Part shown: positions 1 through 64,000 of the stretch, one piece after another
Position numbering within the stretch: position 1 is the first letter of the stretch
How the letters are laid out: each line of letters begins with the position of its first letter
NCBI GenBank assembly: GCA_023144005.1
Contig: JAGLGN010000021.1
Span: forward strand, 1 to 64,000
DNA: 64,000 nucleotides
DNA from: a bacterium
GTDB taxonomy: Bacteria; AUK180
Direction: 5' to 3'
Notes under the pieces: model-generated
What the model saw: the letters and a program-made list of their open reading frames with translations, nothing else
What the model was told of the DNA's origin: nothing
The model's database searches: none
Made by a program: the position numbers and the translations under genes

Positions 1-1
1 G

Positions 2-291
2 TCAATTTCTTCCTCTCGCTTCGCTGACGGACCACAAAGGGTACGCTGCGCTCATTGTTCGTTGGAACTGACTCAAATCTAAACATTCCATTGTCATCGT
101 ATTTATGAAAAAGAGCACTGGCAACGCAGAAGACAAAAAAAGAGCTTCAGCCCGAAGGGAATATCATCTTTGATCAATTTCTTCCTCTCTCTTCGCTTAT
201 GTACCACAGAGGGTACGCTGCGCTCATTGTTCGTTGGAATTGACTCAAATCTAAACATTCCATCGTCACTGTATATATGAATCAGAGCACT
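2..291. repeat. 118-bp imperfect direct repeat pair
   Basis: Positions 2-119 and 174-291 are near-identical copies with a constant offset of 172 bp and scattered substitutions. Each copy ends in a variant of the dispersed motif TTTATGAAACAGAGCACT (102-119 and 274-291). The 53 bp between them (121-173) also recurs at 53477-53529. No credible gene overlaps; a 78-codon minus-strand frame across the repeat resembles no protein I know. Confidence 0.85.
121..173 (+). repeat. 53-bp dispersed repeat, copy 1
   Basis: This segment matches 53477-53529 in the same orientation with 51 of 53 positions identical by eye. Its left end, around GCAGAAGACA, also recurs inverted near 10266-10278. It is bordered on both sides by the 118-bp repeat copies, so the left edge of the window is a composite of repeat modules. 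Confidence 0.85.
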
Positions 292-344
292 AAACTCTTC
301 GCAATGCTTAGCATCAACTGGAACGATATTCACACTCACCCTCT

Positions 345-371
345 GTCATTCCCGCGAAAGCGGGGAATCCA
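345..371 (+). repeat. REP-like palindromic element
   Basis: The segment contains a GC-rich hairpin, CCCGC (351-355), GAAA loop (356-359), GCGGG (360-364), inside the string GTCATTCCCGCGAAAGCGG. A second, partly degenerate copy lies at 13807-13833. Similar GTCATTCCCGCG elements are common as short intergenic palindromes in diverse bacterial genomes. Confidence 0.6.
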
Positions 372-377
372 TCTTTC

Positions 378-420
378 TCCAACTTTCAACTTTGAACTTT
401 TCAACTTTTTAACAATCTCT
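378..420 (-). repeat. AGTTCAAA-type simple repeat
   Basis: Read on the minus strand this is a run of AGTTGAAA/AGTTCAAA units preceded by AGAGATTGTT. The same arrangement follows the permease stop codon at 59184-59240, and a related one covers the idi 3' end at 15502-15545. It may mark the 3' end of a minus-strand gene or simply an old repeat insertion. Confidence 0.6.
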
Positions 421-422
421 AT

Positions 423-451
423 TTGAAATTTTCTACTTTTTCAGTTATCAT
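423..451 (+). promoter_or_regulatory. possible sigma-70 promoter of the 469 gene
   Basis: TTGAAA (423-428) and TATCAT (446-451) are separated by 17 bp. The start codon is at 469 with GGAGG at 460-464, so the leader would be only about 10 nt. The match is good but the sequence is AT-rich, so a chance match is possible. Confidence 0.35.
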
Positions 452-468
452 TAAACAGCGGAGGCATT

Positions 469-1020
469 ATGGAAGTGAAAGGAGCGGCGGTTGCATCAAT
501 TCCAAAATTCGTAAATAAGTTTCATAGCGATGGCTATGATGAGTGGATGAATTCCCTTTCGCCGGAATCCCAAGAAATAATGAAGGAGGCGTTCACAAGT
601 ATGTGGTATCCTATTGAACCCTCAATAGTGGAGCCGACGACACAGCTTTGCAGGATATTCTATGAGGGAGATCTCAAGGGAGCTTGGTTAAGCGGGCGTT
701 TCAGCGCTGAAATGGCGCTCGGGGGGATCTATAAGGTATTTATTAAATTCGGAAGCCCCGGATTCATCATAAAAAAAGCGAGTCGGATAATGCCAACCTA
801 CTACAGTCCGTCGGCGATGGAGACCACTGATTTCCAGGCCAAATCCGCGATCCTCAGGATTACCGACTTTCCCAATCTTGATGCTCATGTAGAGGGGCGC
901 ATAGGCGGATGGATACAAAAAGCCATCGAATTAAGCGGTTGTAGGGGAGTTGAGGTTACGATCCCCAAATCCATTTCTCATGGACATTCTTTTACTGAGT
1001 TTGATATTTCCTGGCTTTAG
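469..1020 (+). CDS. hypothetical protein, possibly DUF2378/V4R-like
   Basis: A 183-residue soluble protein with no signal peptide or membrane segment. The start is well placed, with GGAGG five bases upstream. The body, from the segment TQLCRIFYEGDLKGAW to the C-terminus, feels like the DUF2378 (TIGR02265) family known from myxobacteria, whose fold is related to V4R/heme-NO-binding domains; this is a weak recollection of pattern, not a firm assignment. No catalytic or metal motif is visible; it has one cysteine in the N-terminal half (TQLCRIF) and one near the C-terminus (LSGCRGVE). It is a single-gene unit on the plus strand; its stop codon lies two bases from the stop of the convergent guaB, so the two transcripts must overlap. 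Confidence 0.6.
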   Translation: MEVKGAAVASIPKFVNKFHSDGYDEWMNSLSPESQEIMKEAFTSMWYPIEPSIVEPTTQLCRIFYEGDLKGAWLSGRFSAEMALGGIYKVFIKFGSPGFIIKKASRIMPTYYSPSAMETTDFQAKSAILRITDFPNLDAHVEGRIGGWIQKAIELSGCRGVEVTIPKSISHGHSFTEFDISWL

Positions 1021-1022
1021 AT

Positions 1023-2516
<1,494 letters not shown>

Positions 2517-2527
2517 TCAAGGAATTT

Positions 2528-5500
2528 TCAGATATTAAGATAATAATCTTTGAAACTCTGCTGAAACTCCTCCGGGATATCGTTCATAAGGTCTTCCAGC
2601 GATGCGATCATCTCATTTTTTATCTTTTCCGCTTTAGTCGTATCATATTTCAATGTATGTGTAAAAATGATCTTCAGGATATCGGGAAGATCTTCCTTTG
2701 TGCCTTCCGCTATTGTCTCGGAAAGTATGATCTCAAATTTTTCAACGGCTTCTTCATTGTCGCCTATCGCTCCCTGTAATAGAGCATCAATATAGCGTAT
2801 CTCGGTGGAATTATCGTCCCCAGTCCCTTTTTTATACAGGAAGAATTTCTTTGCAGCCTCTTTTAGCTCGCCCGACTTTATCAGGCATCTCGTCCATTTG
2901 CTCAAGGCATAAAGCGCAAGGCCTCTGCTTCCAAGTTCTGTGAATTTATTATACGACCCTTCATAGTATTCCAAAGCGGCAGGAAACTCTCCCCTTCTCT
3001 CACACACGCTTCCCAACCCGGCGGAACCGTATCCTATCCCGAGATTATTCTCTATCATCCGATTGATATACATATACCGCCTAAGGTACTCCTCTGCTTC
3101 ATCGATCACATTGAATGAAAGGTATATCTGGCCAAGATTGTATGTGGTTATCGCCTGCGAAAGCATATCCCCTGTCTGTTCCGCGATCGCCAAACTCTTT
3201 TTGTAATATTTCAAAGATTCTATGTAATCGCCTATATGTGAGTAATTACCGGCAATATTATTATAGGCGACACCCAGTCCCTCAATATCATTCAGCTCTT
3301 CATTCAAATCGATATTCTTCTGATAATATTCCGTGGAGAGCTCGCTCTTTCCTGTATTCGCATAATAGATCCCAAATAGATTATAAAGGCGCGATTTCCT
3401 CTTTCTCAGAAGGATGTCATCCTCATCAATGCTATCTATCATTTCCAGAAGGTTGAATAATATCTTACCGAATTGCTCGGTACTGCCCTGCAGATATCTT
3501 ATCCATGCTATTGAAACATCAATGGTGAAGATCTCGTTCACATCTTTATCAGGGACAAGGCCGTCTTTTATCTTGTGGAACCATTCCAGAGCGGATTCGT
3601 ATTCGGACATCCTTTGATACACCTCTCCGATATGTCTTTGTATGCCGCGTCGCTCTTTCAGATCCTCTGTGCTTTCAAGAAGTTCCATATATAATTTCAA
3701 TGCGTCATCATTCTTTCCGACATGTGTATCAATATTCGCTAAAGCACTTTTAATTTTACCTGCGTATCCATCGGTATCATCGATATATTTTAATTTATCC
3801 AATGCGTCTTTCAATAGAAGCTCACCCTCGGAATTTGCAAAGGTTTTTCGAGCACGTTCGCCGGCGAGATATAGGTATTTTACTGCCCTGTTGTACTCCC
3901 CTCCCCTTTCGAAATGGTATCCCAGCAGGTCATAGAACGAGGCCAGGTCGCCTTCATGAGTTCTTTCGATCCACTCCGCTATCTTAAGGTGCAGCCCGCT
4001 TTTTACCTTCTTGAGGATAGAGTTGTAAACTACTTCCTGTATCAGAATGTGCTTGAACTTATACTTAGCATCCTCGTCTTCCTTTATCTCAGAGTAATCC
4101 TTCTCAATGAGATTCCTGTCAAGAAGGCCCTGAAGCTGTGAATCGTTGATATCGGGGAAGATATCCTTGATAATGGTCTTCAGGAACACTTTTCCGATCA
4201 CGGAGGCGCTTTGGAGCAGGGATTTATCCTCTCTGGTAAGAGTATCGATACGGGTCTGTATGACCGCCTGAACCGTCTTGGGAATATCGACATCGGTAAT
4301 CTTTTTCATCGCCTTCCAGTACTTCCCCTTATTTACCAGTACACCTCTATCTATAAGGCATTTTATGATCTCTTCGGTAAAAAACGGATTGCCCTCGCTA
4401 TGGCGCACGATTATCGCTTTCAATTCCTCAGGAAGTTTTTCAACTTCAAGAAGCATTTCTACCATCTTTTTAGTATATTTGGGGCTCAATTCCGATAGCT
4501 CAATATTTAATATATCCCCTTTTCCGCTGATATTTTTGACGAACTCCCTGCATACTGCACTTTCCTTATACTCGGGCCGTGTTACAAATATCACCATTAT
4601 AGGAAGATCTTCTACTCTTCTCAACACACTTTCAAGGATCTCGACCGAAGAGTAATCTATCCAATGAAGGTCTTCTATTATCAGCACCAATTTTTCTTTT
4701 TTCGCGATTATTGTCAGTATCTTGGTTAGAATGAGTATGGTAAGTTCTCTAACCTTCTCAGGTTTCATATCCGCTGGAATATCAGGGTGCTCCAATCCGA
4801 GAAGCTTCATCAGCAGAAGATCTCCCTTAACAACACCCAGATCGATATCCCCGAGAATATGGATCAGTTGGCCTCTGATCTTATTGTGTGCCAATTCCGG
4901 TTCATCATTATCTTTTAGTTCAAAGAGGTTCTTAATGATATCCAGAATAGGCCAGTTGATGAACTTATCCCCATAGGGAAGACATCTGCCTTTTAATACC
5001 TTCAATTTTTCCTTCTCGCTTTGCTTGAGAGTTGAGAGGAATTCCGATGTCAAACGGGTCTTTCCCAGGCCCGCATTGCCCATAATTATTGTTTCCGATA
5101 TGCTTTTGCTGTCAAAGGATTGCTTGAATTTATCCAGAAGGGAAGCCAACTCCTTATCCCTTCCTACCATGGGAATGTGAAGGCCTTCGATACCGCGGAA
5201 TTTCCCTCTTTGGGATTTTCTGCCGATAACCTTATATAGAGTGGAGCTTTCTTCCTTTCCCCTCAAGGCAAGATCTCCCATTTTTTCGAAGGTGAATGCC
5301 AGTTTTGTAAGGGATTCAACCTCTTGGGAAACCGCAATGGTACCAGGCTTGGCTTTCGATTGAATCCTCTCCGCGGTATTCACGGGATCCCCTATCACGG
5401 TTTCCTCGGAATGATCATCGGAGCCTACTTCACCAGCGTATACCTTGCCATAATGGACGCCGACACGGAATTGGATATCTTCGCCTTTGAGCATATTCAA

Positions 5501-5854
5501 ACCGTATACGCCGGTCAGGAATTCCTGTGCGATCAGAACGGCTCTTTCCACATCATTCTCATGAGCTCGGGGATATCCGCAAAGGATGAGGACGGCATCT
5601 CCCATGTATTTATCTATATGGCAATCGTATTTATCAACGATCTCAGCGATCAATTTCCAATATCTTGTTAGGGCTTCGTTGACTTCTTCAGGATCTTTGC
5701 CTTCAGAATATGTGGTATATCCGACCATATCTATAAATATGATCGCGACTTCTTTGAGTTCCGCGAAACGTTTCTTTTTTACTAACGGATTTCCGCAATT
5801 TCCGCAGAATCTCATTAAATCCGGATTTTCAAATCCGCATTTACCGCATTTCAT
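2528..5854 (-). CDS. class III adenylate cyclase with AAA ATPase and TPR repeats
   Basis: A 1108-residue multidomain signalling protein. Residues 1-22 form a zinc ribbon with two CxxC pairs. A class III nucleotide cyclase domain follows (about 33-205), with metal-binding Asp42 and Asp86, a purine-contacting Lys82 and Asp156, and the transition-state pair Asn159/Arg163, so it should be active and favour ATP. A STAND-like AAA ATPase has Walker A GNAGLGKT (259-266) and a Walker B ending in ED at 394-395. The C-terminal half, from about 650, is a TPR array (for example YNNIAGNYSHIGDYIESLKYY). This layout is known for soluble cyclases in myxobacteria, cyanobacteria and mycobacteria; the signal sensed is unknown. 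The start is preceded by GGGAGGT. Confidence 0.9.
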   Translation of the reverse strand: MKCGKCGFENPDLMRFCGNCGNPLVKKKRFAELKEVAIIFIDMVGYTTYSEGKDPEEVNEALTRYWKLIAEIVDKYDCHIDKYMGDAVLILCGYPRAHENDVERAVLIAQEFLTGVYGLNMLKGEDIQFRVGVHYGKVYAGEVGSDDHSEETVIGDPVNTAERIQSKAKPGTIAVSQEVESLTKLAFTFEKMGDLALRGKEESSTLYKVIGRKSQRGKFRGIEGLHIPMVGRDKELASLLDKFKQSFDSKSISETIIMGNAGLGKTRLTSEFLSTLKQSEKEKLKVLKGRCLPYGDKFINWPILDIIKNLFELKDNDEPELAHNKIRGQLIHILGDIDLGVVKGDLLLMKLLGLEHPDIPADMKPEKVRELTILILTKILTIIAKKEKLVLIIEDLHWIDYSSVEILESVLRRVEDLPIMVIFVTRPEYKESAVCREFVKNISGKGDILNIELSELSPKYTKKMVEMLLEVEKLPEELKAIIVRHSEGNPFFTEEIIKCLIDRGVLVNKGKYWKAMKKITDVDIPKTVQAVIQTRIDTLTREDKSLLQSASVIGKVFLKTIIKDIFPDINDSQLQGLLDRNLIEKDYSEIKEDEDAKYKFKHILIQEVVYNSILKKVKSGLHLKIAEWIERTHEGDLASFYDLLGYHFERGGEYNRAVKYLYLAGERARKTFANSEGELLLKDALDKLKYIDDTDGYAGKIKSALANIDTHVGKNDDALKLYMELLESTEDLKERRGIQRHIGEVYQRMSEYESALEWFHKIKDGLVPDKDVNEIFTIDVSIAWIRYLQGSTEQFGKILFNLLEMIDSIDEDDILLRKRKSRLYNLFGIYYANTGKSELSTEYYQKNIDLNEELNDIEGLGVAYNNIAGNYSHIGDYIESLKYYKKSLAIAEQTGDMLSQAITTYNLGQIYLSFNVIDEAEEYLRRYMYINRMIENNLGIGYGSAGLGSVCERRGEFPAALEYYEGSYNKFTELGSRGLALYALSKWTRCLIKSGELKEAAKKFFLYKKGTGDDNSTEIRYIDALLQGAIGDNEEAVEKFEIILSETIAEGTKEDLPDILKIIFTHTLKYDTTKAEKIKNEMIASLEDLMNDIPEEFQQSFKDYYLNI

Positions 5855-5871
5855 TATTACCTCCCTGGTTT

Positions 5872-5900
5872 ATTTTAACTTAGTAAGAGAAAAATATCAA
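5872..5900 (-). promoter_or_regulatory. sigma-70-type promoter of the cyclase gene
   Basis: On the minus strand TTGATA (complement of 5895-5900) and TAAAAT (complement of 5872-5877) are 17 bp apart. Transcription would begin near 5866, about 12 nt upstream of the start codon. The site lies just after the stop of the citXG gene and would uncouple the cyclase from the citrate lyase operon. Confidence 0.5.
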
Positions 5901-5922
5901 ATCATAAAAGAAATATTTCGCG

Positions 5923-7215
5923 TTATTTTGTGAGTTTAAATACATTTTCAAGAAATATTGATGTTGCGAGCAGGTCAGCGGTACCCCCGGCGGAGAAGCT
6001 CCACTTTTCGACGGCATTCCGAAATATGCCGATCTCTTTTTCCAGATTTCTCCCCTTCGGATCAAGATTCCGCTTCATTTTGTCCAATATGTCTCCGGGG
6101 ACTTTCTTATACGCCTGAGTGTCTTCGGTAAATGCAAATAACATCAGAAATCTTCGGAGCAAAAGTTCATTCATCGAAAATGAGCTGATATCCTCATCCA
6201 GCACCCGCCATACGGAGCTAAGCCCATTCTCCATCTCTCCCCTGATGCCTGTAATGCCGTATTGTCTATACATAAGGGCACTTGTAGACATTAGATCGCT
6301 GTCTTTCAGCTCTTCTGTTAATCTCTTTGCGATCAATTTGATCCTCTGTTCCAGCAAGGATCTGCTCACATTTTTCTTTTCTACCCATAATTGTCCAAGT
6401 GAAAAGAGTATTATAGAAAAGATGAATAAAGCACCCTTATGGGTGTTGATCCCTTTTGTCGCCTTGAACATCTTCTTTTCGACTTTAAGGCCTTCTTCTC
6501 TGATGATCTTTAGAAGGCCCCTTCTGACACCCGGATACCTTGTACCCGCTTTGAACAAGTCCGGAAGACGCAGGGCTAGTAACTCAGCGGAAAGGGTAAA
6601 TGTCGAAAGGTCCATATCCGAATGAATTCCCCTCCCCAGAAGATCCACCATACCGGGTTTCGGTGTCGTGGCAAGCTCCGCCATCAGAGATGTTCTTATC
6701 AGGTTTCCAAGCTTCTTCTTTACTTCGGGTATTCCCTTGATCCTCTTCATCACTTTGAAATATTCCGTCCTTATTTCTGTGATATTATGCTTGTTCCCGG
6801 TTGAACAGGCCTTTGAGCTCCCTCGATTACAGACAATGCATTTGCGGGGCGGCAGGCCAATCGCGCTTCTTTTGAATTCCCCATCATTCGACAGGATATC
6901 CATATCTATTATCGAGAATATATACAATGACTCCAGCTTGACCAGAGATAACTTCAGCTTTAAAGGACCGATCCGATCAAACTTATATATCTTCTGATAA
7001 CCTGCTTCATCGATGATATGGTCCAACTCAGAGATTTTCCCGTAAAATACTTTCTCAAGATAATTAACCGCGTATTTGAAGTATTTTTCATAGGCGGCGG
7101 TATTCTTTCTGTTTCCGGGAGGTGTGAGCGAGATAGTTAGAATATTAGGAATAGCTTTCAATAATTCAAGATGAACCGCATAACGCCTTTCCCGCGCTTT
7201 TAGAATATTATTCAA
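5923..7215 (-). CDS. citXG: CitX-CitG fusion: citrate lyase prosthetic-group synthase and transferase
   Basis: A 430-residue fusion of the two enzymes that make and attach the citrate lyase prosthetic group. Residues 1 to about 150 match CitX (apo-citrate lyase phosphoribosyl-dephospho-CoA transferase), with LPPRKCIVC at 121-129. Residues from about 165 match CitG (triphosphoribosyl-dephospho-CoA synthase), with TTPKPGMVD (183-191) and NTHKG (256-260). CitX and CitG are separate in many species but fused in some, as in Haemophilus. Its start overlaps the citF stop by 8 bp, so it is translationally coupled. Its presence indicates that the lyase encoded next to it is matured to the holo form. 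Confidence 0.93.
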   Translation of the reverse strand: MNNILKARERRYAVHLELLKAIPNILTISLTPPGNRKNTAAYEKYFKYAVNYLEKVFYGKISELDHIIDEAGYQKIYKFDRIGPLKLKLSLVKLESLYIFSIIDMDILSNDGEFKRSAIGLPPRKCIVCNRGSSKACSTGNKHNITEIRTEYFKVMKRIKGIPEVKKKLGNLIRTSLMAELATTPKPGMVDLLGRGIHSDMDLSTFTLSAELLALRLPDLFKAGTRYPGVRRGLLKIIREEGLKVEKKMFKATKGINTHKGALFIFSIILFSLGQLWVEKKNVSRSLLEQRIKLIAKRLTEELKDSDLMSTSALMYRQYGITGIRGEMENGLSSVWRVLDEDISSFSMNELLLRRFLMLFAFTEDTQAYKKVPGDILDKMKRNLDPKGRNLEKEIGIFRNAVEKWSFSAGGTADLLATSIFLENVFKLTK

Positions 7216-8764
7216 TAACCTGATCTATTGTGTCTATTATCGTGCCGTCCCTGTACTCAATAAGACCGCAGATCTTATCTCCGAATTCAACCATTCGGGG
7301 TTTCAGAGTTATCTTGTCAACTTTCTTTTTCAGATCACAGATATCGATGATATTCAGCCCTTTCCCTTTGAAGTTCTCCAGAAGATCCTTTCTCTTCGGA
7401 TTTACCGCGATCCCTCTTTCTGTAACCAGTATATCCACTGTTTCACCCGGTGTGATAATTGTATTCACCCTATCAACAAGAGTGGGTATCCGAGCCCTGA
7501 ACGAGGGTGCTACGATAACCGTCAGTTTCGCCGCGGCGGAGGTATCGGAATGTCCTCCGGAGGCCCCTTGAGCATATCCATGAGAATCCACAAGGACATT
7601 CACATTAAAATCGGTATCAATCTCGTAAGCTGCAAGGACAACAACATCAAGGTTATTTATAATAGCGCCGCTGTTAAAAGGATTCGCGTAAAAATCCGCG
7701 GAGATCTCCAAATGGTCCTCATTGTTCAAAAGAGAAGAGACAACCCCCTTGTCAAAGCTCTGCACATCGAACATCTTCTTGAAGAGGCCCCTCTTATATA
7801 TATCAACAATATAACTGGATATACCGCCTATGGCATATGAACCCACAACACCTTTGGCTTCCATGATATCCGCTACATATTTCGCGACTGCCAGAGATGC
7901 GCCTCCGGCACCTGTCTGAAAAGTCATTCCATTTCCAAAATATCCCGAGTTAAAGATGAGTTTCGCCGCTTTTTCCGCAATTATATGATCCACCGGATTT
8001 GTCGTCAGCCGTGTCGAGCCGCTGCCGATCTTATCCGGATTGCCAAGTTTATCAGTCAAAACAATATAATCAACCTGATACTGCGGTATTGAGATGGGAG
8101 TATTAGGATAATCCACCAAATGATCAGTGACCGCGACAACACAGTCGGCGTATTCCGCGTCTACCATCGCGTATCCGAGCGATCCGCAGGCCGAAGGGCC
8201 GCGGACACCGTTCAGATTGCCTTCTCTATCAGAAGAAGGTGCGCCGATAAATGCTACATCTATCTTGACATCTCCGGATTTAATGGCTCTTGCCCTGCCG
8301 CCGTGAGATCTGATGACGACCGGGATCTCCATATTTCCCTTGGAGATGAATTTCCCCAATTCTCCCCGCAGTCCCGAGGTGTATATCTTCTTTACAACAC
8401 CCTTTCTTACATAATCAACGATACCCTGATGGGCGGATGTAAGAGAGCTAGGGAACAAAGTCAGGTCCTTGAACCCCATTTCATCTATGACTTTCATAAC
8501 ATTCATAAGAAGAAAATCACCATTTCGAAGATGATGATGAAAAGAGATCGTTCCGCCGTCCTTCAGTCCGGAAAGCTCTATGACTTTCTTCAGATCTTTA
8601 AAGACTTTTTTCTTTCCGGGAAGAGAAGCCCTCATTTTAACACCGGTGGTGGTCAAACCTTCTTTTTTTAATCCTCTCACTCTCGCGAACGGCCCCTTAT
8701 ATGGCAGGATCTTCCCGATACCGTCAATATGATCCGGTAATTTAACGCCAAGCTTATTTTTCAT
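7208..8764 (-). CDS. citF: citrate lyase alpha subunit (citrate CoA-transferase)
   Basis: The alpha subunit exchanges the acetyl group on the acyl carrier protein for citrate, forming citryl-ACP and acetate. The 518-residue length is normal for CitF and the whole chain reads as this family, including the segments FHHHLRNGD, GGHSDTSAAAK and the conserved DYPNTPISIPQYQVDYIV. It is cytoplasmic, working in the CitDEF complex. The gene starts three bases after the citE stop and its 3' end overlaps citXG, giving the order citD-citE-citF-citXG. The acetate:SH-ligase gene citC, usually next to these genes, is not in the window. Confidence 0.95.
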   Translation of the reverse strand: MKNKLGVKLPDHIDGIGKILPYKGPFARVRGLKKEGLTTTGVKMRASLPGKKKVFKDLKKVIELSGLKDGGTISFHHHLRNGDFLLMNVMKVIDEMGFKDLTLFPSSLTSAHQGIVDYVRKGVVKKIYTSGLRGELGKFISKGNMEIPVVIRSHGGRARAIKSGDVKIDVAFIGAPSSDREGNLNGVRGPSACGSLGYAMVDAEYADCVVAVTDHLVDYPNTPISIPQYQVDYIVLTDKLGNPDKIGSGSTRLTTNPVDHIIAEKAAKLIFNSGYFGNGMTFQTGAGGASLAVAKYVADIMEAKGVVGSYAIGGISSYIVDIYKRGLFKKMFDVQSFDKGVVSSLLNNEDHLEISADFYANPFNSGAIINNLDVVVLAAYEIDTDFNVNVLVDSHGYAQGASGGHSDTSAAAKLTVIVAPSFRARIPTLVDRVNTIITPGETVDILVTERGIAVNPKRKDLLENFKGKGLNIIDICDLKKKVDKITLKPRMVEFGDKICGLIEYRDGTIIDTIDQVIE

Positions 8765-8767
8765 TAC

Positions 8768-9649
8768 CTACTCCTGCTCCATGAGATATGCCATTCCGGC
8801 GATCCTTTGAGCCCTTTTCCTTACAGGCGGATCTATCATCTTGCCGCGCACGGCGATCACGCCACGGCCTTCTTTGAGAGCCTTTTCATATGCGTCTATG
8901 ACTTCAAATGCCCACTCGACCTCGTCCTTGGAAGGGGCGAATACGGCATGTATCGGTTTTATCTGACGCGGATTGATCACCGCTTTTCCGGTAAATCCCA
9001 ATGACTTGATAAGCCGCGTCTCTTCTATAAGCCCCTCTTCATCATTGATATCGGCAAAGATAGTATCAATGACATCAACATTTGCCGCCTTGGCGGACAT
9101 AACGACCTGGGACCGGGCCCAGAGTATCTCTTTGCCCTCTTTTGTCTTAGAAACGCCCATATTTGCGGTCAGGTCCTGACCTCCAATGGTAATAGCGTCA
9201 ATTCTGTCGGAGGATGAGGCGATCTCATAACTTCGTATCACACCGATCGCGGTTTCTATCATTGGGTGTATCTTTATACTCCCCGGTTTTAATTTGTATT
9301 CCTTTTCGTATTTATTGATCAATTTTTCCAAGGTCTTCACATCTTTGGCGGAATTGGCTTTCGGCAATCTTATGGCATTGAGCTTACCGCTGGCGACGAT
9401 CTCTTTTACATCCCTCTCAAAACATGGGCTGTCGATCGGATTGACCCTGACCGTTATCTCTATGTTCTCGTATTCTCTGAACCTTATCATATTGGCGATC
9501 AGATCTCTTGCGGCATCCTTTTCATTGGGAGCGACAGAGTCCTCAAGGTCAAAAAGGACGGCATCTGCCCCAAAAATATCGGCGAGCTGCAGCATTCCCG
9601 GATTATTTCCGGGTATGTAGAGCATCGTTCTTCTCGTTTTAAATTTCAT
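8768..9649 (-). CDS. citE: citrate lyase beta subunit (citryl-ACP lyase)
   Basis: Cleaves citryl-ACP to acetyl-ACP and oxaloacetate. The 293-residue HpcH/HpaI-type TIM barrel begins with MLYIPGN (9-15) and has the acidic metal-binding segment LFDLEDSVA (32-40), an arginine in VRVNPIDSP and the later KIHPMIETAIG segment. The start codon overlaps the citD stop in an ATGA junction, so translation is coupled. The neighbouring citD and citF make citrate lyase much more likely than a stand-alone CitE-like malyl/citramalyl-CoA lyase. Confidence 0.95.
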   Translation of the reverse strand: MKFKTRRTMLYIPGNNPGMLQLADIFGADAVLFDLEDSVAPNEKDAARDLIANMIRFREYENIEITVRVNPIDSPCFERDVKEIVASGKLNAIRLPKANSAKDVKTLEKLINKYEKEYKLKPGSIKIHPMIETAIGVIRSYEIASSSDRIDAITIGGQDLTANMGVSKTKEGKEILWARSQVVMSAKAANVDVIDTIFADINDEEGLIEETRLIKSLGFTGKAVINPRQIKPIHAVFAPSKDEVEWAFEVIDAYEKALKEGRGVIAVRGKMIDPPVRKRAQRIAGMAYLMEQE

Positions 9650-9909
9650 TCAATTCCCCTGCTTATCGCCGTCTTCAGACGGGCTTTGATGGTCAGGTTC
9701 AAGGCGCCGTTATCCTGTACCTTGACATAAGCTCCGCTGATCCCGGCCTTTTTCAATTCTTTCTTGACCAGCGCTTCGATCTCTTTCTGATGCTGACTCG
9801 TACTTACCGATGAGACCGCTTCTACTTTTATCGTATCCATGGGCTCAAGATAAACCATAAGATCGCTTGATTCCAAACTGCCTGCGGAGGATTTCTTAGA
9901 TATTTTCAT
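9646..9909 (-). CDS. citD: citrate lyase acyl carrier protein (gamma subunit)
   Basis: An 87-residue carrier that holds the 2'-(5''-phosphoribosyl)-3'-dephospho-CoA group on which citrate is activated. The N-terminal AGSLESSD segment places the attachment serine at Ser14, the same position as in the E. coli protein. It is the first gene of the citDEF-citXG set and is 447 bp downstream of icd on the same strand. The interval contains repeat modules, so it could have its own promoter or be read through from acn-icd; I could not pick out a convincing promoter just upstream. Confidence 0.93.
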   Translation of the reverse strand: MKISKKSSAGSLESSDLMVYLEPMDTIKVEAVSSVSTSQHQKEIEALVKKELKKAGISGAYVKVQDNGALNLTIKARLKTAISRGIE

Positions 9910-9950
9910 ATGATTAACTCCAGTTATAATGCGTGGGTGACTAACACCAT

Positions 9951-10058
9951 AGTGCTCTGCTTCATAATTACCTTGACAATCGTTCGCGAGTGAACGAGGT
10001 ACGAGGTTGGATGTACGATGTGCGAGGTGGAGATGAAAACAATATCCACACCCGTAAC
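9951..10058 (-). repeat. composite repeat element with hairpin
   Basis: Read on the minus strand, this element has a segment (10035-10058) matching 59399-59422 at 23 of 24 positions, then pyrimidine-rich units such as CCTCGTACC (about 9993-10034), an inverted repeat TCGTTC/GAACGA with 6-bp spacer (9980-9997), and finally TTATGAAGCAGAGCACT (9951-9967). The same order of modules is seen at 53878-53949, and the first three at 59399-59480, but the hairpin stems differ in sequence. Confidence 0.7.
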
Positions 10059-10265
10059 CGGAAAATCAATATTTCGTTTAACACTTTAATTCTCCTGTTC
10101 CAATCATATCACGCCGCACCCCAATCAAGATATGGGACATGACGTACGCCGCCGGCGTTCGTCTGTCCCGATGTAAAAGTACCAAGCGGAGAGTTGAAAA
10201 TTGTGAAGCAATTGTACACTCTTCGCAATGTATAGAATCACATGACAACATTTTCTACGCCTCTT

Positions 10266-10348
10266 CTCTGTCTTCTGCGCTCCTCGCGCCTTGAACACAG
10301 AATAAAATGGCATCAGCCATTGTTGATGGATTTTTGAAACAGAGCACT
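10266..10348. repeat. dispersed repeat modules between citD and icd
   Basis: The complement of 10266-10319 aligns with the stretch from 53404 to about 53446 (common core near ATTCAAGGAGCGAGGAACG), followed in both by GCAGAAGACAGA. On the plus strand 10331-10348 is a near-exact copy of the TTTATGAAACAGAGCACT motif, only 9 bp from the icd stop. With 9951-10058 these modules fill most of the 447-bp gap between citD and icd; no protein-coding potential is evident. Confidence 0.65.
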
Positions 10349-10356
10349 AACATATA

Positions 10357-11610
10357 TTACATATTCTCAATAATAGCGTCGCCGAACTCGGAACATTTGA
10401 TCTCTTTCGCATCATCCATAAGGCGTGCGAAATCATATGTAACGGTTTTATTGGCAATCGCGCTCTCGAATCCGCCGATGATGAGTTCTGCGGCGTCATT
10501 CCACCCCAGGTGCTCAAGCATCAATACTGCGGAAAGAAGGACTGATCCGGGATTGACCTTGTCAAGGCCGGCATATTTGGGAGCCGTACCGTGAGTTGCT
10601 TCAAATAATGCTGTTCCCGAAATATAATTGATATTTCCCCCGGGAGCAATACCGATACCGCCAACTTCAGCTGCCATCGCGTCGGACACATAATCACCGT
10701 TCAGGTTCATCGTGGCGACAACATCGTATTCCGCCGGCCTGGTAAGTATCTGCTGAAGGAATGCGTCAGCGATAACATCTTTTACGACAATATCTTTTCC
10801 ATTCTTGGGATTCTTGATCTTGACCCATGGTCCGCCGTCGATCTCTACGCCGCCGAATTCGTCCTTGGCAAGCTCGTATCCCCAGGCCCTGAAAGCGCCT
10901 TCGGTGAATTTCATGATATTGCCCTTGTGAACCAAGGTGACCGATTTTCTGTCATGCTTGATCGCGTAATTGATGGCTGCTCTGATCAATCTTTCAGAAC
11001 CGGATTTAGAAATTGGCTTGATCCCGATCCCGGAATCTTCCTTGATATCCCAATCGTATTCTTTTTTGAGCAGATCTATCAATCTTTTCACTTCCGGTGA
11101 GAAGGCCTTCAATTCTTTTCCGGCATAGACATCTTCCGTATTCTCTCTGAAAACGACCATATCTACATCCTGAGGTCTTTTTATGGGTGAAGGAACGCCC
11201 TTGAAATAGCGCACCGGCCTCAGGCATACGTAAAGGTCAAGGACCTGTCTTAGTGTAACATTCAGACTTCTGATGCCGCCGCCTATAGGAGTGGTCAAGG
11301 GGCCTTTTATGGATACCAGATATTTCTGAATTGCCTTTACCGTATCTTCGGGAAGCCACTCATTGTACTTGTCAAAGGCCTTCTGGCCTGCATAGACCTC
11401 GTACCATGCGATCTCTTTCTCACCGTTATAGGCCTTTTCGACCGCTTTATCCACAACCTTGTTGACCACTGACCAAATATCGGGTCCGATGCCGTCACCT
11501 TCAATAAAAGGTATGATAGGACTGTTCGGTACTTGCAATTTGCCATCCTTCATTTCGATGGGCTGGCCTTTTTTGGGTTCTTCATATACTGAAAATTTAA
11601 TTTCTGACAT
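10357..11610 (-). CDS. icd: NADP-dependent isocitrate dehydrogenase
   Basis: Interconverts isocitrate and 2-oxoglutarate plus CO2. The 417-residue protein aligns with the E. coli enzyme with a two-residue offset: substrate-binding Ser115, Asn117, Arg121, Arg131 and Arg155 and catalytic Tyr162 are all present. The HGTAPKYAG segment keeps the Lys-Tyr pair that favours NADP over NAD. Start supported by AAGGAG. It follows the aconitase gene by 11 bp and precedes citrate lyase, so the operon links citrate, isocitrate and 2-oxoglutarate. Either direction is possible; with KOR and fumarate reductase nearby, reductive carboxylation is plausible. Confidence 0.96.
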
Positions 11611-11621
11611 AATGTCTCTCC

Positions 11622-13547
11622 TTATGAATGTTTTTTAACGTACTGGAGCTTTCCGCCCGCTTCAAGTACATCGATCTCTTTGTCGGTCAGGGTATGAACC
11701 AATTCATATTCCTGTCCCTTGGCGATATTCTTCATTATCACCGGCTGTTTTCTTATATCACTGACGCCTATCTCAAGTTTGTCACCTTGTTCTATTTTCT
11801 CAAAATCATCCGAATTCTTGAATTCAAACGGAATGATGCCGAAGTTTATCAGATTGGCAAGATGGATCCTGGCAAAGGATTTAACTATAACGGCCTTGAT
11901 CCCGAGATATGATGGGGCTATAGCGGCATGTTCACGGGAAGATCCCTGTCCATAATTATCACCGCCGATAATGAATCCGCCCTTTTTCTCCATGGCACGA
12001 TTATAGAATTCCGCATCAACTACCTTGAAAACATGCTTTGCTATCTCAGGTATGTTCGAACGAAGCGGCAGTATCTGCGCTCCGGCGGGCATGATGTGAT
12101 CGGTAGTGATATCATCACCCACCTTAAGCAGAACCTCTCCGTCTATCGTATCGGCAAGTGCGTCTTTCAAGGGAAGCGGCTTTATATTCGGGCCGCGTAT
12201 AATGTCTATCTTCTTAGCTTCTTCAGGCGAAAGCGGAGGGATTATCATCGAATCGTCGACGATGAACTCTTCAGGCATTTCGACCGTGAATGGTTCGATA
12301 CCTAATTTTCTGGGATCCGTGAACTTACCCGTGATCGCGGAAGCCGCTGCAACTTCGGGGGAAGTCAGGTAGACTTCTGCTGATTTAGTACCGCTTCTGC
12401 CGAGAAAGTTCCTATTGAAGGTTCTGATGGAAACTTCATTACTTCCGGGGGCAAAGCCCATACCAATGCAGGCGCCGCATGCGGATTCAAGAATTCTGAC
12501 TCCCGACATAACGAAATGGCCGATCCAGCCTTCATCAGCGAGGTGATTCATTATCTGTCTTGAACCGGGAAGAAGTCCGACGCCAACGCTTTCAGGTACT
12601 TTATGGCTCTTCAGCATTTTCGCTGCGGTTACCAGATCAGTATATGAAGAGTTGGTGCATGATCCGATCACTACCTGATTTACAGGTTTTCCTTCCAATT
12701 CGGAGATCGGTACTACACTACCCGGTGAATGGGGTTTTGCTACCATGGGTTCGATCTGTGAAAGTTCTACTTCCACTACTTCATCATATTGGGCATCCGT
12801 ATCGGGAAGTAATTCCACCCATTCATCCTCTCTTTTTTCTTTCTTCAGGAATTCTCTGGTGATCCCATCAGAAGGAAATAAAGAAGTTGTCAGGCCTAAT
12901 TCGGTCCCCATATTTGTAATGGTGGCCCTTTGGGGAACAGAGAGCGTTTCAATGCCGGGTCCGGTATATTCAAATACCTTTCCACGGCCGCCCTTTACAT
13001 CAAATTTACTTAGCAGGTACAGGATCACATCCTTTGCAGAAACAAACGGCTGTAATTTGCCGGTTAAACGGATGTTTACAACAGAAGGCATCTTGATCGT
13101 ATAGGGCTCTCCTGCCATTGAAAGCGCCACATCCAGGCCGCCTGCGCCGATGGCGATCATTCCCATTCCCCCGCCGGTTGGCGTATGAGAATCGGATCCG
13201 ATCAGCGTTTTACCCGGAGCATCAAATCTTTCAAGATTTACCTGATGACAGATACCGTTCCCCGGGCGGGAAAAATGTATGCCGAATTTCTTGGCGATAC
13301 TTCTTAAATACCTGTGGTCATCCGGATTCTTAAAATCCACTTGTAGCATGTTGTGATCAACATAGGACACTGATCTCTCGGCTTTTACCCGGTCAAGCCC
13401 GAGAGTTTCAAATTCCAGGTACGCCATCGTACCTGTGGCATCTTGCGTCAAGGTGTGGTCGATCTTGATCGAAATAGCTTCTCCGATCTCCATCGTACCC
13501 TCGACGAGATGGTCTTTTAAAATCTTTCTTGTAAGATTTAGACCCAT
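11622..13547 (-). CDS. acn: aconitate hydratase, Aquifex-type
   Basis: Interconverts citrate and isocitrate using a [4Fe-4S] cluster. At 641 residues it is the short aconitase type (as in Aquifex), not the 900-residue AcnA/AcnB. The cluster ligands are Cys297 (in GSCTNS), Cys357 and Cys360 (in CGAC); LIGSDSHTP lies at 115-123 and the swivel-domain [10 protein letters not shown] near the C-terminus is intact. A frame-open start exists 36 bp upstream, but the ATG at 13545-13547 has AGGAGGT at the right distance and gives the normal N-terminus. First gene of the acn-icd operon, with a good promoter at 13681-13708. Confidence 0.95.
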
Positions 13548-13653
13548 GAATACCTCCTGCAAATTGGGTTTAATAAATCCCAATATATTAAGTTAAGTAT
13601 TTTTTCGTGGAATAAGGGTAGCAGCGAAACGTCGTTTTTCATCGTCATTTGCT

Positions 13654-13670
13654 AGTGCTCTGTTTCATAA
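13654..13670 (-). repeat. GAAACAGAGCACT motif in the acn leader
   Basis: The complement reads TTATGAAACAGAGCACT, one of seven copies of this dispersed motif in the window. It falls just downstream of the predicted transcription start of acn, so it would be present in the 5' untranslated RNA. Confidence 0.6.
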
Positions 13671-13680
13671 ATTCGAACTA

Positions 13681-13708
13681 AGTATAGCACTTTATTGTTG
13701 AATGTCAA
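13681..13708 (-). promoter_or_regulatory. sigma-70 promoter of acn-icd
   Basis: On the minus strand TTGACA (complement of 13703-13708) and TATACT (complement of 13681-13686) are 16 bp apart, a strong match. Transcription would start near 13674, leaving a leader of about 125 nt before the acn start codon. Confidence 0.7.
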
Positions 13709-14002
13709 CAGGTATTTTCACTTTTTTTAAAGTTTTTTATTTTACCTCGTTAAACCACATGGAAACACTCTCCACACCTCTTTGATTATTATCTCCTTTC
13801 TCTTTTGTCATTCCCGCGAGAGCGATGAATCCATCCCCTTTCAGATGTGCCGAATGATGTGTAGCGTGTGAGGTAGGAGAATAGAATTGGCAGTGAACAA
13901 TTGACAAATCGTGCAGCCGCACCATTGAATAGATAATTATCTCTTTACTCATACAATTTTTCTACTTTTTCTACCACCGTCCCCTATTCCTTGAATCTGC
14001 GA
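13709..14002. other. intergenic region with degenerate repeats
   Basis: Between the acn promoter and the orphan gene ending at 14003 there is no convincing gene. It holds a degenerate second copy of the GTCATTCCCGCG palindrome (13807-13833) and purine-rich units such as GTGTGAGGTAGGAG (13866-13879) that resemble the complementary strand of the other composite repeats. Confidence 0.5.
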
Positions 14003-15295
14003 TCAATAATGCAGGCATATACCAAGAGATAGATCGAGCGAGGAGAAGTTGACATTGTGTTCTTTGAGTGTTCTCTCCTCTATTTTACCGGTGATGTGTT
14101 CTATGCTTGCCGTAAATGAAGGGACATGCACGGAGGGTACAATTCTCCCGTCGACGCGGAACTGAATTGACATATTCTTATTTATATAGTAGGCAATACT
14201 CCATTTCAGCAGAAGACCGGGGATATTTTTGTTTACTTTAAAAGATTTTAGAGGATCAGAATAGTGACTCCAAAGATCACCATGGACCGTCAGATCGTTG
14301 TAGCATACGCCCACACCGTGTACCACTTCAACACGCGACAAGAGGAGAGGACTTACCCTATGGCGAACATAATCCAATATCAATCCGTATGAAATCCCGT
14401 ACCCGTACTCGTCCGGCGATATAGATCCAGAGACCCACTGAAAAGGAAACACTGAACGAACAAGTCCTATTCTAAAACGATCATTAATGCTGTAATTTAA
14501 CGCTATATTCCAGGCAAGTACACTACTCATATCAATTGGATAAGAAGTACTCTCCGTGCTTTCAAATCCAGAGGATTTAAATGCGTTGAGCATATCCCCT
14601 GCCGCGAGACATTTAGAGGTACCTCCGCTCAGGACCAGGTGTAGCTTCATCCGTCTCAAAAGGGATTTGCGACTTCTATCTATGGGAAGAACTGATGGGG
14701 AAGGTAAGGAAGGATCAGTAGAAGAATGATCTATAAGATATTGGAGTATCCCGGGTGTTTCCAAAGCACAGAGCGATCTATCCCTGAACATCTTTCGGAT
14801 TTCCCTGTACAATCCAGGATCACCTCCGACATCAATATCAATATCGCTGTTCTCAACGGCACCTATTAGTAATCCGATTAACGGCAAGAACAGCGACAAC
14901 AGAGTAGTCGTTGCATTGAGAAAGTCATCTTCTCCTGAGCCCATCGCCGGGTAGAACATTATCAAACCGAATCCCAATCCGGTGAAAGCCCAGCCACCGA
15001 AATTTCCTTCCTTAACAATAATAATACGATCTACTTCAGTAAAGTGAAGGGATTTAACATAATGATCCAGATTTTTTCCGGTGTACGGAGAAGTACTCTG
15101 CCAGATCATAAAATAACTTTCGGACATATGAAGAAACATACCCTTGTGCAATTCCCCTTTCAGGGTCTTTACCATGACTTTATCTGATGAAGCCAACGGG
15201 ACAGAAAGCAGGGCAAGGAGAGCTGTGAAAACAAAGGCTTTGGCAAGCAAATTCTCTGAGTAAAATAACGATGCTTTATCTCTAATTCCCAGCAT
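14003..15295 (-). CDS. secreted or envelope protein of unknown function
   Basis: A 430-residue protein I do not recognise. Residues 17-36 form a signal peptide (core AFVFTALLALLSVPLA) ending near AS-SD. A short soluble part follows, then a glycine-rich hydrophobic stretch around 100-145 (for example LLSLFLPLIGLLIGAV), and a C-terminal half of alternating polar and hydrophobic strands, rich in Tyr and Ser, which could be an outer-membrane or periplasmic beta domain. The start at 15293-15295 is preferred: a longer frame begins at 15322, but that ATG lies inside the predicted -10 box, while GGGGAAGGGG precedes the chosen one. It is a single gene with its own promoter and likely operator (15318-15358). 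Confidence 0.75.
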   Translation of the reverse strand: MLGIRDKASLFYSENLLAKAFVFTALLALLSVPLASSDKVMVKTLKGELHKGMFLHMSESYFMIWQSTSPYTGKNLDHYVKSLHFTEVDRIIIVKEGNFGGWAFTGLGFGLIMFYPAMGSGEDDFLNATTTLLSLFLPLIGLLIGAVENSDIDIDVGGDPGLYREIRKMFRDRSLCALETPGILQYLIDHSSTDPSLPSPSVLPIDRSRKSLLRRMKLHLVLSGGTSKCLAAGDMLNAFKSSGFESTESTSYPIDMSSVLAWNIALNYSINDRFRIGLVRSVFPFQWVSGSISPDEYGYGISYGLILDYVRHRVSPLLLSRVEVVHGVGVCYNDLTVHGDLWSHYSDPLKSFKVNKNIPGLLLKWSIAYYINKNMSIQFRVDGRIVPSVHVPSFTASIEHITGKIEERTLKEHNVNFSSLDLSLGICLHY

Positions 15296-15317
15296 TTCGT
15301 TTCCCCTTCCCCAACAA

Positions 15318-15358
15318 ATCATAAGTGCATTTCAGGAAAAAGTCAACAGTGTCCTGAA
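15318..15358 (-). promoter_or_regulatory. promoter with palindromic operator
   Basis: On the minus strand TTGACT (complement of 15341-15346) and TATGAT (complement of 15318-15323) are 17 bp apart. The -35 box sits in the spacer of a perfect 7-bp inverted repeat, TTCAGGA (15331-15337) and TCCTGAA (15352-15358). The half-sites are 21 bp apart centre to centre, two helical turns, as expected for a dimeric regulator bound on one face of the DNA. Confidence 0.5.
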
Positions 15359-15501
15359 TTTTAAACGCTGGCAACGTAAATAAAGTTCACCTGCGTCCCG
15401 AATATGGACGGTGTAAACCTTAGACAAGTACGGAATCTTCTAATCAGGCCGAGTAGTCCTTTATCGTCAGAAAAATCTATCAGTTTATTAGGCTCTTCCT
15501 G

Positions 15502-15545
15502 CAACCTTAAACCTTGAACTTTTGAACATTTCAACCTTTGAACTG
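15502..15545 (-). repeat. AGTTCAAA-type repeat covering the idi 3' end
   Basis: On the idi coding strand this is a run of GTTCAAAGGTTGAAATGTTC-like units. It begins inside the coding sequence, so the last four residues (Gln-Phe-Lys-Gly) and the stop codon of Idi are made of repeat sequence. The same unit order follows the permease gene at 59184-59240. Confidence 0.65.
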
Positions 15546-16112
15546 GCTTCCCATTAGAAGCGCCCGGAACCAGATAGTTAATTCTTGTGGCCTTTCCGAT
15601 AGAAGTGATCTCAATTCCTCACAGGACACCCACATTATTTCTGATACTTCGGAAGTATTGAATGGTATATTTTCGGAAGTGAAAACTCCTTTGAAGGTGT
15701 GATTGAATTCGCGTTCAAAAAGTCCCTGACCGACATCAAGGTCATACCTTGCAGTTGTGATCTCTTTGATATCGACCGTGATCCCGAGCTCTTCTGTCAC
15801 TCTGCGGGCAGCAGCAGCGGCCGTTTCCTCCCCCGGTTGCGGATGTCCGCAGCAGGCATTGCTCCAGAGTCCCGGAGAGTGATATTTCTCAGCGCTTCTT
15901 CTCTGTAGAAGCATATTACCGTCAGGATCGTATAAGAATACTGAAAAAGCCCTATGGAGTTTGCCCCCATTCAGATGCGCGGCGAGCTTCTCCTCAACAC
16001 CGACCGGATTATCATCATTATCAACAAGGATCACAACGGACAGGTCAAGCCCTGTCCCTACGACTATTTTTAATTCTTTATCCTTCTTATTCTTCATTTC
16101 CCTATGCTTCAT
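15531..16112 (-). CDS. idi: isopentenyl-diphosphate delta-isomerase, type 1
   Basis: Interconverts isopentenyl and dimethylallyl diphosphate for isoprenoid synthesis. The Nudix-fold protein keeps LHRAFSVFLY, the CCGHPQPGEE segment with the catalytic cysteine before Gly-His-Pro, and EREFNHTF with the catalytic glutamate. At 193 residues it has about 25 extra N-terminal residues compared with the E. coli enzyme; these are Lys/Glu-rich and encoded by A/G-rich DNA resembling the flanking repeats. The true start may be the ATG at codon 6. It lies 209 bp downstream of hypE with duplicated repeats between. No other isoprenoid gene is in the window. Confidence 0.9.
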   Translation of the reverse strand: MKHREMKNKKDKELKIVVGTGLDLSVVILVDNDDNPVGVEEKLAAHLNGGKLHRAFSVFLYDPDGNMLLQRRSAEKYHSPGLWSNACCGHPQPGEETAAAAARRVTEELGITVDIKEITTARYDLDVGQGLFEREFNHTFKGVFTSENIPFNTSEVSEIMWVSCEELRSLLSERPQELTIWFRALLMGSQFKG

Positions 16113-16328
16113 TTCTTAACTAACCTCTGCTCTAATTGTATTTTCCTACTTTACACTTCAGACTTCACACTTCAGACTTGCTGAGCAAGCTCAGCATTGC
16201 TTGTGATCTGCGAAACGTCATTCTTTATTTCCCCATTCGTTATTTCTTAACTAACCTCTACTCTAATTGTATTTTCCTACTTTACACTTCAGACTTCACA
16301 CTTCAGACTTGCTGAGCAAGCTCAGCAT
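16111..16328. repeat. 87-bp direct duplication with hairpins
   Basis: Positions 16111-16197 and 16242-16328 are identical except for one base, offset by 131 bp. Each copy has an AACTAACCTCT unit, pyrimidine-rich direct repeats (CACTTCAGACTT twice) and a perfect palindrome TGCTGAGCAAGCTCAGCA (16179-16196 and 16310-16327). The first copy starts in the idi start codon and the second ends within the hypE stop region, so the last codons of hypE are part of the repeat. Confidence 0.85.
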
Positions 16329-17329
16329 ATCCTCGGTATTTGGACTATGTCAGAAGAAGTCAGTCTTCTCTTTCCGCCACTCAATGTTTTCATTATGGCA
16401 GACGGCTTATCTGATTTTCCGCTGAAGTGCCCTATTACGGAGCTTTCGGGGAAACCGTTTTCCTTCAAAGCGGTTTCAACATCACTCTCACAGTCCCTCT
16501 CGCATACTATGATCATATTCCCTTCGCATGCCAGATATAGCGGGTCCATACCTGTTATATAGGTAAGTCCTTTCACCCAGGACTTTAAAGGTATCATTCT
16601 CTCATTGATCTCAAGGTCGCTTCCGGTCAGACGGGCGAGCTCTATCATCACCTGAGCCAGGCCGCCTCTTGTGGGATCGCGCATGAAGTGTATCTTGTCC
16701 TTGAAGGGTGTCAATGCTTTTAAAACACCTGTCATCTCACGGCAGTCGCTTTTTACGATCTCATTCTCTTCAAGAATGGAATTTCTGGCCTGAAAGATAG
16801 CTGCTCCATGATCCCCGACACTCCCTGCGACTAATATCGATGCTTCTTTTTGTATTTTTCCCGGATTAGTAATGATATATGGAGTGCCGATGCCGGAAGT
16901 TGTAACATATATGCCGTCGCCATGGCCTTTTTCCACTACCTTGACATCTCCGCAAACGATCTTGACCCCTGCACTTTCAGCTTCATCAGCGGCGGCTCTC
17001 ACTATCTTTTTTACAGAAGATATCTCAAATCCTTCTTCCAGTATGAATGTCATTGACAGGAATCTGGGTATGCCTCCCTGAGCCACGATATCGTTTACCG
17101 TTCCGGCGACGGAAAGCCCACCGATATTGCCTTTTGGAAAAAATGCCGGAGAAACCACAAAAGAATCGGTGGTAAATATGACTTTTTCCGAATCCCAGGG
17201 CATTTCCGCGCCATCATCGAGTTTTTTGGCATACGGATTATCAATGATCGGAATGATTATCTCCTCAATGAGTTCGCGTGTTTTTTCACCGCCAAGCCCG
17301 TGGGCTCTTATTATCTTAGTTTCTTTCAT
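16322..17329 (-). CDS. hypE: hydrogenase maturation protein HypE
   Basis: Dehydrates the carbamoyl group handed over by HypF to form the thiocyanate that supplies the cyanide ligands of the [NiFe] active site. The 335-residue PurM-like ATPase starts at MKETKIIRAHGLGG and ends with PRIC, whose C-terminal cysteine is the carrier residue. A longer frame to 17455 exists, but the chosen ATG matches family N-termini and overlaps the hypD stop by 14 bp. Cytoplasmic, working with HypF, HypC and HypD encoded just upstream. Confidence 0.95.
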   Translation of the reverse strand: MKETKIIRAHGLGGEKTRELIEEIIIPIIDNPYAKKLDDGAEMPWDSEKVIFTTDSFVVSPAFFPKGNIGGLSVAGTVNDIVAQGGIPRFLSMTFILEEGFEISSVKKIVRAAADEAESAGVKIVCGDVKVVEKGHGDGIYVTTSGIGTPYIITNPGKIQKEASILVAGSVGDHGAAIFQARNSILEENEIVKSDCREMTGVLKALTPFKDKIHFMRDPTRGGLAQVMIELARLTGSDLEINERMIPLKSWVKGLTYITGMDPLYLACEGNMIIVCERDCESDVETALKENGFPESSVIGHFSGKSDKPSAIMKTLSGGKRRLTSSDIVQIPRIC

Positions 17330-18395
17330 ATTTATAATATGCGCTGCAGGCGCCCTCTGAAGAGACCATACAGGGCCCGATAGGATTATCAGGTAAGCAT
17401 TTGTTCCCAAAGAGCGGGCAATCGGTCGGTATGCAGATACCTTGCAGGATCTCACCGCAACGGCAGCCGGCGGGTTCGTTCTCCTCGGGATATTTTACCT
17501 TGAATTTTTTCTCGGCATCATAATCCGAATATTTTTTCCTGATCCCAAGCCCGGTAGCGGGTATTACACCCAAGCCGCGCCATGGGGTATCAACTATCTC
17601 AAATACTTCGTCCATGACCTTCTGCATGAGTTCATTCCCTTTGTCTGTGACAGCCCGGGAATAAGCGTTTTCAACCTCTACAACACCCTTGCGTATCTGC
17701 CGTATCAGCATATGTATACCGGTCAGTATATCAAGAGGCTCAAAGCCTGAAACCACACCTCTGATACCGAGATCGGCATAAGAATCCTTGCCGAGGATGA
17801 TGGAAACATGGCCGGGAAGGATAAAACCATCTATCTTGCTTAGAGGATTATCCGCAAGTGCCTTCAGAGCAGGTGGAATGATCTTATTAGCGGACAGGCA
17901 GGTAAAATTGGAAAGCTTATTTTCTACAGCTACCTTTATGGTCTGAGCGATCACGGGCGCAGTTGTCTCAAAACCTACTCCGAGAAAAACCACCTCCTTA
18001 TCAGGATTTTCCATAGCGATCGTAATAGCTTCCAAAGGTGAGTAAACTATCCTGACTTTCTCCTTCGGAAATCTTCCCAGTGTATCGCCGGAAGAATTGG
18101 GGACACGCACCATATCACCGAATGTGGTGATCAGGACTTCCTTTCTTTCCGCCAACTCGATAGAAGCCGATATATACCCGGAAGGCGTTACACATACGGG
18201 ACAGCCGGGGCCGGAAAGAAGTTTCAGCTTGTCAGGTACAATACTTCGTATGCCTGAGCGTCCGATGCTCATTGTGTGGGTGCCGCAAACCTCCATGAGG
18301 TTTACCGGCCGTGAAATATCTTCCAGATCTTTTTGGATCAAGTGCACAAGTTTCTTTACGAGTTCAGGATCCGCATACTCGTCAATAAATTTCAT
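17316..18395 (-). CDS. hypD: hydrogenase maturation protein HypD
   Basis: Scaffold on which the Fe(CN)2CO unit of [NiFe] hydrogenase is assembled with HypC. The 359-residue protein has CGTHTMSIGRSG, GPGCPVCVTP and the C-terminal cysteine set of the [4Fe-4S] cluster (CRCGEILQG, then PTDCPLFGNKC). An earlier in-frame ATG at 18419 is available, but the ATG at 18393-18395 aligns with known HypD starts (MKFIDEY) and forms an ATGA overlap with the hypC stop. Confidence 0.95.
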   Translation of the reverse strand: MKFIDEYADPELVKKLVHLIQKDLEDISRPVNLMEVCGTHTMSIGRSGIRSIVPDKLKLLSGPGCPVCVTPSGYISASIELAERKEVLITTFGDMVRVPNSSGDTLGRFPKEKVRIVYSPLEAITIAMENPDKEVVFLGVGFETTAPVIAQTIKVAVENKLSNFTCLSANKIIPPALKALADNPLSKIDGFILPGHVSIILGKDSYADLGIRGVVSGFEPLDILTGIHMLIRQIRKGVVEVENAYSRAVTDKGNELMQKVMDEVFEIVDTPWRGLGVIPATGLGIRKKYSDYDAEKKFKVKYPEENEPAGCRCGEILQGICIPTDCPLFGNKCLPDNPIGPCMVSSEGACSAYYKYERN

Positions 18396-18613
18396 TCTGC
18401 TGAAAGGATCTCGTTCCATAATTTCATACTCTCCCTGGCTTCATTCTCATTTAGGACCTGAATGGCAAATCCGGCATGCAGGAAAACATATTCCCCTACT
18501 TTCACATCAGGAACAAAAGTAATATCGAGTTCGCGCTCAACGCCGCCGATCTCTCCGATAGCTCTTTTGTTCTCGTTTATCACTACGATCTTAACAGGTA
18601 TTGCGAGACACAT
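18392..18613 (-). CDS. hypC: hydrogenase maturation chaperone HypC
   Basis: A 73-residue chaperone of the HypC/HupF family, starting MCLAIPVKIV, where the N-terminal Cys2 binds iron and the hydrogenase large-subunit precursor. It carries the Fe(CN)2CO unit with HypD. It starts two bases after the hypF stop and overlaps hypD by an ATGA junction. Length and start are standard. Confidence 0.95.
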   Translation of the reverse strand: MCLAIPVKIVVINENKRAIGEIGGVERELDITFVPDVKVGEYVFLHAGFAIQVLNENEARESMKLWNEILSAE

Positions 18614-18615
18614 AT

Positions 18616-20862
18616 CTATTCTCCTTCAAAGGCAGCTCCGATAACTGCCTGACCAAATGAAATCCCATTGTCATTAGGGGAAATCTGCTTCTGTGTATAT
18701 ATCTGTATGCCCTTATCCTTAGCCAATTCTCTGCTGAGGACAGGCAGATAACCGTTACAGAATACACCGCCTGATAAACAGGCCTTGTCGATGCCGGTGT
18801 TCCGGCGCATATGGTCCAGACCGGCAACTACGATAGTTGCCATCGTAAAATGAAACTTTGAACTTATTTCAACAGGTGTACATCCCATATCCAGATCTTC
18901 TACAATACCCCTTATAATATCTGATGTATCTACACTGAACATATCACCATTTATATAGCTTATGTTATAACCCTCTTTGAGTTTGGAAGTGTCCACGAGA
19001 GCTTCCAGCGCGATCGGTGCGCGGGCTGAAAATGTATTTATCATCGCGACATTTAAAAGTGCGGCAACGGCATCAAAGAGACGGCCCGCAGAAGAAGATA
19101 AGGGTGCATTCAAATTCTTCGCGATAATGCTTTCCACATAAGCGGCTTGCTGAATATTCTTGAGATGATCGAACTTCCGGTAATCGATACCTGCTTCTTT
19201 CAAATAGCTTATAGCCATCCGCCAGGGTTCTTTTGCGCCCATGTCACCACCGGGCATAGAATGTGGCTTCAAACGGCCTTTGCGGGAGAAATCCTTGTAA
19301 TTGAAGACCATGAACTCCCCTCCCCATACCGTTTCGTCATCGCCGTATCCCGTCCCGTCAAAGCATGCTCCCAGCAGATCACCGGAAAGCCCGTTCTCGG
19401 CTGCGCATCCCGCAAGATGAGCGTGATGATGCTGGGCCCGTATCAGTGGTTTGTCCCATTTATCGGCAAGATCAGTGAAGATTTCCGTAGAGCCGTATTG
19501 CGGATGCCTGTCGCAAACCAGTAGTTTCGTATCATAATTCCAGATATCTTTCCACTTCTCAATGGAATCCAGGTATCTTTCCTGTGTACTGACCTCATCA
19601 ATAGTACCGAAATACTGCGAGGTATATGCTTTTCCGCCCTGAGTATAACAAAAGGCGATATTCTCTCTTGCGCCTGAAGAAAGGACGCTCTTTTCAAATG
19701 GGAAGGGCACCGGAGCAGGTACATATCCCCTGCTTCGCCGGAGCATTATCGCCGGGCCCGAACAACTCTTCAGTACAGAGTCATCGTTTTGAAATGTTAT
19801 CTCGAGATTATTATCGAGTATATTGCCGTCAAAGAACTCGGAAACACGGGCACCGTCGGTCAATGTGGGTGCCGAAGGGGGGTTGATGCTTGTCGCGATC
19901 ATGAGTTCCAGTCCGGAATACTTAAATAAAAGCAATTGTATTGGAGAATAGGGCAGCATGACACCGAGGGAATTATTCTGTGGGCAAAGTCCTTCGGTAA
20001 TATCATTGTGTGCTTTTTTAGGCAGAAGGACGATCGGACGGCGGAATGAGGTCAAAAGAAACTCATCCTCCCCGGAAACGATACAGTAATTTTTCACCGT
20101 TTCCAAGGTCTTTGCTATAACGGCGATCGGCTTATGCTCTCTCTTTTTGAGCTTACGGACCCTTGCGATCACTTCAAGATCAAGAGCATTTCCCATCATA
20201 TGGAAACCACCCCAGCCCTTCACTGCGATTATATTGCCGTTTTTAAGGTCTTCCGCAGCCGCAAGGACTGCGGCTTCTCCGGAAAGTTCCTTGTAAGTAT
20301 ATTGAGGACCGCATTCTTCGCAGCAGATTGGCTGAGCATGATATCTTCTGTCAAGTATTTCCGAGTATTCCTTTTCGCATGCATCGCACATCTGGAACTC
20401 CCCCATAGAGACATTATGCCTGTCATACGGTAGCCGCTTGATAAGCGTATATCTCGGGCCGCAGTTGGTACAATTGATAAATGGGTAGTCATGGCGTCTG
20501 TCGGACGGGTCATCAAGCTCCACGCGGCAATTCTCGCATATCGCGATATCCGGCGAAATATTCAGATCGGGATCGACCTTGCCTTCGCTTTTTATTATCC
20601 TGAAACTATTAGCCGCCTCGTTATCGGGCTCCATTTCAAGGATCTCGGCGATGTTCGCGGCCGAGGGTAATCTGGAAAGCAGGTTCTCTCTGAAATGATG
20701 GACTTTCGCCTCATCACCCCGTATCTCGACCTCGACCCCTGAACCGGTGTTCTTCACCCATCCCCGGAGTTCGAGCTCATGTGCGATACGGTAAACGAAT
20801 GGGCGGAATCCTACACCCTGAACCGTGCCTTTAATATGGTATTTCTTAATCATTTCTTTCAT
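18616..20862 (-). CDS. hypF: carbamoyltransferase HypF
   Basis: Makes carbamoyl-adenylate from carbamoyl phosphate and ATP and transfers the group to HypE. The 748-residue order is complete: acylphosphatase domain with KGTVQGVGFRPF (11-22), two zinc-finger units with CENC, CTNCGP, CDAC and CEECGP pairs (about 110-185), a YrdC-like domain (GWGGFHMM), and a Kae1-like domain with HHHAHLAGC. The start may be codon 1 or codon 4; neither has a strong Shine-Dalgarno. It heads the hypF-C-D-E operon and has a good promoter at 20884-20912. Confidence 0.96.
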   Translation of the reverse strand: MKEMIKKYHIKGTVQGVGFRPFVYRIAHELELRGWVKNTGSGVEVEIRGDEAKVHHFRENLLSRLPSAANIAEILEMEPDNEAANSFRIIKSEGKVDPDLNISPDIAICENCRVELDDPSDRRHDYPFINCTNCGPRYTLIKRLPYDRHNVSMGEFQMCDACEKEYSEILDRRYHAQPICCEECGPQYTYKELSGEAAVLAAAEDLKNGNIIAVKGWGGFHMMGNALDLEVIARVRKLKKREHKPIAVIAKTLETVKNYCIVSGEDEFLLTSFRRPIVLLPKKAHNDITEGLCPQNNSLGVMLPYSPIQLLLFKYSGLELMIATSINPPSAPTLTDGARVSEFFDGNILDNNLEITFQNDDSVLKSCSGPAIMLRRSRGYVPAPVPFPFEKSVLSSGARENIAFCYTQGGKAYTSQYFGTIDEVSTQERYLDSIEKWKDIWNYDTKLLVCDRHPQYGSTEIFTDLADKWDKPLIRAQHHHAHLAGCAAENGLSGDLLGACFDGTGYGDDETVWGGEFMVFNYKDFSRKGRLKPHSMPGGDMGAKEPWRMAISYLKEAGIDYRKFDHLKNIQQAAYVESIIAKNLNAPLSSSAGRLFDAVAALLNVAMINTFSARAPIALEALVDTSKLKEGYNISYINGDMFSVDTSDIIRGIVEDLDMGCTPVEISSKFHFTMATIVVAGLDHMRRNTGIDKACLSGGVFCNGYLPVLSRELAKDKGIQIYTQKQISPNDNGISFGQAVIGAAFEGE

Positions 20863-20883
20863 ATAACAAATCTAATGGTTTCT

Positions 20884-20912
20884 ATTTTATCAAATATACA
20901 GGAGCAATTCAA
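20884..20912 (-). promoter_or_regulatory. sigma-70 promoter of the hypFCDE operon
   Basis: On the minus strand TTGAAT (complement of 20907-20912) and TAAAAT (complement of 20884-20889) are separated by 17 bp. The predicted start is close to 20877, giving a leader of about 15 nt with little Shine-Dalgarno sequence. Confidence 0.5.
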
Positions 20913-20955
20913 CCCGATTAATGTGCAGTGGCACAGTTGCCATCCCCATCTTGAT

Positions 20956-22419
20956 TTATTTCAATTTTATTACAGCAAACAAAAGAACCGGTATGAGAAA
21001 AACGCGAAAAATGATGAGGCCTAATGTCCTCATAGTTTCCGGTTCGAGAAATCCCTGAAATCCCCTGATAGTAATAATCGCCAGGAAAACAACAGTCAGT
21101 AAAATGAGGATGTTCCTTTGCCGCTTTTTCAAGAGAAGAAAAGTATTTTCTGATCGTTTGAATCTTGGAACAAAGCCCGGGAAAATTATCTCCAAAATAA
21201 ATAATATGAGAAGCGGTGAAAATAGGAATGTGTAATGCCCGAAGGCTCCTGCCATGATAACGGAAATATTCTCAAATATCACAGCGGGAATAGCAATTAC
21301 ATGCAGAAGTATTCCGGCAACAGACAATATGAGTTTATCGGGAAAGGCAAAGATGTATTGCAATGAATTGAGCAGAATACCCGCTAACAGACAAAACAAA
21401 GCAGTCACAATTACCACAGATGATCTTTTAAGGGCTTTCATAAAACCATTTGCAGATATCCGGTAAGAAATAAATATCAAAAGGTAGATTGTCAGCAGCG
21501 ATTCCCGGGCCAATACTGAATAGGGATAAAGCCACAGGATAATAAAACCGAGCAGCAGAGATAATGAAGGGAGTATCCATCTCAAATTATCCCGCAAGCG
21601 GATAACATTCATAAATAAGAACAAGAGCAGCAATAAAAGTATAAACAATACCAGAAGCCTCAATATGAGCATTAGCATTGAGTTGTTCGTTGAAATACTA
21701 TTTACGTCAAGTCCGAATGAGCTTTTAAACCAGGAAACTGCTCCTGTCAGAAGAGCGTCATCATAAGGCTCGGTCATATGGTCGGAAAACTGAGATACCA
21801 GAAGTTTCCGTGCAGTGTTATCGCTGAAACTTCCGTATAATCTGCCGTCAACGGCCTCTTGGACACCTGTTATCTCTTTCAGTGAAGCTAACATTGCATT
21901 ATAGGTGCGAACCTCGTCAAAAGCACCGAAGCCCATCAATACATTTAGCTCAGCATCTCCGGAGACATTACTGATCATGCCGAGTAGAACATGCGTATGC
22001 ACTCCTATTTCCTTCAAGGACGCGTATTCACCTATCGCCGCTCCGTATGAATGTCCGATAATTCCGATATCTTCCTTGGAAAATCGCGGATCGCCTTTCA
22101 GTATTTCGATCACATTCATGACATCCGAGATGCACATCCGCTCATAACTCTTCGACATAGAGAAATTGAAACCACGGCCTTTTAATATGACACAAGCAAT
22201 GCCGTTCCTGCGCAGGACATTTGCTACATTTATCATTGACGGTGTAACCCTTCTGAATGATGTATATGAATAGTAAACCCAGGGAAAGGGGCCGGTGCCA
22301 TCAGGCATGAAGGCCAGAATAGTCGCTTCTTCCTGAAGGCCGAAAGGAATCTCCATTACTGATGAATTGATACAAGACGCAAAAAGAATGAGAATAATTA
22401 TGGCGAACAGCTTTTTCAT
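20956..22419 (-). CDS. membrane-anchored alpha/beta hydrolase
   Basis: A 487-residue protein combining an exported hydrolase and a polytopic membrane domain. The N-terminus is a signal peptide with a lipobox-like FASC (13-16), so it may be a lipoprotein, although Phe at -3 is unusual. An alpha/beta hydrolase follows, with nucleophile elbow GHSYG (122-126, Ser124) and family features of the dienelactone-hydrolase type. From about residue 250 there are roughly eight transmembrane segments, starting with a run of leucines (LVLFILLLLLLFLFM). The substrate is unknown. It sits downstream of the giant secreted protein on the same strand, 287 bp away, with only weak repeat-like sequence between. Confidence 0.8.
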   Translation of the reverse strand: MKKLFAIIILILFASCINSSVMEIPFGLQEEATILAFMPDGTGPFPWVYYSYTSFRRVTPSMINVANVLRRNGIACVILKGRGFNFSMSKSYERMCISDVMNVIEILKGDPRFSKEDIGIIGHSYGAAIGEYASLKEIGVHTHVLLGMISNVSGDAELNVLMGFGAFDEVRTYNAMLASLKEITGVQEAVDGRLYGSFSDNTARKLLVSQFSDHMTEPYDDALLTGAVSWFKSSFGLDVNSISTNNSMLMLILRLLVLFILLLLLLFLFMNVIRLRDNLRWILPSLSLLLGFIILWLYPYSVLARESLLTIYLLIFISYRISANGFMKALKRSSVVIVTALFCLLAGILLNSLQYIFAFPDKLILSVAGILLHVIAIPAVIFENISVIMAGAFGHYTFLFSPLLILFILEIIFPGFVPRFKRSENTFLLLKKRQRNILILLTVVFLAIITIRGFQGFLEPETMRTLGLIIFRVFLIPVLLFAVIKLK

Positions 22420-22706
22420 CTACTTATCTTCAATACTACGATCATTGCAGGAGTTGGTATTGGAACTTCACCTTTTCTTCCTTCAATTCCCCTCATCATA
22501 TGGAATTATACCATAACCGGAATGAGAATCAAATACACGATTTGGGGATGAGTAAGGTTAAATGATGCAAAACGATGCACCCACCATTCTCACTTCTCTT
22601 CCTTCTCTGTTCCCACTTCAGGCCTTGCACACCGTACTTCGTATTCCCCCACACTTTCATATTTCCGAGGTAGCAACCATAGTCTTTATATCCCTATCTG
22701 CATTGA

Positions 22707-25700
22707 TTATATCAACTGTTCCAATTTAATAAGTAATCGGTCCAGCAGAATTCTGGCTTCGGTAATATCAGCGGAACTTATTCTCCTTAAATAATTTATA
22801 GCTTTGATGCACTCGAGGATAGATTTTTCTTTCATTTCATCAAGATCATGGACATTCTGAACTTTTATCAGACATTTAGCGGCATTTGATATTAAATGCT
22901 CTTCTTTGGGTTCAACCTCCATTGCCAGCAGGTGTTCAATAATTTCATCCATGAAAATTCTCATATCCGGTAAGTGCTGCACATCAAATTCTGTCATTAC
23001 GGGAGGTTCATCCCACCAGATACCGTTCAGTTTATATTTCAGCAGAGCTTCAGCAGATAATTCATTGATATCCTCAGGGATTTCAATCAGAACATGATAG
23101 GCCTTTCTTTCTCCGGTATTCAGTCTGTCCGACCAAACGGAAACATTGGATTCAACTTCAGCGGCAGGATGGGTTTCAATTATCATGCAGCTTTCAGTGA
23201 AAATACCTGTCAGAGAAATATCAAGATCCGCAACTTTCGATTCTACTTCTATGCCTATACCTACCAAATCATTGGAATCAACCTGAGAATGTTCCGGAGT
23301 TAAATATTTCATTGCGTTTTGTAATATGCCGTCGGCCATATCCAATGACTGGAAAAGATCAAACGCAATATATACCGTCCTACCCATCCCGTATGAATTA
23401 CCGACTATTACCGGTGTAGGCAAAGATCCGGAAATAGAAGCATACCCCGCGTTGAAACAACCGTTTGATTCTATTTTATACATCTCTCCTGAAGTAAGCA
23501 ATATGCCTTCATGCGTAATGGGAGAATTCAAAAGATTTACGCAAAGGTTCTGCCCGTCGTAAACTCCGTTGAATTTGATCCCGAGAACTTCAGGACTGTC
23601 CCCTTCTCCCAGAAAGTGGTAGTAATGCGATGTAATAAGACCCTTACCGGAGAATACATGCTCTCGAAGCTCTTCTGATGTATGTCCTTCCAGATTTTCG
23701 TAATTGCCGAGGATGACATACTCGTTGAACATTCCTGTTCTCATCGCGGATACGAATTCCGATTGTGAAACCGTAATAGTGTATGTCATTATATCAGGTC
23801 CCGAAAGGAGTTCGTCAAGAGCCGCCCTGGTAATATCAGGGACCGTCTCTTTATTGAGCCATACGAGAACCCTCGGTAGTGAGGATACTTCGACAGTGAT
23901 ATCAAATGCCGGAACGACCTCGAACTCGATACTCTTTGTATCCTCGGTATTGTCCAGATTGTCAACACTGAAAAATTCCATGGTATGAACACCGTATCCA
24001 AGCGTTGATATATCTACACCACCGGTATAATTCAGCCACATGTCCCCGTCTATTCTGAACTGTGTGTATTTTGTACCGCTTCCGAACTCACCGTCTTCAG
24101 ATCCGATATGGAAATACGAGCCCCGGATGACATTCGGTATCCCCTGTGAAAGGATCGAGGGCGTAAATGTCCCGGTGCTTTCCGGAGCAGTTGTATCGAT
24201 ATAAAGATCAAGGATATTGTCATTCTCGGTATTGAACGCCCTGTCGGTCGAGTGGTAGTAGAATGGGCAGTATCCGTCCGTCATATTTTCAAGCGCGACA
24301 GGATAGCCGTATTCGCCCCAGAGTATTCCGTCAAAGGAATATTCTGTATTGTACATACCGGCAAGATCGTCATTTCCGGTGAGAATAACAGATGCTCCGT
24401 TAATGGTATAGACATTGTTGTTTTCTATATAAAGTTTCTCGGAATCAACCAGTGCCTGTGTAACCGGCGGGGTCGTGTCAAGCTTAACGGTTGTCTCGAT
24501 CGTATCTGAACTCAGTCCCATGAGATCAACTGCAAATGTCTTGATGGTATATTCCCCGTCGGGCGCAAGGCCTCCGGAAAGCGAAGAACCGTTCCAGGTA
24601 ATTGTCACAGGAATCTCATCACCGGTTTCGGCCGGCGTCATGAATACCTTTTCACCGGTACTGTCATATACCTCAACAAAGAGTACGGATTTTTCCGATA
24701 CAGAAGCAGTTATTGAAAGAAGGTCAAGCTTCCCGTCGTCATTGGGACTGAATACATCCGAAGATACGCTATATCCCAGTATTTCCGGATCGCCGAACTC
24801 GTTCTCCGATGAAACAAGCGCATAATACGAAAGATGAGGCATCTTGATCGTAATAAGATTGTTTTCAGAATCCTTCGTGACAAGAGTTGTATCCGGCTGT
24901 GCAATATCCCATCTGTCGAGGTTCCGGTAATACATATAGATGTCCAGATTTTCCTCCGCTCCGATCACCGAGCTGTCATCATATGAAAATTCAATGTCAC
25001 ACATATCCGCAAGGCTGTATATCGTCGATAAAGTTTCTATCCGGTACACATCTCCCACCAGAATTTCTTCCAGAGAACTGCTTGAAGGGATCAAATCCGG
25101 CTCAGAAATTTCATGTATCGTTAAATAATCCATCCCTTGTTTAAGGGCTTCGCTGTCAATTGCAATCGAAAAATTCCCGTCAGTACTTTCAACTGTTCCC
25201 GGTACATTGTAGGTTGTCGGGTTGCACGGGTCATCCCAGAGGAAATATCTGGCGTAGATGTCTGTTTTGTCCATTTCTTTATTATGTTCACTGTAAATAA
25301 GTATGTTCCCGTTGTCTGACCACTCCGGAGAATTCAGGACAACCTCCTCCCTGCGTTTCTCAAGATATCCGCAAACCTTTTCTATATCTCCGCCGGAAGG
25401 ATCACATGCCAGTATTTCATTCTGTACATAAGATTTTCCTGGATCATCCTGTTCGATCCTCACGAATGAGATCTTATTGCCGTTTGCAGTCCATCTCAGG
25501 GTATGTGTTTCCAATTTATCATCGGTAAAAAAAGTCACCTGATACGGCACCTGAAAATCTCCCGGTGTCCCATCCTCCAATACGATCCTTTCGATCATCC
25601 AGATATTCCAGTGACCGTCCGTATTCGATGAGTAGGCCAGCTTCTGCCCGTCAGGAGAGAATATCGGGTCTTTTTCCGATGCCGGATCGTCTGTAAGCCA

Positions 25701-28700
25701 GACAGGATTAAAATAATAACTATTTACCACACAAAGATCGTTCCTCAGGGTATTGGAAACAAGAGAACAAAAATCGCTCCCACCGGGATTAGGTGTACAG
25801 ATCCTGCTATAATTGCGTTTTGCAATAGGCGCAACGATCTTTCCGTCAATGCTCCATGCCGGAGATCCGCTTGAAGGGATATTTTTAAATTGATTCTGTA
25901 GCGGATCGTTTGCTACCGGCCTGATTATCTGCATATGAAAATCACCGGATGTTATTGCCAGGGGGGTGTTTATGTACTCATTATTGATTGAATGGAAGTT
26001 GAACGCCATTAATTTGCCGGTAGAACTGGGGCATTTGCCTAATACTACTACATCCATTACATCTCTTATTCTGGTGCCATCATGGTCGATGAACTTGAAT
26101 TCTTCCCACATTTGACCATTTTCCGAATAATACCGTTCCTCAAATGCTATTGGGGGAAGGTACTCATTCTGCTTATAGTTTTCTTTCAGCCAGACCGGAT
26201 CATCTATCCTGTTGAAATCCCCCGTATGAATATCAAATATCCCACTGTCCAGAAGTTCAAGATCTACGACTCTGAGTATATTTCCGTCATGGACAAATGC
26301 CGTATATTCATTCCCGGGTGATAATGTGGGCTGAATGGAATGGACACCCTGAGTGTTTTCCGTTATATTATCAACATGGCTCATATAAGTTATTGTCATT
26401 TGAGAATGGTTAATGACGATAAATCTGTCTTCAGAAGGCTGTTCAAAGTATGCATTTCCCGCTAAATCGCTCACACGGATTCCGTAGTAGTACCTGCCTT
26501 CAGGAAGGTCATTGCCGTCATTATCCTTTCCGTCCCAGACACAATGATAGATATCACCGATAAACTCACAGGAAATTTCAACCAAGCTTTCCCCCGGGTT
26601 CGCAGTTATTCCATCAAAGATATAAACTGAACAGTTTTGAATCCCGGAAAGAGCGTCAACCGCATCTACCGAAAACTCCATGAAGTCATTACATCCGTCC
26701 GCGTTCGGACTGAAGGTTTCCGGAACTGTCGTGATGGTATTCACATGGGGGTTACATGTATCAACGATCAGATCATCCCCATCAAATGTGGAAATATTGC
26801 CTATGTTGTCAGATAATATCATTTCATAAAGATACGAGCCGTCACCTGTAATTGCGCTCTGCATATCAGTACCGTCCCATGAAATTGATAAATTACCTCC
26901 TGATCCCAGATGGTTCCAGACAACGGATCCCTCGCTATTCAGAATATTGAATTCCCAATATGCCACCCCGAATGAATCCGATGCTGTACCGTTTATATGT
27001 AGAATATCTTTTATCCCATCGCCATTCGGACTGATAAAACGATCATATGGCAGAATATTCACGATCGGACCTGAAGTATCGAGAATAATAGTGGAACTCG
27101 ATACCGGACTATTACTTCCAAACGGGTTCACAGCGAAATACTCAATAGTGTATTCTCCACCCGGATAGCCTTCAAATGTAAAGGGGGCTTTGTATTCGTC
27201 CCAGTCATTTCCATTTATGCTGAACATGATTTCAACAAGTTCCTCCGGCCTATCAATTGATCTGAAACTAAGGGGAGTTATAGAACTGATGTTTACAATA
27301 TTGTCAACGGTTATCCTCGGTTCACCAACAACGAGTTCAATCTCAGGTTCATGTGAATAGATCCTTGCATCTATATACCTTTCGCTGCTCGTATTGAAAG
27401 CATGATCCGTACTTCTATACCATATTCTGTGTACTTCGCTTGAATAGTCTGAGAAATTGAAAGGTTCGGTATATTCCGTCCAGGGATTTTCATCGATCCT
27501 GAACTTGATATCTTCAACAATATAATTATTACTCCCGAAATCATCAGATGAAATTGTAAACAGAGTATCCGGTGATACGGCGTGATATTCTTCAGATTGA
27601 ACATAATTGCTGGGATCGCCGACGGATATATATACCTCAGGTGGATTCGTATCGATCTCAATGCTTTCTGTTATTCTGGATATGTACACACCATGAGGTG
27701 AAGACGCGTCAATAACCAGTGTATATCGATCATCTTTCACATATTCATTGAAATCCTGGTCCGTACCGTCCCAGGCAAAGGAATGTCGACCTGTCTGCAG
27801 TAGTGTATTATTGCAGAGCTCTTTGATATGGTTGTTCTTCAGATCGTAAATATTTATTGAAAGTCTGAGTTCTTCGTAAATCGTAAATGCCACTTCAGTG
27901 TTGTCAAATACCTCGTATGAGAACGGATTCGGAGAAACACTCAGATCTGTAATCACCGGCATGGGATCACAGTTCATGGCTATATATTCAACCCTCTCTT
28001 CGGCATGATTGCCCGCCAGATCAATACAGAAGAATCTGCACAAGTAATATCCGGAAGGACCTAAATCTCCATTGATCATCCCATCCCATTCAAAAGTGGC
28101 GTTACCTTCATTAGCAGGCAGGATTTTCCTGCAGATTTCGTCTCCGTAAACATCATATAAATAGAAGTAGATGTTCCCGGGTTCCGATATCAAGATGTCC
28201 ACCGAAGTTTTTGAAGTTATATCTGTAAAAAACGGATTCGGAATTATTTCCAGGTCATTGATCTCTGGTGAAACGGTATCTCTGACAACATATACCTTTT
28301 CAAAAGTCCTGCTTTCAATGTTTTTATATGTAACGAAGATATAGTTATCTCCCTCATTCGGAAGCTCGATATCCGAAAGCTCAAATCGAACCGTGTCACC
28401 ATCAACGCTCCATTCTACCGTATTGAATGTACTGCCTACAGCAGAAGTATTGTCACCATCATCGATAAAATCCGGATCATCGTCAACCAATATCTCAATC
28501 TCATACCTGCTGTCAGCAGTTCCCGATATCGAAATACTGCTTTTGTTGGTAAGCGATGCGATCTCGTCAAGAACCGGTTTGATCGGCGGTGCTGAATTCA
28601 ACGAAGCAACGATAACCGGCGAACTGATCTCAGCAGACAATTTCCATAATGAGTCACCTAATCGTGTACATGTTCGGTTCTCCAGTTTTTCAAACTCACC

Positions 28701-31700
28701 TGATGGTTTGATCGCATAAAGAGAAATAGTATTTTCATTGATTCCGTTTTCCTCTATTTCTTCATTAGTATAGTAATATATAAGAGTTGCCGGAGAATTA
28801 AATTCCTCGTTTTCCTCGCCTGCCTTGACCTGTACAATCGGTCCGAATGGAACAATATCCAGATCATGATCAAGTTCCGATAGGCTGCTCGCGGAAACGC
28901 TGATGACATCCTGAGCATTGAAGGTGCCTGCATCAAAATTCAGATTTATCCTGTCGTAAGGTGCGCTTACCGTTCCACTTGAATAATCATCAATGTATGA
29001 ACCTACATTAATCGAAAGGTTGTTAACATTCTTGCTTCCATTCGAATTTGTGATTTCCAGTAATAGATTCTGAAGACCTCTGATGCCGGTTACATCCCAC
29101 CAGCAAAGTGTTCCGGTTTTAGTGTCCGATCCGACTGGAACATCACTGCTTACTATTTCGTCCCAGTGCCCGTTATTGTAACTGTAAACCGTATAGGATT
29201 CAAATTCATCACCGAATGCCTTTCCCTTAATTTCTATCATCTCTTTGCCGCTTGCCATCAAATTGAGCTTCATATTGAAACGATCATTGATATTATCGAT
29301 TTTATTAACATGAGTTTCATGAGTTGAAAAATCATTGTTTGTAGAACCATCGGGGTATTGGCATTCAATTATCCAATCATCAATTATTGTATGGGGATTA
29401 TCTTTCTTCAGAATACCTTCCAGAAGGAAACAGCTTTTATTATTATCGCTTTCATACAAATTCCATGGATAAAGATCAATGTGGTGGAAGATTTTTGTTA
29501 TCGCTCCAAGTGAAGAGGGCAGTGAAAATGAATGAAGTCCGCTTTCAAGAAATCCATTAGATTGTGTAAGTAATGGATCTTCCAAGGGTGCCCATGTACT
29601 ATCGTAGGTTGGGAATGTTGCCTTGAGCGCAGTTTTGGTATCACTGAGATTTGATTCCACTAGCTCTAAGTGTATCCCTTCAAAATTAGTATCCGAAGAA
29701 ATTAAGGTCGAGTCCTCTCTCTTAATAATGATTCTATCATAATAGCCGCCATGAACATAATCATTGTGAAAAACCATAATGTCTTCTTCTTCAAAATAAT
29801 AACCGTCTTGGTTATTATCATAGTCCATTGTTGAAGTAACTGTATCTAACTCGCCATTCTGGCAATCCATACGAATCGAAGCGGTATCTATCTCATAAGG
29901 AGGATCTCCGGGATTATAAGCATCAGTGGGATCATTATACTGACCGGTTGTTTCCGGTGGTGAATCATTGTATTCTATTAGATCTTTTGTATAATCGTCA
30001 GGGGAAGAATCCGAATTAATGTCCGCGTAAACCGTATTAAATGCTTTGCTATTGAGGTGATTGATGGAATTTAAATCCTGAAGTGGCCAATCAACCGAAT
30101 AAGGGGTTATACCCGGTGTTTCGGGACTGATCTCTTTATCACAATAAACATAATGTTTCTTAGAATAAACCGGGTCTTGTACTAAATGAACACCTGGTTC
30201 CCCATTGTCTGAGATGACGGGATTAAACTCAATTGACTGGTTGAATAAGTAATAATCAATAGATTTATCCGGGAAATTCAACCATCTATTGTATTCCGCT
30301 TCCATTTCAGGTCTGAAATGGTTCCAGTTTCTTCCGCCATACCGATCATTTTGATCTATTTCGGCAGTAATAGTTATTTTATCGCCGCCGATAATATTAC
30401 CTTCTCCATCTTTTTTCCAGACAACATCCTTGTAAACCGCACGATTTTTATTCACATATCCGAACCAAGTATAATATCTGTTATTTACGGGATTAAGATC
30501 CCAGCTGATGAAATCACATTTCAAGTTGATAAAAATATTGTGGTTGGTTCCAATGTCATAGTTACCTTGAATTTTGAAAGGAGGATACTCCTTGGGTTGA
30601 GTGAATCTTGAATAATTGCAGTTTTGTTGTATCGGAAAATATGTCGGTCGGGTTTCATCCCAACAAACCGGTCCATCTGGAGTAGGTTTACAAATGGTAA
30701 TTGTATGGGTTCCCTTAAAAACACTGAAGTTCAAATTAATGAAATGCAGTTTTGTAAAATCGCCCCACTTTACATTACCGCAGCAATTAGTCTTCCAGCC
30801 GACAATATCAGTAGAATAGGATAAGTTTTTTTCGCTTAGTAAACATCTTGTTGAATCAGTCGGATCGGTAACGAATACTGTTTCAAAACTAAAAGGAATT
30901 TCAAAAAACTGTCCTTCTTCTTTAATAAAATTACAGCTACTCCCGCACTTATACTTCACACCTTCACCATGGATATTACCGTCAACTTTGACTTCTGCTC
31001 TATTGAACTTCCTATGTACCTGTAACGCAAATGGATAATAAGGATAGACTGTTACCAATTGCTTTCCTTGAAGATTTGCGGACCATGAAAATTTAAGAGA
31101 AGGAAAATATCTTCCTTCAGGTTTGCTTCTTACTACAAAATTTGATGTTGATTTGGCTACATCTAATCCATTCACTGAGCTACCATTGTCTTCAATTTCA
31201 ATAAACGCGGTTGAAGTACCGGATTGATAATCTGAATGAGAAACATTTATAGCAGTTGAAGACTCCTCAATACTTATACTTTCACCCACAGGTGTACAGA
31301 TAAATTTCACCTTATAAGTACCTTCCGGTGCAGTGAATCCCTCCGGATCACAAGTGCCATCCCATGTAACATGATGTTCGGTTCCGCCTTTAAATACTCT
31401 ATCTGATACTATGGTCAAGAGCTTCTTTCCGGGATCAGTTTCTTTAAAATCATAAACTTCAGCAGTTATAGTCACATCTTCGGTGGGTGTAAAACTGATT
31501 GTACTTGAACCGGGATCGCTAAAAGAATAAATCTGATCCGGAGCGGGAGAGTCAACATCAATATCAAATATCGTTTCCACATGAACAACTGCGTCGGCAT
31601 ATCCATATCCGTTATTGTCAACCGAGGAGGCGGTCACCCTCACAGTATAATCACCGTCATTGACAAAAGAATCCGTATCGAAATACTTCCCGTTCCATGA

Positions 31701-34700
31701 AACCGTCTGCGGTGAAGTCAGATCTTCTAAAGAAAATGGATTGGTAAAAGGATTGAGGTTTTCTTTACCGATATAAATGTTTTCAGTCCCGGGATTTCCG
31801 GTAAATTCGATATTTGAAATGATATATTCACCCGAAGACTTAAATACTATTTCCCCTGAATTATTTTCCAGATTTACATTAAGATTCAGCAGACCTCCTG
31901 AAAATTCAACTCCTTCTTCAAGTAAGAGTACGGAAGTATCACTGAAAATGCCATCTGTGACTATACTACCGTTAAATGTATTGTTTCCATTGCTTGAATT
32001 CAGAAATATATGCCAGAAGTCATCTTCAGCCTGCCAGTAGTAGTATCCAGGATCACTTTCGATAATTACGGAAGTTCCCGCATATTGACTTGATGATATA
32101 TTATCGTGATGTTCATAATACACCAGCCTTCCTGATGAGTCCAATATCTCGATATCAACATCGGAATCCTTGTTCTCCAATCCGTATATTATCTCAAGTA
32201 TGGAATCGGGAGGGGAATTTCCAAATGTAATGTTGGTATTGCTTAGATTTAAATTTACATAAAGATCAGTACTTTCGGCTTCTATAATATTAATGTTTCT
32301 TAACACACAGGACCTTTTTCCGTTTACACCTTCTTCCTCTACGACCAGGAGCAATGTATATTCTCCCGGACCCGGATATCCAGTATTCCAGTATGCCAAT
32401 ATACCGTCATCAAGTACGCTTGCCGAAGATATATGAGCCTTTCCGTAATAAGGATCCGTATTATCCGTTGACATATAGAATTTGGGAACACTTATTTCAT
32501 TTGTAACCCAGCTGGACCCGATAAGAGATTCATCATCGAGAGAAGCTGGAATGGTATTTATCGATCCGGCTTTAAAGTATATTCGATATGCCCTGAAGGA
32601 ATTCGAGTTTGTCCAATCAGGGTCCATCGCCCTGCCCTTTATGGTTATTTTTCCGTAAACTTCTGATCCTTCTTCGGGAAAGCTGATCTCGGGAGGAACG
32701 GCATCTTTTACAAAATCAGCGGATGCTGTTGATGAGTTTCCTTTTGAATCGGTTGCGGTTATCCTGAATTGATATTTCCCTGAATTCCATTCTTTAGGAA
32801 CCGTATATTCGATCTCATTCGTATCATAGATTGAGTTTCCGATTCCCTCGAATTTTTCGAGACCTTCACCTGAATTCGAGTCTATTATTTCTCCATCAAC
32901 GATGATATTTGCTCCGTCTTTATTGATTCCTTCGTCATTGTCCTCGGAGAGATCGTATCTGAACTTTATCATAGCTGATGCTATGAAAGGCATCGAATGG
33001 ATCTTTGAGATGATCGGAGAAGTTCTATCGACTATTATATCACTCATGCTATACCAATCACTTTGATTGCCGGCGAAGTCCATCATCCGTATTTTTAACT
33101 GATATTTCCCATCTTTGGGAGCATTCAACCCGTTGAAGGAGAACTTGTTCTCTTCATCGATACCGTCATCATTCATATCCTGAGGTCCGTCGTTCAGACT
33201 ATGATATCCCATTCCCGGATATTTCGTTAATACACTGTCATGACTGATCAGATTGATCTCAAGCGTACAATCTTCCGATACCTTATATAAAAAGTCCAAC
33301 GAATAATCGGTTTTTGTGAAGGTCTTGTTTTCAGGGTCAAAACCATATTCAAGGAATTCAGGCACTGCTGTATCAATCATTAAATGAGTAGATGACTCCC
33401 CGACATTTCCCGCAACGTCGGAAGCAGATATCTTGACCAGGTACTCTCCGTCTTCGATATCTCCGTCCCATTCGAAGAACCTTCTTCCAATACCCTGATA
33501 AGAAATCTCTTTCAAAACGGCAATCTCATTATCCGAAACATCGCAAAGTATAATTTCTATATTATTTAATGATTCTGATATATTGTCTTCCATGTTATAT
33601 GCGACAAGCATTTTCTTTTCGCCGTCTGGAGAGAATGGTTTCAATTCATCTATTGAGATAACAGGACGGGTTTTATCGATCCAGAAATTCCAGTATGTCT
33701 GAGACATCGGGGGGTTTTCCTCTCCTGAATCATGGATTATTTTAGTATAAATCTTATACTCACCTTCTTTTGAAAAGATCGATTCATCCGATGAATATTC
33801 CAATGTTGAACAAACGGTAGAAGGTCCCGAAGAAGTGTCTATAGTAACAAAATCAATTATATTTTCAAGATTCTCAAGTGAATCCCCCGCCATTCCGATT
33901 TTCAACACTTTATAATCGATCATTGATTTCGGGTCATCTTCATAATCTGTTCTGTCGGAATCTATCCTGATAGAAAGGGGGGTCAGGATAGGATTGATGC
34001 TGGACCTTGGCATTGGAAATTTGGGGATGGCATATAAGGGAACCGGATTGTAGTTCAACCTTAGCATTCTCCAGTCGGTAATTCCATAATCATTTGTGGA
34101 TTCGAAGCTAAAGATGTTCTGACCCTCCAGAACATGCTCCTCTATCTTTATCTTGAAATTTCCATACATGTCTCTGATGTATCTTTTTTCATTAAGGACT
34201 TCGCTTCTTATAAAATCATCGTTTGAAACCATCTCAATGTATTTCCATTCACCGTAATTGAATGAAACTCTGGCATACCGTAGCTTATGTGGAAGGAAAT
34301 CATGGATTTGACCTGTAATAATCGAATCTTCGGTAAGATCACCAGGACCTAATCTGATGATATCGACCTGTTCATACTGTTTCTCACCATCTTCGTCGAA
34401 TGTATTGAGCTTTTTCAATAATCCATTCTTTGCTGAAGTATTTTTGTTGACTTTCTGATATGAGAAATCCGTATTTCCATTTACTGAAGCTATACCTCCA
34501 AGGCACCAATCATTAAGAAAGTATCCCCAGTTATCAAACAGTTTGAGAGCCCGAGCACTATTATGGGCATCAATTTTGAACTGCTCTTCAAATTTACCAG
34601 TATTAACTTCAAAACTTTTTGCATTTGCTAGATAATTCAAATTTCCAGACCATGTAAATCCTCTCTGACTGGATTCTGAAACTACAAAATCTCCAGGACT

Positions 34701-35633
34701 CAACGGAAACAAGGATGATAATATTGTTGATACCTGTTTTAGAAAGGGATCTGATGATGAATAATTGGTTTTAGGTCTTGGCATAATATCAAAAGTCATA
34801 ATCATCTGTTTTTGATATATAACACCCCAGTCAATCTCTAACATTTCATCTATTAGCAATCTGTTATTCAGATTTCTTAAATCTTGACTATCGTAAATAT
34901 ATTGATCAGAATTCGTATAGTATGGTATCTCATTTTTTAGAACTAAATAATTACAATATACAAGTAGAATTGTTGCAGCTTTAATAAAAATATTAGCTTT
35001 TATCAAATTGCCAATTGCACATTGCTGTACTCCACTTCCTATTAAAATATTCGCAACTGTTAATAAATAGAAATATGTTGCAGGTTTTATTAAAGCTAAA
35101 TCACTTCCAGTATGCGGACCACTGCTTGTAATTACTTGTGATATGTCTAGAATTTTTTTATTTTCTATTGAATCATATCTCCAATTTCCCTTATCCATCA
35201 CATAAGCTCTAGCACCTAATCCACCAGCAGAATGAGTAATTAATATAATGTTCTCTGGATATTCTGTTGTTATAAGAGGTGAAAAATTATGATTGTATTT
35301 CTCCTTCCATCTCCTTCTAGTATCATTAATCCATTTATCATTTTGAGTTCCAATTTGATGTCCCCAATCCAAAAATTTCCCAAATTCATCATCAAATTTA
35401 TACTTATACACAAAGACAGTATTATCATTTTCAATTTCTCTTTCAATAAAATGATTACCTTCCAGAAATCTTGATAGTTCTTTTGATACTTCTTTCCACA
35501 CTCCCCCACCGCCAAAGCCATGAACAAGAATTATTGCGGTTTGATTAATACTCCCATATTCTTCCGTAGCAGACGTGGGTTGCATTAAGAAGAACATCAA
35601 AACAATCAAGATAGTTGTTGTAACTTTCTTCAT
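22707..35633 (-). CDS. giant secreted protein: lipase-like domain, Ig/FlgD-like repeats, TolB-like propeller
   Basis: A 4308-residue exported protein. Residues 1-22 are a signal peptide. An alpha/beta hydrolase or lipase-like domain follows, with LVHGFGGGG (36-44) and THSAGGLG (133-140; Ser135 as likely nucleophile). Most of the rest is a chain of Ig-like units of the FlgD/OmpL47 kinds, recognisable by recurring WDG/WNG turns followed by a GxYxxxxxxxD strand (for example HVTWDGTCDPEG, HSFAWDGTDQ, VTITWNGSSL) and by DLAGN turns. A TolB/WD40-like stretch (FSPDGQKLAYSSNTDGHWNIW) lies about three-fifths along. The C-terminus is a helical tail ending in LIKLEQLI; I see no sorting signal, LPxTG or barrel. 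It follows the LolA-like gene by 9 bp. Function is unknown; adhesion or extracellular degradation are options. Confidence 0.85.
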   Translation of the reverse strand: MKKVTTTILIVLMFFLMQPTSATEEYGSINQTAIILVHGFGGGGVWKEVSKELSRFLEGNHFIEREIENDNTVFVYKYKFDDEFGKFLDWGHQIGTQNDKWINDTRRRWKEKYNHNFSPLITTEYPENIILITHSAGGLGARAYVMDKGNWRYDSIENKKILDISQVITSSGPHTGSDLALIKPATYFYLLTVANILIGSGVQQCAIGNLIKANIFIKAATILLVYCNYLVLKNEIPYYTNSDQYIYDSQDLRNLNNRLLIDEMLEIDWGVIYQKQMIMTFDIMPRPKTNYSSSDPFLKQVSTILSSLFPLSPGDFVVSESSQRGFTWSGNLNYLANAKSFEVNTGKFEEQFKIDAHNSARALKLFDNWGYFLNDWCLGGIASVNGNTDFSYQKVNKNTSAKNGLLKKLNTFDEDGEKQYEQVDIIRLGPGDLTEDSIITGQIHDFLPHKLRYARVSFNYGEWKYIEMVSNDDFIRSEVLNEKRYIRDMYGNFKIKIEEHVLEGQNIFSFESTNDYGITDWRMLRLNYNPVPLYAIPKFPMPRSSINPILTPLSIRIDSDRTDYEDDPKSMIDYKVLKIGMAGDSLENLENIIDFVTIDTSSGPSTVCSTLEYSSDESIFSKEGEYKIYTKIIHDSGEENPPMSQTYWNFWIDKTRPVISIDELKPFSPDGEKKMLVAYNMEDNISESLNNIEIILCDVSDNEIAVLKEISYQGIGRRFFEWDGDIEDGEYLVKISASDVAGNVGESSTHLMIDTAVPEFLEYGFDPENKTFTKTDYSLDFLYKVSEDCTLEINLISHDSVLTKYPGMGYHSLNDGPQDMNDDGIDEENKFSFNGLNAPKDGKYQLKIRMMDFAGNQSDWYSMSDIIVDRTSPIISKIHSMPFIASAMIKFRYDLSEDNDEGINKDGANIIVDGEIIDSNSGEGLEKFEGIGNSIYDTNEIEYTVPKEWNSGKYQFRITATDSKGNSSTASADFVKDAVPPEISFPEEGSEVYGKITIKGRAMDPDWTNSNSFRAYRIYFKAGSINTIPASLDDESLIGSSWVTNEISVPKFYMSTDNTDPYYGKAHISSASVLDDGILAYWNTGYPGPGEYTLLLVVEEEGVNGKRSCVLRNINIIEAESTDLYVNLNLSNTNITFGNSPPDSILEIIYGLENKDSDVDIEILDSSGRLVYYEHHDNISSSQYAGTSVIIESDPGYYYWQAEDDFWHIFLNSSNGNNTFNGSIVTDGIFSDTSVLLLEEGVEFSGGLLNLNVNLENNSGEIVFKSSGEYIISNIEFTGNPGTENIYIGKENLNPFTNPFSLEDLTSPQTVSWNGKYFDTDSFVNDGDYTVRVTASSVDNNGYGYADAVVHVETIFDIDVDSPAPDQIYSFSDPGSSTISFTPTEDVTITAEVYDFKETDPGKKLLTIVSDRVFKGGTEHHVTWDGTCDPEGFTAPEGTYKVKFICTPVGESISIEESSTAINVSHSDYQSGTSTAFIEIEDNGSSVNGLDVAKSTSNFVVRSKPEGRYFPSLKFSWSANLQGKQLVTVYPYYPFALQVHRKFNRAEVKVDGNIHGEGVKYKCGSSCNFIKEEGQFFEIPFSFETVFVTDPTDSTRCLLSEKNLSYSTDIVGWKTNCCGNVKWGDFTKLHFINLNFSVFKGTHTITICKPTPDGPVCWDETRPTYFPIQQNCNYSRFTQPKEYPPFKIQGNYDIGTNHNIFINLKCDFISWDLNPVNNRYYTWFGYVNKNRAVYKDVVWKKDGEGNIIGGDKITITAEIDQNDRYGGRNWNHFRPEMEAEYNRWLNFPDKSIDYYLFNQSIEFNPVISDNGEPGVHLVQDPVYSKKHYVYCDKEISPETPGITPYSVDWPLQDLNSINHLNSKAFNTVYADINSDSSPDDYTKDLIEYNDSPPETTGQYNDPTDAYNPGDPPYEIDTASIRMDCQNGELDTVTSTMDYDNNQDGYYFEEEDIMVFHNDYVHGGYYDRIIIKREDSTLISSDTNFEGIHLELVESNLSDTKTALKATFPTYDSTWAPLEDPLLTQSNGFLESGLHSFSLPSSLGAITKIFHHIDLYPWNLYESDNNKSCFLLEGILKKDNPHTIIDDWIIECQYPDGSTNNDFSTHETHVNKIDNINDRFNMKLNLMASGKEMIEIKGKAFGDEFESYTVYSYNNGHWDEIVSSDVPVGSDTKTGTLCWWDVTGIRGLQNLLLEITNSNGSKNVNNLSINVGSYIDDYSSGTVSAPYDRINLNFDAGTFNAQDVISVSASSLSELDHDLDIVPFGPIVQVKAGEENEEFNSPATLIYYYTNEEIEENGINENTISLYAIKPSGEFEKLENRTCTRLGDSLWKLSAEISSPVIVASLNSAPPIKPVLDEIASLTNKSSISISGTADSRYEIEILVDDDPDFIDDGDNTSAVGSTFNTVEWSVDGDTVRFELSDIELPNEGDNYIFVTYKNIESRTFEKVYVVRDTVSPEINDLEIIPNPFFTDITSKTSVDILISEPGNIYFYLYDVYGDEICRKILPANEGNATFEWDGMINGDLGPSGYYLCRFFCIDLAGNHAEERVEYIAMNCDPMPVITDLSVSPNPFSYEVFDNTEVAFTIYEELRLSINIYDLKNNHIKELCNNTLLQTGRHSFAWDGTDQDFNEYVKDDRYTLVIDASSPHGVYISRITESIEIDTNPPEVYISVGDPSNYVQSEEYHAVSPDTLFTISSDDFGSNNYIVEDIKFRIDENPWTEYTEPFNFSDYSSEVHRIWYRSTDHAFNTSSERYIDARIYSHEPEIELVVGEPRITVDNIVNISSITPLSFRSIDRPEELVEIMFSINGNDWDEYKAPFTFEGYPGGEYTIEYFAVNPFGSNSPVSSSTIILDTSGPIVNILPYDRFISPNGDGIKDILHINGTASDSFGVAYWEFNILNSEGSVVWNHLGSGGNLSISWDGTDMQSAITGDGSYLYEMILSDNIGNISTFDGDDLIVDTCNPHVNTITTVPETFSPNADGCNDFMEFSVDAVDALSGIQNCSVYIFDGITANPGESLVEISCEFIGDIYHCVWDGKDNDGNDLPEGRYYYGIRVSDLAGNAYFEQPSEDRFIVINHSQMTITYMSHVDNITENTQGVHSIQPTLSPGNEYTAFVHDGNILRVVDLELLDSGIFDIHTGDFNRIDDPVWLKENYKQNEYLPPIAFEERYYSENGQMWEEFKFIDHDGTRIRDVMDVVVLGKCPSSTGKLMAFNFHSINNEYINTPLAITSGDFHMQIIRPVANDPLQNQFKNIPSSGSPAWSIDGKIVAPIAKRNYSRICTPNPGGSDFCSLVSNTLRNDLCVVNSYYFNPVWLTDDPASEKDPIFSPDGQKLAYSSNTDGHWNIWMIERIVLEDGTPGDFQVPYQVTFFTDDKLETHTLRWTANGNKISFVRIEQDDPGKSYVQNEILACDPSGGDIEKVCGYLEKRREEVVLNSPEWSDNGNILIYSEHNKEMDKTDIYARYFLWDDPCNPTTYNVPGTVESTDGNFSIAIDSEALKQGMDYLTIHEISEPDLIPSSSSLEEILVGDVYRIETLSTIYSLADMCDIEFSYDDSSVIGAEENLDIYMYYRNLDRWDIAQPDTTLVTKDSENNLITIKMPHLSYYALVSSENEFGDPEILGYSVSSDVFSPNDDGKLDLLSITASVSEKSVLFVEVYDSTGEKVFMTPAETGDEIPVTITWNGSSLSGGLAPDGEYTIKTFAVDLMGLSSDTIETTVKLDTTPPVTQALVDSEKLYIENNNVYTINGASVILTGNDDLAGMYNTEYSFDGILWGEYGYPVALENMTDGYCPFYYHSTDRAFNTENDNILDLYIDTTAPESTGTFTPSILSQGIPNVIRGSYFHIGSEDGEFGSGTKYTQFRIDGDMWLNYTGGVDISTLGYGVHTMEFFSVDNLDNTEDTKSIEFEVVPAFDITVEVSSLPRVLVWLNKETVPDITRAALDELLSGPDIMTYTITVSQSEFVSAMRTGMFNEYVILGNYENLEGHTSEELREHVFSGKGLITSHYYHFLGEGDSPEVLGIKFNGVYDGQNLCVNLLNSPITHEGILLTSGEMYKIESNGCFNAGYASISGSLPTPVIVGNSYGMGRTVYIAFDLFQSLDMADGILQNAMKYLTPEHSQVDSNDLVGIGIEVESKVADLDISLTGIFTESCMIIETHPAAEVESNVSVWSDRLNTGERKAYHVLIEIPEDINELSAEALLKYKLNGIWWDEPPVMTEFDVQHLPDMRIFMDEIIEHLLAMEVEPKEEHLISNAAKCLIKVQNVHDLDEMKEKSILECIKAINYLRRISSADITEARILLDRLLIKLEQLI

Positions 35634-35642
35634 AGATTATTC

Positions 35643-36353
35643 CTATAATATAAAATGATTTTTATCCATAGCTATATTCACTTTGATATTTGAATAATTA
35701 ACATTTGTACTAAACATATTTTGTCCAATTTCAGTAGTAGAAGTTATTCTTTTAGCTATCCAGAAATTATTCATCTTTATGAAATCAGAAAATTCTACAA
35801 TGATTTCTATGTTGTTGATTTCATCTTTACTCACACTTTTAATAATTGCACCTTTTTTGATATCAATTTGTAGCAGGATTTTCATTGTATCCTTTTCATT
35901 TTTGGGAGAGAGTTCGATTGTCCGAATATTGCCGTTCGCTCCAGTTTCCTTGATTATGCAGTTTTCTTTCATTTCCGCGTGATTGAATGTAAAATTCATA
36001 TTTGAAAATTCGCCAGGTTCAGGCATTCTTTGCTTTATCACCTGACCACCTTCAAGTTTTATATACATCATCTTCTCTTTCCCGTTCATTATTGTTGTCT
36101 GCTTTTGGGGAGAAACAAAATCCATCCTCATAAGGTCTGGCTTTTTAATGTATATTTTCCCATTAGAGGTTATGGTATAACCCTGCATGAAGATCGTTTG
36201 TGACATGTTCGCTTCCATGGTTTTCATTATATTCTGGTTCTCTTCCACTTTTGAAAATATCTGATCCACATCGATATTTTTTTCATTAGTTGAACCGAGA
36301 AAGCAAAAAATCGCAACACAAAGACAAATGGCACTTAAAAATTTAACTTTCAT
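35643..36353 (-). CDS. LolA-like outer-membrane lipoprotein carrier family protein
   Basis: A 236-residue exported protein with signal peptide (1-20). The sequence after it follows the LolA/DUF4292 pattern: an N-terminal helix (about 27-50), then a half-barrel including NGKIYIKKPDLMRMDF, the usual G-K-x-W/Y-x-x-x-P-x-x-x-R-x-x-F signature of lipoprotein carriers with a tyrosine, and a later IEIIVEFSDF strand. It may escort a lipoprotein or lipid, perhaps linked to the secreted protein encoded 9 bp downstream. The gene is AT-rich like the first part of that neighbour. It is probably the first gene of a two-gene operon with a promoter at 36389-36416. Confidence 0.8.
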   Translation of the reverse strand: MKVKFLSAICLCVAIFCFLGSTNEKNIDVDQIFSKVEENQNIMKTMEANMSQTIFMQGYTITSNGKIYIKKPDLMRMDFVSPQKQTTIMNGKEKMMYIKLEGGQVIKQRMPEPGEFSNMNFTFNHAEMKENCIIKETGANGNIRTIELSPKNEKDTMKILLQIDIKKGAIIKSVSKDEINNIEIIVEFSDFIKMNNFWIAKRITSTTEIGQNMFSTNVNYSNIKVNIAMDKNHFIL

Positions 36354-36388
36354 GAAATCCCCTTCCTTTAAAAGAATTTATTGGTTAA

Positions 36389-36416
36389 ATTATAGTGATT
36401 ATGTCTGTAAAATCAA
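36389..36416 (-). promoter_or_regulatory. sigma-70 promoter of the LolA-like gene
   Basis: On the minus strand TTGATT (complement of 36411-36416) and a perfect TATAAT (complement of 36389-36394) are 16 bp apart. Transcription would start near 36382, about 28 nt before the start codon, which is preceded by AAAGGAAGGGG. Confidence 0.6.
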
Positions 36417-36866
36417 GTTCAATTGCGAATTTCTTCACGATTTTGAAATATTTCTTTTTGTGAAAAACACACATTGGTTTCTTAGGCCCAACACAGACAG
36501 ATTTATGGTTTTACGCTATTTTACTTTCATACTTATAAAAGTTATTGAGTTTAAATTCAGGAAGCCAAAGTACGCTGCAACTGCGGATCAGCGATATGCC
36601 GCCAGCAATATAACTTGTGATTTACTTCGAAAATTAAAGAAGTTACGGAAGAGGTATCTTCCGTCGATATCAATGTTTATCAAATCTTTAAGCCATAAGT
36701 GATCTATCGTACACGATATCCATCGCATCTGTCAAATCAAGCAGATGTTATTTCAGGTTTTGCTATATTTCCTGTATCCGATCATCTGATTCTCGAGGAA
36801 TCTCTGGGGACGATAGTTGGAAAAGTTGCAAATCCGCTCATATTCCTCCCTTGATTTTCCTCTGTA
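36417..36866. other. AT-rich intergenic region without a supported gene
   Basis: About 450 bp lie between the LolA promoter and the repeat after the hydrogenase large-subunit gene. A plus-strand frame of 124 codons (36328-36702) overlaps the LolA start and promoter and has no recognisable domain, so I do not call it. I see no structured RNA or repeat in this part. Confidence 0.5.
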
Positions 36867-36900
36867 AACTAACCTCGAACCTCTAGCCTCTAACCTCTAT
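36867..36900 (-). repeat. AGAGGTT-type repeat at the hydrogenase 3' end
   Basis: On the gene strand this is a run of AGAGGTTAGAGG-like heptads, 11 bp after the stop codon of the hydrogenase large-subunit gene. Comparable runs follow fumarase alpha (52217-52246), malic enzyme (40108-40133) and hypE (in 16242-16328). Confidence 0.65.
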
Positions 36901-36911
36901 TTGATATTTCT

Positions 36912-38378
36912 CTAACGATCCCTTCTGAGTACCTCTATCGGAGCACCTTTATCGTCTCGGATCGTAACTATGAGCGGCATCTGGCCCGGCAGCGAATGTG
37001 TCGCGCATGCCAGACACGGGTCATACGCTCTGAACGCCATTTCGACCATGTTCAGGACACCGTCCGTGACCTTTCCGTTCTTTATGAGATTCTCCGCAGC
37101 CTTTGAAACGGACATACAGATCGCGGCAGCATTGTTCACGGTCGCGACGATGAGGTTCGTCTGCGTCAACACTCCCCTTTTGTCTGTATTATAATGATGA
37201 ATAAGCGTTCCTCTCGGAGCTTCCACAATACCCACTCCCTCTACAGGTGTATTGGTAGGGATATTCATAATATCATCTGAAGTAATGGTTTCATCCGAAG
37301 CAAGCTCGACTATCCTTTCGGCCGCATACAGAACTTCCACGAGCCGAGCCCAATGGTATGCGAGCGTGTGATGAGAAGGCTTACCACCCAGTACCTTGAA
37401 CATTCTCTCATATTGCTTCTGAGCAAGAGGAGTAGCCATTCCGTCTGAAACATTCAGCCGTGCAATGGGAGCGACCCTGAATACACCGCTGTTTTTTCCG
37501 TCAACGAAGCCCTTCCATCCGACCTTTTTAAGGAATGGGAACTTCATATAACTCCATGGTTCTACATGCTCGGCTATATGGTCACGATAGTCCTCGGGTT
37601 TGAATTTAGCGAATTCCTTGCCATCGGGATCCACGACCCTGATATCACCATCGTAGAAATTTACTTTATTGTCCTTGTCCACCATTCCCATATAATAGGT
37701 GTTGTGCTGGTAGATATGACCGGTGATGAGCTTCACATACTCATCATTTGATAAGACGATATCATCGAATATCTTGAGGGCGAACTGCGCGAATTCAACT
37801 CCATCTTTTCCAACTTGCAGCATTTCAAGGCGTTCCTCTTCGGTTATCTTCTTTGAAACACCGCCGGGAAGTCCGCAGACCGGGTGTATGACACGACCGC
37901 CGATGGTAGTTATAATATCTCTCATCTTCTTTCTGATGCCGATGACCTGCTTGCCGATATCCAATCCGACCTTATCAATGACACCGAGTATATTTCTATC
38001 ACCTGCCGGAGCATCGGGGCCCACAACGAAATCCGGGCCGCCCAGGAAGAAGAAATGCAATGTGTGATCTTCGAACATGAACGCATTATACATCAGTTCT
38101 CTGATCTTTTTCGCGGTCTCGGTGGGTTCTACCCTATAAAGGTTATCCAAGGTCTTGGTCGCTGCCATATGATGTGCTGTCGGACATACTCCACAGATCT
38201 TAGGAGTTATCCTCGGCATTTCTTCAGCCGCGCGGCCCAGGGAGAATACTTCGAATCCTCTGAGTTCAGGAACTTGGAAGTACGCCTGCTTAACATTCCC
38301 TTTATCATCAAGAAAGATCTCTATCTTTCCGTGCCCTTCAAGTCTGGTTATGGGATCAATGGATATTTTTCTTACCAC
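36912..38378 (-). CDS. mvhA: [NiFe] hydrogenase large subunit, group 3 (MvhA-like)
   Basis: Catalytic subunit that splits H2. The 488-residue precursor has the nickel ligands Cys62 and Cys65 (ITPKICGVCPTAHH) and Cys455 and Cys458 in DPCLACATH. Cleavage after His461 by the protease encoded upstream would remove a 27-residue C-terminal peptide. The sequence type is that of cytoplasmic group 3 enzymes; together with MvhG, MvhD and HdrA encoded 8-10 kb upstream it fits subgroup 3c. The start is GTG with a strong AAGGAGGT. It is the last gene after protease-hypA-hypB, so it is separated from its small subunit gene by malic enzyme, fumarate reductase and hdrBC. Confidence 0.93.
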   Translation of the reverse strand: MVRKISIDPITRLEGHGKIEIFLDDKGNVKQAYFQVPELRGFEVFSLGRAAEEMPRITPKICGVCPTAHHMAATKTLDNLYRVEPTETAKKIRELMYNAFMFEDHTLHFFFLGGPDFVVGPDAPAGDRNILGVIDKVGLDIGKQVIGIRKKMRDIITTIGGRVIHPVCGLPGGVSKKITEEERLEMLQVGKDGVEFAQFALKIFDDIVLSNDEYVKLITGHIYQHNTYYMGMVDKDNKVNFYDGDIRVVDPDGKEFAKFKPEDYRDHIAEHVEPWSYMKFPFLKKVGWKGFVDGKNSGVFRVAPIARLNVSDGMATPLAQKQYERMFKVLGGKPSHHTLAYHWARLVEVLYAAERIVELASDETITSDDIMNIPTNTPVEGVGIVEAPRGTLIHHYNTDKRGVLTQTNLIVATVNNAAAICMSVSKAAENLIKNGKVTDGVLNMVEMAFRAYDPCLACATHSLPGQMPLIVTIRDDKGAPIEVLRRDR

Positions 38379-38392
38379 GATCTACCTCCTTT

Positions 38393-39046
38393 TCAGCCAA
38401 GTTCTTGTAATAGCCAATCGGTCCATTTATCAAGACCCTCTCCTGTCTTCGTGGAGAGTTCGATGATAACGGATTTCGGATTGACTTTCTTTATATTTTC
38501 CTTCACAAGGTCGATATCGAGATCGAGTACCCCAAGAAGGTCGCATTTGTTTATCACTACTACCTGAGAAGTATTGAAAAGCAGCGGATACTTCAATGGC
38601 TTGTCCTCGCCTTCCGGCGTGCTCAGAACGGCGACATTGAAATGTGAGCCGGTGTCAAATTCGGCGGGACAGACCATATTGCCGATATTTTCTACGAAAA
38701 GCAGGTCTATTTCATTGAGGTCTATCTGATCCGCGGCCTGCCTTATCCAGGCAGCTTCCAGATGACATGCTCCACCGAAGGGCCCTGTATTTATTGAAAC
38801 GATTGGGACACCGTGTTTGGCGATCTTATCCGCATCCAGGGATGTTTCGATATCACCCTCAACAACACCAATTCTCTTCTTTCCCTTGAGGGCTTGGATC
38901 GTCTTCTCTATAAGAGTTGTTTTACCCGAACCCGGAGAGCTCATCAAATTAATGGTGAGAACCCCGTTATCACTGTAGTGCTTTCTTGAATCATCCGCGA
39001 CCTGGTCATTTGCCGCAAGCACTTTCTTCAATATTTTGATCTGCAT
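38393..39046 (-). CDS. hypB: hydrogenase nickel-incorporation GTPase HypB
   Basis: GTPase that delivers nickel to the hydrogenase large subunit with HypA. The 217-residue SIMIBI-class protein has a P-loop MSSPGSGKTTL, the metal-binding Cys-His in GACHLEAAW and NKCDLLG for guanine recognition. It lacks the N-terminal CxxCGC or His-rich nickel-storage extension found in some HypB proteins. It lies between hypA (8 bp) and mvhA (14 bp). Confidence 0.95.
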   Translation of the reverse strand: MQIKILKKVLAANDQVADDSRKHYSDNGVLTINLMSSPGSGKTTLIEKTIQALKGKKRIGVVEGDIETSLDADKIAKHGVPIVSINTGPFGGACHLEAAWIRQAADQIDLNEIDLLFVENIGNMVCPAEFDTGSHFNVAVLSTPEGEDKPLKYPLLFNTSQVVVINKCDLLGVLDLDIDLVKENIKKVNPKSVIIELSTKTGEGLDKWTDWLLQELG

Positions 39047-39054
39047 GATGCCTC

Positions 39055-39399
39055 CTAATCTACTTCAACGGAATCTACATAGAGCTCTCTTCCTGAAACT
39101 ATTTTGTATTCCTGTGATTTACAGGAAGGACAGATCAGGAAGAACTCCGATTCGATATTATATTGTTTTTTGCATTCTTGACATTCGGCGAGAAACGGGA
39201 TGACATCGATGTTCAGGCTGCATGCACTGAATTCCGAATCCTCCTTTATCGCCTCAAAAGAGAATTGCAGGGCTTCTGAAACCACACCCGAGAATTCTCC
39301 AACCTTCAGATTGATCTCGAGGATCGTCTCATATTCCTTTTCCTTGAGATTCTCAAGGACGATCTGCATTACATTCTGTACTATGCCGAGTTCATGCAT
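39055..39399 (-). CDS. hypA: hydrogenase nickel metallochaperone HypA
   Basis: A 114-residue nickel chaperone. The start at 39397-39399 gives MHELGIV, placing the nickel ligand at His2 as the family requires; the slightly longer frame would begin with TTG and bury it. The zinc site is the pair CQEC and CPSC near the C-terminal third. The start overlaps the protease stop by 8 bp, with GGAG about 10 bp upstream. It works with HypB encoded next. Confidence 0.94.
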   Translation of the reverse strand: MHELGIVQNVMQIVLENLKEKEYETILEINLKVGEFSGVVSEALQFSFEAIKEDSEFSACSLNIDVIPFLAECQECKKQYNIESEFFLICPSCKSQEYKIVSGRELYVDSVEVD

Positions 39400-39856
39400 G
39401 AAATTCAATCTCCATTATTTTCTTCGCATTACTTTTAATACTGTCTTCTACCTCGGAAGTGCATTCATCACTGAAAGTAACATTATCCGTTATCTCAATT
39501 GCGTAAATGGTTATCTTCTCCGGCATTTTTCCAAGATATCTCTTTCCAAGTTCGAGCGCCGTAGGAAAATTCAGATTGTGAAATGTTGAAATATTCACCG
39601 CCTTGGATAATTCCTCCATCGGTATCTCGAGCAATGTACCCGGGGGATGTTCTCCGGTCTTCACCGAATCGATGATGATCACACGATCATAGCCCTCCAT
39701 GCAATCTACCAGTTCCATCCCCGAGGTACTCGCCACCTCTGTATCGACATCAGGATACAGCTCTTTTATTTCTTCTGTGATCCTTATGCCTACAGCATCG
39801 TCGGATAGTATCGGATTTCCGATCCCGAGAATAAGCGTGGAGCCCTTAGCGTTCAT
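39392..39856 (-). CDS. hydrogenase maturation endopeptidase
   Basis: A 154-residue protease of the HyaD/HybD/HoxW family that cleaves the C-terminal peptide of the hydrogenase large subunit after nickel insertion. The N-terminal LILGIGNPILSDDAVGIR is the family signature, with Asp where HybD uses a glutamate nickel ligand; a second acidic residue is in IIDSVKTGE and a histidine in TFHNLNFP. Its probable substrate is the large subunit encoded three genes downstream. It is the first gene after a 274-bp repeat-filled gap following malic enzyme, so it may start a new transcript. Confidence 0.9.
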   Translation of the reverse strand: MNAKGSTLILGIGNPILSDDAVGIRITEEIKELYPDVDTEVASTSGMELVDCMEGYDRVIIIDSVKTGEHPPGTLLEIPMEELSKAVNISTFHNLNFPTALELGKRYLGKMPEKITIYAIEITDNVTFSDECTSEVEDSIKSNAKKIMEIEFHA

Positions 39857-39870
39857 AGTGCTCCCCGCAA

Positions 39871-39915
39871 AGGTTCCAAGTTCGCAGGTTCCAAGTTCAC
39901 AGGTTCCAAGTTCAC
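39871..39915 (+). repeat. three tandem 15-bp repeats
   Basis: AGGTTCCAAGTTC followed by GC or AC is repeated three times without gaps (39871-39885, 39886-39900, 39901-39915), followed by a partial unit. It sits about 15 bp upstream of the protease gene, close enough to affect its expression. The unit resembles GGTTCCAAGTT in the repeat at 59184-59240. Confidence 0.8.
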
Positions 39916-39987
39916 AAGTTGAGAAATATGTTTCGAGATAAGAATTTCTTGGTGTTCAATCTTATAATTCTTCATTCTTCACTTCTC

Positions 39988-40133
39988 AACTAACCTCTAA
40001 CCTCCAGCCTCTAACCTCTATCTTCTCGTTCTTCAATTCCTAGTTAACCTATTATTCACTATCAATTCCTTTTATTCCCATCTCCAATTCTTCATCCTTC
40101 ATTTCCAAACTAACCTCTAACCTCCAACCTCTA
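39988..40133 (-). repeat. polypurine tract with AGAGGTT repeats
   Basis: On the gene strand the DNA is almost entirely A and G, with two AGAGGTTAGAGG-type clusters at 39988-40020 and 40108-40133 and GAAGAATGAAG-type units between. The downstream cluster includes the stop codon of malic enzyme. No promoter or terminator could be distinguished inside the tract. Confidence 0.65.
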
Positions 40134-41483
40134 TTCTTCTGTGTACTCCGGGATTATCTTTTCTCTCATTGCCACATCAACAAGCTTTCTGGCTCTTTCT
40201 ATTTTTTCTTTCGCGCTCTTTCTAAGCTCATCTTCCGTCAGTGTCCGCCTTGCTGTACCGTCCTTCATCGCCTTCATTCCGCATGCGACGGCTACTTCAA
40301 TAGCGGCTTCGACATCATCCATTGTCGGAAGGATATAATCCTCGCTGATGCCTTTTTTCACAGCGCTGTTCGCAAGTGATTCCGCTGCAGCAACACACAT
40401 ACTATCTGTAATTGTATTGGCCCATACATCAAGAACACCACGGAATATCGCGGGGAAGCCGACTGAGTTATTCACTTGATTCGGGAAATCGCTTCTGCCT
40501 GTGGATACTACTCTCGCGCCTGCTTCTTTCGCTTCCCACGGCCATATTTCAGGTATCGGATTGGCACATGCGAATACAATAGAATCATCCGCCATTGAGC
40601 TTACCCATTCCGGCTTTATCGTGCCCGGCCCCGGCTTTGAAAGTCCTATTACCACATCCGCGCCCTTCATGGCTTCCGCAATTCCGCCTGAAAGCTGAGC
40701 TTCATTCGTCGTCAAACATCTGTCCCACTTTTCCTTTGAATAGTCTGTATTCAGATCCTCTCTGCTTTTGTTCAATATTCCTTTGCTGTCGACCATGACG
40801 CATTTCTTGGGGTCCACGCCCGCAAGGAAAATGATCCTTGAAATACAGATATTGGCGGCGCCGGCGCCGATCAACGCTATTTTGACATCACCGATCTTCT
40901 TCCCAACGACCTTGAGGGCATTGATAAGTCCGGCAAGCGTTACCGTAGCGGTCCCCTGCTGATCATCGTGCCATACAGGAATATTCATCTCATTTCTGCA
41001 TCTTTCGAGTATCTCAAAACACTTGGGCTGTGAGAAATCCTCAAGGTTGATCCCGCCGAAGGTCGGCTCAAGGGCTTTTACGATCTCAACTATCTTATCA
41101 GGGTCATGTTCATTGATGCATATCGGGAAAGCATCGACACCGCCCAGATACTTAAATAACAACGCCTTGCCTTCCATTACGGGCAGGCCGGCTTCCGGGC
41201 CGATATCGCCGAGTCCGAGAACACGCGATCCGTCACTGACAACAGCGACAAAATTGCCCTTATTCGTATGTTCGTAAACTTTCTCAGGATTCTCATGAAT
41301 ATCACGGCACGGCGCGGCAACGCCGGGTGTGTACCATATAGCGAAATCGTTGAAGTCCCTTACACAAGATTTTAATGTGACCTCAACTTTTCCTTTGAAA
41401 AAGGGATGCATCTTCATCGCATCCTTAGCGGGCTTTTTTGCTTTTGCAAGAAGCTTTTCAACATCTACTTTTTTATCGTTCAT
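40131..41483 (-). CDS. malic enzyme (malate dehydrogenase, decarboxylating)
   Basis: Interconverts malate and pyruvate plus CO2 with NAD(P). The 450-residue protein matches the short bacterial malic enzymes (as in MaeB without the phosphotransacetylase tail). Visible are FAIWYTPGVAAPCRDI with the catalytic tyrosine, the metal and substrate segment WHDDQQGTATVTLAG, the Rossmann motif IGAGAANICI and FACANPIPEIWP. It is 22 bp downstream of frdA in the same run as fumarase, so it connects the C4 acids to pyruvate and anabolism. Its stop codon lies within an AGAGGTT-type repeat. Confidence 0.93.
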   Translation of the reverse strand: MNDKKVDVEKLLAKAKKPAKDAMKMHPFFKGKVEVTLKSCVRDFNDFAIWYTPGVAAPCRDIHENPEKVYEHTNKGNFVAVVSDGSRVLGLGDIGPEAGLPVMEGKALLFKYLGGVDAFPICINEHDPDKIVEIVKALEPTFGGINLEDFSQPKCFEILERCRNEMNIPVWHDDQQGTATVTLAGLINALKVVGKKIGDVKIALIGAGAANICISRIIFLAGVDPKKCVMVDSKGILNKSREDLNTDYSKEKWDRCLTTNEAQLSGGIAEAMKGADVVIGLSKPGPGTIKPEWVSSMADDSIVFACANPIPEIWPWEAKEAGARVVSTGRSDFPNQVNNSVGFPAIFRGVLDVWANTITDSMCVAAAESLANSAVKKGISEDYILPTMDDVEAAIEVAVACGMKAMKDGTARRTLTEDELRKSAKEKIERARKLVDVAMREKIIPEYTEE

Positions 41484-41505
41484 TATTATCTCCTATCAAA
41501 CCATT

Positions 41506-43182
41506 TCAGTTAAAAATATCCAGCATTCTCTCGAGAGCTTCTTTACCTCTGTAATCGGGAAGTACCATCGGGGCCTTTCTATTTGTCTTGATCTTCGCGT
41601 CCTTTAAGAGCTTTTCATATCTTTCAAGGTGTTTGAATGAGAGTTTCCCCGCTGTCTTGTTCTTTTTAAGGTATTTCGCCGCTGTACGGCCTGAAATACG
41701 GCCGAACACTATACAATCAAGGGTAGAGTTACCCATAAGCCTGTTTTTTCCGTGAACGCCGCCTGAGACCTCTCCGGCAACGAACAAGCCGTCAATGCTG
41801 CTATTTGCAAGAGGATCCGTCTCGATACCACCGTTTTGATAATGGAGTGTAGGGAAAACCAGCACAGGATCTTTTACCATATCCACGCCGAATCTTTCGA
41901 ACATTCTGACCATGCCGGGAAATGAATCTTTAATGGTTCCCTTGCCGTTGATAACGTCGATCAACGGTGTGTCAAGCCAGACACCCTGCATTCCTGTCGG
42001 GGTCGGGACGCCTTTATTCTTTACATAACATTCCTTGATAAGAGCGGAAGCCTCGACATCTCTTGGTTCCAGCGGATAAACAAATGCCTCACCGTCAACA
42101 TTTACCGGCTGAGCTCCCATTGACCTCAGTTTCTCTGTAAGAAGAAGTCCGATGATCTGCTGAGGGTATGCGGCTCCGGTCGGATGGTACTGAACTGTAT
42201 CCAGATCTCTCAATTTCGCGCCGGCTCTGTATGCGAGCACAACGCCGTCATTTGTAGCACCATAGTGATTTGTGGTCGGAAAGCCCCTGACATGAAGCCG
42301 GCCGAATCCGCCGGTCGCCATAATAGTGGCTTTTGCTCTGATAACCTTATAATCCCCTGTTTCCATCTCCCATATCACAGCTCCGGTCACTTTTTTCGTA
42401 GTCGGGTCAGTAAGAAGCTCGATCACAGGACAATATTCCAGCGTAGGGATCTCCCTGTTGCGGAATTCATCCCTCAATACTCTTACTTCCTCCATTCCGG
42501 TATAATCCTTACATGCATGCATCCTCTTTCTGGAGGTTCCGCCGCCGGCAAGACGGACGAAATCACCGTCTTCTGTACGGTCAAAAAGTACACCGAGGTC
42601 GACCAGCCACTTCAATGAGTGGGGAGCTTCTTCAATGAGAGCTTTCAGAACTTCAGGTTTATTCGTAAAATGTCCGCCGCCGAAGGCATCGAGATAATGG
42701 ATCGGAGGTGAATCTTCGGGCGCATCAGCGACCTGAGTGCCTCCCTGGGCCATGATCGAATTGGAATCGCCGTGGCGTAATTTGTTCACCAGCAGTATCT
42801 TATCTGTTTTCACTCCGCCGTCATTGGCTAATAGAGCGGCCGCCGTGCCGGCAAGTCCACCGCCGATAATAAGAAGGTCAACATCGTGATCGATCTTTTT
42901 CAGATTTATTTTTTTTGGATCTACCAGCGGATGCGCTTCGATAAGGTCAGCTACTTCATTCGGGGCGATGTTTCCCTTGTTCAGACCAAGGCCGATCTTC
43001 CTTTTTCCACCGGGCCGGAAATCGGGATGGCATTGATTCAGAACCTCTTCCCTTTCTTTCAGCGACATGCCTTCAAGTACCTTGCCTGCCCTCTTTTTTC
43101 TGGTGGCTTCCACTTTCTTGATAGAGTTCCTCATATCCTGAGGGTATCCCCCGATAAGTTTATATTCGGTTTTCGTGCTCAT
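41506..43182 (-). CDS. frdA: fumarate reductase flavoprotein subunit, soluble type
   Basis: A 558-residue flavoprotein of the fumarate reductase/succinate dehydrogenase family. An N-terminal extension of about 95 residues precedes the FAD motif IIGGGLAG (105-112). Active-site residues are kept: YHPTG, the arginine of PRDV, the histidine of TLHYQNGGIETD and the arginine of NRLMGNS. The histidine that binds FAD covalently in quinone-linked enzymes (SHT.xAQGG) is Asn141 here (SNSIMAQGG), so the flavin should be non-covalent, as in soluble fumarate reductases. Overlaps frdB by an ATGA junction. No membrane anchor subunit is encoded, and hdrB/hdrC are adjacent, pointing to a cytoplasmic enzyme fed by Hdr modules. 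L-aspartate oxidase is unlikely given the FrdB partner. Confidence 0.9.
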   Translation of the reverse strand: MSTKTEYKLIGGYPQDMRNSIKKVEATRKKRAGKVLEGMSLKEREEVLNQCHPDFRPGGKRKIGLGLNKGNIAPNEVADLIEAHPLVDPKKINLKKIDHDVDLLIIGGGLAGTAAALLANDGGVKTDKILLVNKLRHGDSNSIMAQGGTQVADAPEDSPPIHYLDAFGGGHFTNKPEVLKALIEEAPHSLKWLVDLGVLFDRTEDGDFVRLAGGGTSRKRMHACKDYTGMEEVRVLRDEFRNREIPTLEYCPVIELLTDPTTKKVTGAVIWEMETGDYKVIRAKATIMATGGFGRLHVRGFPTTNHYGATNDGVVLAYRAGAKLRDLDTVQYHPTGAAYPQQIIGLLLTEKLRSMGAQPVNVDGEAFVYPLEPRDVEASALIKECYVKNKGVPTPTGMQGVWLDTPLIDVINGKGTIKDSFPGMVRMFERFGVDMVKDPVLVFPTLHYQNGGIETDPLANSSIDGLFVAGEVSGGVHGKNRLMGNSTLDCIVFGRISGRTAAKYLKKNKTAGKLSFKHLERYEKLLKDAKIKTNRKAPMVLPDYRGKEALERMLDIFN

Positions 43183-43958
43183 TTCTTACCCCCTTTGAGA
43201 AATTTGGCTTTAGTAGCCTGTTGTTTCTTATAGGCTTCCTTGGATTGCTTCATATTCAGACCCAGAAGATTCTTGAAGTCCTTTTTGTATTCGCCTTTCT
43301 CTGTGGCTTTAACAACTTTTTTCAATGCTTTGTTCTCAGGGAAACCATTTCTGCCGTACATAACCCTGCCGAATTGCGAGACATTGTACTGAACGATCTC
43401 AGCCGGGCATCTCAGAGCGCACATTCCGCATTGTATACAGTCAAAAGACAGCTCTGCCACCCTCTGAAAATCCCCTCTTAATGCAGCTTGGACATAATCC
43501 ATTACTTCCAGGTCCTGGGGACATGCTTTTGTACAGGTATTACAGGAGACGCATCTCGCAATTTCAGGAAAATATTTCAGGAATGAATTTCCTTCATACG
43601 GTTCCTTGGTAACACTGTAAATCGGTTTTTCAGCCGGTGAGAACGGAAGTTGAACCAGATACATCCCGCATTCAACCCTTGTCTGACAAGCCATTGCGGT
43701 CTGAAGTTTGTATTCCCCCTTCATCCTGTAGATGGTCGAACACGCGCCGCAGAAGCCTGCACGGCACCCGCAGGAATGAATAAACCGGTATCCCGCATAC
43801 TCCATCGCCTGCATTATCGTCAGATCGGCCGGAACCTCATAAACCTTTCCCATGATGTAGATCTTTGCCCAGTGTTTGACATCCTTGGGATCAATCCCCT
43901 TTGTAACGGACTGATTTGCATGGGCGATCTTTTCCATGATGTTCTTTTCTTTCGCCAT
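43179..43958 (-). CDS. frdB: fumarate reductase iron-sulfur subunit
   Basis: A 259-residue electron-transfer subunit. The N-terminal plant-ferredoxin-like domain has C65, C70, C73 and C91 for a [2Fe-2S] cluster. The C-terminal domain has two complete CxxCxxCxxxCP sets (C136-C146 and C174-C184), so two [4Fe-4S] clusters are expected, whereas quinone-linked SdhB proteins carry one [4Fe-4S] and one [3Fe-4S]. This organisation resembles the N-terminal part of TfrB of the methanogen thiol:fumarate reductase. The C-terminus is rich in Lys with no membrane helix. It is 12 bp downstream of hdrB. Confidence 0.92.
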   Translation of the reverse strand: MAKEKNIMEKIAHANQSVTKGIDPKDVKHWAKIYIMGKVYEVPADLTIMQAMEYAGYRFIHSCGCRAGFCGACSTIYRMKGEYKLQTAMACQTRVECGMYLVQLPFSPAEKPIYSVTKEPYEGNSFLKYFPEIARCVSCNTCTKACPQDLEVMDYVQAALRGDFQRVAELSFDCIQCGMCALRCPAEIVQYNVSQFGRVMYGRNGFPENKALKKVVKATEKGEYKKDFKNLLGLNMKQSKEAYKKQQATKAKFLKGGKK

Positions 43959-43970
43959 GTGGTATCTCCT

Positions 43971-44861
43971 TTATATCTTCTTTTTCTTTAAAAGCGGCCT
44001 GGGATCGGTGAAGTTAAGGTCAAAATTGTTAACATCCTTCTTCAAACCGAAAGCAAGGGCCGTCAGCTGTGTAAAATAGAAAACCGGCATCCGTTCAAAA
44101 TCCGGATGTTCCAATTTTATTTCTTTTTGCCTGTCATCAAGGTTGAATGCGCAAAGCGGACAGCTTGTTACAAGAGCTTCAGCGCCTCGTTTGCGGGCAC
44201 TTTCAATTATCTCATAACCAAGCCGCACAACGGTTTTGGGATTACGGACTGTCTGATATGACCCGCAACACATTGATTTCTTCGGACTGTCGATGACATC
44301 GACCCCGATGGCGTTCAAAAGGTCTTCCATGATCGTAGGAACTTCCGGATCATCCAATGCGACCTCCTTCGGCCTCAAAAGCGTACAGCCGTAATATGGA
44401 GACACTTTCAATTTACCGAGGCTCTTTTTCACCTTGGATTTGATCTCGTCAAATCCCATTTCCCTGATGAGCTCCAATAGATGAACGACCGTTACACCGC
44501 CTTTGTAATCCTCTTCCCTGTCCATGAAATTATTTATCTTGTCAAGGTCATCAGGCCGCTCCTGCATCACATTGCTTACGCTTTTCAAGGTATTATAACA
44601 CATCGAACAAAGGGTCAGAAGACGGTAATCGTCTACTTCGCCTCTTTCATTCATTTCCTGAACACGGATAAAGTTACGCACCGATGCTATATGATGTATC
44701 AGATCATCTTGAGTGAGTGATGTAACCGTTCCGCAGCAATTCCACCGGTCAATCTCCAATAGCTTCAAGCCAAGGACCTTCGCGGTGGCGATAGCGGAAT
44801 CTTCAAAATTCTTTCCCGTGGTCTTCAAAGTGCAGCCCGGGTAATATGGTATCTTCTTCAT
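43971..44861 (-). CDS. hdrB: heterodisulfide reductase subunit B-like protein
   Basis: A 296-residue protein with two full CCG domains: Cys10, Cys42-Cys43, Cys85 and Cys88, then Cys159, Cys198-Cys199, Cys234 and Cys237. In HdrB of methanogens these ligate two non-cubane [4Fe-4S] clusters that cleave the heterodisulfide; in SdhE and in the C-terminal part of TfrB a similar domain is tied to fumarate reductase or succinate dehydrogenase. Here it lies between hdrC and frdB, so it could link HdrC/HdrA to FrdAB or reduce a disulfide of its own. Spacing to both neighbours is under 15 bp. Confidence 0.9.
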   Translation of the reverse strand: MKKIPYYPGCTLKTTGKNFEDSAIATAKVLGLKLLEIDRWNCCGTVTSLTQDDLIHHIASVRNFIRVQEMNERGEVDDYRLLTLCSMCYNTLKSVSNVMQERPDDLDKINNFMDREEDYKGGVTVVHLLELIREMGFDEIKSKVKKSLGKLKVSPYYGCTLLRPKEVALDDPEVPTIMEDLLNAIGVDVIDSPKKSMCCGSYQTVRNPKTVVRLGYEIIESARKRGAEALVTSCPLCAFNLDDRQKEIKLEHPDFERMPVFYFTQLTALAFGLKKDVNNFDLNFTDPRPLLKKKKI

Positions 44862-44864
44862 ATG

Positions 44865-45272
44865 CTATCCTGTAAACTTTCTAAATGCGCTAACAATAGC
44901 TATTTGAGGCAATCTGCGCATCTCTTTCTCAGAGATATCACGGATATCCATGTAATCTATCGCTTTGCGCAGCGTCATCTGCCGCAGAGATTCGCATATC
45001 TTCGAGGGATCCAGTCCTCTTGGACATCTCACGGTGCAGGTGAAACAGCTTGCGCAGAGCCAAATTGCTTCAAGGTCCAGAACCTCTACTTGACCGAGTT
45101 GGACCATCCTGTTTATCTGAGAAGGTGTAATGTCCATTTCTTCGGCCATGGGACAGCATCCGGAACATGTCCCGCACTGGTCGCAAAGAGTTACGACCTG
45201 GCCGCTCAGCTCATTTACTTTTTCTAAAAAAGCATTGCCTTCGTCCGTGATCTCAATTATTTTTTTACTCAT
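44865..45272 (-). CDS. hdrC: heterodisulfide reductase subunit C-like ferredoxin
   Basis: A 135-residue iron-sulfur protein with two [4Fe-4S] motifs, C30-C33-C36-C40 and C73-C76-C79-C83, and the helical C-terminal part typical of HdrC. In methanogen Hdr, HdrC passes electrons from HdrA to HdrB. It is followed by hdrB after 3 bp and preceded by mvhG. No membrane helices are present, unlike HdrE/DsrM-associated versions. Confidence 0.9.
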   Translation of the reverse strand: MSKKIIEITDEGNAFLEKVNELSGQVVTLCDQCGTCSGCCPMAEEMDITPSQINRMVQLGQVEVLDLEAIWLCASCFTCTVRCPRGLDPSKICESLRQMTLRKAIDYMDIRDISEKEMRRLPQIAIVSAFRKFTG

Positions 45273-45282
45273 ATCTTACACC

Positions 45283-46263
45283 TCAATCCGATTTCTTTCT
45301 TTTCAGAAGCGAAGATGGAAGACTGTACATATAAAAGAGCCCGCCCGGATCGACGATGCCGTCCAGAAGTATGTCCACTTCCTCTTCAGTAACGGCTTCT
45401 TCGTTCTCCATCCCAAGTATTGAAGCAATACTGGAAAGGATCTTCGCGCCGTGATCAACTACATTTCCAACAGGGCCGAAACATCCTCTACAGGGCATAT
45501 TTGCATTGATGCATCTTTCTCCGCAGCCGGAGCGTGTCGCCGGCCCGAGGCATATCAGTCCTTGTGCCAGAAAGCAGAGATCCGGATCTATCTTTATCTC
45601 ATGCGGGCGCTTGATCTCTTTCATCGTAAGTTTCTCCGGCTTTGTCTTATTCAGCCGGCAGGAATCACAAAGAGACTTCTCGGGCGCAAGCACCGAACCC
45701 TTCGGGGGAAGTTCCCCTTTCAGTATTGCGTTTATCGCCCCCATGATAAGGTCGGGTGGCGGAGCGCATCCCGGAAGATAATAATCCACATCAATAACCT
45801 GATCCAGTGTTTTTACCGTATTGTGAAATCTGGGAAGTGTTACTTCACCGGATTTGACCTTTGTTCTGGTCTGCGGTATCACGCCTTCCTTATTGTCAAC
45901 GGTATCCAGATCACGATAAAGTGTGTTCAAGATCTCCTTGCTGTTGGAAAAGTTAGCCAGGCCCGGAATTCCGCCGATATGGGCACATGCTCCGAAGGCG
46001 ACAACGAGTCCGGACTTCTTTCTGAGGAGTTCCACCATCTCGACCTGTTCGTCTGTACGGACGGCACCGTTGATAAAGCTGACCGCGATAGCACCGTCAT
46101 CCATTGCCTGAACATCTTTTTTCTTAAAATCCATGGCGACCGGCCAGAATACGATATCTACGGCATCCACCACTGTGAGGATATCTTCGGCAAGGTCGAC
46201 TACTGCTTCTTCGCATCCGCCGCAGGAAGCACACCAATAAAATGCGACTTTTGGTTTTCCCAT
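45283..46263 (-). CDS. mvhG: [NiFe] hydrogenase small subunit (MvhG-like)
   Basis: The electron-transferring small subunit. The 326-residue protein has the proximal-cluster cysteines in WCASCGGCEE (first at Cys11), GACAHIGG and LPGCAPPP, and further cysteines (CDSCRLNK and the CGERC/CRGC region) for the medial and distal clusters. There is no Tat signal, so it is cytoplasmic. Two ATGs are available; the second, at 46261-46263, has AGGAG at the normal distance and is preferred. It lies between mvhD and hdrC. The partner large subunit is encoded at 36912-38378. Confidence 0.93.
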   Translation of the reverse strand: MGKPKVAFYWCASCGGCEEAVVDLAEDILTVVDAVDIVFWPVAMDFKKKDVQAMDDGAIAVSFINGAVRTDEQVEMVELLRKKSGLVVAFGACAHIGGIPGLANFSNSKEILNTLYRDLDTVDNKEGVIPQTRTKVKSGEVTLPRFHNTVKTLDQVIDVDYYLPGCAPPPDLIMGAINAILKGELPPKGSVLAPEKSLCDSCRLNKTKPEKLTMKEIKRPHEIKIDPDLCFLAQGLICLGPATRSGCGERCINANMPCRGCFGPVGNVVDHGAKILSSIASILGMENEEAVTEEEVDILLDGIVDPGGLFYMYSLPSSLLKRKKSD

Positions 46264-46272
46264 CGTCATCTC

Positions 46273-46698
46273 CTACTCGACTTCCGTCTCAGCATAAGAT
46301 AGATCAAGCGGTCCGAGCTTTTCAATATCGTCTATCATCTTATTCACGACCTTACCGAATTTTTCGCCCTCATTGGAGGAAACCCAGTCAAGTCTCAATC
46401 TATCATCCTCAATACCGAATTGTGCAAGCATTCTTTTGAGAAGTTTGACCTTCCTCAATGTCTTATAATTGCCGTTCTTATAATGACAGTCCCCGGGGTG
46501 GCAGCCAAGTACCAGAACTCCCCAAGCGCCTTTCTTGAACGCTTCTATTATCAGTTCGGGATCTATTCTGGAGGAGCACATGGTCCTGATTATCCTGAAA
46601 TGAGGTTTTATCTGTACCTTCGCGACTCCGGCATTATCAGCTCCTGCGTATGAGCACCAATTGCAGCAGAAAACGATTATTTTCGGATCTTTTTTCAT
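46273..46698 (-). CDS. mvhD: F420-non-reducing hydrogenase iron-sulfur subunit (MvhD-like)
   Basis: A 141-residue [2Fe-2S] protein that connects the hydrogenase to HdrA in methanogens. Conserved cysteines are at 11-12, 15, 41, 66 and 71 (FCCNWCSYAGAD, TMCSSR, GCHPGDC). The frame is open for 31 codons upstream, but the ATG at 46696-46698 overlaps the hdrA stop in an ATGA junction and gives the standard N-terminus. MvhD next to HdrA is the signature of an Hdr-Mvh complex. Confidence 0.94.
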   Translation of the reverse strand: MKKDPKIIVFCCNWCSYAGADNAGVAKVQIKPHFRIIRTMCSSRIDPELIIEAFKKGAWGVLVLGCHPGDCHYKNGNYKTLRKVKLLKRMLAQFGIEDDRLRLDWVSSNEGEKFGKVVNKMIDDIEKLGPLDLSYAETEVE

Positions 46699-48635
46699 AA
46701 TGCCGCCTCCAGCATTGCTCTGAGCTGTGTGATATCGAACCATTTTTGTTGTGATGCGCCTGTAGGACATGCGCCAGAACATGATCCGCAACCCTTGCAG
46801 AGTATCTCATTCACTACAGCGAGACGGGTTCCGTCGGACTGTTCTTCAGAAGTTATCGCGTCATACGGGCATATTCCGACACAGATACCGCAGCCGGCGC
46901 AGATATCTTCATCTACCCATGCAGTTATAGGTTCGGCTTCATATTCCCCCTGGTTCATCAGGCGGATCGCCCTTGCGGCGGCAGCGCTTGCCTGCGCGAC
47001 AGCATCCGGAATATCTTTCGGGCCCTGAACGGTACCGGCGAGGAATACTCCCTCAATGAGAGTATCAACAGGCCTGAATTTGGGATGGGCTTCCTGAAGG
47101 AAACCGTCAGAACTCTTTGATATCCTCAGAATGTCCCTGATCGTCTCTGTCCCCTTATTGGGTTCAAGTCCGACCGAAAGAACGACCGTGTCAAATTCCG
47201 ATTCGATAAATGATCTGGAAAGCGTATCTTCGACCTTGAGTTTGAGTTTCTTTGTATCAGGATTCTCTTCGATCTCGGCAACCCGGCCTCTTATGTATTT
47301 AACACCGCTTTTCTGCGCCCTTTTATAATACTCCTCAAAGCCCTTGCCATAAGTTCTCATATCGGTATAGAAGATACTGATATCCTTCTTCGGATCCGAC
47401 CTTTTCATCAATTGAGCGAGTTTTGTCGCATACATGCAGCAGACCCTGGAACAGTATTCCCTGTTGATCTGCTCATCTCTGGAGCCCACGCATTGAATGA
47501 GAGCGATCTTCTTGCCGACCTCTGCGAGTTTCTTGCCTTCCGCCTCACAACCGATGATCCTTTCCATTTCAAGAGCATTGTAAACATTCTCGAACTTGCC
47601 GAAACCGAACATGGGCTTCTTCTTGGCGTCAAAGATGTCAAATCCTGTAGCGATGATTATCGTATCAACAGTGAACTTGACCTTCTCGGGATAGAGATCA
47701 TAATTGATGGCATCCGCTTCACAAGCATCCCGGCATTTGGAACATGCCAGCGGGAAAAGCCCCAGACAATGATCTGTATCAAGAACATATGAATGCGGCA
47801 CCGCGATATCTGAAGTTATATAAATTGCCTTTCTCAGAGATAGCCCTTCATTGTACTCATCAGGCACATCAATGGGACATACAGGCACACAATCACCACA
47901 GGCGGTACATTTTACCGGGTCCACATAAGTCGGCCGTTTATTGACGGTCACTTCGTAATTTCCAAGATAACCGGTGATCGATTCCACCTGTGAATATGTC
48001 ATCAGTTCGATATTCTTATTGGCGGGCACATCTGACATCTTAGGAGAAAGAATACACGCCGAACAATCCTCGGTGGGGAATGTCTTGGAAAGCTGAGCCA
48101 TATGGCCGCCTATGGAAGGTTCTTTTTCGACCAGATAAACCTTGAATCCGGCATCGCCCAAGTCGAGGGATGCCTGAATGCCAGCGATTCCCGCTCCAAC
48201 TACAAGCACTCTTTTTCCAATGGGCATTTTCTTAGAGTCAAGAGGCGTATCCAGTCTTACCTTGGAAATAGCGATCTTTGTAAGATCGATCGCCTTATCG
48301 GTAGCCTCTTTGGGAAAGTTATAATGCGCCCATGAGCATTGCTCTCTGATATTAGCCATCTCGAGAACATACGGGTTAAGTCCAGCGGTTTCCATAACCC
48401 TCATAAAGGTCAGGCCTTGGAATTGCGGCGAACATGCGGAAACAACGACCTTATCAAGTTTGTATTCTTTAATATCGTTGAGCATAAGGGTCTGTCCGTC
48501 ATTGGAACAGAGATGGGAATTATCCTTGACAAGAACCACATCCCCTTCCAATTTCGCCGCCTCTACAACTTTATTAATGTCAACAACTTCAGATATATTA
48601 CCTCCGCAGTGACATACATATACTCCGATCCTCAC
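46695..48635 (-). CDS. hdrA: heterodisulfide reductase subunit A (electron-bifurcating flavoprotein)
   Basis: A 646-residue flavoprotein, the size of HdrA in methanogens. It has the N-terminal domain with VYVCHCGGN (6-13), the FAD-binding GAGIAG (147-152), C191/C194 in the inserted cluster region, a ferredoxin motif at C243-C253 and two C-terminal [4Fe-4S] motifs (CAGCGICVGICP and CKGCGSCSGACP). HdrA is the site of flavin-based bifurcation in Hdr-Mvh. The start is GTG within a GTGA overlap with the korC stop, so hdrA is translationally coupled to the KOR genes. The next gene, mvhD, overlaps its end. Confidence 0.94.
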   Translation of the reverse strand: MRIGVYVCHCGGNISEVVDINKVVEAAKLEGDVVLVKDNSHLCSNDGQTLMLNDIKEYKLDKVVVSACSPQFQGLTFMRVMETAGLNPYVLEMANIREQCSWAHYNFPKEATDKAIDLTKIAISKVRLDTPLDSKKMPIGKRVLVVGAGIAGIQASLDLGDAGFKVYLVEKEPSIGGHMAQLSKTFPTEDCSACILSPKMSDVPANKNIELMTYSQVESITGYLGNYEVTVNKRPTYVDPVKCTACGDCVPVCPIDVPDEYNEGLSLRKAIYITSDIAVPHSYVLDTDHCLGLFPLACSKCRDACEADAINYDLYPEKVKFTVDTIIIATGFDIFDAKKKPMFGFGKFENVYNALEMERIIGCEAEGKKLAEVGKKIALIQCVGSRDEQINREYCSRVCCMYATKLAQLMKRSDPKKDISIFYTDMRTYGKGFEEYYKRAQKSGVKYIRGRVAEIEENPDTKKLKLKVEDTLSRSFIESEFDTVVLSVGLEPNKGTETIRDILRISKSSDGFLQEAHPKFRPVDTLIEGVFLAGTVQGPKDIPDAVAQASAAAARAIRLMNQGEYEAEPITAWVDEDICAGCGICVGICPYDAITSEEQSDGTRLAVVNEILCKGCGSCSGACPTGASQQKWFDITQLRAMLEAAL

Positions 48636-49195
48636 TTTTTACCTCCACTTTTTCTTCTCTTTGAAGGCTTGTAATTGAACCCTACCTCAAAGGCCTTGAG
48701 ATTCAGGTCTATGAATTTAGCAGGGACTGATTCTTTGATCGCTCTTAACATAGACTCGCGGCTGGCAAGCTTTGTTTGGGCTATGACAAAGCCCACCATA
48801 ACTATATTTGCTACAATTCTCTTTCCAAGTTCCTCCGCAAGTCGCGTGGCGGGGATCGCCAATGCATTATACTTGGAATGATCCTGTACAACTGAAACAA
48901 GGTCATTATCATACAAAAGAGTCCCCTTGTTCTTCAGATCCGGCAAGAATTTATCGTAACCGGCCTGTGAAAGGGCAACAAGGATATCAGTTGTATCGAC
49001 AAGAGGATAGTTGATCGCCTTTTTATCTATGACAAGCTGAGAACTGCAGGCACCGCCGCGCGCTTCCGGCCCGTATGCCTGTGTCATAGATGCCTGTTTT
49101 CCGTCATATATGGCTGTCGCTTTACCGACGATATATGCGGAAAGGATCACACCCTGTCCTCCGTAACCAGAAAATTTTACTCTTAATTCACTCAT
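48632..49195 (-). CDS. korC: 2-oxoglutarate:ferredoxin oxidoreductase gamma subunit
   Basis: A 187-residue KorC/PorG-type subunit with the N-terminal SGYGGQGVILSAYIVGKA and EARGGACSSQ segments. It completes the KOR complex with KorB and the KorD-KorA fusion encoded just upstream, order A-B-C. Stop codon overlaps the hdrA GTG start. The exact 2-oxoacid cannot be read from this subunit; the gene order with fumarase and fumarate reductase favours 2-oxoglutarate. Confidence 0.92.
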   Translation of the reverse strand: MSELRVKFSGYGGQGVILSAYIVGKATAIYDGKQASMTQAYGPEARGGACSSQLVIDKKAINYPLVDTTDILVALSQAGYDKFLPDLKNKGTLLYDNDLVSVVQDHSKYNALAIPATRLAEELGKRIVANIVMVGFVIAQTKLASRESMLRAIKESVPAKFIDLNLKAFEVGFNYKPSKRRKSGGKK

Positions 49196-49204
49196 CCCTC
49201 ACTC

Positions 49205-50092
49205 CTATTCCTGTGAAAGGGATTTTTCATAGTCCCTGTGCTTTTTGACTTCTCCGTGAATTCCGGTCTGAACATTTTCCCAGAAACTCGGTTTTGGCTT
49301 ATTCACGAAAACACCGCAGACGATGGGATTTTCAAGATCCATTGGAATATCGTTGGGGTTCGCGCTGTGATCAATAACAGATCTCTTGCCGAAATGGTCC
49401 AGAAGATCAAGACCGGAGCCCTTTTTGTTCTTTCTCGCGAATACCGTAGGACATGGCGAGACGATCTCAATGAATGAGAACCCCTTATTATTGACCGCTT
49501 CCACGATAGAATCCGTCATCCTTCTGATATGAAGAGAGGTCCATCTGGCAACATATGTCGCACCGCTGCTGGTTACAAGGCTCACAAGATTAAACGGTGG
49601 CTCGTAATTCTTGAACGGTGCCGTGCTGCTGTATGCCTTTAAAGGAGTTGTGGGAGCTGTCTGTCCGCCTGTCATACCGTAGATAAAGTTATTGACACAG
49701 ATAACAGTAAGATCAATATTTCTCCTTGCCGCATGGATCAGATGATTACCGCCTATTGCGAATAAGTCACCATCACCGGATATTACAACCGTGGTCAGGT
49801 CTCTATTAGCCAATTTTATCCCGGTAGCAAAAGGAATTGCCCTTCCGTGAGTAGTATGATAGGAATCCACCTTCACATAACCGGCGACCCTTGCGGTACA
49901 GCCGATGCCCGATACAACGGCAACCTTATCAAAATCTATGCCCGCTTTCTTAATAGCTTCGGTAAATGCCGTAAGATTGGTTCCAAGGCCGCAGCCGGGG
50001 CACCATATATGCGGCATTCTATCCATTCTAAGAAAATCTTCCATCGGATGCTGACTTGAATTTTTTGGAGCCTTGCTCTTATTTTTTGCCAT
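49205..50092 (-). CDS. korB: 2-oxoglutarate:ferredoxin oxidoreductase beta subunit
   Basis: The thiamine diphosphate-binding subunit. In the 295-residue protein, WCPGCGLG (Cys31, Cys34) and GIGCTAR supply [4Fe-4S] ligands and GDGD (106-109) with NNFIYGMTGGQ forms the TPP-Mg site. The ATG at 50090-50092 has GAGGAGG at six to seven bases; a TTG two codons upstream is less likely. It overlaps the end of korA by 14 bp. With ferredoxin reduced enough, the enzyme can carboxylate succinyl-CoA to 2-oxoglutarate. Confidence 0.93.
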   Translation of the reverse strand: MAKNKSKAPKNSSQHPMEDFLRMDRMPHIWCPGCGLGTNLTAFTEAIKKAGIDFDKVAVVSGIGCTARVAGYVKVDSYHTTHGRAIPFATGIKLANRDLTTVVISGDGDLFAIGGNHLIHAARRNIDLTVICVNNFIYGMTGGQTAPTTPLKAYSSTAPFKNYEPPFNLVSLVTSSGATYVARWTSLHIRRMTDSIVEAVNNKGFSFIEIVSPCPTVFARKNKKGSGLDLLDHFGKRSVIDHSANPNDIPMDLENPIVCGVFVNKPKPSFWENVQTGIHGEVKKHRDYEKSLSQE

Positions 50093-51551
50093 GTGCAACC
50101 TCCTCGATAGCTTTCACAATATCATTAAAATCGTGTATGCCGCCACCCGCGTGTGTAACTCCCTTCGTCCTTGCATCCGGGAACGCGCACCTTTCCACTT
50201 CAAGCGCGATCTGCCCGAGATTCAATTCAGGGACAACAAATCCGGCGCATTTACGCGAGAGTTCTTTAATTCTCTGCTCAGGGAACGGCCATACCGTGAT
50301 CAAGCGCATATAGCCGACCTTTATTCCTTTCTTCTTTGCCTTTTCTATGGCAGGAATTACGGTCCTTGCCGTAATTCCGTAACAAACGACTATCACATCT
50401 GCACCCTCGATATCGATCTCCTCGATCATCATGATATCGTCGATGTTCTTGGTGATCTTTTCGACAAGACGGGTAACCACACTTTTCTGACATTGCTCGG
50501 TCATATCAGGATATCCCCTCTCATCATGGGTCAGGCCCGTAGTGTGATAACGATATCCGTCTCCCGCTTTCGCAAAGTCAGGTATCATACTCTTGCCAAT
50601 TTCATATGGAAGGTACTTATCGGTGGATTTATTTGTGTATTTCCTGTCAAATATTTCGATCTCTTCTACAGGAGGTATCACGACTTTCTCCGTCATATGG
50701 CCGACTATGGCATCCGTCATTATAAATACGGGCAGCCGGTATTTCTCCGCCAGATTAAAAGCTCTGATCGTGAGGTCGAATATTTCCTGCGGTGATTTCG
50801 GGCATAATGATATAGAGCCGTAATCCCCGTGTGAACCCCATTTCGCCTGCATCATATCGCTCTGGCCCCAGGAGGTCGGAAGTCCGGTCGAGGGAGAACC
50901 CCTTTGAACATTTACAACCACACAGGGGGCTTCCATCATCATGCCGAGGCCGATATTTTCGGTCATAAGCGAGATACCGGGGCCGGATGTTGCCGTAAAG
51001 GACTTCATGCCGGCGAATGACGCGCCGATTATGCTGGCCATTGAAGCTATCTCATCTTCGAATTGAATAAATACACCGTCCAGCATAGGCAGCCGATAGG
51101 CCATCCTCTCAGCGATCTCGCTCGCCGGTGTGATCGGATATCCGCCGAAGAAACGGCAGCCGGCGGCGATGGCGCCTTCCGCGCATGCGATATCGCCCTG
51201 CATGAAAAATTCACCTTTCATTGTGCTTTTTACAATTGGCAGATTCTTGTTCCTGTTCGCGTAAACCTTTTTTACTTCTGGCTTTACTTCTTCTACTTCC
51301 TCTTCCGTGGTGATGTAGATAGCGAAATCAGGACATATCCGTTCGCAAAGGCCGCAAAAGGTACAATTCTCTTCATTGATCACTTCGGGCGGATGATACC
51401 CTTTCTCATTGAACTGAGTGGAAATTCCCAGTACATCCCGTGGACAGTGTTCAACGCAGAAATCACATCCTTTACACCTGTCTTCAAGGATAATGATCTT
51501 GCCTTTTATCCTTTTCGTGCCGGATCCTGCGGGTTTAGCATGGCTTGCCAT
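50079..51551 (-). CDS. korA: 2-oxoglutarate:ferredoxin oxidoreductase, delta-alpha fusion
   Basis: A 490-residue fusion. Residues 20-78 are a two-[4Fe-4S] ferredoxin (C26-C36 and C63-C73) equal to KorD, and the rest from about 110 is KorA with EGAIAAGCRFFGGYPITP (GYPITP at 137-142) and SGPGISLMTENIG. KorD and KorA are often separate genes; here the fusion secures the ferredoxin next to the catalytic core. It is 54 bp downstream of fumarase beta and has a strong AAAGGAGAG site. Electrons enter or leave through ferredoxin. Confidence 0.94.
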   Translation of the reverse strand: MASHAKPAGSGTKRIKGKIIILEDRCKGCDFCVEHCPRDVLGISTQFNEKGYHPPEVINEENCTFCGLCERICPDFAIYITTEEEVEEVKPEVKKVYANRNKNLPIVKSTMKGEFFMQGDIACAEGAIAAGCRFFGGYPITPASEIAERMAYRLPMLDGVFIQFEDEIASMASIIGASFAGMKSFTATSGPGISLMTENIGLGMMMEAPCVVVNVQRGSPSTGLPTSWGQSDMMQAKWGSHGDYGSISLCPKSPQEIFDLTIRAFNLAEKYRLPVFIMTDAIVGHMTEKVVIPPVEEIEIFDRKYTNKSTDKYLPYEIGKSMIPDFAKAGDGYRYHTTGLTHDERGYPDMTEQCQKSVVTRLVEKITKNIDDIMMIEEIDIEGADVIVVCYGITARTVIPAIEKAKKKGIKVGYMRLITVWPFPEQRIKELSRKCAGFVVPELNLGQIALEVERCAFPDARTKGVTHAGGGIHDFNDIVKAIEEVAHGKK

Positions 51552-51605
51552 GTGTCTCTCCTTTAAAATATTCCGAATTCTTTGTAAGCATTAAATATAC
51601 AGAGC

Positions 51606-52163
51606 TCATTCTTCATTATATTTTTTCATGCCTTCTTCATAAAGGTCGCTTCCAAATGTATCATTTGCAACGATGCAGGGGAAATCCACGACCTCAAGTC
51701 TTCTAACGGCTTCCGATTTCAGGTCCTCATATGCGATTATCTCGGCTTTTTTGATCGTTTTCGCGATCAGTGCGGCTGCGCCGCCGACCGCGGCAAGATA
51801 AACCGCAGTATTCTTCACCATTGAATCAAGAACCTCTTTAGACCGATTCCCCTTTCCGATAGTGGCTTTCAGGCCGATATCCAGAAGTGCCGGGGTGTAA
51901 GGGTCCATTCGGTAACTCGTGGTGGGCCCTGCCGAACCGATAGCATATCCGGGTTTAGCGGGTGCCGGGCCGACATAATAGATCACCGCGCCGTTTATAT
52001 CGAACGGGAGATCCTTTCCTTCTTTAACCAATTGTACAAGCCGTTTATGCGCGGCATCACGGGCGGTATAAATTATTCCGGTGAGCAGAACCTTATCTCC
52101 GATCTTCAACTTCTTAAGGTCTTCGACTGCCAAGGGTGTGTTGAGTTTATATACTTCAGCCAT
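51606..52163 (-). CDS. fumarate hydratase class I, beta subunit
   Basis: A 185-residue protein matching the C-terminal (beta) part of class I fumarase or tartrate dehydratase. The segments VYYVGPAPAKPGYAIGSAGPTTSYRMD and KGNRS are characteristic (first one read across about 64-90). The alpha subunit with the Fe-S cysteines is encoded 102 bp upstream. It hydrates fumarate or dehydrates malate and feeds the fumarate reductase; tartrate dehydratase is an alternative but the operon argues for fumarase. Confidence 0.92.
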   Translation of the reverse strand: MAEVYKLNTPLAVEDLKKLKIGDKVLLTGIIYTARDAAHKRLVQLVKEGKDLPFDINGAVIYYVGPAPAKPGYAIGSAGPTTSYRMDPYTPALLDIGLKATIGKGNRSKEVLDSMVKNTAVYLAAVGGAAALIAKTIKKAEIIAYEDLKSEAVRRLEVVDFPCIVANDTFGSDLYEEGMKKYNEE

Positions 52164-52216
52164 TTTGTTCTCCTTTATAAAATTTGTTCAAAGTTCCAAA
52201 GCTCTTCTTTTCTTCA

Positions 52217-52246
52217 CTAGCCTCTAACCTCGAACCTCTAACCTCT
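52217..52246 (-). repeat. AGAGGTT-type repeat between fumarase genes
   Basis: On the gene strand a run of AGAGGTTCGAGGTTAGAGG units starts 19 bp after the fumarase alpha stop and lies within the 102-bp gap to the beta subunit gene. It is inside a probable operon, so it would be transcribed. Confidence 0.65.
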
Positions 52247-52265
52247 GAGCTTTTCATATGATGCT

Positions 52266-53111
52266 TCATATGACTACTACCTTATGTCTTGCTGCATGAC
52301 AATTGATGTTGACAGCAACCGGCATTGATGCGATATGACAGGGAATGTATTCAATAAATACATCCAGAGCCGTGGTCTTTCCGCCCAATCCCATGGGGCC
52401 TATCCCAAGTTTGTTGATCCTTTCAAGCAGCTCTACCTCGACCTTAGCCATTACAGGGTCGCTGCTACGCTGGCCGATATCACGAAGAAGTGATTTTTTC
52501 GCCAGTATCGCGCTTTTTTCGAAATCACCGCCGATACCGACTCCGACTACAACTGGAGGGCAAGGGTTGCCCTTGGATCTTCTTACTCTATCAATAACAA
52601 AATTCTTGACGCCTTCAATGCCGTCAGCGGCTTTCATCATCTGCACTTCGCTCATATTTTCCGCGCCGCCGCCTTTCGGGGCAACCGTGATCTTTATGCT
52701 GTCTCCGGGAACTACTGTAAGATGTATGATAGCGGGTGTATTATCCCCGGTGTTCTTTCTTTCTATGACGGGATCGCCTACCATCGATTTTCTAAGATAA
52801 CCCTCTTCATAGCCCTGTCTGACACCTTCATTGATGCTTTCCTCAAAATCGCCGCCTGTGACATGAACTTCCTGCCCGAGCTCAACGAAAAATACCGCGA
52901 CTCCGGTATCCTGACAAATGGGCATCTTTTCGGTCTCGGATATCTCGTGATTATCTAAAATAATATTCAAGATCTCCTTCGCCGTAGGAGAACTCTCCTC
53001 GCTGACCGCTTTTTTGATAGCATCCGACACATCTTTGCCAATATAGTAATTGGCATCAATGACAAGTTTTTTCACCGTTTCGGTGATCTTAGAAACATCT
53101 ATTTCTCTCAA
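52266..53111 (-). CDS. fumarate hydratase class I, alpha subunit
   Basis: A 281-residue subunit with the three cysteines of the catalytic [4Fe-4S] cluster in MPICQDTG, GNPCPPVVVG and INCHAARH. Segments GGGAENMSE and GPMGLGGKTTALDV are typical of the family. The start is TTG: AGGAGG lies at a good distance, and the next in-frame Met is at about residue 63, directly before the first cluster cysteine, too late. It heads the 16-kb cluster and has a promoter about 210 bp upstream, leaving a long leader. Oxygen-labile class I fumarases suit an anaerobe. Confidence 0.93.
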   Translation of the reverse strand: MREIDVSKITETVKKLVIDANYYIGKDVSDAIKKAVSEESSPTAKEILNIILDNHEISETEKMPICQDTGVAVFFVELGQEVHVTGGDFEESINEGVRQGYEEGYLRKSMVGDPVIERKNTGDNTPAIIHLTVVPGDSIKITVAPKGGGAENMSEVQMMKAADGIEGVKNFVIDRVRRSKGNPCPPVVVGVGIGGDFEKSAILAKKSLLRDIGQRSSDPVMAKVEVELLERINKLGIGPMGLGGKTTALDVFIEYIPCHIASMPVAVNINCHAARHKVVVI

Positions 53112-53296
53112 AGCTGCCTCCTGATAAGTATTGTATTATGTTGTTGATGAATTTCTATATAAAGACGAACCGCTTGGGGTTTACGGTGCATTGAATTCCA
53201 CTGGTTTGTGAATGCTTTTTAATTGAAAATCACGAAAGTCCCCTACACAGAATAGCGGGGTTTGCCTAATAGAAGAATGAGTGCATTTTCTACTAC

Positions 53297-53309
53297 ATGG
53301 TATTACCAT
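53297..53309. promoter_or_regulatory. possible operator in the fumarase leader
   Basis: ATGGTATTACCAT is a 5+5 inverted repeat around a 3-bp centre and lies just downstream of the predicted transcription start of the fumarase-KOR-Hdr cluster. Such a place suits a repressor site, but it is short and unsupported by other evidence. Confidence 0.25.
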
Positions 53310-53321
53310 AACTTCGCGTAT

Positions 53322-53349
53322 ATTTTACTATATATAAGTTAAATGTCAA
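53322..53349 (-). promoter_or_regulatory. sigma-70 promoter of the fumarase-KOR-Hdr-Frd cluster
   Basis: On the minus strand TTGACA (complement of 53344-53349) and TAAAAT (complement of 53322-53327) are 16 bp apart. The predicted start near 53315 leaves a leader of about 200 nt before the TTG start of fumarase alpha; I recognise no riboswitch in it. Confidence 0.55.
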
Positions 53350-53374
53350 GGGGTTTTTTAAGGTATTTTCTCCT

Positions 53375-53529
53375 AGTGTTCCGATTCACAAATACGATAA
53401 TAGTGGCTGGTGCTATTTTGTTTCGTATTCAAGGAGCGAGGAACGCCGCATACCCCCTGCGGTATGTAAGCAACGAGCAACGCAGAAGACAGAAAAAGAG
53501 CTTCAGCCCGAAGGGAATCTCATCTTTGA
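53375..53529 (+). repeat. long composite dispersed repeat
   Basis: The element begins with a divergent, inverted copy of the GAAACAGAGCACT motif (53375-53393), continues with a stretch matching the complement of 10266-10319 (from about 53404 to 53446), a hairpin CATACC/GGTATG (53449-53466), and ends with the 53-bp repeat shared with 121-173 (53477-53529). The order shows that modules seen separately elsewhere belong to one larger family. The rest of the 903-bp gap to tolC (53530-53877) has no gene I can support. Confidence 0.7.
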
Positions 53530-53877
53530 ATTGTCAATGTAAAATTGACAATTTAATAAAGATTATTTGATGGAGTTTTGACCCATCTTTGTTCCCATGT
53601 CATTTTTTGCGACGATACTCACCACGGCCATCATTCATTAAAATCCCAAAACTCGTTAGCTTTCGCTCACTCAGACAATTGGATATTTTCGGCTTCGCCA
53701 CCATTCATTCCTGCCGTTAAAAATGTCAATGTCGCTTAAATGGTTCAAAACTCTTTTGGGTTGGTCGCCCGGCGCTGCCGGGCTCCCGTTGAGCGGATGC
53801 GGGAAGGAAATAAAGAAGAGGAGAATGTCATCCAGAGGGAGTTTGCGACCGTGGGATCCAGTTTTATTTCATCCTGG

Positions 53878-53949
53878 CTCCCACTTTACACTTCACACAC
53901 ATCGTTCGCTGCGCGAACGACTGTTAGGGTATTTATGAAACAGTACACT
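53878..53949 (+). repeat. composite repeat element with hairpin, upstream of tolC
   Basis: Pyrimidine-rich units (ACTTTACACTTCACACACA, 53881-53899) are followed by a perfect 8-bp hairpin TCGTTCGCTGCGCGAACGA (53902-53920) and by TTTATGAAACAGTACACT (53932-53949). It matches the element at 9951-10058 in order but not in stem sequence. Confidence 0.7.
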
Positions 53950-54003
53950 GGCTACAAAATCATGAAAATTTGATAAAAATGAAATATTAGATGGCAAATC
54001 GGG

Positions 54004-54009
54004 TATAAT
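54004..54009 (+). promoter_or_regulatory. -10 box directly upstream of tolC
   Basis: A perfect TATAAT ends only 5 bp before the tolC ATG and there is no Shine-Dalgarno, the arrangement expected for a leaderless transcript starting at the A of the ATG. A -35 box at the right distance is poor. Confidence 0.4.
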
Positions 54010-54014
54010 ATCAT

Positions 54015-55433
54015 ATGAGAACTATAAGAAGAACACTTTTGCTTTTTGGCTTTGCTCTGCTTATGATATCGCCCAATTCTCTGTCCATGAAGGATTATCT
54101 GATCCTGGCAATGGAGAATTCGGATGAAGTAAGGATGGCAAAGCTGAATTACGACCAGAAGGAACTGGAAGTAAGGATAGCGCGTGGCGGTTTCCTGCCG
54201 CAGGTCGCACTATCCCTCCGCGGCCCGGATTATTCATGGAATGAGAATTATATCAATTTCTTCGGGCTTCCGGATAGAATATCCTTGATCAGTGAGACCG
54301 ACAATTATTCCGGGTCGTTATCATTTAAACAGTGGCTGCCATTCTCAGGCGCGTTGGTAGTTAATAATGACATAAGAAGGTACAATTCCGAATACAATCT
54401 CTATAATGCGGTTGAGGAATACAATCTTTCGTCCAATATCTCTTTGAGATTTCCGATCCTGGAAGAAGATCCCTCCAGAAGGGCCTATAGAAGGAAGGAA
54501 CAGGAATTCATTATCGCGAAGAACGACTTTCAACAGGCAATGAGAAGGATAAAACGATCCGCTATGTCTCTGTATGTAGCGGCTCAGCTTTCTGTGGTGG
54601 AGGAGAAGATAGCACAAGAACAGCTTTCCAATACGCAGAATCTTTTTGAGATAACAAGTACGACCAATGCCGCGGGAATTTCTTCTGAAATGGACCTCAT
54701 GGATGTAGAGATCATGCTCATGGAGAAGAAGATCGCCGCTAAAGGAGCCGCCGAAAAACTCCGCCGTGATCTCAAGAAGATGAGAGAATATGTCAACGAG
54801 GAGCAGGTACTTGATCCGGACCCAGGCCAGACAAAACTATTTTCTGACCTCCCCCAATTTTCACATTTTGTGAAAAAGGCATTTGAGAACGATAATAACA
54901 GCGCTAATATGAAGATCACCGTCTCAGAATTGAATAGAGAACTGAAGTACGACAAATTTCGAAAGTATTTTTCCGCATATGTGGCATTGGGATATGCGCT
55001 GGACGGCAGGGCAGAAGAACTTGCAGATGCATTTTCTGATTATAAAAAAAGCGGCTGGTACGGTTATCTCGTAGTTGACCTGCCTGTATTTGACGCTTCC
55101 ATAAAGAAGCTTCAATTCAAATTGAAAGGGGAGTTGCTGAAGGAGACGGAGATCACCCTGCGTGAATACGAAAAGAACTTCTCTTCGACACTTGAAGAGA
55201 TCTACCATTTGCACCGTACTCTTCTGCAGAATCTTGAACTTCTTGAAAAACAGGTTGAAAAATCAGCAAAACTCCATGAGATGACGAAATTACGGTATGA
55301 GGCGGGCCTCGTATCGCTTGAGAAGATGAAAGAGATACAATTGAGCGATGAGTCCGTACGCCTGAGTTATTCAAATACGCTTTTTGAGATCAACAGCAAT
55401 TATCTGCAGATACAATTCTATATGGGAGAATAA
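54015..55433 (+). CDS. TolC-family outer-membrane efflux protein
   Basis: A 472-residue protein with signal peptide (about 1-25) and the TolC layout of two repeated halves of long helices and short strands. Typical pieces are the opening helix LILAMENSDEVRMAKLNYDQ, the later helix YVAAQLSVVEEKIAQEQLSN and LRYEAGLVSLEKMKEIQLSD near the C-terminus. It should form the outer-membrane and periplasmic channel for the MacA/ABC genes that follow. It is the first gene of a five-gene operon and is followed by the Yip1-like gene after 2 bp. The start gives the only full signal peptide, so it is kept despite lacking a ribosome site. Confidence 0.9.
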   Translation: MRTIRRTLLLFGFALLMISPNSLSMKDYLILAMENSDEVRMAKLNYDQKELEVRIARGGFLPQVALSLRGPDYSWNENYINFFGLPDRISLISETDNYSGSLSFKQWLPFSGALVVNNDIRRYNSEYNLYNAVEEYNLSSNISLRFPILEEDPSRRAYRRKEQEFIIAKNDFQQAMRRIKRSAMSLYVAAQLSVVEEKIAQEQLSNTQNLFEITSTTNAAGISSEMDLMDVEIMLMEKKIAAKGAAEKLRRDLKKMREYVNEEQVLDPDPGQTKLFSDLPQFSHFVKKAFENDNNSANMKITVSELNRELKYDKFRKYFSAYVALGYALDGRAEELADAFSDYKKSGWYGYLVVDLPVFDASIKKLQFKLKGELLKETEITLREYEKNFSSTLEEIYHLHRTLLQNLELLEKQVEKSAKLHEMTKLRYEAGLVSLEKMKEIQLSDESVRLSYSNTLFEINSNYLQIQFYMGE

Positions 55434-55435
55434 TT

Positions 55436-56161
55436 ATGTGGTACAAGATACTGATAAATATCATTGACAAACCTTTTGCGGCCTTCAGACAGTTGAGAGA
55501 GAATTATGAGGAGAATGAATTCTATAAATATCCCTGGCTCTGGCTCCTTTTGATATACTCTTTACTGGTAATACCGACATATTACATCATGCTGCCTCAA
55601 ATGAAGCAATTTGCTCCTCAGATTGCCCGTGATACTGCCGAGAAGGTGTCTGTAAGAGGAAGGGACGTCGATGAAGGTGAGATACTTGGCGGCATCGTAA
55701 AGGGGTTTAATATACAAGGCGCTCTCATGCCTATTAATGTTCTGTTTGCTGTTCTGCTCGTCGCCGTTTTTCTCTGGGTATACCTTTACTTCTTTTCATA
55801 TAATCTCACATTCGGAAAGATATGGGTAATCGTGATGCTTGCCTATTTTACGCAGACCGCGGGTGGGATCGTTAACAGTATTTTTCACATTGTCTCGGAG
55901 TATAAATTCATGAATTCACTACAGGATTTCAGATCATCCACGATTGGTTTTCAACTGCTTCTAAATAAGGAGACCACTCTTCCTTTCCTTTACAACTTCC
56001 TTGCGGTGAACAATGTTCTTGCTCTTTGGAATACCGTGATCCTGGCGATCGGGCTTTCTGTTATGGGCAAGAAGGATTTCTCAAAGACCCTTGCGATGAT
56101 ATTTATTCCATGGCTGATCCTCTCAGCGGGCCTGGCTCTGCTAATGAATTTGGGGGTCTAA
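55436..56161 (+). CDS. Yip1-like membrane protein
   Basis: A 241-residue integral membrane protein with about five hydrophobic segments (LLLIYSLLVIPTYYIML, INVLFAVLLVAVFLWVYLYF, IWVIVMLAYFTQTAGGIV, ALWNTVILAIGLSVMG and IFIPWLILSAGLALLMNLG). The arrangement, with an N-terminal amphipathic stretch FAAFRQLRENY, fits bacterial proteins of the Yip1 domain family. These often lie next to ABC exporter genes but have no settled role. It is wedged between tolC and macA with 2-bp and 0-bp spacing, so it is likely made with the exporter. Confidence 0.75.
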   Translation: MWYKILINIIDKPFAAFRQLRENYEENEFYKYPWLWLLLIYSLLVIPTYYIMLPQMKQFAPQIARDTAEKVSVRGRDVDEGEILGGIVKGFNIQGALMPINVLFAVLLVAVFLWVYLYFFSYNLTFGKIWVIVMLAYFTQTAGGIVNSIFHIVSEYKFMNSLQDFRSSTIGFQLLLNKETTLPFLYNFLAVNNVLALWNTVILAIGLSVMGKKDFSKTLAMIFIPWLILSAGLALLMNLGV

Positions 56162-57334
56162 GTGGAAGAAAAAAAGAAAAAATTACCCATATTCTGGATA
56201 GTACTTCTGGTGATAGTCATATTATTGATCATTGTCGGGCTGACATCAAATGGGAATAAAAAGTTGAACAAGGTCAAGGTGATCACTGTAACTCCCGATG
56301 AATTTCAGGGTTATATTTTTACCAATGGATATCTGCGTTACAAATATGTCGAGAAATACGGCGGAGATTTTGATGGCCGTATCGGCGAGATCAATGCGAA
56401 ATCCGGCAACTTCTTTGAAAAAGGGGATGAGCTTTTCACCATTGGATTCTCACAGACATTGATGGAGCTTTATACTGATTTTATTAGAGCTGAAAGGAAT
56501 CTTTCCACTTTGAAAAAGGAATTCGTTTCATCCCAAAAAGTATTCGATCAGGGAGGTATCTCGCAGAAGGAACTTGCCACTTTGGAGACCGGGCTGATAG
56601 AAGCGCGAACCCTTTATCATAACCATCCCTTCAGGGAGTATATGACAATGGGCTATACTTATACTAAATCAAGATTCACCGTGAAAGCTCCGTTTTCAGG
56701 AAGAGTATTGAATGTCAATTATGTCAAAGGGGATCAACTGATACTGACAAGGCCCATCATCACTGTCTCAAGAGGAGATAATATGGAAGCCGTCCTGAAT
56801 GTCAATATTCTTGATTCAAAAAAGATCGCCGACGAGATGGCTGTCCAGATCACTTCCGAAGTGCTTCCTACATTGAAACTGGATGGCACGATAACAGATA
56901 TTTCCCTTGAACCGAAGATGCTGAATGAAGCTCAGGTGATAGAAGTGAAGGCCTCGGCAATTGTTCGTGAAGCTCTTCCTCATAATATACCGATAGAGGG
57001 AAAGATAGTTTTCAAAACCTTGAAAGATGTATTGAAGGTTCCCATCGAATCCCTCTTTGAAAAAAAGGGTTACTTTATCAAAAAGAACAAAAAGAAACAA
57101 AAAGAAAATAAAAATAGAGCATATTACTTCGTGTATAGGGTGATGCCTTCGGAGAAAAAAGGTGTCGGCAAGGTGAAATATGTCGATGTTAAATTGGGCA
57201 TGCAGAATGATTTCTATGCTGTGATCGAAGAAGGGCTTGAGAAGGATATGAGGGTTGTAAGCTATTCAGAGAAGGCCTTATTGGAAAATCAGGAAATTAA
57301 TTATGAATTTGATAACGCTGAAGAAGATAAGTAA
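56162..57334 (+). CDS. MacA-like periplasmic adaptor (membrane fusion protein)
   Basis: A 390-residue adaptor with one N-terminal membrane helix (about 9-26) and the HlyD/RND plan: a split biotinyl-lipoyl domain around KYGGDFDGRIGEINAKSG and FTVKAPFSGRVLNVNYVKGD, a helical hairpin between them (about 105-160) and C-terminal beta domains. The start is GTG immediately after the preceding stop. It should bridge the ABC permease to the TolC channel. Its 3' end overlaps the ABC ATPase gene by 32 bp. A Lys-rich stretch near residue 305 is unusual. Confidence 0.88.
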   Translation: MEEKKKKLPIFWIVLLVIVILLIIVGLTSNGNKKLNKVKVITVTPDEFQGYIFTNGYLRYKYVEKYGGDFDGRIGEINAKSGNFFEKGDELFTIGFSQTLMELYTDFIRAERNLSTLKKEFVSSQKVFDQGGISQKELATLETGLIEARTLYHNHPFREYMTMGYTYTKSRFTVKAPFSGRVLNVNYVKGDQLILTRPIITVSRGDNMEAVLNVNILDSKKIADEMAVQITSEVLPTLKLDGTITDISLEPKMLNEAQVIEVKASAIVREALPHNIPIEGKIVFKTLKDVLKVPIESLFEKKGYFIKKNKKKQKENKNRAYYFVYRVMPSEKKGVGKVKYVDVKLGMQNDFYAVIEEGLEKDMRVVSYSEKALLENQEINYEFDNAEEDK

Positions 57335-57989
57335 GATCTACAAAATGGGCAAGGTCGAGGTTCCCGCCCTTGTGGACGCGGACCTGCAGATCCAAAAGGG
57401 TGAATACCTCGCCATCATGGGCCCGTCGGGATCGGGAAAATCAACATTGATGAATGTTCTGGGCTGCCTGGATGTTCCCACATCAGGGGATTATTTTCTG
57501 GACGGCAAAGATGTCGGTAAATTGAATGATGTTGAGATGGCCTCGATCCGGAATCAGATGATAGGCTTTGTTTTCCAGACATTTAATTTGCTCCCTCGGT
57601 TGAATGCAAGAAAGAATGTTGAGCTTCCGCTTATTTATGCCGGCGTAAAACGGCAGGAGCGCCATATGCGCGCGGATAAGCTTCTTGAAAGCGTGGGCCT
57701 TTCCGGGCGGGCTGAACATCTGCCGTCAGAGCTTTCCGGCGGAGAGCGTCAGCGCGTAGCGATCGCCCGTTCCCTTGCCAATGACCCGCATCTGATATTG
57801 GCTGATGAACCCACGGGAAATCTGGATTCCAAATCGGGCGAAGAGATCATGAAGATCTTTGACTCTCTGAATAAATCCGGAGTAACCATAATCGTTGTTA
57901 CGCATGAGAATTTTATCGCCGAGCATGCCGACAAATCCATACACATCCTTGACGGAAGAATAGAGAGAATAGAAGTACATAAGAAATGA
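57303..57989 (+). CDS. ABC transporter ATP-binding protein (MacB/LolD type)
   Basis: A 228-residue ATPase of the MacB/LolD/FtsE family. Walker A is MGPSGSGKSTL, the signature is LSGGERQRVAIA, Walker B is LILADEPTG, and the switch histidine is in VTHEN. Such ATPases power mechanotransmission by the partner permease instead of classical transport across the inner membrane. The start overlaps the adaptor gene by 32 bp and its stop overlaps the permease start in an ATGA junction. Confidence 0.95.
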   Translation: MNLITLKKISKIYKMGKVEVPALVDADLQIQKGEYLAIMGPSGSGKSTLMNVLGCLDVPTSGDYFLDGKDVGKLNDVEMASIRNQMIGFVFQTFNLLPRLNARKNVELPLIYAGVKRQERHMRADKLLESVGLSGRAEHLPSELSGGERQRVAIARSLANDPHLILADEPTGNLDSKSGEEIMKIFDSLNKSGVTIIVVTHENFIAEHADKSIHILDGRIERIEVHKK

Positions 57990-59185
57990 ACGATTTTTGG
58001 GAAGAACTCGTACAATCACTAGGAAACCTTAAGGGGAATAAGACCCGGTCGTTCCTGACCATGCTGGGGGTTGTCGTCGGCGTTATGGCGATCATCGGCA
58101 TCATATCCATCGGTGAGGCAGGGAAACTTTCAATAAAGAAAGACCTTGAGAGCTTCGGCTCAAATCTTGCCGCGATATGGGCGGATAAGAGAGAGGATAC
58201 TGTTTATAAACCGCTGAATAATTATGATGTGGAATTCCTGAGGTCCTTACCTTTTATTAAGGATGTTTCACCTACTCTTTCGCTGTATAGAGAGGTGAGG
58301 CGGTCTGATAAGAGATTGGATTGTCCCATAATGGGAGTTTCTCCCTCATACTTCGGGCTGAACAACCGCCATATCGAAAAAGGAAGGTTCTTCTCATCCT
58401 TTGAGAACAATAACTTTCGAAGGGTCTGCGTGATAACCGAAGGAATAAAAAAGGAACTTTTCGAACGCCATGGTATAGATGATCCGGTGGGACATGTGGT
58501 GAAGATAGGGGATTTCCCTTTCTTTGTTATCGGTGTGATGAAGAAGATCGAATTGCAGTCATTCCTATCCTCCTTTGTCGGAGAAGAGAAGGAGATCTAT
58601 GTTCCTGAAAGGACGGTCAAGACCACCTTCGGAATAAGCAGGATCAATTATATTCTCTTCGGCCTCAAGGAAGGCGTTAAACCCACCGCCGCAAGAAAGA
58701 GCCTCACTTCAATGTTCCGCTTAAGAAAAGGCCGAAATACTTATTATGGGATGCAATTCGTTGAAAATCAAATAAATGCCTTCTCTTCGGTGATGAACAC
58801 GGTTACCATGATCATCACGCTTATCGGCGCATTATCGCTTTTTGTGGGCGGCGTCGGCATCATGAATATCATGTTTATTTCTGTAACCGAACGCACCAGA
58901 GAGATCGGTATCCGTAAATCCCTGGGCGCGACACAAGTGACTATACTGAGGCAGTTTCTGAATGAAGCCGTCATTTTATCATTATTGGGGGCCTTCGCGG
59001 GAATTGCGATCGGCTCTCTTGTAACCCTTGCCGTGGAAGGCGTGATCAAGTGGAAGCCCTATATTTCGCCGGGTGCTATCGTCCTCTCCGTCTTCTTCTC
59101 TCTTATAATAGGTGTAGTATTCGGCATTATCCCAGCCAAAAAAGCATCCGCTCTACATCCGATCGACGCTCTGCGGTACGAATAG
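57986..59185 (+). CDS. ABC transporter permease (MacB type)
   Basis: A 399-residue permease of the MacB/FtsX family: membrane helix 1 in GVVVGVMAIIGIISI (about 27-43), a periplasmic MacB-PCD domain (about 50-270), then three helices including LIGALSLFVGGVGIMNIMF and the cytoplasmic ERTREIGIRKSLGA coupling motif. It completes a TolC-MacA-MacB type exporter with separate ATPase and permease genes. Substrate unknown: candidates are peptides, lipids or antimicrobials. An AGTTCAAA-type repeat begins at its stop codon. Confidence 0.94.
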   Translation: MNDFWEELVQSLGNLKGNKTRSFLTMLGVVVGVMAIIGIISIGEAGKLSIKKDLESFGSNLAAIWADKREDTVYKPLNNYDVEFLRSLPFIKDVSPTLSLYREVRRSDKRLDCPIMGVSPSYFGLNNRHIEKGRFFSSFENNNFRRVCVITEGIKKELFERHGIDDPVGHVVKIGDFPFFVIGVMKKIELQSFLSSFVGEEKEIYVPERTVKTTFGISRINYILFGLKEGVKPTAARKSLTSMFRLRKGRNTYYGMQFVENQINAFSSVMNTVTMIITLIGALSLFVGGVGIMNIMFISVTERTREIGIRKSLGATQVTILRQFLNEAVILSLLGAFAGIAIGSLVTLAVEGVIKWKPYISPGAIVLSVFFSLIIGVVFGIIPAKKASALHPIDALRYE

Positions 59186-59240
59186 AGATTGTTCAAAAGT
59201 TCAAAAGTTCAAATGTTGAAAGGTTGAAGGTTCCAAGTTG
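59184..59240 (+). repeat. AGTTCAAA-type repeat at the permease 3' end
   Basis: Starting in the stop codon of the permease gene, AGAGATTG is followed by GTTCAAAAGTTCAAAAGTTC and further GTTGAAAGGTTGAAGGTTCC units. The minus strand of 378-420 has the same order, and the idi 3' end a shorter version. Confidence 0.7.
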
Positions 59241-59398
59241 ATATAAATTCGTAGAGACAGAATTGTGAATAATACTAGCACTTGATTCTAATGAAGCAAA
59301 GAGTTTACACGCTACGCTTCCTGTCAACTCTCTGCTTGGAACTTCTATCCGGGACAGTCGAACTCCTACGGAGTACGGCATGTCCCTCTTTTCCTAAT

Positions 59399-59480
59399 GT
59401 TACTGGTGTGGATATTGTTTTCGTTTCCACTTCGTACTTCGCACCTCGTACCTCGTACACAGTCAGCTGCGCAGACTGAC
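59399..59480 (+). repeat. composite repeat element with hairpin
   Basis: The first 24 bp match the complement of 10035-10058 at 23 positions. CTTCGTA/CCTCGTA units follow (59430-59458), then an inverted repeat GTCAG/CTGAC (59462-59466 and 59476-59480) around CTGCGCAGA. The stem sequence is unrelated to those at 9980-9997 and 53902-53920 but is in the same place. The rest of the 361-bp gap has no gene I can support. Confidence 0.7.
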
Positions 59481-59490
59481 GAGATTTACA

Positions 59491-59519
59491 TTGACATAAA
59501 GAGCCATTTATAATATAAT
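59491..59519 (+). promoter_or_regulatory. consensus sigma-70 promoter of the DUF6754 operon
   Basis: TTGACA (59491-59496) and TATAAT (59514-59519) are both perfect and 17 bp apart. Transcription should start near 59526; AAGGAG lies at 59535-59540 before the ATG at 59547. This is the best promoter in the window and suggests strong, constitutive expression. Confidence 0.8.
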
Positions 59520-59546
59520 AAAGAATATTCAAAAAAGGAGATTTCT

Positions 59547-61151
59547 ATGATCCTGAAAAGATTCGGTTTAGTTCTTCTAATCCTCCTTTGTGTCTTTGTG
59601 ATACCTTTTTCTCAACAGTCAGATAGAGTAGCGGGTATCTCAGGCTTAACGGTAGAGGATTTTAAGTACGATCACGGGGCTTCCGTGATCATTAAGTTCA
59701 AACTTTCCCCCGATGACAACATTTCTTTATTCGATTACGATAAGGAAAAGTTGGCGGCGGTTTACACTGAGGAAAGTGAGGACGGAGTGACGGTATTTGA
59801 ACTTTCTCCCGAGGGAAAACTTTCCGCATATGAGATCCTTCAAAGCGGTGAGAAGAATGAAGTTGCCATCACGGATGAAAATTCTCTTCTGAAGAAGAAT
59901 CCGGTAAGATACTACAGGATCTACGCCAAGATAGGTGCTCTGGCTGAAGAGGATATTGACGGCGGCAAGTATGTGAATCCCGATGGATTTAATGAGATCA
60001 GAAATATTTCTATTATCGGATTGCCGAAATATACATATGAACAATCGGTGCTTGATGATATTGCCTTGAAGGATAAATTCCGTTTACCTTATTACAATAT
60101 GACGAATAAAGAATACGAGGTTCGCATCAAAAATCTCGATGATTATAAGGAGCTGTTGCTTAACAGTCTGAAAGAAGAGAAAAAAGCAATAAAGGCGGCG
60201 CTTAAGGCCGGCGATCTCGGTAAAGAAGAGGCCAAGGCCGATCTTGCGGAGCTCAAAACCCGGCTCAAGGAAGCCAAGAAAAATTTTACGATGTCTTTTA
60301 CCGTAGTGGTTGAATCAGCTAGCGGCATTCTCACCTTCGGGGAATATTATGAGGCGATACATCCAAGAGTGGAGTGGATAAATCTGGACAAGTCCTGGGT
60401 CTATCTTTTCTCCATTGCATTTATCATAATGCTTCTTATCGTTTATAAGCTTACAAAAGGCGGAAAGGAGTATTTCATCCGCCCGATCGCCGGTCTGTCC
60501 GCTGTGGAAGAAGCCGTGGGCAGGGCGACAGAGATGGGAAGGCCGGTGCTTTATATCTCCGGCCTGAGCAGTATCTCGGATATTGCGACTCTTGCCTCGA
60601 TAAATATTCTGGGGCAGATCGCGAAGAAGGTCGCCATATATGAGACCCCGCTTATAGTTCCCGCATATGACCCGATCGTTTTTACTGTTATCCGCGAGGT
60701 CGTCAGAGAGGCCTATATAGATGTTGGCAAACCGGACGCCTTTCAGGAAGAAAATGTGTTCTATCTGACCAGCGCCCAATTCGCCTATGCGGCGGGTGTA
60801 AACGGTATCATGGTCCGTGAAAAGCCGGCTACCGTATTTTATATGGGCATGTTCTTTGCCGAAGCCCTTCTGATGTCTGAAACCGGTAATCAAGTCGGCG
60901 CTATTCAGATAGCAGGCACCGATGCCATAACGCAGGTGCCGTTCTTCATCACCTCTTGTGATTATACGCTTATCGGCGAAGAATTGTATGCTGCCAGCGC
61001 CTACCTTTCCAGAGATCCCCTTCTGCTTTCTACGCTGAAGGCGCAGGATTATGGTAAGCAGGTGATAATGTTGATCATAATAATAGGGATAATTCTTGAG
61101 CTTATGGGTGTTCACTGGTTCACCTATATTCTGCAGAATATTCCGGATTAA
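59547..61151 (+). CDS. DUF6754-like membrane protein
   Basis: A 534-residue protein with signal peptide (1-22), an extracytoplasmic N-terminal part of about 260 residues that includes a Lys/Glu/Ala-rich coiled-coil (about 200-250), a membrane helix (VYLFSIAFIIMLLIVYKL, near 290), a long conserved cytoplasmic or periplasmic domain and a final helix (MLIIIIGIILELMGVHW). The segment IRPIAGLSAVEEAVGRATEM followed by GRPVLYISG is what I associate with DUF6754, a family without known function. It leads a four-gene membrane-protein operon behind a consensus promoter, with 6 bp to the next gene. Confidence 0.8.
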   Translation: MILKRFGLVLLILLCVFVIPFSQQSDRVAGISGLTVEDFKYDHGASVIIKFKLSPDDNISLFDYDKEKLAAVYTEESEDGVTVFELSPEGKLSAYEILQSGEKNEVAITDENSLLKKNPVRYYRIYAKIGALAEEDIDGGKYVNPDGFNEIRNISIIGLPKYTYEQSVLDDIALKDKFRLPYYNMTNKEYEVRIKNLDDYKELLLNSLKEEKKAIKAALKAGDLGKEEAKADLAELKTRLKEAKKNFTMSFTVVVESASGILTFGEYYEAIHPRVEWINLDKSWVYLFSIAFIIMLLIVYKLTKGGKEYFIRPIAGLSAVEEAVGRATEMGRPVLYISGLSSISDIATLASINILGQIAKKVAIYETPLIVPAYDPIVFTVIREVVREAYIDVGKPDAFQEENVFYLTSAQFAYAAGVNGIMVREKPATVFYMGMFFAEALLMSETGNQVGAIQIAGTDAITQVPFFITSCDYTLIGEELYAASAYLSRDPLLLSTLKAQDYGKQVIMLIIIIGIILELMGVHWFTYILQNIPD

Positions 61152-61157
61152 TAGGAG

Positions 61158-61886
61158 TTGATGATGAAGAGACAAATACCATTGATGTTGGTTCTAACCC
61201 TCGGTATAATCTATTTTTTCGTACCTCTTGTATCAATTCCATGGGTTGTGGATAATCTACAGTACGAGGTTTTCAATAAGTGGTTGAAGATAATAGGTGT
61301 TTTTGCGGTTATAATGTCCGTAGCTTCCCTTTGGAGAAGAAATGCCGTTAAGATAAAAAGAAAAAGTGGAGATTATGCCTATTCTTACCTTGAATTGATA
61401 GGGATGGTCCTTATGGCCGCCCTCGCTATAATCGCGCCCAGATGGAATATCGGCAACGGCATGGTCCTGGGCGGAATCGGCGGCAATTCAGTCTATAATT
61501 GGATATTTATGAATATGCAGGTCCCCATGCAGGCGACGATGTTCTCAATGCTCGCCTTTTACATCGCCTCGGCCGCGTACCGGTCATTCCGAGCCAGGAA
61601 TATCGAAGCTACATTGCTTCTGATAACCGCGGCGATCGTGATGATAGGCAGGGTGCCCCTTGGAGAGAATATCTATCAGTTCATGCTTAAGCTGAACGGA
61701 GGTGAAGCCGCGGCCTTTCAATGGTCGAGGATCTTTGACTTCCAGGGGATAACGCAATTTATCCTTGATGTGCCGAATGCAGCGACAAAGAGAGCCATTG
61801 GCTTCGGAGTCGCCATGGGAATGCTTGCCACCTCACTGAAGATCATCTTCGGTATTGAGAAATCGTGGCTTGGCGGCACGGAATAA
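61158..61886 (+). CDS. polytopic membrane protein of unknown function
   Basis: A 242-residue protein with about six membrane segments (for example IPLMLVLTLGIIYFFVPLVS, LIGMVLMAALAIIAP, MFSMLAFYIASAAYRSF and LLLITAAIVMIGRVPLG). I recognise no family. It is the second gene of the DUF6754 operon, preceded by TAGGAG, and ends 10 bp before the next gene. The conserved-looking loop NGMVLGGIGGNSVYNWIF is glycine-rich. It is probably a subunit of a complex with the other three proteins. Confidence 0.75.
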   Translation: MMMKRQIPLMLVLTLGIIYFFVPLVSIPWVVDNLQYEVFNKWLKIIGVFAVIMSVASLWRRNAVKIKRKSGDYAYSYLELIGMVLMAALAIIAPRWNIGNGMVLGGIGGNSVYNWIFMNMQVPMQATMFSMLAFYIASAAYRSFRARNIEATLLLITAAIVMIGRVPLGENIYQFMLKLNGGEAAAFQWSRIFDFQGITQFILDVPNAATKRAIGFGVAMGMLATSLKIIFGIEKSWLGGTE

Positions 61887-61896
61887 GGGGGTTATG

Positions 61897-63000
61897 ATGA
61901 AATTTACATGGCACAAATTTTTCACATTACTTACCAATATCGATAGGCGATGGATATACCTTCTAATGGCAGTTGTGGTCGTTCTACCCCTCTTTTTCTC
62001 ATTCAGTGTAAAGGTGAAACCTGCCAAGACCGTCAATATGTTATATGATTTCATTGAGAATCTTGAACCGGGAAACACGATATTGATAGGTTTTGATTAC
62101 TCTCCCGATTCCCTTGCGGAGCTGAACCCTATGGGTAAAGCCGTCGTATATCATGCCTTCAAGAGAGGCATTAGGGTGATGGGTATCGCTCTTGCCTGGC
62201 CGTCCGCTGCCGGCCTCGGGCTTGATGTCATACAATCACAGGCATTCAAGATCAACCTTGAAATAATGGATGAAAAGCTCAAGGAGCTTGATGCTCTTGA
62301 TGAGATAGTAAAGTATAAAGCGGACAAAGAAATCACAGATGAAGAGGTTCATTTCCGCATAGTGAAACTCGCCATGGGTATCTTTGAGAGAAATCAAAGT
62401 GATTTAGATCTCTTCCCGGAACTTATGGAGATACTGCGCGCCACCGGCGCCGCGGATGAATTTGAGCCGTTCAAGGCCGATATGATCCTCTCCGGCGTGG
62501 ATTACACCTATTTCGGCTATAAGCCCGGCTATGTTTCCATCATGCTTGGAATGGGAAAGGATATGGTTGAGACTTTGACCACCGACTACCGCGGATCTCC
62601 TCTTATAAGGTATGAGATGTTCAATTCCAATACCAATAAGATCAAGAATTACGAAGATGTGTCCTTGGTCGTTGACCTTGCCGCCGGCGGATCTGTCGGT
62701 GCCTGGGTGGTCTATGTGAATACAAAGTTCGGCCGTCCCGTTGCTGCCGGTGTAACCGCCGTTATGGCTGCGGATTACTATCCCTTTATCCAGTCAGGGC
62801 AGCTCATTGGGCTTCTTAACGGCATGAGGGGAGCCGCGGATTATGAAACATTGAATATGCGGCATTTTCCGGATACCGCAAGGCCCGGAAAAGGCCTCGG
62901 CGGCATGGCGTCGCAGACATGGGCTCACCTGATGATACTTATTTTTATCATATTGGGTAATGTCGGCTATTTCGTTACCAAGAAAGGGGGTGAAGCATGA
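61897..63000 (+). CDS. membrane-anchored protein of unknown function
   Basis: A 367-residue protein with one helix at each end: about 16-36 (IYLLMAVVVVLPLFFSFSV) and about 342-362 (LMILIFIILGNVGYFVTK). The soluble part between looks alpha/beta (GNTILIGFDYSPDSLAELNP, then AVVYHAFKRGIRVMGIALAW), like a Rossmann-type or receptor-like domain, but I cannot name it. ATG codons exist at 61894 and 61897; the second has AAGGGGG at better spacing, and a longer frame from 61855 overlaps the preceding gene needlessly. Its stop overlaps the next start in an ATGA junction. Confidence 0.75.
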   Translation: MKFTWHKFFTLLTNIDRRWIYLLMAVVVVLPLFFSFSVKVKPAKTVNMLYDFIENLEPGNTILIGFDYSPDSLAELNPMGKAVVYHAFKRGIRVMGIALAWPSAAGLGLDVIQSQAFKINLEIMDEKLKELDALDEIVKYKADKEITDEEVHFRIVKLAMGIFERNQSDLDLFPELMEILRATGAADEFEPFKADMILSGVDYTYFGYKPGYVSIMLGMGKDMVETLTTDYRGSPLIRYEMFNSNTNKIKNYEDVSLVVDLAAGGSVGAWVVYVNTKFGRPVAAGVTAVMAADYYPFIQSGQLIGLLNGMRGAADYETLNMRHFPDTARPGKGLGGMASQTWAHLMILIFIILGNVGYFVTKKGGEA

Positions 63001-63623
63001 TCAATATAATACAGACCACTATTGGCGCGATACTGACCCTATCTATCTTTTCCTTTCTGTATAAGGACAATCCATTGTACAGGATCGCCGAGCATCTTCT
63101 TATCGGCATCAGTGTGGGATATATTATCGGACAGCAGTATCACATGGGATTTATGAATTATGTCATTACGCCGATCTTCAAAGAAGGCCAGTTGATCTAT
63201 CTTATTCCGAGTTTTATCGGCCTTATGTATCTGGGATTCTTTTCGCAGAAGACATCGTGGCTGATCAGATTCCCCATCGCTATCTCATTGGGAATAGGTG
63301 CGGGATACGGCATCCCTTATACCTTCCAGGCAAGTATCTTCATACAGTTGAGAGAGACATTGACCGTATTCAGTGAGCCGGGGATCACCGGTTTTGGAAT
63401 ATTCAGCGGTGTACTATTCTTATTAGGTGTTTTTACGGCTATCGTTTACTTCTTTTTCTCATGGAAACACCGTGGAGTTGTGGGGATCGTTGCCAAGGTC
63501 GGTATATATTTTCTGATGATCGGTTTCGGCGCCTCCTTCGGCCTGACCGTTATGGGAAGAATTTCTCTGCTTATCGGCCGTTTCCTGTTTTTGTTTAAGG
63601 ATTGGCTGCATATCATAAGTTAG
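62997..63623 (+). CDS. polytopic membrane protein of unknown function
   Basis: A 208-residue protein with about six membrane segments (IIQTTIGAILTLSIFSFLY, LLIGISVGYIIGQQY, LIYLIPSFIGLMYLGFFS, FPIAISLGIGAGYGIP, GVLFLLGVFTAIVYFFFSW and GIYFLMIGFGASFGLTVMG). It belongs to no family I know. It is the last gene of the DUF6754 operon, overlapping the preceding gene by four bases, and is followed after 34 bp by a sigma factor gene. Confidence 0.75.
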   Translation: MINIIQTTIGAILTLSIFSFLYKDNPLYRIAEHLLIGISVGYIIGQQYHMGFMNYVITPIFKEGQLIYLIPSFIGLMYLGFFSQKTSWLIRFPIAISLGIGAGYGIPYTFQASIFIQLRETLTVFSEPGITGFGIFSGVLFLLGVFTAIVYFFFSWKHRGVVGIVAKVGIYFLMIGFGASFGLTVMGRISLLIGRFLFLFKDWLHIIS

Positions 63624-63657
63624 TGAAATAAACAAAGAGCTCAGCTCGTATAATCCA

Positions 63658-64000
63658 ATGAAGGAAGAAGAGATCCTCCTTAAAAAAGTAAAAAAGGGGG
63701 ATCTGGATTCCTTTGAAGAGCTCTTTAATAAATACTGCAATCTCGTTCAAAGCAGGATCAGAAAATTGTTGGGAAATAATCAGGATGTGGAAGACCTTGT
63801 CCAGGACACCTTTTTCAAGGCGTTCAAGTATATAGGATCATTCAATCCTCAGAAAAGCCGTTTCTCAACCTGGATCTCAACCATAGCCCACAATGTTACG
63901 GTGGATTACATCAGAAAGAATTTCAAGGTCACCATATATTCGGTGGACACTTTTTATTCTCCGGAAGATGAGCTGCCTGTTTCGGATGGGCACGAACCCG
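63658..64000 (+). CDS. ECF-type RNA polymerase sigma factor (partial)
   Basis: The gene runs off the right edge; 114 residues are visible. It matches sigma-70 region 2 of extracytoplasmic-function factors: GDLDSFEELFNKY at the start, QDVEDLVQDTFFKAFKYI for core binding and -10 recognition, and FSTWISTIAHNVTVDYIRK in region 2.4. Region 4 would lie beyond the window. The start has no good Shine-Dalgarno, and a TATAAT (63649-63654) lies directly before it. It may regulate, or be cotranscribed with, the membrane operon 34 bp upstream. Confidence 0.88.
   Translation, partial: MKEEEILLKKVKKGDLDSFEELFNKYCNLVQSRIRKLLGNNQDVEDLVQDTFFKAFKYIGSFNPQKSRFSTWISTIAHNVTVDYIRKNFKVTIYSVDTFYSPEDELPVSDGHEP

Follow-up and report, generated by a model that had tools for sequence, protein, structure and literature searches.

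Does a hairpin that recurs beside short direct repeats, with a different stem each time, mean that structure is selected while sequence is free to change? The question is raised by positions 9951 to 10058 of the window, by which we mean the whole 64,000-nt stretch of DNA analysed here. An earlier note on this DNA described pyrimidine-rich direct repeats and an inverted repeat at this and three other intergenic sites, and proposed either selection on RNA or cruciform structure or a family of mobile elements with variable hairpins. The repeats and inverted repeats are present at all four sites as described (Table 1). We consider it probable that the four sites are modules of mosaic, mobile, non-coding intergenic repeats among which hairpin families have been swapped, with sites 1 and 3 being complete elements of the MITE type.

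The window belongs to a 2.67-Mb draft genome in 38 contigs, of which about 1.6 Mb (with some overlap) was examined, together with 0.75 Mb from the genome of a single congeneric sister species. Gene identity between the two is about 95% where the genes can be aligned. Both genomes are draft, MAG-type assemblies, and genes are simple open reading frame calls.

Table 1. Positions of the repeat features at the four sites in the window
Feature	Position	Strand	Basis or remark
Site 1, complete non-autonomous element	9950..10349	-	396 bp, with TA on either side; both ends located
First terminal inverted repeat, site 1 (outer boundary 9952)	9952..9978	+	matches GTGTTCTGATTCATAAATACGATGACA
Hairpin A, site 1: TCGTTCGC-GA-GTGAACGA, one G-T pair	9980..9997	.	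stem in sequence
Heptamer tract (CTTCGTA/CCTCGTA type on minus strand) and conserved 60-nt module, site 1	9998..10058	-	33 genome-wide matches
Second terminal inverted repeat, site 1	10321..10347	-	sequence match
Site 2, tandem duplication: CACTTTACACTTCAGACTTCACACTTCAGACT tract and hairpin B	16089..16328	+	units 16089-16197 and 16220-16328
Hairpin B, first copy: TGCTGAGC-AA-GCTCAGCA	16179..16196	.	hairpin scan
Hairpin B, second copy	16310..16327	.	overlaps stop-codon end of minus-strand ORF 16322-17455
Composite element of 573 bp (53376-53948) at site 3, complete with paired inverted ends	53374..53950	+	paired ends
Left terminal inverted repeat, site 3	53376..53402	+	paired-end search
Heptamer-type tract CCCACTTTACACTTCACACACA, site 3	53880..53901	+	sequence repeats
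Hairpin A, site 3, subtype TCGTTCGC-TGC-GCGAACGA	53902..53920	.	fold z -2.4
Right terminal inverted repeat, site 3 (TATGAAACAGTACACT motif)	53922..53948	-	motif match and pairing
Site 4, 60-nt module (common to site 1) with CTTCGTA/CCTCGTA heptamer tract	59399..59459	+	no terminal inverted repeat
Site 4 weak hairpin CAGTC-A-GC-TGC-GC-A-GACTG	59460..59478	.	mismatch in stem; fold z -1.5

Hairpins lie on one side of the heptamer tracts

Over the sampled parts of both congeners we collected 119 heptamer tracts, with units like ACTTCGT and ACTTCAC, and, reading along the pyrimidine-rich strand, scored perfect stems of at least 7 bp in the 45 nt or so beyond each tract. Such a hairpin lies downstream of 40 of the 119 tracts and upstream of one (Fisher p about 1e-12), and control segments further from the tracts contain one in 15 of 450 cases; thus the position of the hairpin beside the tract and its polarity are real. 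The order of tract and then hairpin is thus far more frequent than chance allows, with the tract on the minus strand at 9951-10058, and since the polarity is so strong the modules are not in random order.

Intergenic DNA in the sample is rich in hairpins as a whole, with about 74 of at least 8 bp against about 14 expected, roughly five times the number in shuffled sequence, and with a density of 0.83 per kb compared with 0.11 in coding DNA (about sevenfold). The enrichment beside the tracts is the work of two families, which we call hairpin A and hairpin B: when these are removed, no tract-side enrichment is found (4 of 83, against 13 of 448 elsewhere, p = 0.32). All four combinations of tract type with hairpin A or B occur (counts of 22, 15, 15 and 5), which indicates that the modules have been swapped.

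Stem variation within and between hairpin families

Hairpin A (TCGTTC..GAACGA) was compared over 29 distinct copies, in which 96% of cells are paired and nine are unpaired. Two-sided changes are seen in just two of the eight pairs, in seven cells. Six of these seven represent a single A-T to G-C switch that is tied to a 3-nt loop in one subfamily, and the seventh is a lone C-G to T-A change. In hairpin B the stem is near-invariant in about 20 copies while the loop varies, although the pattern used to collect the copies allowed few stem changes, and the invariance is thus partly imposed. Genuine compensation is limited to hairpin A. The stems do differ between the four sites, as had been noticed, because separate hairpin families, each conserved in sequence, are attached to the same tracts; within a family they scarcely differ. 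The proposal that pairing is kept while sequence changes, with stems covarying as pairs across the genome, for the most part does not fit these copies, and they give no support for a general rule by which structure outlasts sequence. A broader caution follows for covariation claims made on few copies, in that swapped families of conserved hairpins can mimic structure without sequence across a window.

The orthologous junctions at two of the sites are suggestive of the pattern proposed. Site 2 consists of two 109-nt units, 94% alike and spaced at 131 nt, in which a tract of the CACTTCAGACTT type is joined to hairpin B; terminal repeats are absent. The sister genome has unrelated repeats at the orthologous place, and these too end in a hairpin. 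At site 4 the hairpin abuts a perfect consensus promoter at 59491-59519, and in the sister genome the orthologous interval holds unrelated repeats, with another hairpin where this junction lies. That both species have a hairpin at such a border, with unrelated stems, would suit the structure-kept idea. As a rule for orthologous junctions at large, border hairpins were rejected: over 46 variable intervals a hairpin lies within 12 nt of the border in 11 cases against 6.3 expected, a weak enrichment.

An RNA element would account for such junctions if the hairpin were selected as a terminator, a 3'-end stabiliser or a regulator; its stem could then vary provided that pairing is preserved. The junctions at sites 2 and 4 speak for this reading, as does the covariation in hairpin A, which exceeds that in shuffles, and in 11 of 13 cases hairpin B adjoins the stop codon of a gene whose reading direction leads into it. 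The neighbours of hairpin A, however, are 13 gene starts and only 4 stops, and the T-run that should follow the G+C stem of an intrinsic terminator is lacking at all sites save for one marginal match at 16179. No Rfam match was obtained, and the near-invariance of hairpin B, the largely constant stem of hairpin A, the lack of enrichment beyond these two families and the weak border count all argue against it. We therefore judge selection on an RNA hairpin to be unlikely.

Other hairpins also occur in this genome. Hairpins of the form TGTCATTCCCGCG..CGGGGAATCC, resembling CGTC-tagged REP sequences, occur at 344-373 and 13806-13835 of the window and on contig 17 near 48886 and 48959; in neighbouring copies the ends are constant and the inner stem varies (ATTCCCGATC.., ATTATCGAAT..). 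They are a better testing ground for structure without sequence than the four sites. Repeated TATCTTCG words form long palindromes, with stems of up to 19 bp, on contigs 9 and 17 (e.g. C17:33739-33778 and C9:41992-42027).

Two-ended elements and their empty sites

The motif reported to follow the hairpin in two copies, TATGAAACAGAGCACT, is indeed present, but it is the outer part of a terminal inverted repeat and not a module of its own. The full inverted ends are about 27 bp long (TAGTGTTCTGATTCATAAATACGATGACA). A scan of the window genome with their core, allowing up to 3 mismatches, gave 117 matches, and the reversed pattern used as a control gave none. In the sampled DNA, pairs of ends facing each other define 52 elements of 142-646 bp, mostly 271 bp, with site 3 among them, and TA is enriched at their outer flanks and at the empty sites, often in degenerate form. 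At 30 ends in the two genomes, a single base separates the inverted end from hairpin A on its inner side, and the tract comes next.

Site 1 has the same arrangement: a first inverted end leads to hairpin A, and beyond it come the heptamer tract, the GTTACGGGTGTGGATATTG module and the second inverted end. The minus strand is the pyrimidine-rich one. The element is missing from the sister genome, where the ortholog has 33 nt in place of the 417 nt at 9939-10355 of the window. Other elements with hairpin A have near-exact empty sites there as well (393 nt against 3 nt, and 421 nt against 10 nt). For hairpin B and site 4, the evidence is of turnover of the whole intergenic interval, not of movement of a unit. 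The suggestion of a mobile element family thus holds for two of the four sites, which have paired ends, TA flanks and empty sites.

The repeats are small intergenic insertions restricted to one uncultured bacterial genus. A scan of 84,980 species genomes, from which the window genome itself was left out, found the end motif in the sister species and in one chance match; the matches seen in viral contigs and in one Bacilli genome were single and unpaired, and were taken as chance. Heptamer tracts are present in 67 places in each congener and in one place in 191 other genomes, and hairpin B is absent from all 191. Literature searches turned up no published description of these repeats.

The 271-bp element with paired ends is present in more than 35 sampled copies (e.g. 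window 1-291 and L154:8650-8921). Within any one copy the two ends show symmetric variation, and the halves of the element resemble a diverged inverted repeat. Of the 33 pairs formed between the two ends, 13 have two-sided changes, in 45 cells against 23 in shuffles. This symmetric variation fits ends that need to match each other and is by itself no proof of an RNA fold, although it could alternatively be read as selection on the fold. We considered whether the element might be coding, as 16 of 38 copies have an open ATG frame of at least 70 codons, but the frame is disrupted in the others and we judged the element to be non-coding. Within the site 3 element, a further hairpin, AATTGTCAAT..ATTGACAATT, lies at 53529-53553 of the window and repeats at C1:333, C4:9447, C9:41 and C16:112464.

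The inverted ends, TA flanks, presence or absence between congeners, module swapping and polarity are all observed. Sites 1 and 3 each consist of inverted ends of about 27 bp with hairpin A directly inside one of them, followed by a heptamer array that is degenerate and by filler modules that are shared, and both are inserted at TA. Site 2 is a related module in which an array is joined to hairpin B, with no inverted ends, and at site 4 the array module carries a third hairpin, a weak one. The hairpin families most likely became joined to the same arrays by insertion into, and recombination within, existing repeats. We infer that the hairpin most likely belongs to the element end as a subterminal part, used in movement of the DNA, and is not an RNA structure selected locus by locus. 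Movement may have been of the cut-and-paste kind, by a Tc1/IS630-like transposase acting in trans or since lost.

Search for a transposase

None of the paired ends in the sampled DNA encloses a transposase gene, and searches for the IS630-type (PF13358, DDE_3) and IS4/IS5-type (PF01609, DDE_Tnp_1) transposases gave no match in either genome. On contig 20, a stretch of 1.6 kb that had been a candidate for an autonomous element proved to be MITE copies around an ordinary gene.

The earlier note had pointed to a transposase of the TnpA-REP type as a possible mobiliser. In this case the repeats would be of the REP or BIME type, moved by a TnpA-REP (RAYT) enzyme that recognises the hairpin. The window genome does contain five Y1 (tyrosine) transposase genes of about 285 aa each (L121, L122, L123, L124 and L125), and the repeats are numerous short palindromes that lie between genes. 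They share with REP, REPIN and BIME sequences associated with RAYT or TIRYT genes the palindromes with stem subfamilies, the mosaic grouping and the presence of Y1 genes in the genome (PMC2817692, PMC3733652). They differ from these in that the flanks of hairpins A and B carry no GTAG or CGTC tag (as defined in PMC3733652) and in that the Y1 genes are not associated with them: neither hairpin A nor hairpin B nor the TAGTG end is found flanking any of the five. At least three of the Y1 genes are instead flanked by inverted repeats of their own (GGGGACGGTTGTTGCAT, TTTGATTTTGTACA, TAGGGACGGTGCTTTAATTCT), two being of the GGGACGGT type; these terminal repeats (GGGGACGGT..TGCAT type) are like those of TIRYT genes (PMC3733652). 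Paired ends and insertion at TA are also foreign to the REP mode. A TnpA-REP mobiliser is thus unsupported, since the five Y1 genes are unlinked to these repeats, and we regard mobilisation of this kind as very improbable indeed. A likely non-autonomous relative (GGGGACGATGGTTGCAG..TTTGCAACCACCGTCCC) is present in the window genome and absent from the sister genome.

Turnover of intergenic regions and relation to known repeats

Many intergenic regions are wholly replaced between the two species. Intergenic regions of at least 250 nt are purine-rich on the left and pyrimidine-rich on the right in all four gene arrangements, with a difference of 0.04-0.06 (standard error 0.012-0.017). This skew, independent of gene orientation, is what might be expected if intergenic DNA were rebuilt by replication slippage and template switching among heptamer arrays, with no transposition at all and with the hairpins as fold-back by-products. 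The arrays do contain many words of 7-8 nt, and the outer arm of hairpin A often keeps the heptamer phase (..ACCTCGT-TC..). Against this, hairpins A and B are found with the same sequence in tens of places, and the TA-flanked paired ends mark defined insertions. We consider this explanation quite improbable, and prefer mobile repeats with swapped modules.

Intergenic heptamer direct repeats, for which slippage or a mobile origin has been proposed, are known as STRR in the cyanobacteria. The TAACTGA heptamers of the Beggiatoaceae are likewise intergenic 7-nt direct repeats with the same proposed origins (PMC4679880). In contrast to both, the arrays described here are polar, are joined to conserved hairpins and inverted ends, and use other words. 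The bacterial MITEs, such as Correia/NEMIS, RUP and ERIC, resemble our elements in being short, non-coding, intergenic and multicopy, with paired inverted ends and with presence or absence between close relatives (PMC2229807). The elements here differ from them in having ends that match none of these, a subterminal hairpin with a heptamer array, and a range of one genus, with no candidate transposase found.

The genus-wide turnover of mosaics is a more unusual fact than the stem differences that first drew attention to this locus. It may be that most of the longer intergenic regions of the genus are built from a genus-specific, polar vocabulary of modules (array, then hairpin, then inverted end), purine-rich on the left and pyrimidine-rich on the right, and are almost totally replaced between species with genes about 95% identical, with no known transposase of the expected type. 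This would be an undescribed mode of building and shuffling, with the hairpin as the outer edge of the module, and we offer it as a doubtful proposal that has some chance of being correct. Should the wider pattern hold, these two genomes would be a clean natural experiment in the rebuilding of bacterial intergenic regions by small repeats, including insertions beside promoters and stop codons.

Two minor observations may be added. The sequence TGTTTCACGTGAAACA (L131 near 6324 and L202 near 1860), which is identical to the parS consensus, directly adjoins a variable intergenic interval. The window also contains an open reading frame of 4308 aa on the minus strand at 22707-35633.

What the first reader, a model, noticed from the sequence alone, without database searches (positions are those of the whole stretch)
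22707..35633. 4308-residue secreted protein with an N-terminal lipase-like domain and a long Ig/FlgD-like stalk
The protein joins an alpha/beta hydrolase with intact oxyanion and nucleophile motifs to more than 3500 residues of Ig-like, OmpL47-like and TolB-like units. FlgD-like repeats near the C-terminus of secreted proteins often serve as sorting domains in some phyla, but here they fill the chain. It could hold a lipase far from the cell or act in predation or attachment to lipid surfaces.
Basis: partly seen in the sequence, partly recalled or inferred. Interest (0 to 1): 0.62.

Follow-up and report, generated by a model that had tools for sequence, protein, structure and literature searches.

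The report
Giant surface lipase with exchangeable cassettes
An uncultured bacterium makes a very long secreted protein with a lipase-like tip, and comparison with a sister species shows that the tip and two inner parts have been swapped for old, divergent versions while the stalk and the tail end stayed nearly the same, a pattern seen in proteins used in contests between cells.

Summary
The 4308-residue protein is real, but lies on the minus strand. The head (residues 23-378) is a PGAP1-like alpha/beta hydrolase in both. FlgD/OmpL47/Ig units are recognised only in patches and do not fill the chain.

Two things were not noticed. (1) Divergence is mosaic. Stalk and C-terminus are 90% identical (87% at fourfold synonymous sites), but the head, a Cys-rich insert (M1, 1541-1700) and a TolB-like propeller block (3098-3598) are 36-42% identical with synonymous sites at or near saturation and sharp edges. 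This indicates cassette exchange by recombination. (2) The last 379 residues are an unnamed C-terminal module, not an FlgD sorting domain. It ends 18 of 18 giant proteins of this class with a stop in view, and giants in 7 further genomes outside it.

At a paralogous locus the same module stays constant while about 11 kb upstream (Rhs gene plus N-terminal two thirds of the giant) is replaced. I read this as a surface-tethered lipase head on a polymorphic, conflict-type surface protein. Anchoring, export route and target are inferred.

The parts
22707..35633 (-). 4308-aa giant secreted protein (whole ORF incl. stop)
   Evidence: orthologue of 4323 aa in L011 3177-16148
35568..35633 (-). signal-peptide-like N-terminus, residues 1-22 (by eye)
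   Evidence: sequence
34500..35567 (-). alpha/beta hydrolase head, residues 23-378; variable cassette 1 (36% aa, fourfold sites 21 of 45)
   Evidence: Pfam PGAP1; motifs; divergence
35229..35231 (-). putative nucleophile Ser135 in THSAGG
   Evidence: catalytic role inferred
34689..34691 (-). putative acid Asp315 (GDF), conserved in both alleles
   Evidence: role inferred
34563..34565 (-). putative catalytic His357 (AHN / AHG in the other allele, matched by eye)
   Evidence: role inferred
31014..34499 (-). constant stalk segment 1, residues 379-1540 (Big_13/Ig-like units around 710-975)
30534..31013 (-). M1, residues 1541-1700; variable cassette 2 (42% aa, fourfold 6 of 24), eight Cys in each allele; no database match
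29634..30101 (-). M2, residues 1845-2000; patchily divergent (56% aa, fourfold 19 of 29)
26343..29633 (-). constant stalk segment 2, residues 2001-3097 (FlgD_ig, OmpL47, CHU_C units at 2591-3054)
24840..26342 (-). TolB/PD40 propeller block, residues 3098-3598; variable cassette 3 (39% aa, fourfold 17 of 63 = chance)
23847..24839 (-). constant stalk segment 3, residues 3599-3929 (FlgD_ig, OmpL47 units at 3649-3906)
22710..23846 (-). C-terminal module, residues 3930-4308: GATase/ThuA-like alpha/beta part, beta-sandwich, helical bundle; shared terminal module of giant proteins
35643..36353 (-). LolA-like gene directly upstream (about 10 bases apart); its last ~50 codons lie in the same divergent tract as the head

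Best explanation
A secreted, surface-tethered modular protein. SHOWN by sequence: an N-terminal PGAP1-like hydrolase head, a long constant stalk with Ig/FlgD/OmpL47 units, and a constant C-terminal module common to many giant proteins. Head, M1 and propeller are cassettes that differ deeply between two sister species whose stalks are nearly the same. INFERRED: it passes the inner membrane by Sec and the outer membrane probably by the SprA-type translocon. The C-terminal module holds it at the cell, and the stalk (I guess 100 nm or more if extended) presents the lipase to a target cell or lipid surface. The cassettes are exchanged between lineages because they meet something that changes, such as prey, rivals, hosts or phages. 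It thus works like a polymorphic conflict or recognition protein whose variable effector part is N-terminal.
For: Full-length orthologue, 74% identity over 4374 columns. Mosaic: constant parts aa 2787/3101 and fourfold 965/1107, against head 131/361 and 21/45, M1 65/155 and 6/24, propeller 182/472 and 17/63, with a chance level of 0.264. Identity drops from about 0.9 to 0.4-0.45 between neighbouring 60-base windows at about 31020 and 26340. The left tract runs across the gene border into the LolA-like gene. Neighbouring hydrogenase gene: aa 477/487, nt 0.95. Same logic at a second locus: flanks 85-90% identical, while an interior of 11.2 kb (C35) against 12.4 kb (C132) shows no nucleotide match and the last ~850 residues of the giant stay constant. 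C-terminal module terminal in 18 of 18 class proteins with a stop in view. In the own genome all four Rhs-bearing ORFs lie beside a giant bearing the module (the C13 one is a partial match). Another giant has an M23 peptidase head, just over cut-off.
Against: This lipase giant itself has no Rhs neighbour. No immunity or target gene is identified. Two of five compared orthologue pairs (C25/C17, C13/C145) are close to uniform, so exchange is not universal. Only two alleles of this protein are in hand. The head model failed (pLDDT 33), so the fold rests on Pfam and motifs, and the first Gly of GxSxG is Thr. Surface location, anchoring and lipase activity are untested. PorU-type Peptidase_C25 was not found in the own genome.
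Confidence: 0.5

Rival explanations
1. A nutritional surface lipase: the stalk holds a scavenging enzyme away from the cell. The exposed parts vary only because phages or predators use them as receptors, and the enzyme plays no part in conflict.
For: The head is an ordinary hydrolase class. The gene sits among metabolic (hydrogenase) genes. Exposed parts of surface proteins often vary (general knowledge).
Against: The propeller and M1 are exchanged too, far from the catalytic head. A paralogous locus exchanges a whole Rhs gene with the N-terminal part. All four Rhs genes sit beside module-bearing giants.
Confidence: 0.25
2. Fast evolution in place: the three blocks are under strong positive or relaxed selection, with no recombination.
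For: Blocks roughly match domain borders. M2 is only partly divergent (fourfold 19 of 29).
Against: Fourfold synonymous sites fall to chance in the propeller and M1 but stay at 0.87 in the rest, with edges within about 60 bases. The head tract crosses a gene border into the LolA-like gene. Protein selection alone does not do this.
Confidence: 0.1
3. Assembly artefact: one of the two MAG contigs joins different strains or paralogues.
For: G001 is named a MAG; G000 is a draft of 38 contigs. Read coverage could not be seen.
Against: Both ORFs are open over 13 kb with the blocks in the same order and frame. Block alleles match no paralogue among the fetched giants above 38%, so they are not misjoined paralogues. 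No long near-identical DNA repeats seen. The same kind of mosaic occurs at C16/C63 and C35/C132.
Confidence: 0.05
4. A T9SS cargo in which the 379-residue C-terminal module is a new type of sorting signal, cut off or kept after export, rather than an anchor.
For: An SprA-like protein is found in 7 of 7 class genomes. The module sits where T9SS signals sit, at the very end. The review read describes types A to C as domains of about 100 residues (PMC10202324, passages).
Against: No match to type A or B signal models in the module. No PorU-type peptidase in 5 of 7 genomes including the own one. It can be true together with the best explanation.
Confidence: 0.3

Closest known systems
VARTIG module of Thermococcales (PMC8416519, abstract read)
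   Same: Large Ig-domain protein with one part hypervariable by recombination between lineages; compared by its authors with polymorphic toxin systems; function unknown.
   Different: Archaeal. There the C-terminal Ig domain varies; here the N-terminal enzyme head, an inner Cys-rich block and a propeller vary and the C-terminus is constant. Homology was not tested.
Polymorphic toxins (CdiA, Rhs; recalled)
   Same: Constant carrier with an exchangeable effector part; Rhs genes beside sister giants at other loci.
   Different: The effector is at the N-terminus; no C-terminal toxin and no immunity gene shown; several cassettes in one chain.
Giant ORF proteins of Omnitrophota, e.g. Velamenicoccus (PMC10066038, passages read)
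   Same: Very long proteins of uncultured bacteria, one proposed to act on target cells.
   Different: Those are said to have few annotated domains and to be poorly conserved, one with 42 predicted membrane helices. This one has a clear enzyme head and a conserved end module. Homology was not tested.
T9SS cargo with type A, B or C signal (PMC10202324, passages read)
   Same: Signal peptide, Ig-like units, SprA-like translocon in the genome.
   Different: The end of the protein is a 379-residue GATase-like/sandwich/helix module with no match to the type A and B signal models.
PGAP1-like alpha/beta hydrolases (PF07819)
   Same: The head scores over the family cut-off.
   Different: THSxG in place of GxSxG; fused to about 3900 further residues.

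Membership tests
PGAP1-like alpha/beta hydrolase (PF07819) | score over Pfam's curated cut-off | tested here: met
   head alone 25.1 vs 24.3; both alleles match, best E 1.3e-10; full-length scan 20.5, below cut-off
PGAP1-like alpha/beta hydrolase (PF07819) | GxSxG nucleophile elbow (recalled) | tested here: inconclusive
   THSAGG / THSQGG in the two alleles: Ser and following Gly kept, first Gly is Thr
PGAP1-like alpha/beta hydrolase (PF07819) | alpha/beta hydrolase fold | tested here: inconclusive
   model from 2 sequences failed, pLDDT 33
T9SS cargo | type A or B signal domain at the C-terminus | tested here: not met
   last 379 residues match no Pfam/NCBIfam model; the type B-like match is internal at 2969-3056. 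Type C was not tested
T9SS cargo | SprA/Sov translocon in the genome | tested here: met
   7 of 7 genomes match; own protein 197.5 bits by hmmscan vs cut-off 200, 211.2 with its neighbours in the frame: borderline score, E 2.4e-58
T9SS cargo | PorU-type sortase in the genome | tested here: inconclusive
   Peptidase_C25 in 2 of 7 genomes, not in the own genome; a divergent sortase could be missed
Polymorphic toxin system | constant carrier, variable effector part | tested here: met
Polymorphic toxin system | toxin domain at the C-terminus | tested here: not met
   constant C-terminal module; the enzyme is at the N-terminus
Polymorphic toxin system | immunity gene beside it | tested here: inconclusive
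   the LolA-like upstream gene is kept in G001; the downstream gene 20956-22419 is not found after the giant on the G001 contig, which ends about 820 bases later
Rhs/YD-repeat protein | RHS repeats | tested here: not met
   no PF05593 in the protein; the own genome's matches lie in four other ORFs

The most novel reading that the evidence does not exclude
An unnamed C-terminal module (degenerate GATase-like domain, beta-sandwich, helical bundle) marks a conflict system shared by several bacterial lineages. Giant surface proteins keep this end constant and exchange N-terminal enzyme heads (lipase, M23 peptidase), inner binding cassettes and partner genes (Rhs or others) by recombination: polymorphic toxins built the other way round.
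Probability: 0.35. Interest if true: 0.78.

Novelty: new variant of a known kind. Interest (0 to 1): 0.6.

Why it matters
It turns an odd giant gene into a testable system. The constant end module can be used as a bait to collect giant surface proteins from uncultured phyla, and the exchanged cassettes point to the parts that meet a changing partner. If heads really are swapped onto a constant stalk, this is a natural modular display platform and a conflict system arranged opposite to known polymorphic toxins.

Tried and rejected
Head fold: AlphaFold with two sequences failed, and profile search of the PDB gave nothing under E 0.24; I rely on Pfam. Whole-protein PDB search: nothing. Head outside the genus: 5 weak matches (E 0.0019-0.0076), in open frames of 846 residues or less, among 386 genomes; strong matches only in G000 and G001; 2 of 41 genomes with one protein as query. 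M block: G000 and G001 only, of 7. Stalk 401-1550: G000 and G001, plus 54 residues in G002, of 7. Viral contigs: none for the C-terminal module or head. Gene conversion from a paralogue among the fetched giants: rejected, the best paralogue propeller is 31-38% identical. Structure comparison of the end module: Foldseek and its second look are dominated by residues 1-186 (Z about 16 to GATase/ThuA-like folds); sandwich and helix parts are barely tested, so I claim nothing about their folds. Papers: 7 searches. 'Mcinerneyibacteriota' occurs in 3 papers, seen as a listing only. PMC11573180 was read as passages and added nothing on this protein. I found no paper on this protein or module in those searches; bioRxiv is not held.

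Rows dropped before counts: one search lists 25 matching stretches; fragments in G003, G001 C39 (129 aa) and G005 C156, and the partial matches in C13 and C145, were left out of the 19 proteins. One of the 19 (G005 C104) runs off its contig, hence 18 of 18. Outside the class, 18 of 386 genomes matched. In 7 of them the module ends the protein: 11 proteins, 2-15 residues from the end. The 11 others match weakly over part of the model, 10 over the GATase-like part and G093 over the last helices; I do not count them.

Full report
WHAT IS THERE. The ORF at 22707-35633 is 4308 codons long and lies on the minus strand. The window is part of contig C14 of a 2.67-Mb genome, 96% complete. The sister genome G001 has a contig of exactly the length of JAGLWT010000021.1 (16972 bases; 'bacterium isolate RS_12_30'), which carries the 91%-identical end module. 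Other relatives found in the same scan are named Candidatus Mcinerneyibacteriota, so I place the organism in or near that phylum.

ORTHOLOGUE. In 41 genomes the head is found in 2: its own and the only other member of the genus in that set. There the ORF is 4323 codons, in the same order behind a LolA-like gene and a NiFe-hydrogenase-like gene. The two proteins align end to end at 74%.

ANATOMY. Head: PGAP1-like hydrolase with HG, THSxGG, GD and AH motifs kept in both alleles; the Ser-Asp-His roles are inferred. Stalk: Big_13, OmpL47, FlgD_ig and CHU_C units in patches. Propeller: PD40/TolB-like. Two stretches (1540-2010 and 2000-2400) match no Pfam or NCBIfam model. End: 379 residues with no Pfam or NCBIfam match. 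Of 18 members scanned singly, 7 touch the GH42 trimerisation domain weakly. The model of the end (pLDDT 86, pTM 0.81) shows an alpha/beta part like GATase/ThuA proteins (Z 15.8-16.3 over 177-182 residues, rmsd 2.9-3.1), then strands, then helices.

MOSAIC. In the pairwise comparison the constant parts have 2787 of 3101 identical residues and 965 of 1107 identical fourfold sites. The head has 131/361 and 21/45, M1 65/155 and 6/24, the propeller 182/472 and 17/63; chance at fourfold sites is 0.264. M2 is intermediate, 87/155 and 19/29. Edges are sharp in 60-base windows. The head tract extends upstream into the last ~50 codons of the LolA-like gene, across a gene border. Propeller alleles are hardly closer to each other (45% over 308 residues) than to paralogues (31-38%). 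M1 has eight cysteines in each allele, at like spacing. Saturated synonymous sites beside a recent backbone indicate replacement by recombination, not only selection on the protein. Control: the hydrogenase gene has 477/487 identical residues and 0.95 nt identity.

OTHER LOCI. Of five pairs of giant proteins compared between the two genomes, this one included, three are mosaic (C14/C78; C16/C63 with one block of about 300 residues; C35/C132) and two are nearly uniform (C25/C17, of which the second copy is cut at its 5' end, and C13/C145). At C35/C132 the flanks match at 85-90% but 11.2 kb against 12.4 kb inside do not match at all by blastn. In one genome this holds an Rhs gene and the N-terminal part of a giant; in the other an fn3/DUF7689 protein, a 410-aa gene and an unlike N-terminal part. 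The last ~850 residues of the giant stay constant.

THE END MODULE. The 379-residue query matches 6 of 7 class genomes. In 19 extracted proteins the match ends 0-30 residues before the stop in all 18 with a stop in view; the 19th runs off its contig. Two of the 18 aligned lack the helices. In 386 genomes, 24 match: 6 in the class and 18 outside. In 7 of those 18 the module ends 11 proteins, up to 4514 residues long, within 2-15 residues; the other 11 match only in part. By contrast, several other long ORFs of this genome end in FlgD-like sequence. An SprA-like protein is present in 7 of 7 class genomes (borderline score), Peptidase_C25 in 2 of 7 and not in the own one.

RHS LINK. The own genome has RHS repeats in four ORFs only, each next to a module-bearing giant: C16, C28, C35, and C13, the last with a partial, weak module match, E 5.4e-5. 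Of 9 neighbours tested, 6 carry RHS repeats, 1 fn3, 2 (outside the class) transglutaminase cores. In one search the large ORF near the G001 C71 giant, one gene away, has RHS repeats and that of G001 C132 does not. The window's lipase giant has none.

HOW IT MAY WORK. Signal peptide and size imply export; route, anchoring and target are inferred. I propose that the end module fixes the chain at the cell, the stalk reaches out, and the head cuts lipids or esters of a target. Exchange of head, M1 and propeller suggests that these meet a changing partner. This resembles polymorphic toxins and VARTIG (PMC8416519, abstract) in logic, but the variable effector is N-terminal and no immunity gene is known, so I do not file it there. 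Confidence by step: architecture about 0.97, recombination about 0.85, surface anchoring by the end module about 0.5, role in conflict about 0.45.

LIMITS. Two alleles only; draft genomes; no activity, localisation or expression data; metagenome scans were not open. In the papers reached (7 searches) I saw no description of this protein or module.

Noticed in passing
G000:C13, C16, C28, C35 (L092, L093, L094, L034): All four Rhs-repeat ORFs of the genome lie next to a giant protein with the same C-terminal module (partial match at C13).
   Followed up: partly
L089 5396-10780 (G000:C1): SprA/Sov-like T9SS translocon in a Mcinerneyibacteriota-like genome; PorU-type peptidase not found in its family but present in the sister family (2 of 7 genomes).
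   Followed up: partly
G000:C25:21553-39312 (L036, L037): 5920-aa paralogue with the same end module and an N-terminal M23-peptidase-like head (score 28.9 vs cut-off 28.7).
   Followed up: partly
window 20956-22419 (-): Gene downstream of the giant: lipoprotein-like start, GHSYG motif suggesting another alpha/beta hydrolase, then membrane helices; no Pfam/NCBIfam match; not seen after the giant on the G001 contig.
   Followed up: partly
window 16322-39856: The giant gene and its LolA-like partner sit inside a [NiFe]-hydrogenase and maturation cluster (HypD, AIR-synthase-like, HypF, HypB/CobW-like, HycI, large subunit).
   Followed up: no
L072 11044-14226, L073 17875-19899: Outside the class, two module-bearing giants have transglutaminase-core genes beside them.
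   Followed up: no

Follow-up and report, generated by a model that had tools for sequence, protein, structure and literature searches.

Among the described systems closest to the locus studied here is the HdrABC-MvhADG complex of methanogens, represented by the PDB entries 5odc and 8rvv, with 8rvv_A as the bifurcating HdrA. Methanogens also have TfrAB, in which TfrB unites FrdB-like and HdrB-like parts, and methanogen thiol:fumarate reductase oxidizes a dithiol with fumarate. For Pseudoclostridium thermosuccinogenes, a Flx-Hdr bifurcating fumarate reductase has been proposed, with an operon containing fumarase, Hdr and fumarate reductase, and fumarate reduction is assumed there to be coupled to ferredoxin reduction (PMC7282089, which refers to a 2019 preprint of Koendjbiharie and van Kranenburg). 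In the Cloacimonadota, Tfr, OGOR, fumarase, succinyl-CoA synthetase, Mvh and Hdr of Ca. Celaenobacter are clustered and were interpreted as a reverse TCA cycle driven by H2; the authors cite CoM-S-S-CoB as the electron acceptor of Hdr and, in the available part of that paper, do not propose that the Hdr complex reduces fumarate directly (PMC8542988). The rTCA clusters of tubeworm symbionts and Thioflavicoccus contain flxABCD-hdrABC, korABCD and tfrAB, with Hdr interspersed with Kor and Tfr, and a direct electron-shuttling complex has been suggested for them (PMC6315080, PMC11636981). Given the precedents in P. thermosuccinogenes, tubeworm symbionts and Cloacimonadota, the idea of such an enzyme is not new, and we found no biochemical test of any such proposed cluster in the literature. 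What is new here is the phylogenetic breadth, the swapping of electron donors, the evidence from residues, and the pairing of HdrB with FrdB and of KorC with HdrA.

The window analyzed is a stretch of 64,000 nucleotides from a bacterium (contig JAGLGN010000021.1, positions 1 to 64,000), and all the genes of the cluster lie on its minus strand. Its gene calls place hdrA, mvhD, mvhG, hdrC, hdrB, frdB, frdA and a malic enzyme gene in a single run, the upstream part of which, left out of the earlier note, consists of the two fumarase genes (53111-51606) and korABC (51551-48632). The fumarate hydratase alpha (52266-53111; PF05681, E=1e-118; NF004885, 424.6 bits, over cut-off) and beta subunits (51606-52163; PF05683, E=3e-59; NF005310, over cut-off) precede a 2-oxoacid:ferredoxin oxidoreductase (KOR). 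The latter comprises the alpha subunit KorA (50079-51551; PF01855, PF17147 and Fer4; NF006412, 559.7 bits, over cut-off), whose N-terminus carries a 2x[4Fe-4S] ferredoxin domain, the beta subunit KorB (49205-50098; PF02775), whose top NCBIfam match, 2-oxoglutarate ferredoxin oxidoreductase beta, is below cut-off, and the gamma subunit KorC (48632-49195; PF01558).

Next in the run come HdrA, the FAD/polyferredoxin subunit (46695-48635; matching 8rvv_A over its full length with 723.8 bits, and the HdrA2 model with 829 bits, below cut-off), MvhD, the [2Fe-2S] link between the hydrogenase and HdrA (46273-46698; PF02662 FlpD, E=3e-53), and MvhG, the hydrogenase small subunit (45283-46269; PF01058; top NCBIfam match VhuG, 196 bits, below cut-off). 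The mvhD frame is open from 46791, and the ATG at 46698 gives the overlap with hdrA. HdrC, with two [4Fe-4S] clusters (44865-45272), and HdrB, with two CCG domains and two noncubane [4Fe-4S] clusters held by ten Cys (43971-44861; PF02754), lead into FrdB, a 259-aa protein with a [2Fe-2S] and two 4-Cys clusters (43179-43958; Fer2 and Fer4 domains), the fumarate reductase flavoprotein FrdA (41506-43182; PF00890, E=3e-65; top model TfrA, 292.8 bits, below cut-off) and malic enzyme (40131-41483; PF00390, PF03949). The hdrA/mvhD, frdB/frdA and korC/hdrA pairs overlap by 4 bp, and the gaps from hdrA to malic enzyme are otherwise 3-22 bp. After a gap of 274 bp follow a HycI-type hydrogenase maturation protease (39392-39856; PF01750; TIGR00072, over cut-off), the nickel chaperone HypA (39055-39408; PF01155), HypB (38393-39046; TIGR00073, over cut-off) and MvhA, a VhuA-like [NiFe] hydrogenase large subunit of the group 3c type (36912-38378; PF00374; top match VhuA, 429 bits, below cut-off) whose translation contains the CxxC pairs KICGVC and DPCLAC. 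MvhA and the maturation genes may form a separate transcript. The gene identities and coordinates of the earlier note were thus right, as were its account of overlaps and gaps of at most 22 bp and its placing of the hydrogenase large subunit a few genes on.

The HdrA (over its full length), HdrB, HdrC, MvhD, MvhG and MvhA types are those of methanogen HdrABC-MvhADG; in contrast to the methanogen system, ComA was not found here, FrdBA directly follows HdrB and KOR stands beside HdrA. By gene content, the locus is like that of P. thermosuccinogenes, fumarase, Hdr and Frd sharing one operon in both, whereas the input there is NADH (Flx) and here H2 (Mvh), with KOR in the operon. The Mvh, Hdr, Tfr, OGOR and fumarase gene set reported for Ca. 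Celaenobacter also resembles the window cluster, while the tubeworm symbiont and Thioflavicoccus clusters are gammaproteobacterial and have an NADH-type input, unlike the H2 (Mvh) input here. FrdA is like TfrAB in being an FrdA-type flavoprotein with a fumarate site; however, the parts united in TfrB are separate genes here, and the HdrB gene belongs to a complete Hdr set. SdhE of the 8-methylmenaquinol:fumarate reductase SdhABE is HdrB's top NCBIfam score, but the curated SdhA, SdhB and SdhE models reach only 185.7, 18.3 (on HdrC) and 162.7 bits, their cut-offs being 1100, 600 and 500, and the window HdrB shares its cluster with HdrA, HdrC and a soluble hydrogenase. As for membrane quinol:fumarate reductase or succinate dehydrogenase, a search of the genome for membrane anchors, covering the Sdh_cyt type (PF01127), found none of that type.

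We infer that HdrABC, MvhADG and FrdAB probably constitute a soluble enzyme in which H2 reduces both fumarate and ferredoxin, through complex formation and bifurcation, and feeds KOR. H2 would be oxidized at MvhA and its electrons passed via MvhG and then MvhD to the FAD in HdrA, the putative bifurcation site. One branch would run through HdrC, the noncubane clusters of HdrB and FrdB to a noncovalent FAD in FrdA, where fumarate would be reduced to succinate; in the other, low-potential electrons would leave HdrA as reduced ferredoxin, to be spent by the neighboring KOR in carboxylating succinyl-CoA to 2-oxoglutarate. With the malic enzyme and fumarase of the operon, this would make a reductive half-TCA cycle driven by H2. 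The stoichiometry would be about 2 H2 + fumarate + oxidized ferredoxin to succinate + reduced ferredoxin. The physical complex, the bifurcation and the direction in the cell all belong to the proposal, co-transcription alone being no proof of a complex; in its favor we count the core adjacencies, the co-occurrence of unlinked HdrB, the donor swaps, the full-length HdrA, the conserved ligands and FrdA residues, and the energetics, together with the genome's single HdrB, its separate NadB-like gene, the Rnf and SucC found in it and the lack of Sdh_cyt and ComA matches.

If the proposal is true, fumarate is a further high-potential acceptor for Hdr-based bifurcation, one that needs neither membrane, quinone nor CoM/CoB. 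It would then explain fumarate reduction in many uncultured anaerobes without a membrane fumarate reductase, as well as the source of the reduced ferredoxin that their reductive TCA reactions use when H2 is low. Where surveys give CoM-S-S-CoB as the Hdr-Mvh acceptor in such organisms (e.g. WOR-3), they may name the wrong acceptor.

The same net reaction would result if HdrB reduced a disulfide, either of a small molecule or bound to a protein (CoM/CoB-like, DsrC-like or lipoyl), and FrdAB in a reaction of its own oxidized the dithiol with fumarate, so that the coupling alone would differ. TfrA being the top NCBIfam match of FrdA speaks for such a relay, as do the Aerophobetes loci L051 and L052, where HdrCB-HdrA-FrdBA is accompanied by lipoate protein ligase and a GcvH-like protein, and the CoM-S-S-CoB assumed for a similar cluster by the authors of PMC8542988. 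However, lipoyl genes were seen in these two loci only, FrdB lacks the HdrB-like half of the 488-position TfrB model, and the single HdrB of the genome would have to serve both enzymes. The earlier note had expected no CoM/CoB system, and this stands as far as the search went: ComA (PF02679, CoM synthesis) was not found in the genome, the search covering ComA alone. We therefore regard the relay as unlikely.

The calculated ΔG of the bifurcating reaction is -79 to -70 kJ/mol at 1 bar H2 and is still negative near 1 Pa, with equilibrium at about 0.01-0.08 Pa H2 when succinate equals fumarate. These favorable energetics bear out the earlier suggestion that the fumarate/succinate couple can pay for ferredoxin reduction. 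H2-to-fumarate alone is also strongly exergonic (calculated -86 kJ/mol at 1 bar), so coupling would be unnecessary in a plain H2:fumarate oxidoreductase complex with HdrA merely as an electron wire. We give this version little credence: HdrA is full-length with every cluster site retained, and in 27 loci the ferredoxin-using carboxylase adjoins hdrA, KorC lying immediately upstream.

Among the relatives of FrdB (80 named loci), the core of HdrA, HdrC, HdrB, FrdB and FrdA, usually with KOR, is kept across ~15 bacterial and archaeal groups, and KOR is part of the module. Of 82 testable loci, 44 have HdrB immediately ahead of FrdB, and FrdA immediately follows FrdB in 73 of 77; as the HdrB-FrdB, FrdB-FrdA and KorC-HdrA adjacencies recur across bacterial and archaeal phyla, the arrangement is far beyond chance. 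Of the order hdrA-mvhD-mvhG-hdrC-hdrB-frdB-frdA that the earlier note had set out for relatives, the Hdr and Frd genes are thus conserved, but the hydrogenase lies outside the conserved core. It counts against the proposed complex that HdrB adjoins FrdB in no more than these 44 loci; in Aminicenantes, Cloacimonadota and Aerophobetes loci, HdrB and FrdB share a cluster without being adjacent. The fetched loci held no natural HdrB–FrdB fusions, only HdrA–MvhD fusions. The absence of FrdBA from the same-genus genome G001 was not taken as real, because two HdrB-bearing contigs stop within ~40 bp of the expected frdB position, which fits an assembly break.

Of the 54 loci whose upstream sequence extends for at least 6 kb, 9 have no HdrA or HdrB near FrdBA, which speaks for separate enzymes sharing an operon, HdrABC-Mvh having another acceptor and FrdAB another donor (e.g. 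ferredoxin or NADH). Even so, 7 of these 9 genomes carry a close HdrB ortholog elsewhere (six near-complete, 53-56% identity; one partial with an in-frame stop, 52%), and the FrdB-type HdrB scores 280-448 bits against at most 146 for nearly all other HdrB copies, which makes the two-enzyme reading quite improbable. In one phylum of four genomes, FrdBA and the HdrB ortholog occur together in 3/3 and are both missing from the remaining one.

The cofactor ligands are intact, as the earlier note had it. The 12 Fe-S Cys of FrdB (85 sequences) and all eight of HdrC (family alignment) are invariant, nine Cys of HdrB are conserved at 100% and one at 98% (64 sequences), with ten of ten positions present on alignment to 9sfi_C and 7bkb_B, and the HdrA Fe-S cysteines are conserved within the family. 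FrdA, with a conserved N-terminal extension of ~95 aa, retains H232, T244, E245, R248, R287, H355 and R390 (E. coli numbering), and the tested fumarate-site residues are all invariant. The HYTM of E. coli FrdA is HYQN here, and the substrate could therefore differ slightly. A role as L-aspartate oxidase (NadB) was rejected, a separate NadB-like gene lying at G000:C13:209083. In all 68 FrdA sequences, Asn replaces the covalent-FAD His; since E. coli Frd mutants without this His support fumarate reduction and not succinate oxidation, the fumarate-reducing direction is favored. A reverse run, in which succinate and reduced ferredoxin are oxidized together to H2 as a syntroph needs, fits an equilibrium reached only at the very low H2 pressures given above, which high succinate would shift further, but is very improbable given the lack of that His in every relative.

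AlphaFold gave an in-frame HdrB–FrdB read-through chain a pTM of 0.59 and the HdrC–HdrB positive control 0.69, also without a clear signal; since both sit near the HdrB-alone length fraction (0.53 and 0.68, respectively), these values do not discriminate. A tentative extension of the proposed enzyme, possible rather than probable, is an H2-driven bifurcating supercomplex serving both reductive steps of the half-TCA cycle, in which HdrA would give low-potential electrons straight to the adjacent KOR, whose KorA has a ferredoxin domain of its own, while HdrB feeds FrdAB high-potential ones. CO2 fixation would then be paid for by fumarate reduction, and H2, NADH or other input modules would plug into one core in many bacterial and archaeal phyla. 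Such a KOR-Hdr-FrdAB supercomplex would parallel the methanogen Hdr-formylmethanofuran dehydrogenase complexes.

Relatives take in electrons through Mvh hydrogenase, through Flx-like proteins linked to NADH or through an HdrA–MvhD fusion, and on the FrdA tree the donor module was swapped at least 11 times with the core retained. No NiFe hydrogenase match was found in 4 of the 7 genomes of the phylum (G002, G003, G005 and G006), yet the HdrB ortholog is kept in all seven, and the hydrogenase was rejected as an obligatory part. FlxA/B-type NADH-oxidizing subunits, absent from the genes annotated in the window's cluster, occur in 14 relatives (e.g. L126 and L091). The relatives of the source organism include the MAGs CSMAG_2929 and SRR6284161_bin.61.

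On the minus strand of the window, genes for fumarase alpha and beta are followed by korA, korB and korC (2-oxoacid:ferredoxin oxidoreductase, KOR; the korA product has an N-terminal 2x[4Fe-4S] domain), hdrA (48635-46695), mvhD, mvhG, hdrC, hdrB, frdB, frdA (43182-41506) and malic enzyme and, after a 274-bp gap, by hycI, hypA, hypB and mvhA (38378-36912). Overlaps of 4 bp join korC to hdrA, hdrA to mvhD and frdB to frdA, and the remaining gaps from mvhD to malic enzyme measure 3-22 bp; the genes and order described in the earlier note are real. Short tandem repeats occur within the 274-bp gap, so the genes beyond it, for hydrogenase maturation and the large subunit MvhA, may be transcribed separately. 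Matches to consensus promoters and terminators in the window were near shuffled expectation.

A FrdB scan of named genomes gave 80 loci (best-segment identity 49-76%) in WOR-3/Stahlbacteria, Aminicenantes, Aerophobetes, Bipolaricaulota/Acetothermia, Cloacimonadota, Eisenbacteria, Fermentibacteria, Coatesbacteria, Armatimonadota, Eremiobacterota, Chitinivibrionales and Phycisphaerae, and in archaea including Bathyarchaeota, Thermoplasmatota, Methanomassiliicoccales and Wukongarchaeum, among others; most are metagenome bins, so any single taxon label may be in error. After six stretches from a genome search were added (86 loci), gene order held up: FrdA lies directly downstream of FrdB in 73/77 loci and HdrB directly upstream in 44/82, and coincidence is unlikely. 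Among the 54 loci with at least 6 kb upstream, HdrA is present in 44, HdrB in 44, HdrC in 43, MvhD or an HdrA-MvhD fusion in 42 and KOR in 33; KorC lies immediately 5' of an HdrA in 27 loci. Succinyl-CoA synthetase beta (L061:12938-14092, L109, L115) and GTP-dependent PEP carboxykinase (L081:4667-6571, L067, L069, L119), each family shown for one representative, also stand beside the core, which fits a reductive TCA branch.

In seven of nine genomes that lack HdrB near FrdBA, a close HdrB lies at another locus, near-complete in six (53-56% identity) and partial in one (G065; residues 105-295, 52% identity, in-frame stop); G066 gave only a weak match, and no HdrB was found elsewhere in the G060 genome. 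Of four genomes in one phylum, three carry both FrdB and HdrB and the fourth carries neither.

The cofactor sites are retained. FrdB has 12 invariant Fe-S cysteines (n = 85), with four at the third cluster versus three in the usual [3Fe-4S] site. HdrC has eight invariant cysteines (n = 58); in HdrB, nine of ten are at 100% and Cys10 at 98% (n = 64), and solved HdrB structures align a Cys at all ten positions. HdrA matches 8rvv_A over its entire length (723.8 bits). FrdA keeps H232, T244, E245, R248, R287 and H355 (E. coli numbering) in 69/69 sequences and R390 in 68/69 (one gap), and the covalent-FAD His is Asn in 68/69 (one gap). In complex II mutants, noncovalent FAD favours fumarate reduction over succinate oxidation. 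FrdA residues 447-450 read HYQN versus HYTM in E. coli, with H447, Y448, Q449 and N450 each kept at ≥95% across family members; this may signal altered specificity.

The cluster is best read as encoding a soluble Hdr-linked fumarate reductase. The earlier note had proposed an H2:fumarate reductase; H2 is the likely donor in the window's genome but not across relatives generally. HdrB orthologs occur in all seven genomes examined from the window's phylum, NiFe hydrogenases only in G004, the window's genome (G000) and the same-genus G001. MvhG/MvhA are present in 17 loci, window included, a NAD-binding DHODB-type protein in 14, mostly paired with a Fer4_22 protein in the manner of FlxAB, and an HdrA-MvhD fusion in 16 ORFs, two of them the same G002 gene. 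On a quick FrdA tree with many loci unlabelled, input states need at least 11 changes; the input module is exchangeable. G001 has a hydrogenase-linked set, HdrA-MvhD-MvhG-HdrC-HdrB (97-98% identical), and one with fused HdrA-MvhD, then HdrC-HdrB (pair L144, G001:C163, and L145, G001:C109). Its assembly lacks frdBA, both HdrB-bearing contigs stopping within ~40 bp of the expected frdB start; we infer that near-identical frdBA copies broke the assembly. G000 has two more NiFe hydrogenase large-subunit matches, both outside the cluster (C26:903-2075 and 12646-12852). Possible further electron inputs are a glycolate/lactate-oxidase-type FAD protein, encoded close to Hdr-Frd at five loci (L119:11628-13076, L073, L110, L112, L115), and a lactate racemase, LarA (L131:5278-6582, in a genome without NiFe hydrogenase).

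A physical complex and bifurcation are putative. HdrB and FrdB share a reading frame, so a read-through chain was modelled; its pTM was 0.59, against 0.69 for the HdrC–HdrB control, neither clearly above the value expected from HdrB alone. Textbook E0' values are -414 mV for H2, +33 for fumarate and -450 to -500 for ferredoxin. The fumarate value is likewise given in PMC5861303. For 2 H2 + fumarate + oxidised ferredoxin we calculated -79 to -70 kJ/mol at an H2 pressure of 1 bar, -22 to -13 kJ/mol at 1 Pa and break-even at ~0.01-0.08 Pa, bearing out the claim that fumarate can pay for ferredoxin reduction; with CoM-S-S-CoB in its place, the energy would be near or above zero already at 10 Pa. 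Rnf and SucC were found in the window's genome; searches there for ComA and an Sdh_cyt-type anchor gave no match.

Enzymes of this kind have been proposed already, and the window's cluster is a variant; other prior work may exist beyond open-licence papers. The bifurcating fumarate reductase put forward for P. thermosuccinogenes is of the Flx-Hdr type (PMC7282089), and tubeworm symbiont rTCA clusters intermix flxABCD-hdrABC, korABCD and tfrAB, with a direct electron-shuttling complex suggested (PMC6315080, PMC11636981). A single Ca. Celaenobacter cluster combines Tfr, OGOR, fumarase, succinyl-CoA synthetase, Mvh and Hdr (PMC8542988). A WOR-3 survey treats Hdr-Mvh and Frd separately (PMC12542636), and in Culexarchaeia an SdhA gene adjoining HdrA2B2C2 and GcvH was interpreted differently (PMC9723716).

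In two Aerophobetes loci (L051:5136-6622, L052:4878-5324), the genes directly ahead of HdrC-HdrB-HdrA-FrdB-FrdA code for a lipoate protein ligase and a protein resembling GcvH, a hint that a lipoyl disulfide carrier may be involved; the GcvH family was shown for L052 and the ligase for L051, and the two ORF pairs cluster together. In the window, the repeat finder placed a 15-bp tandem repeat (3.3 copies, 39871-39920) just upstream of hycI and a 7-bp repeat, CTAACCT, at 36869-36899, 39990-40020, 40110-40133 and 52217-52246; the latter recurs in the cluster's intergenic gaps, with no match inside cluster genes. A 4308-aa open frame with many repeated domains (22707-35633) adjoins the cluster, and its N-terminal stretch resembles a lipase-type hydrolase.
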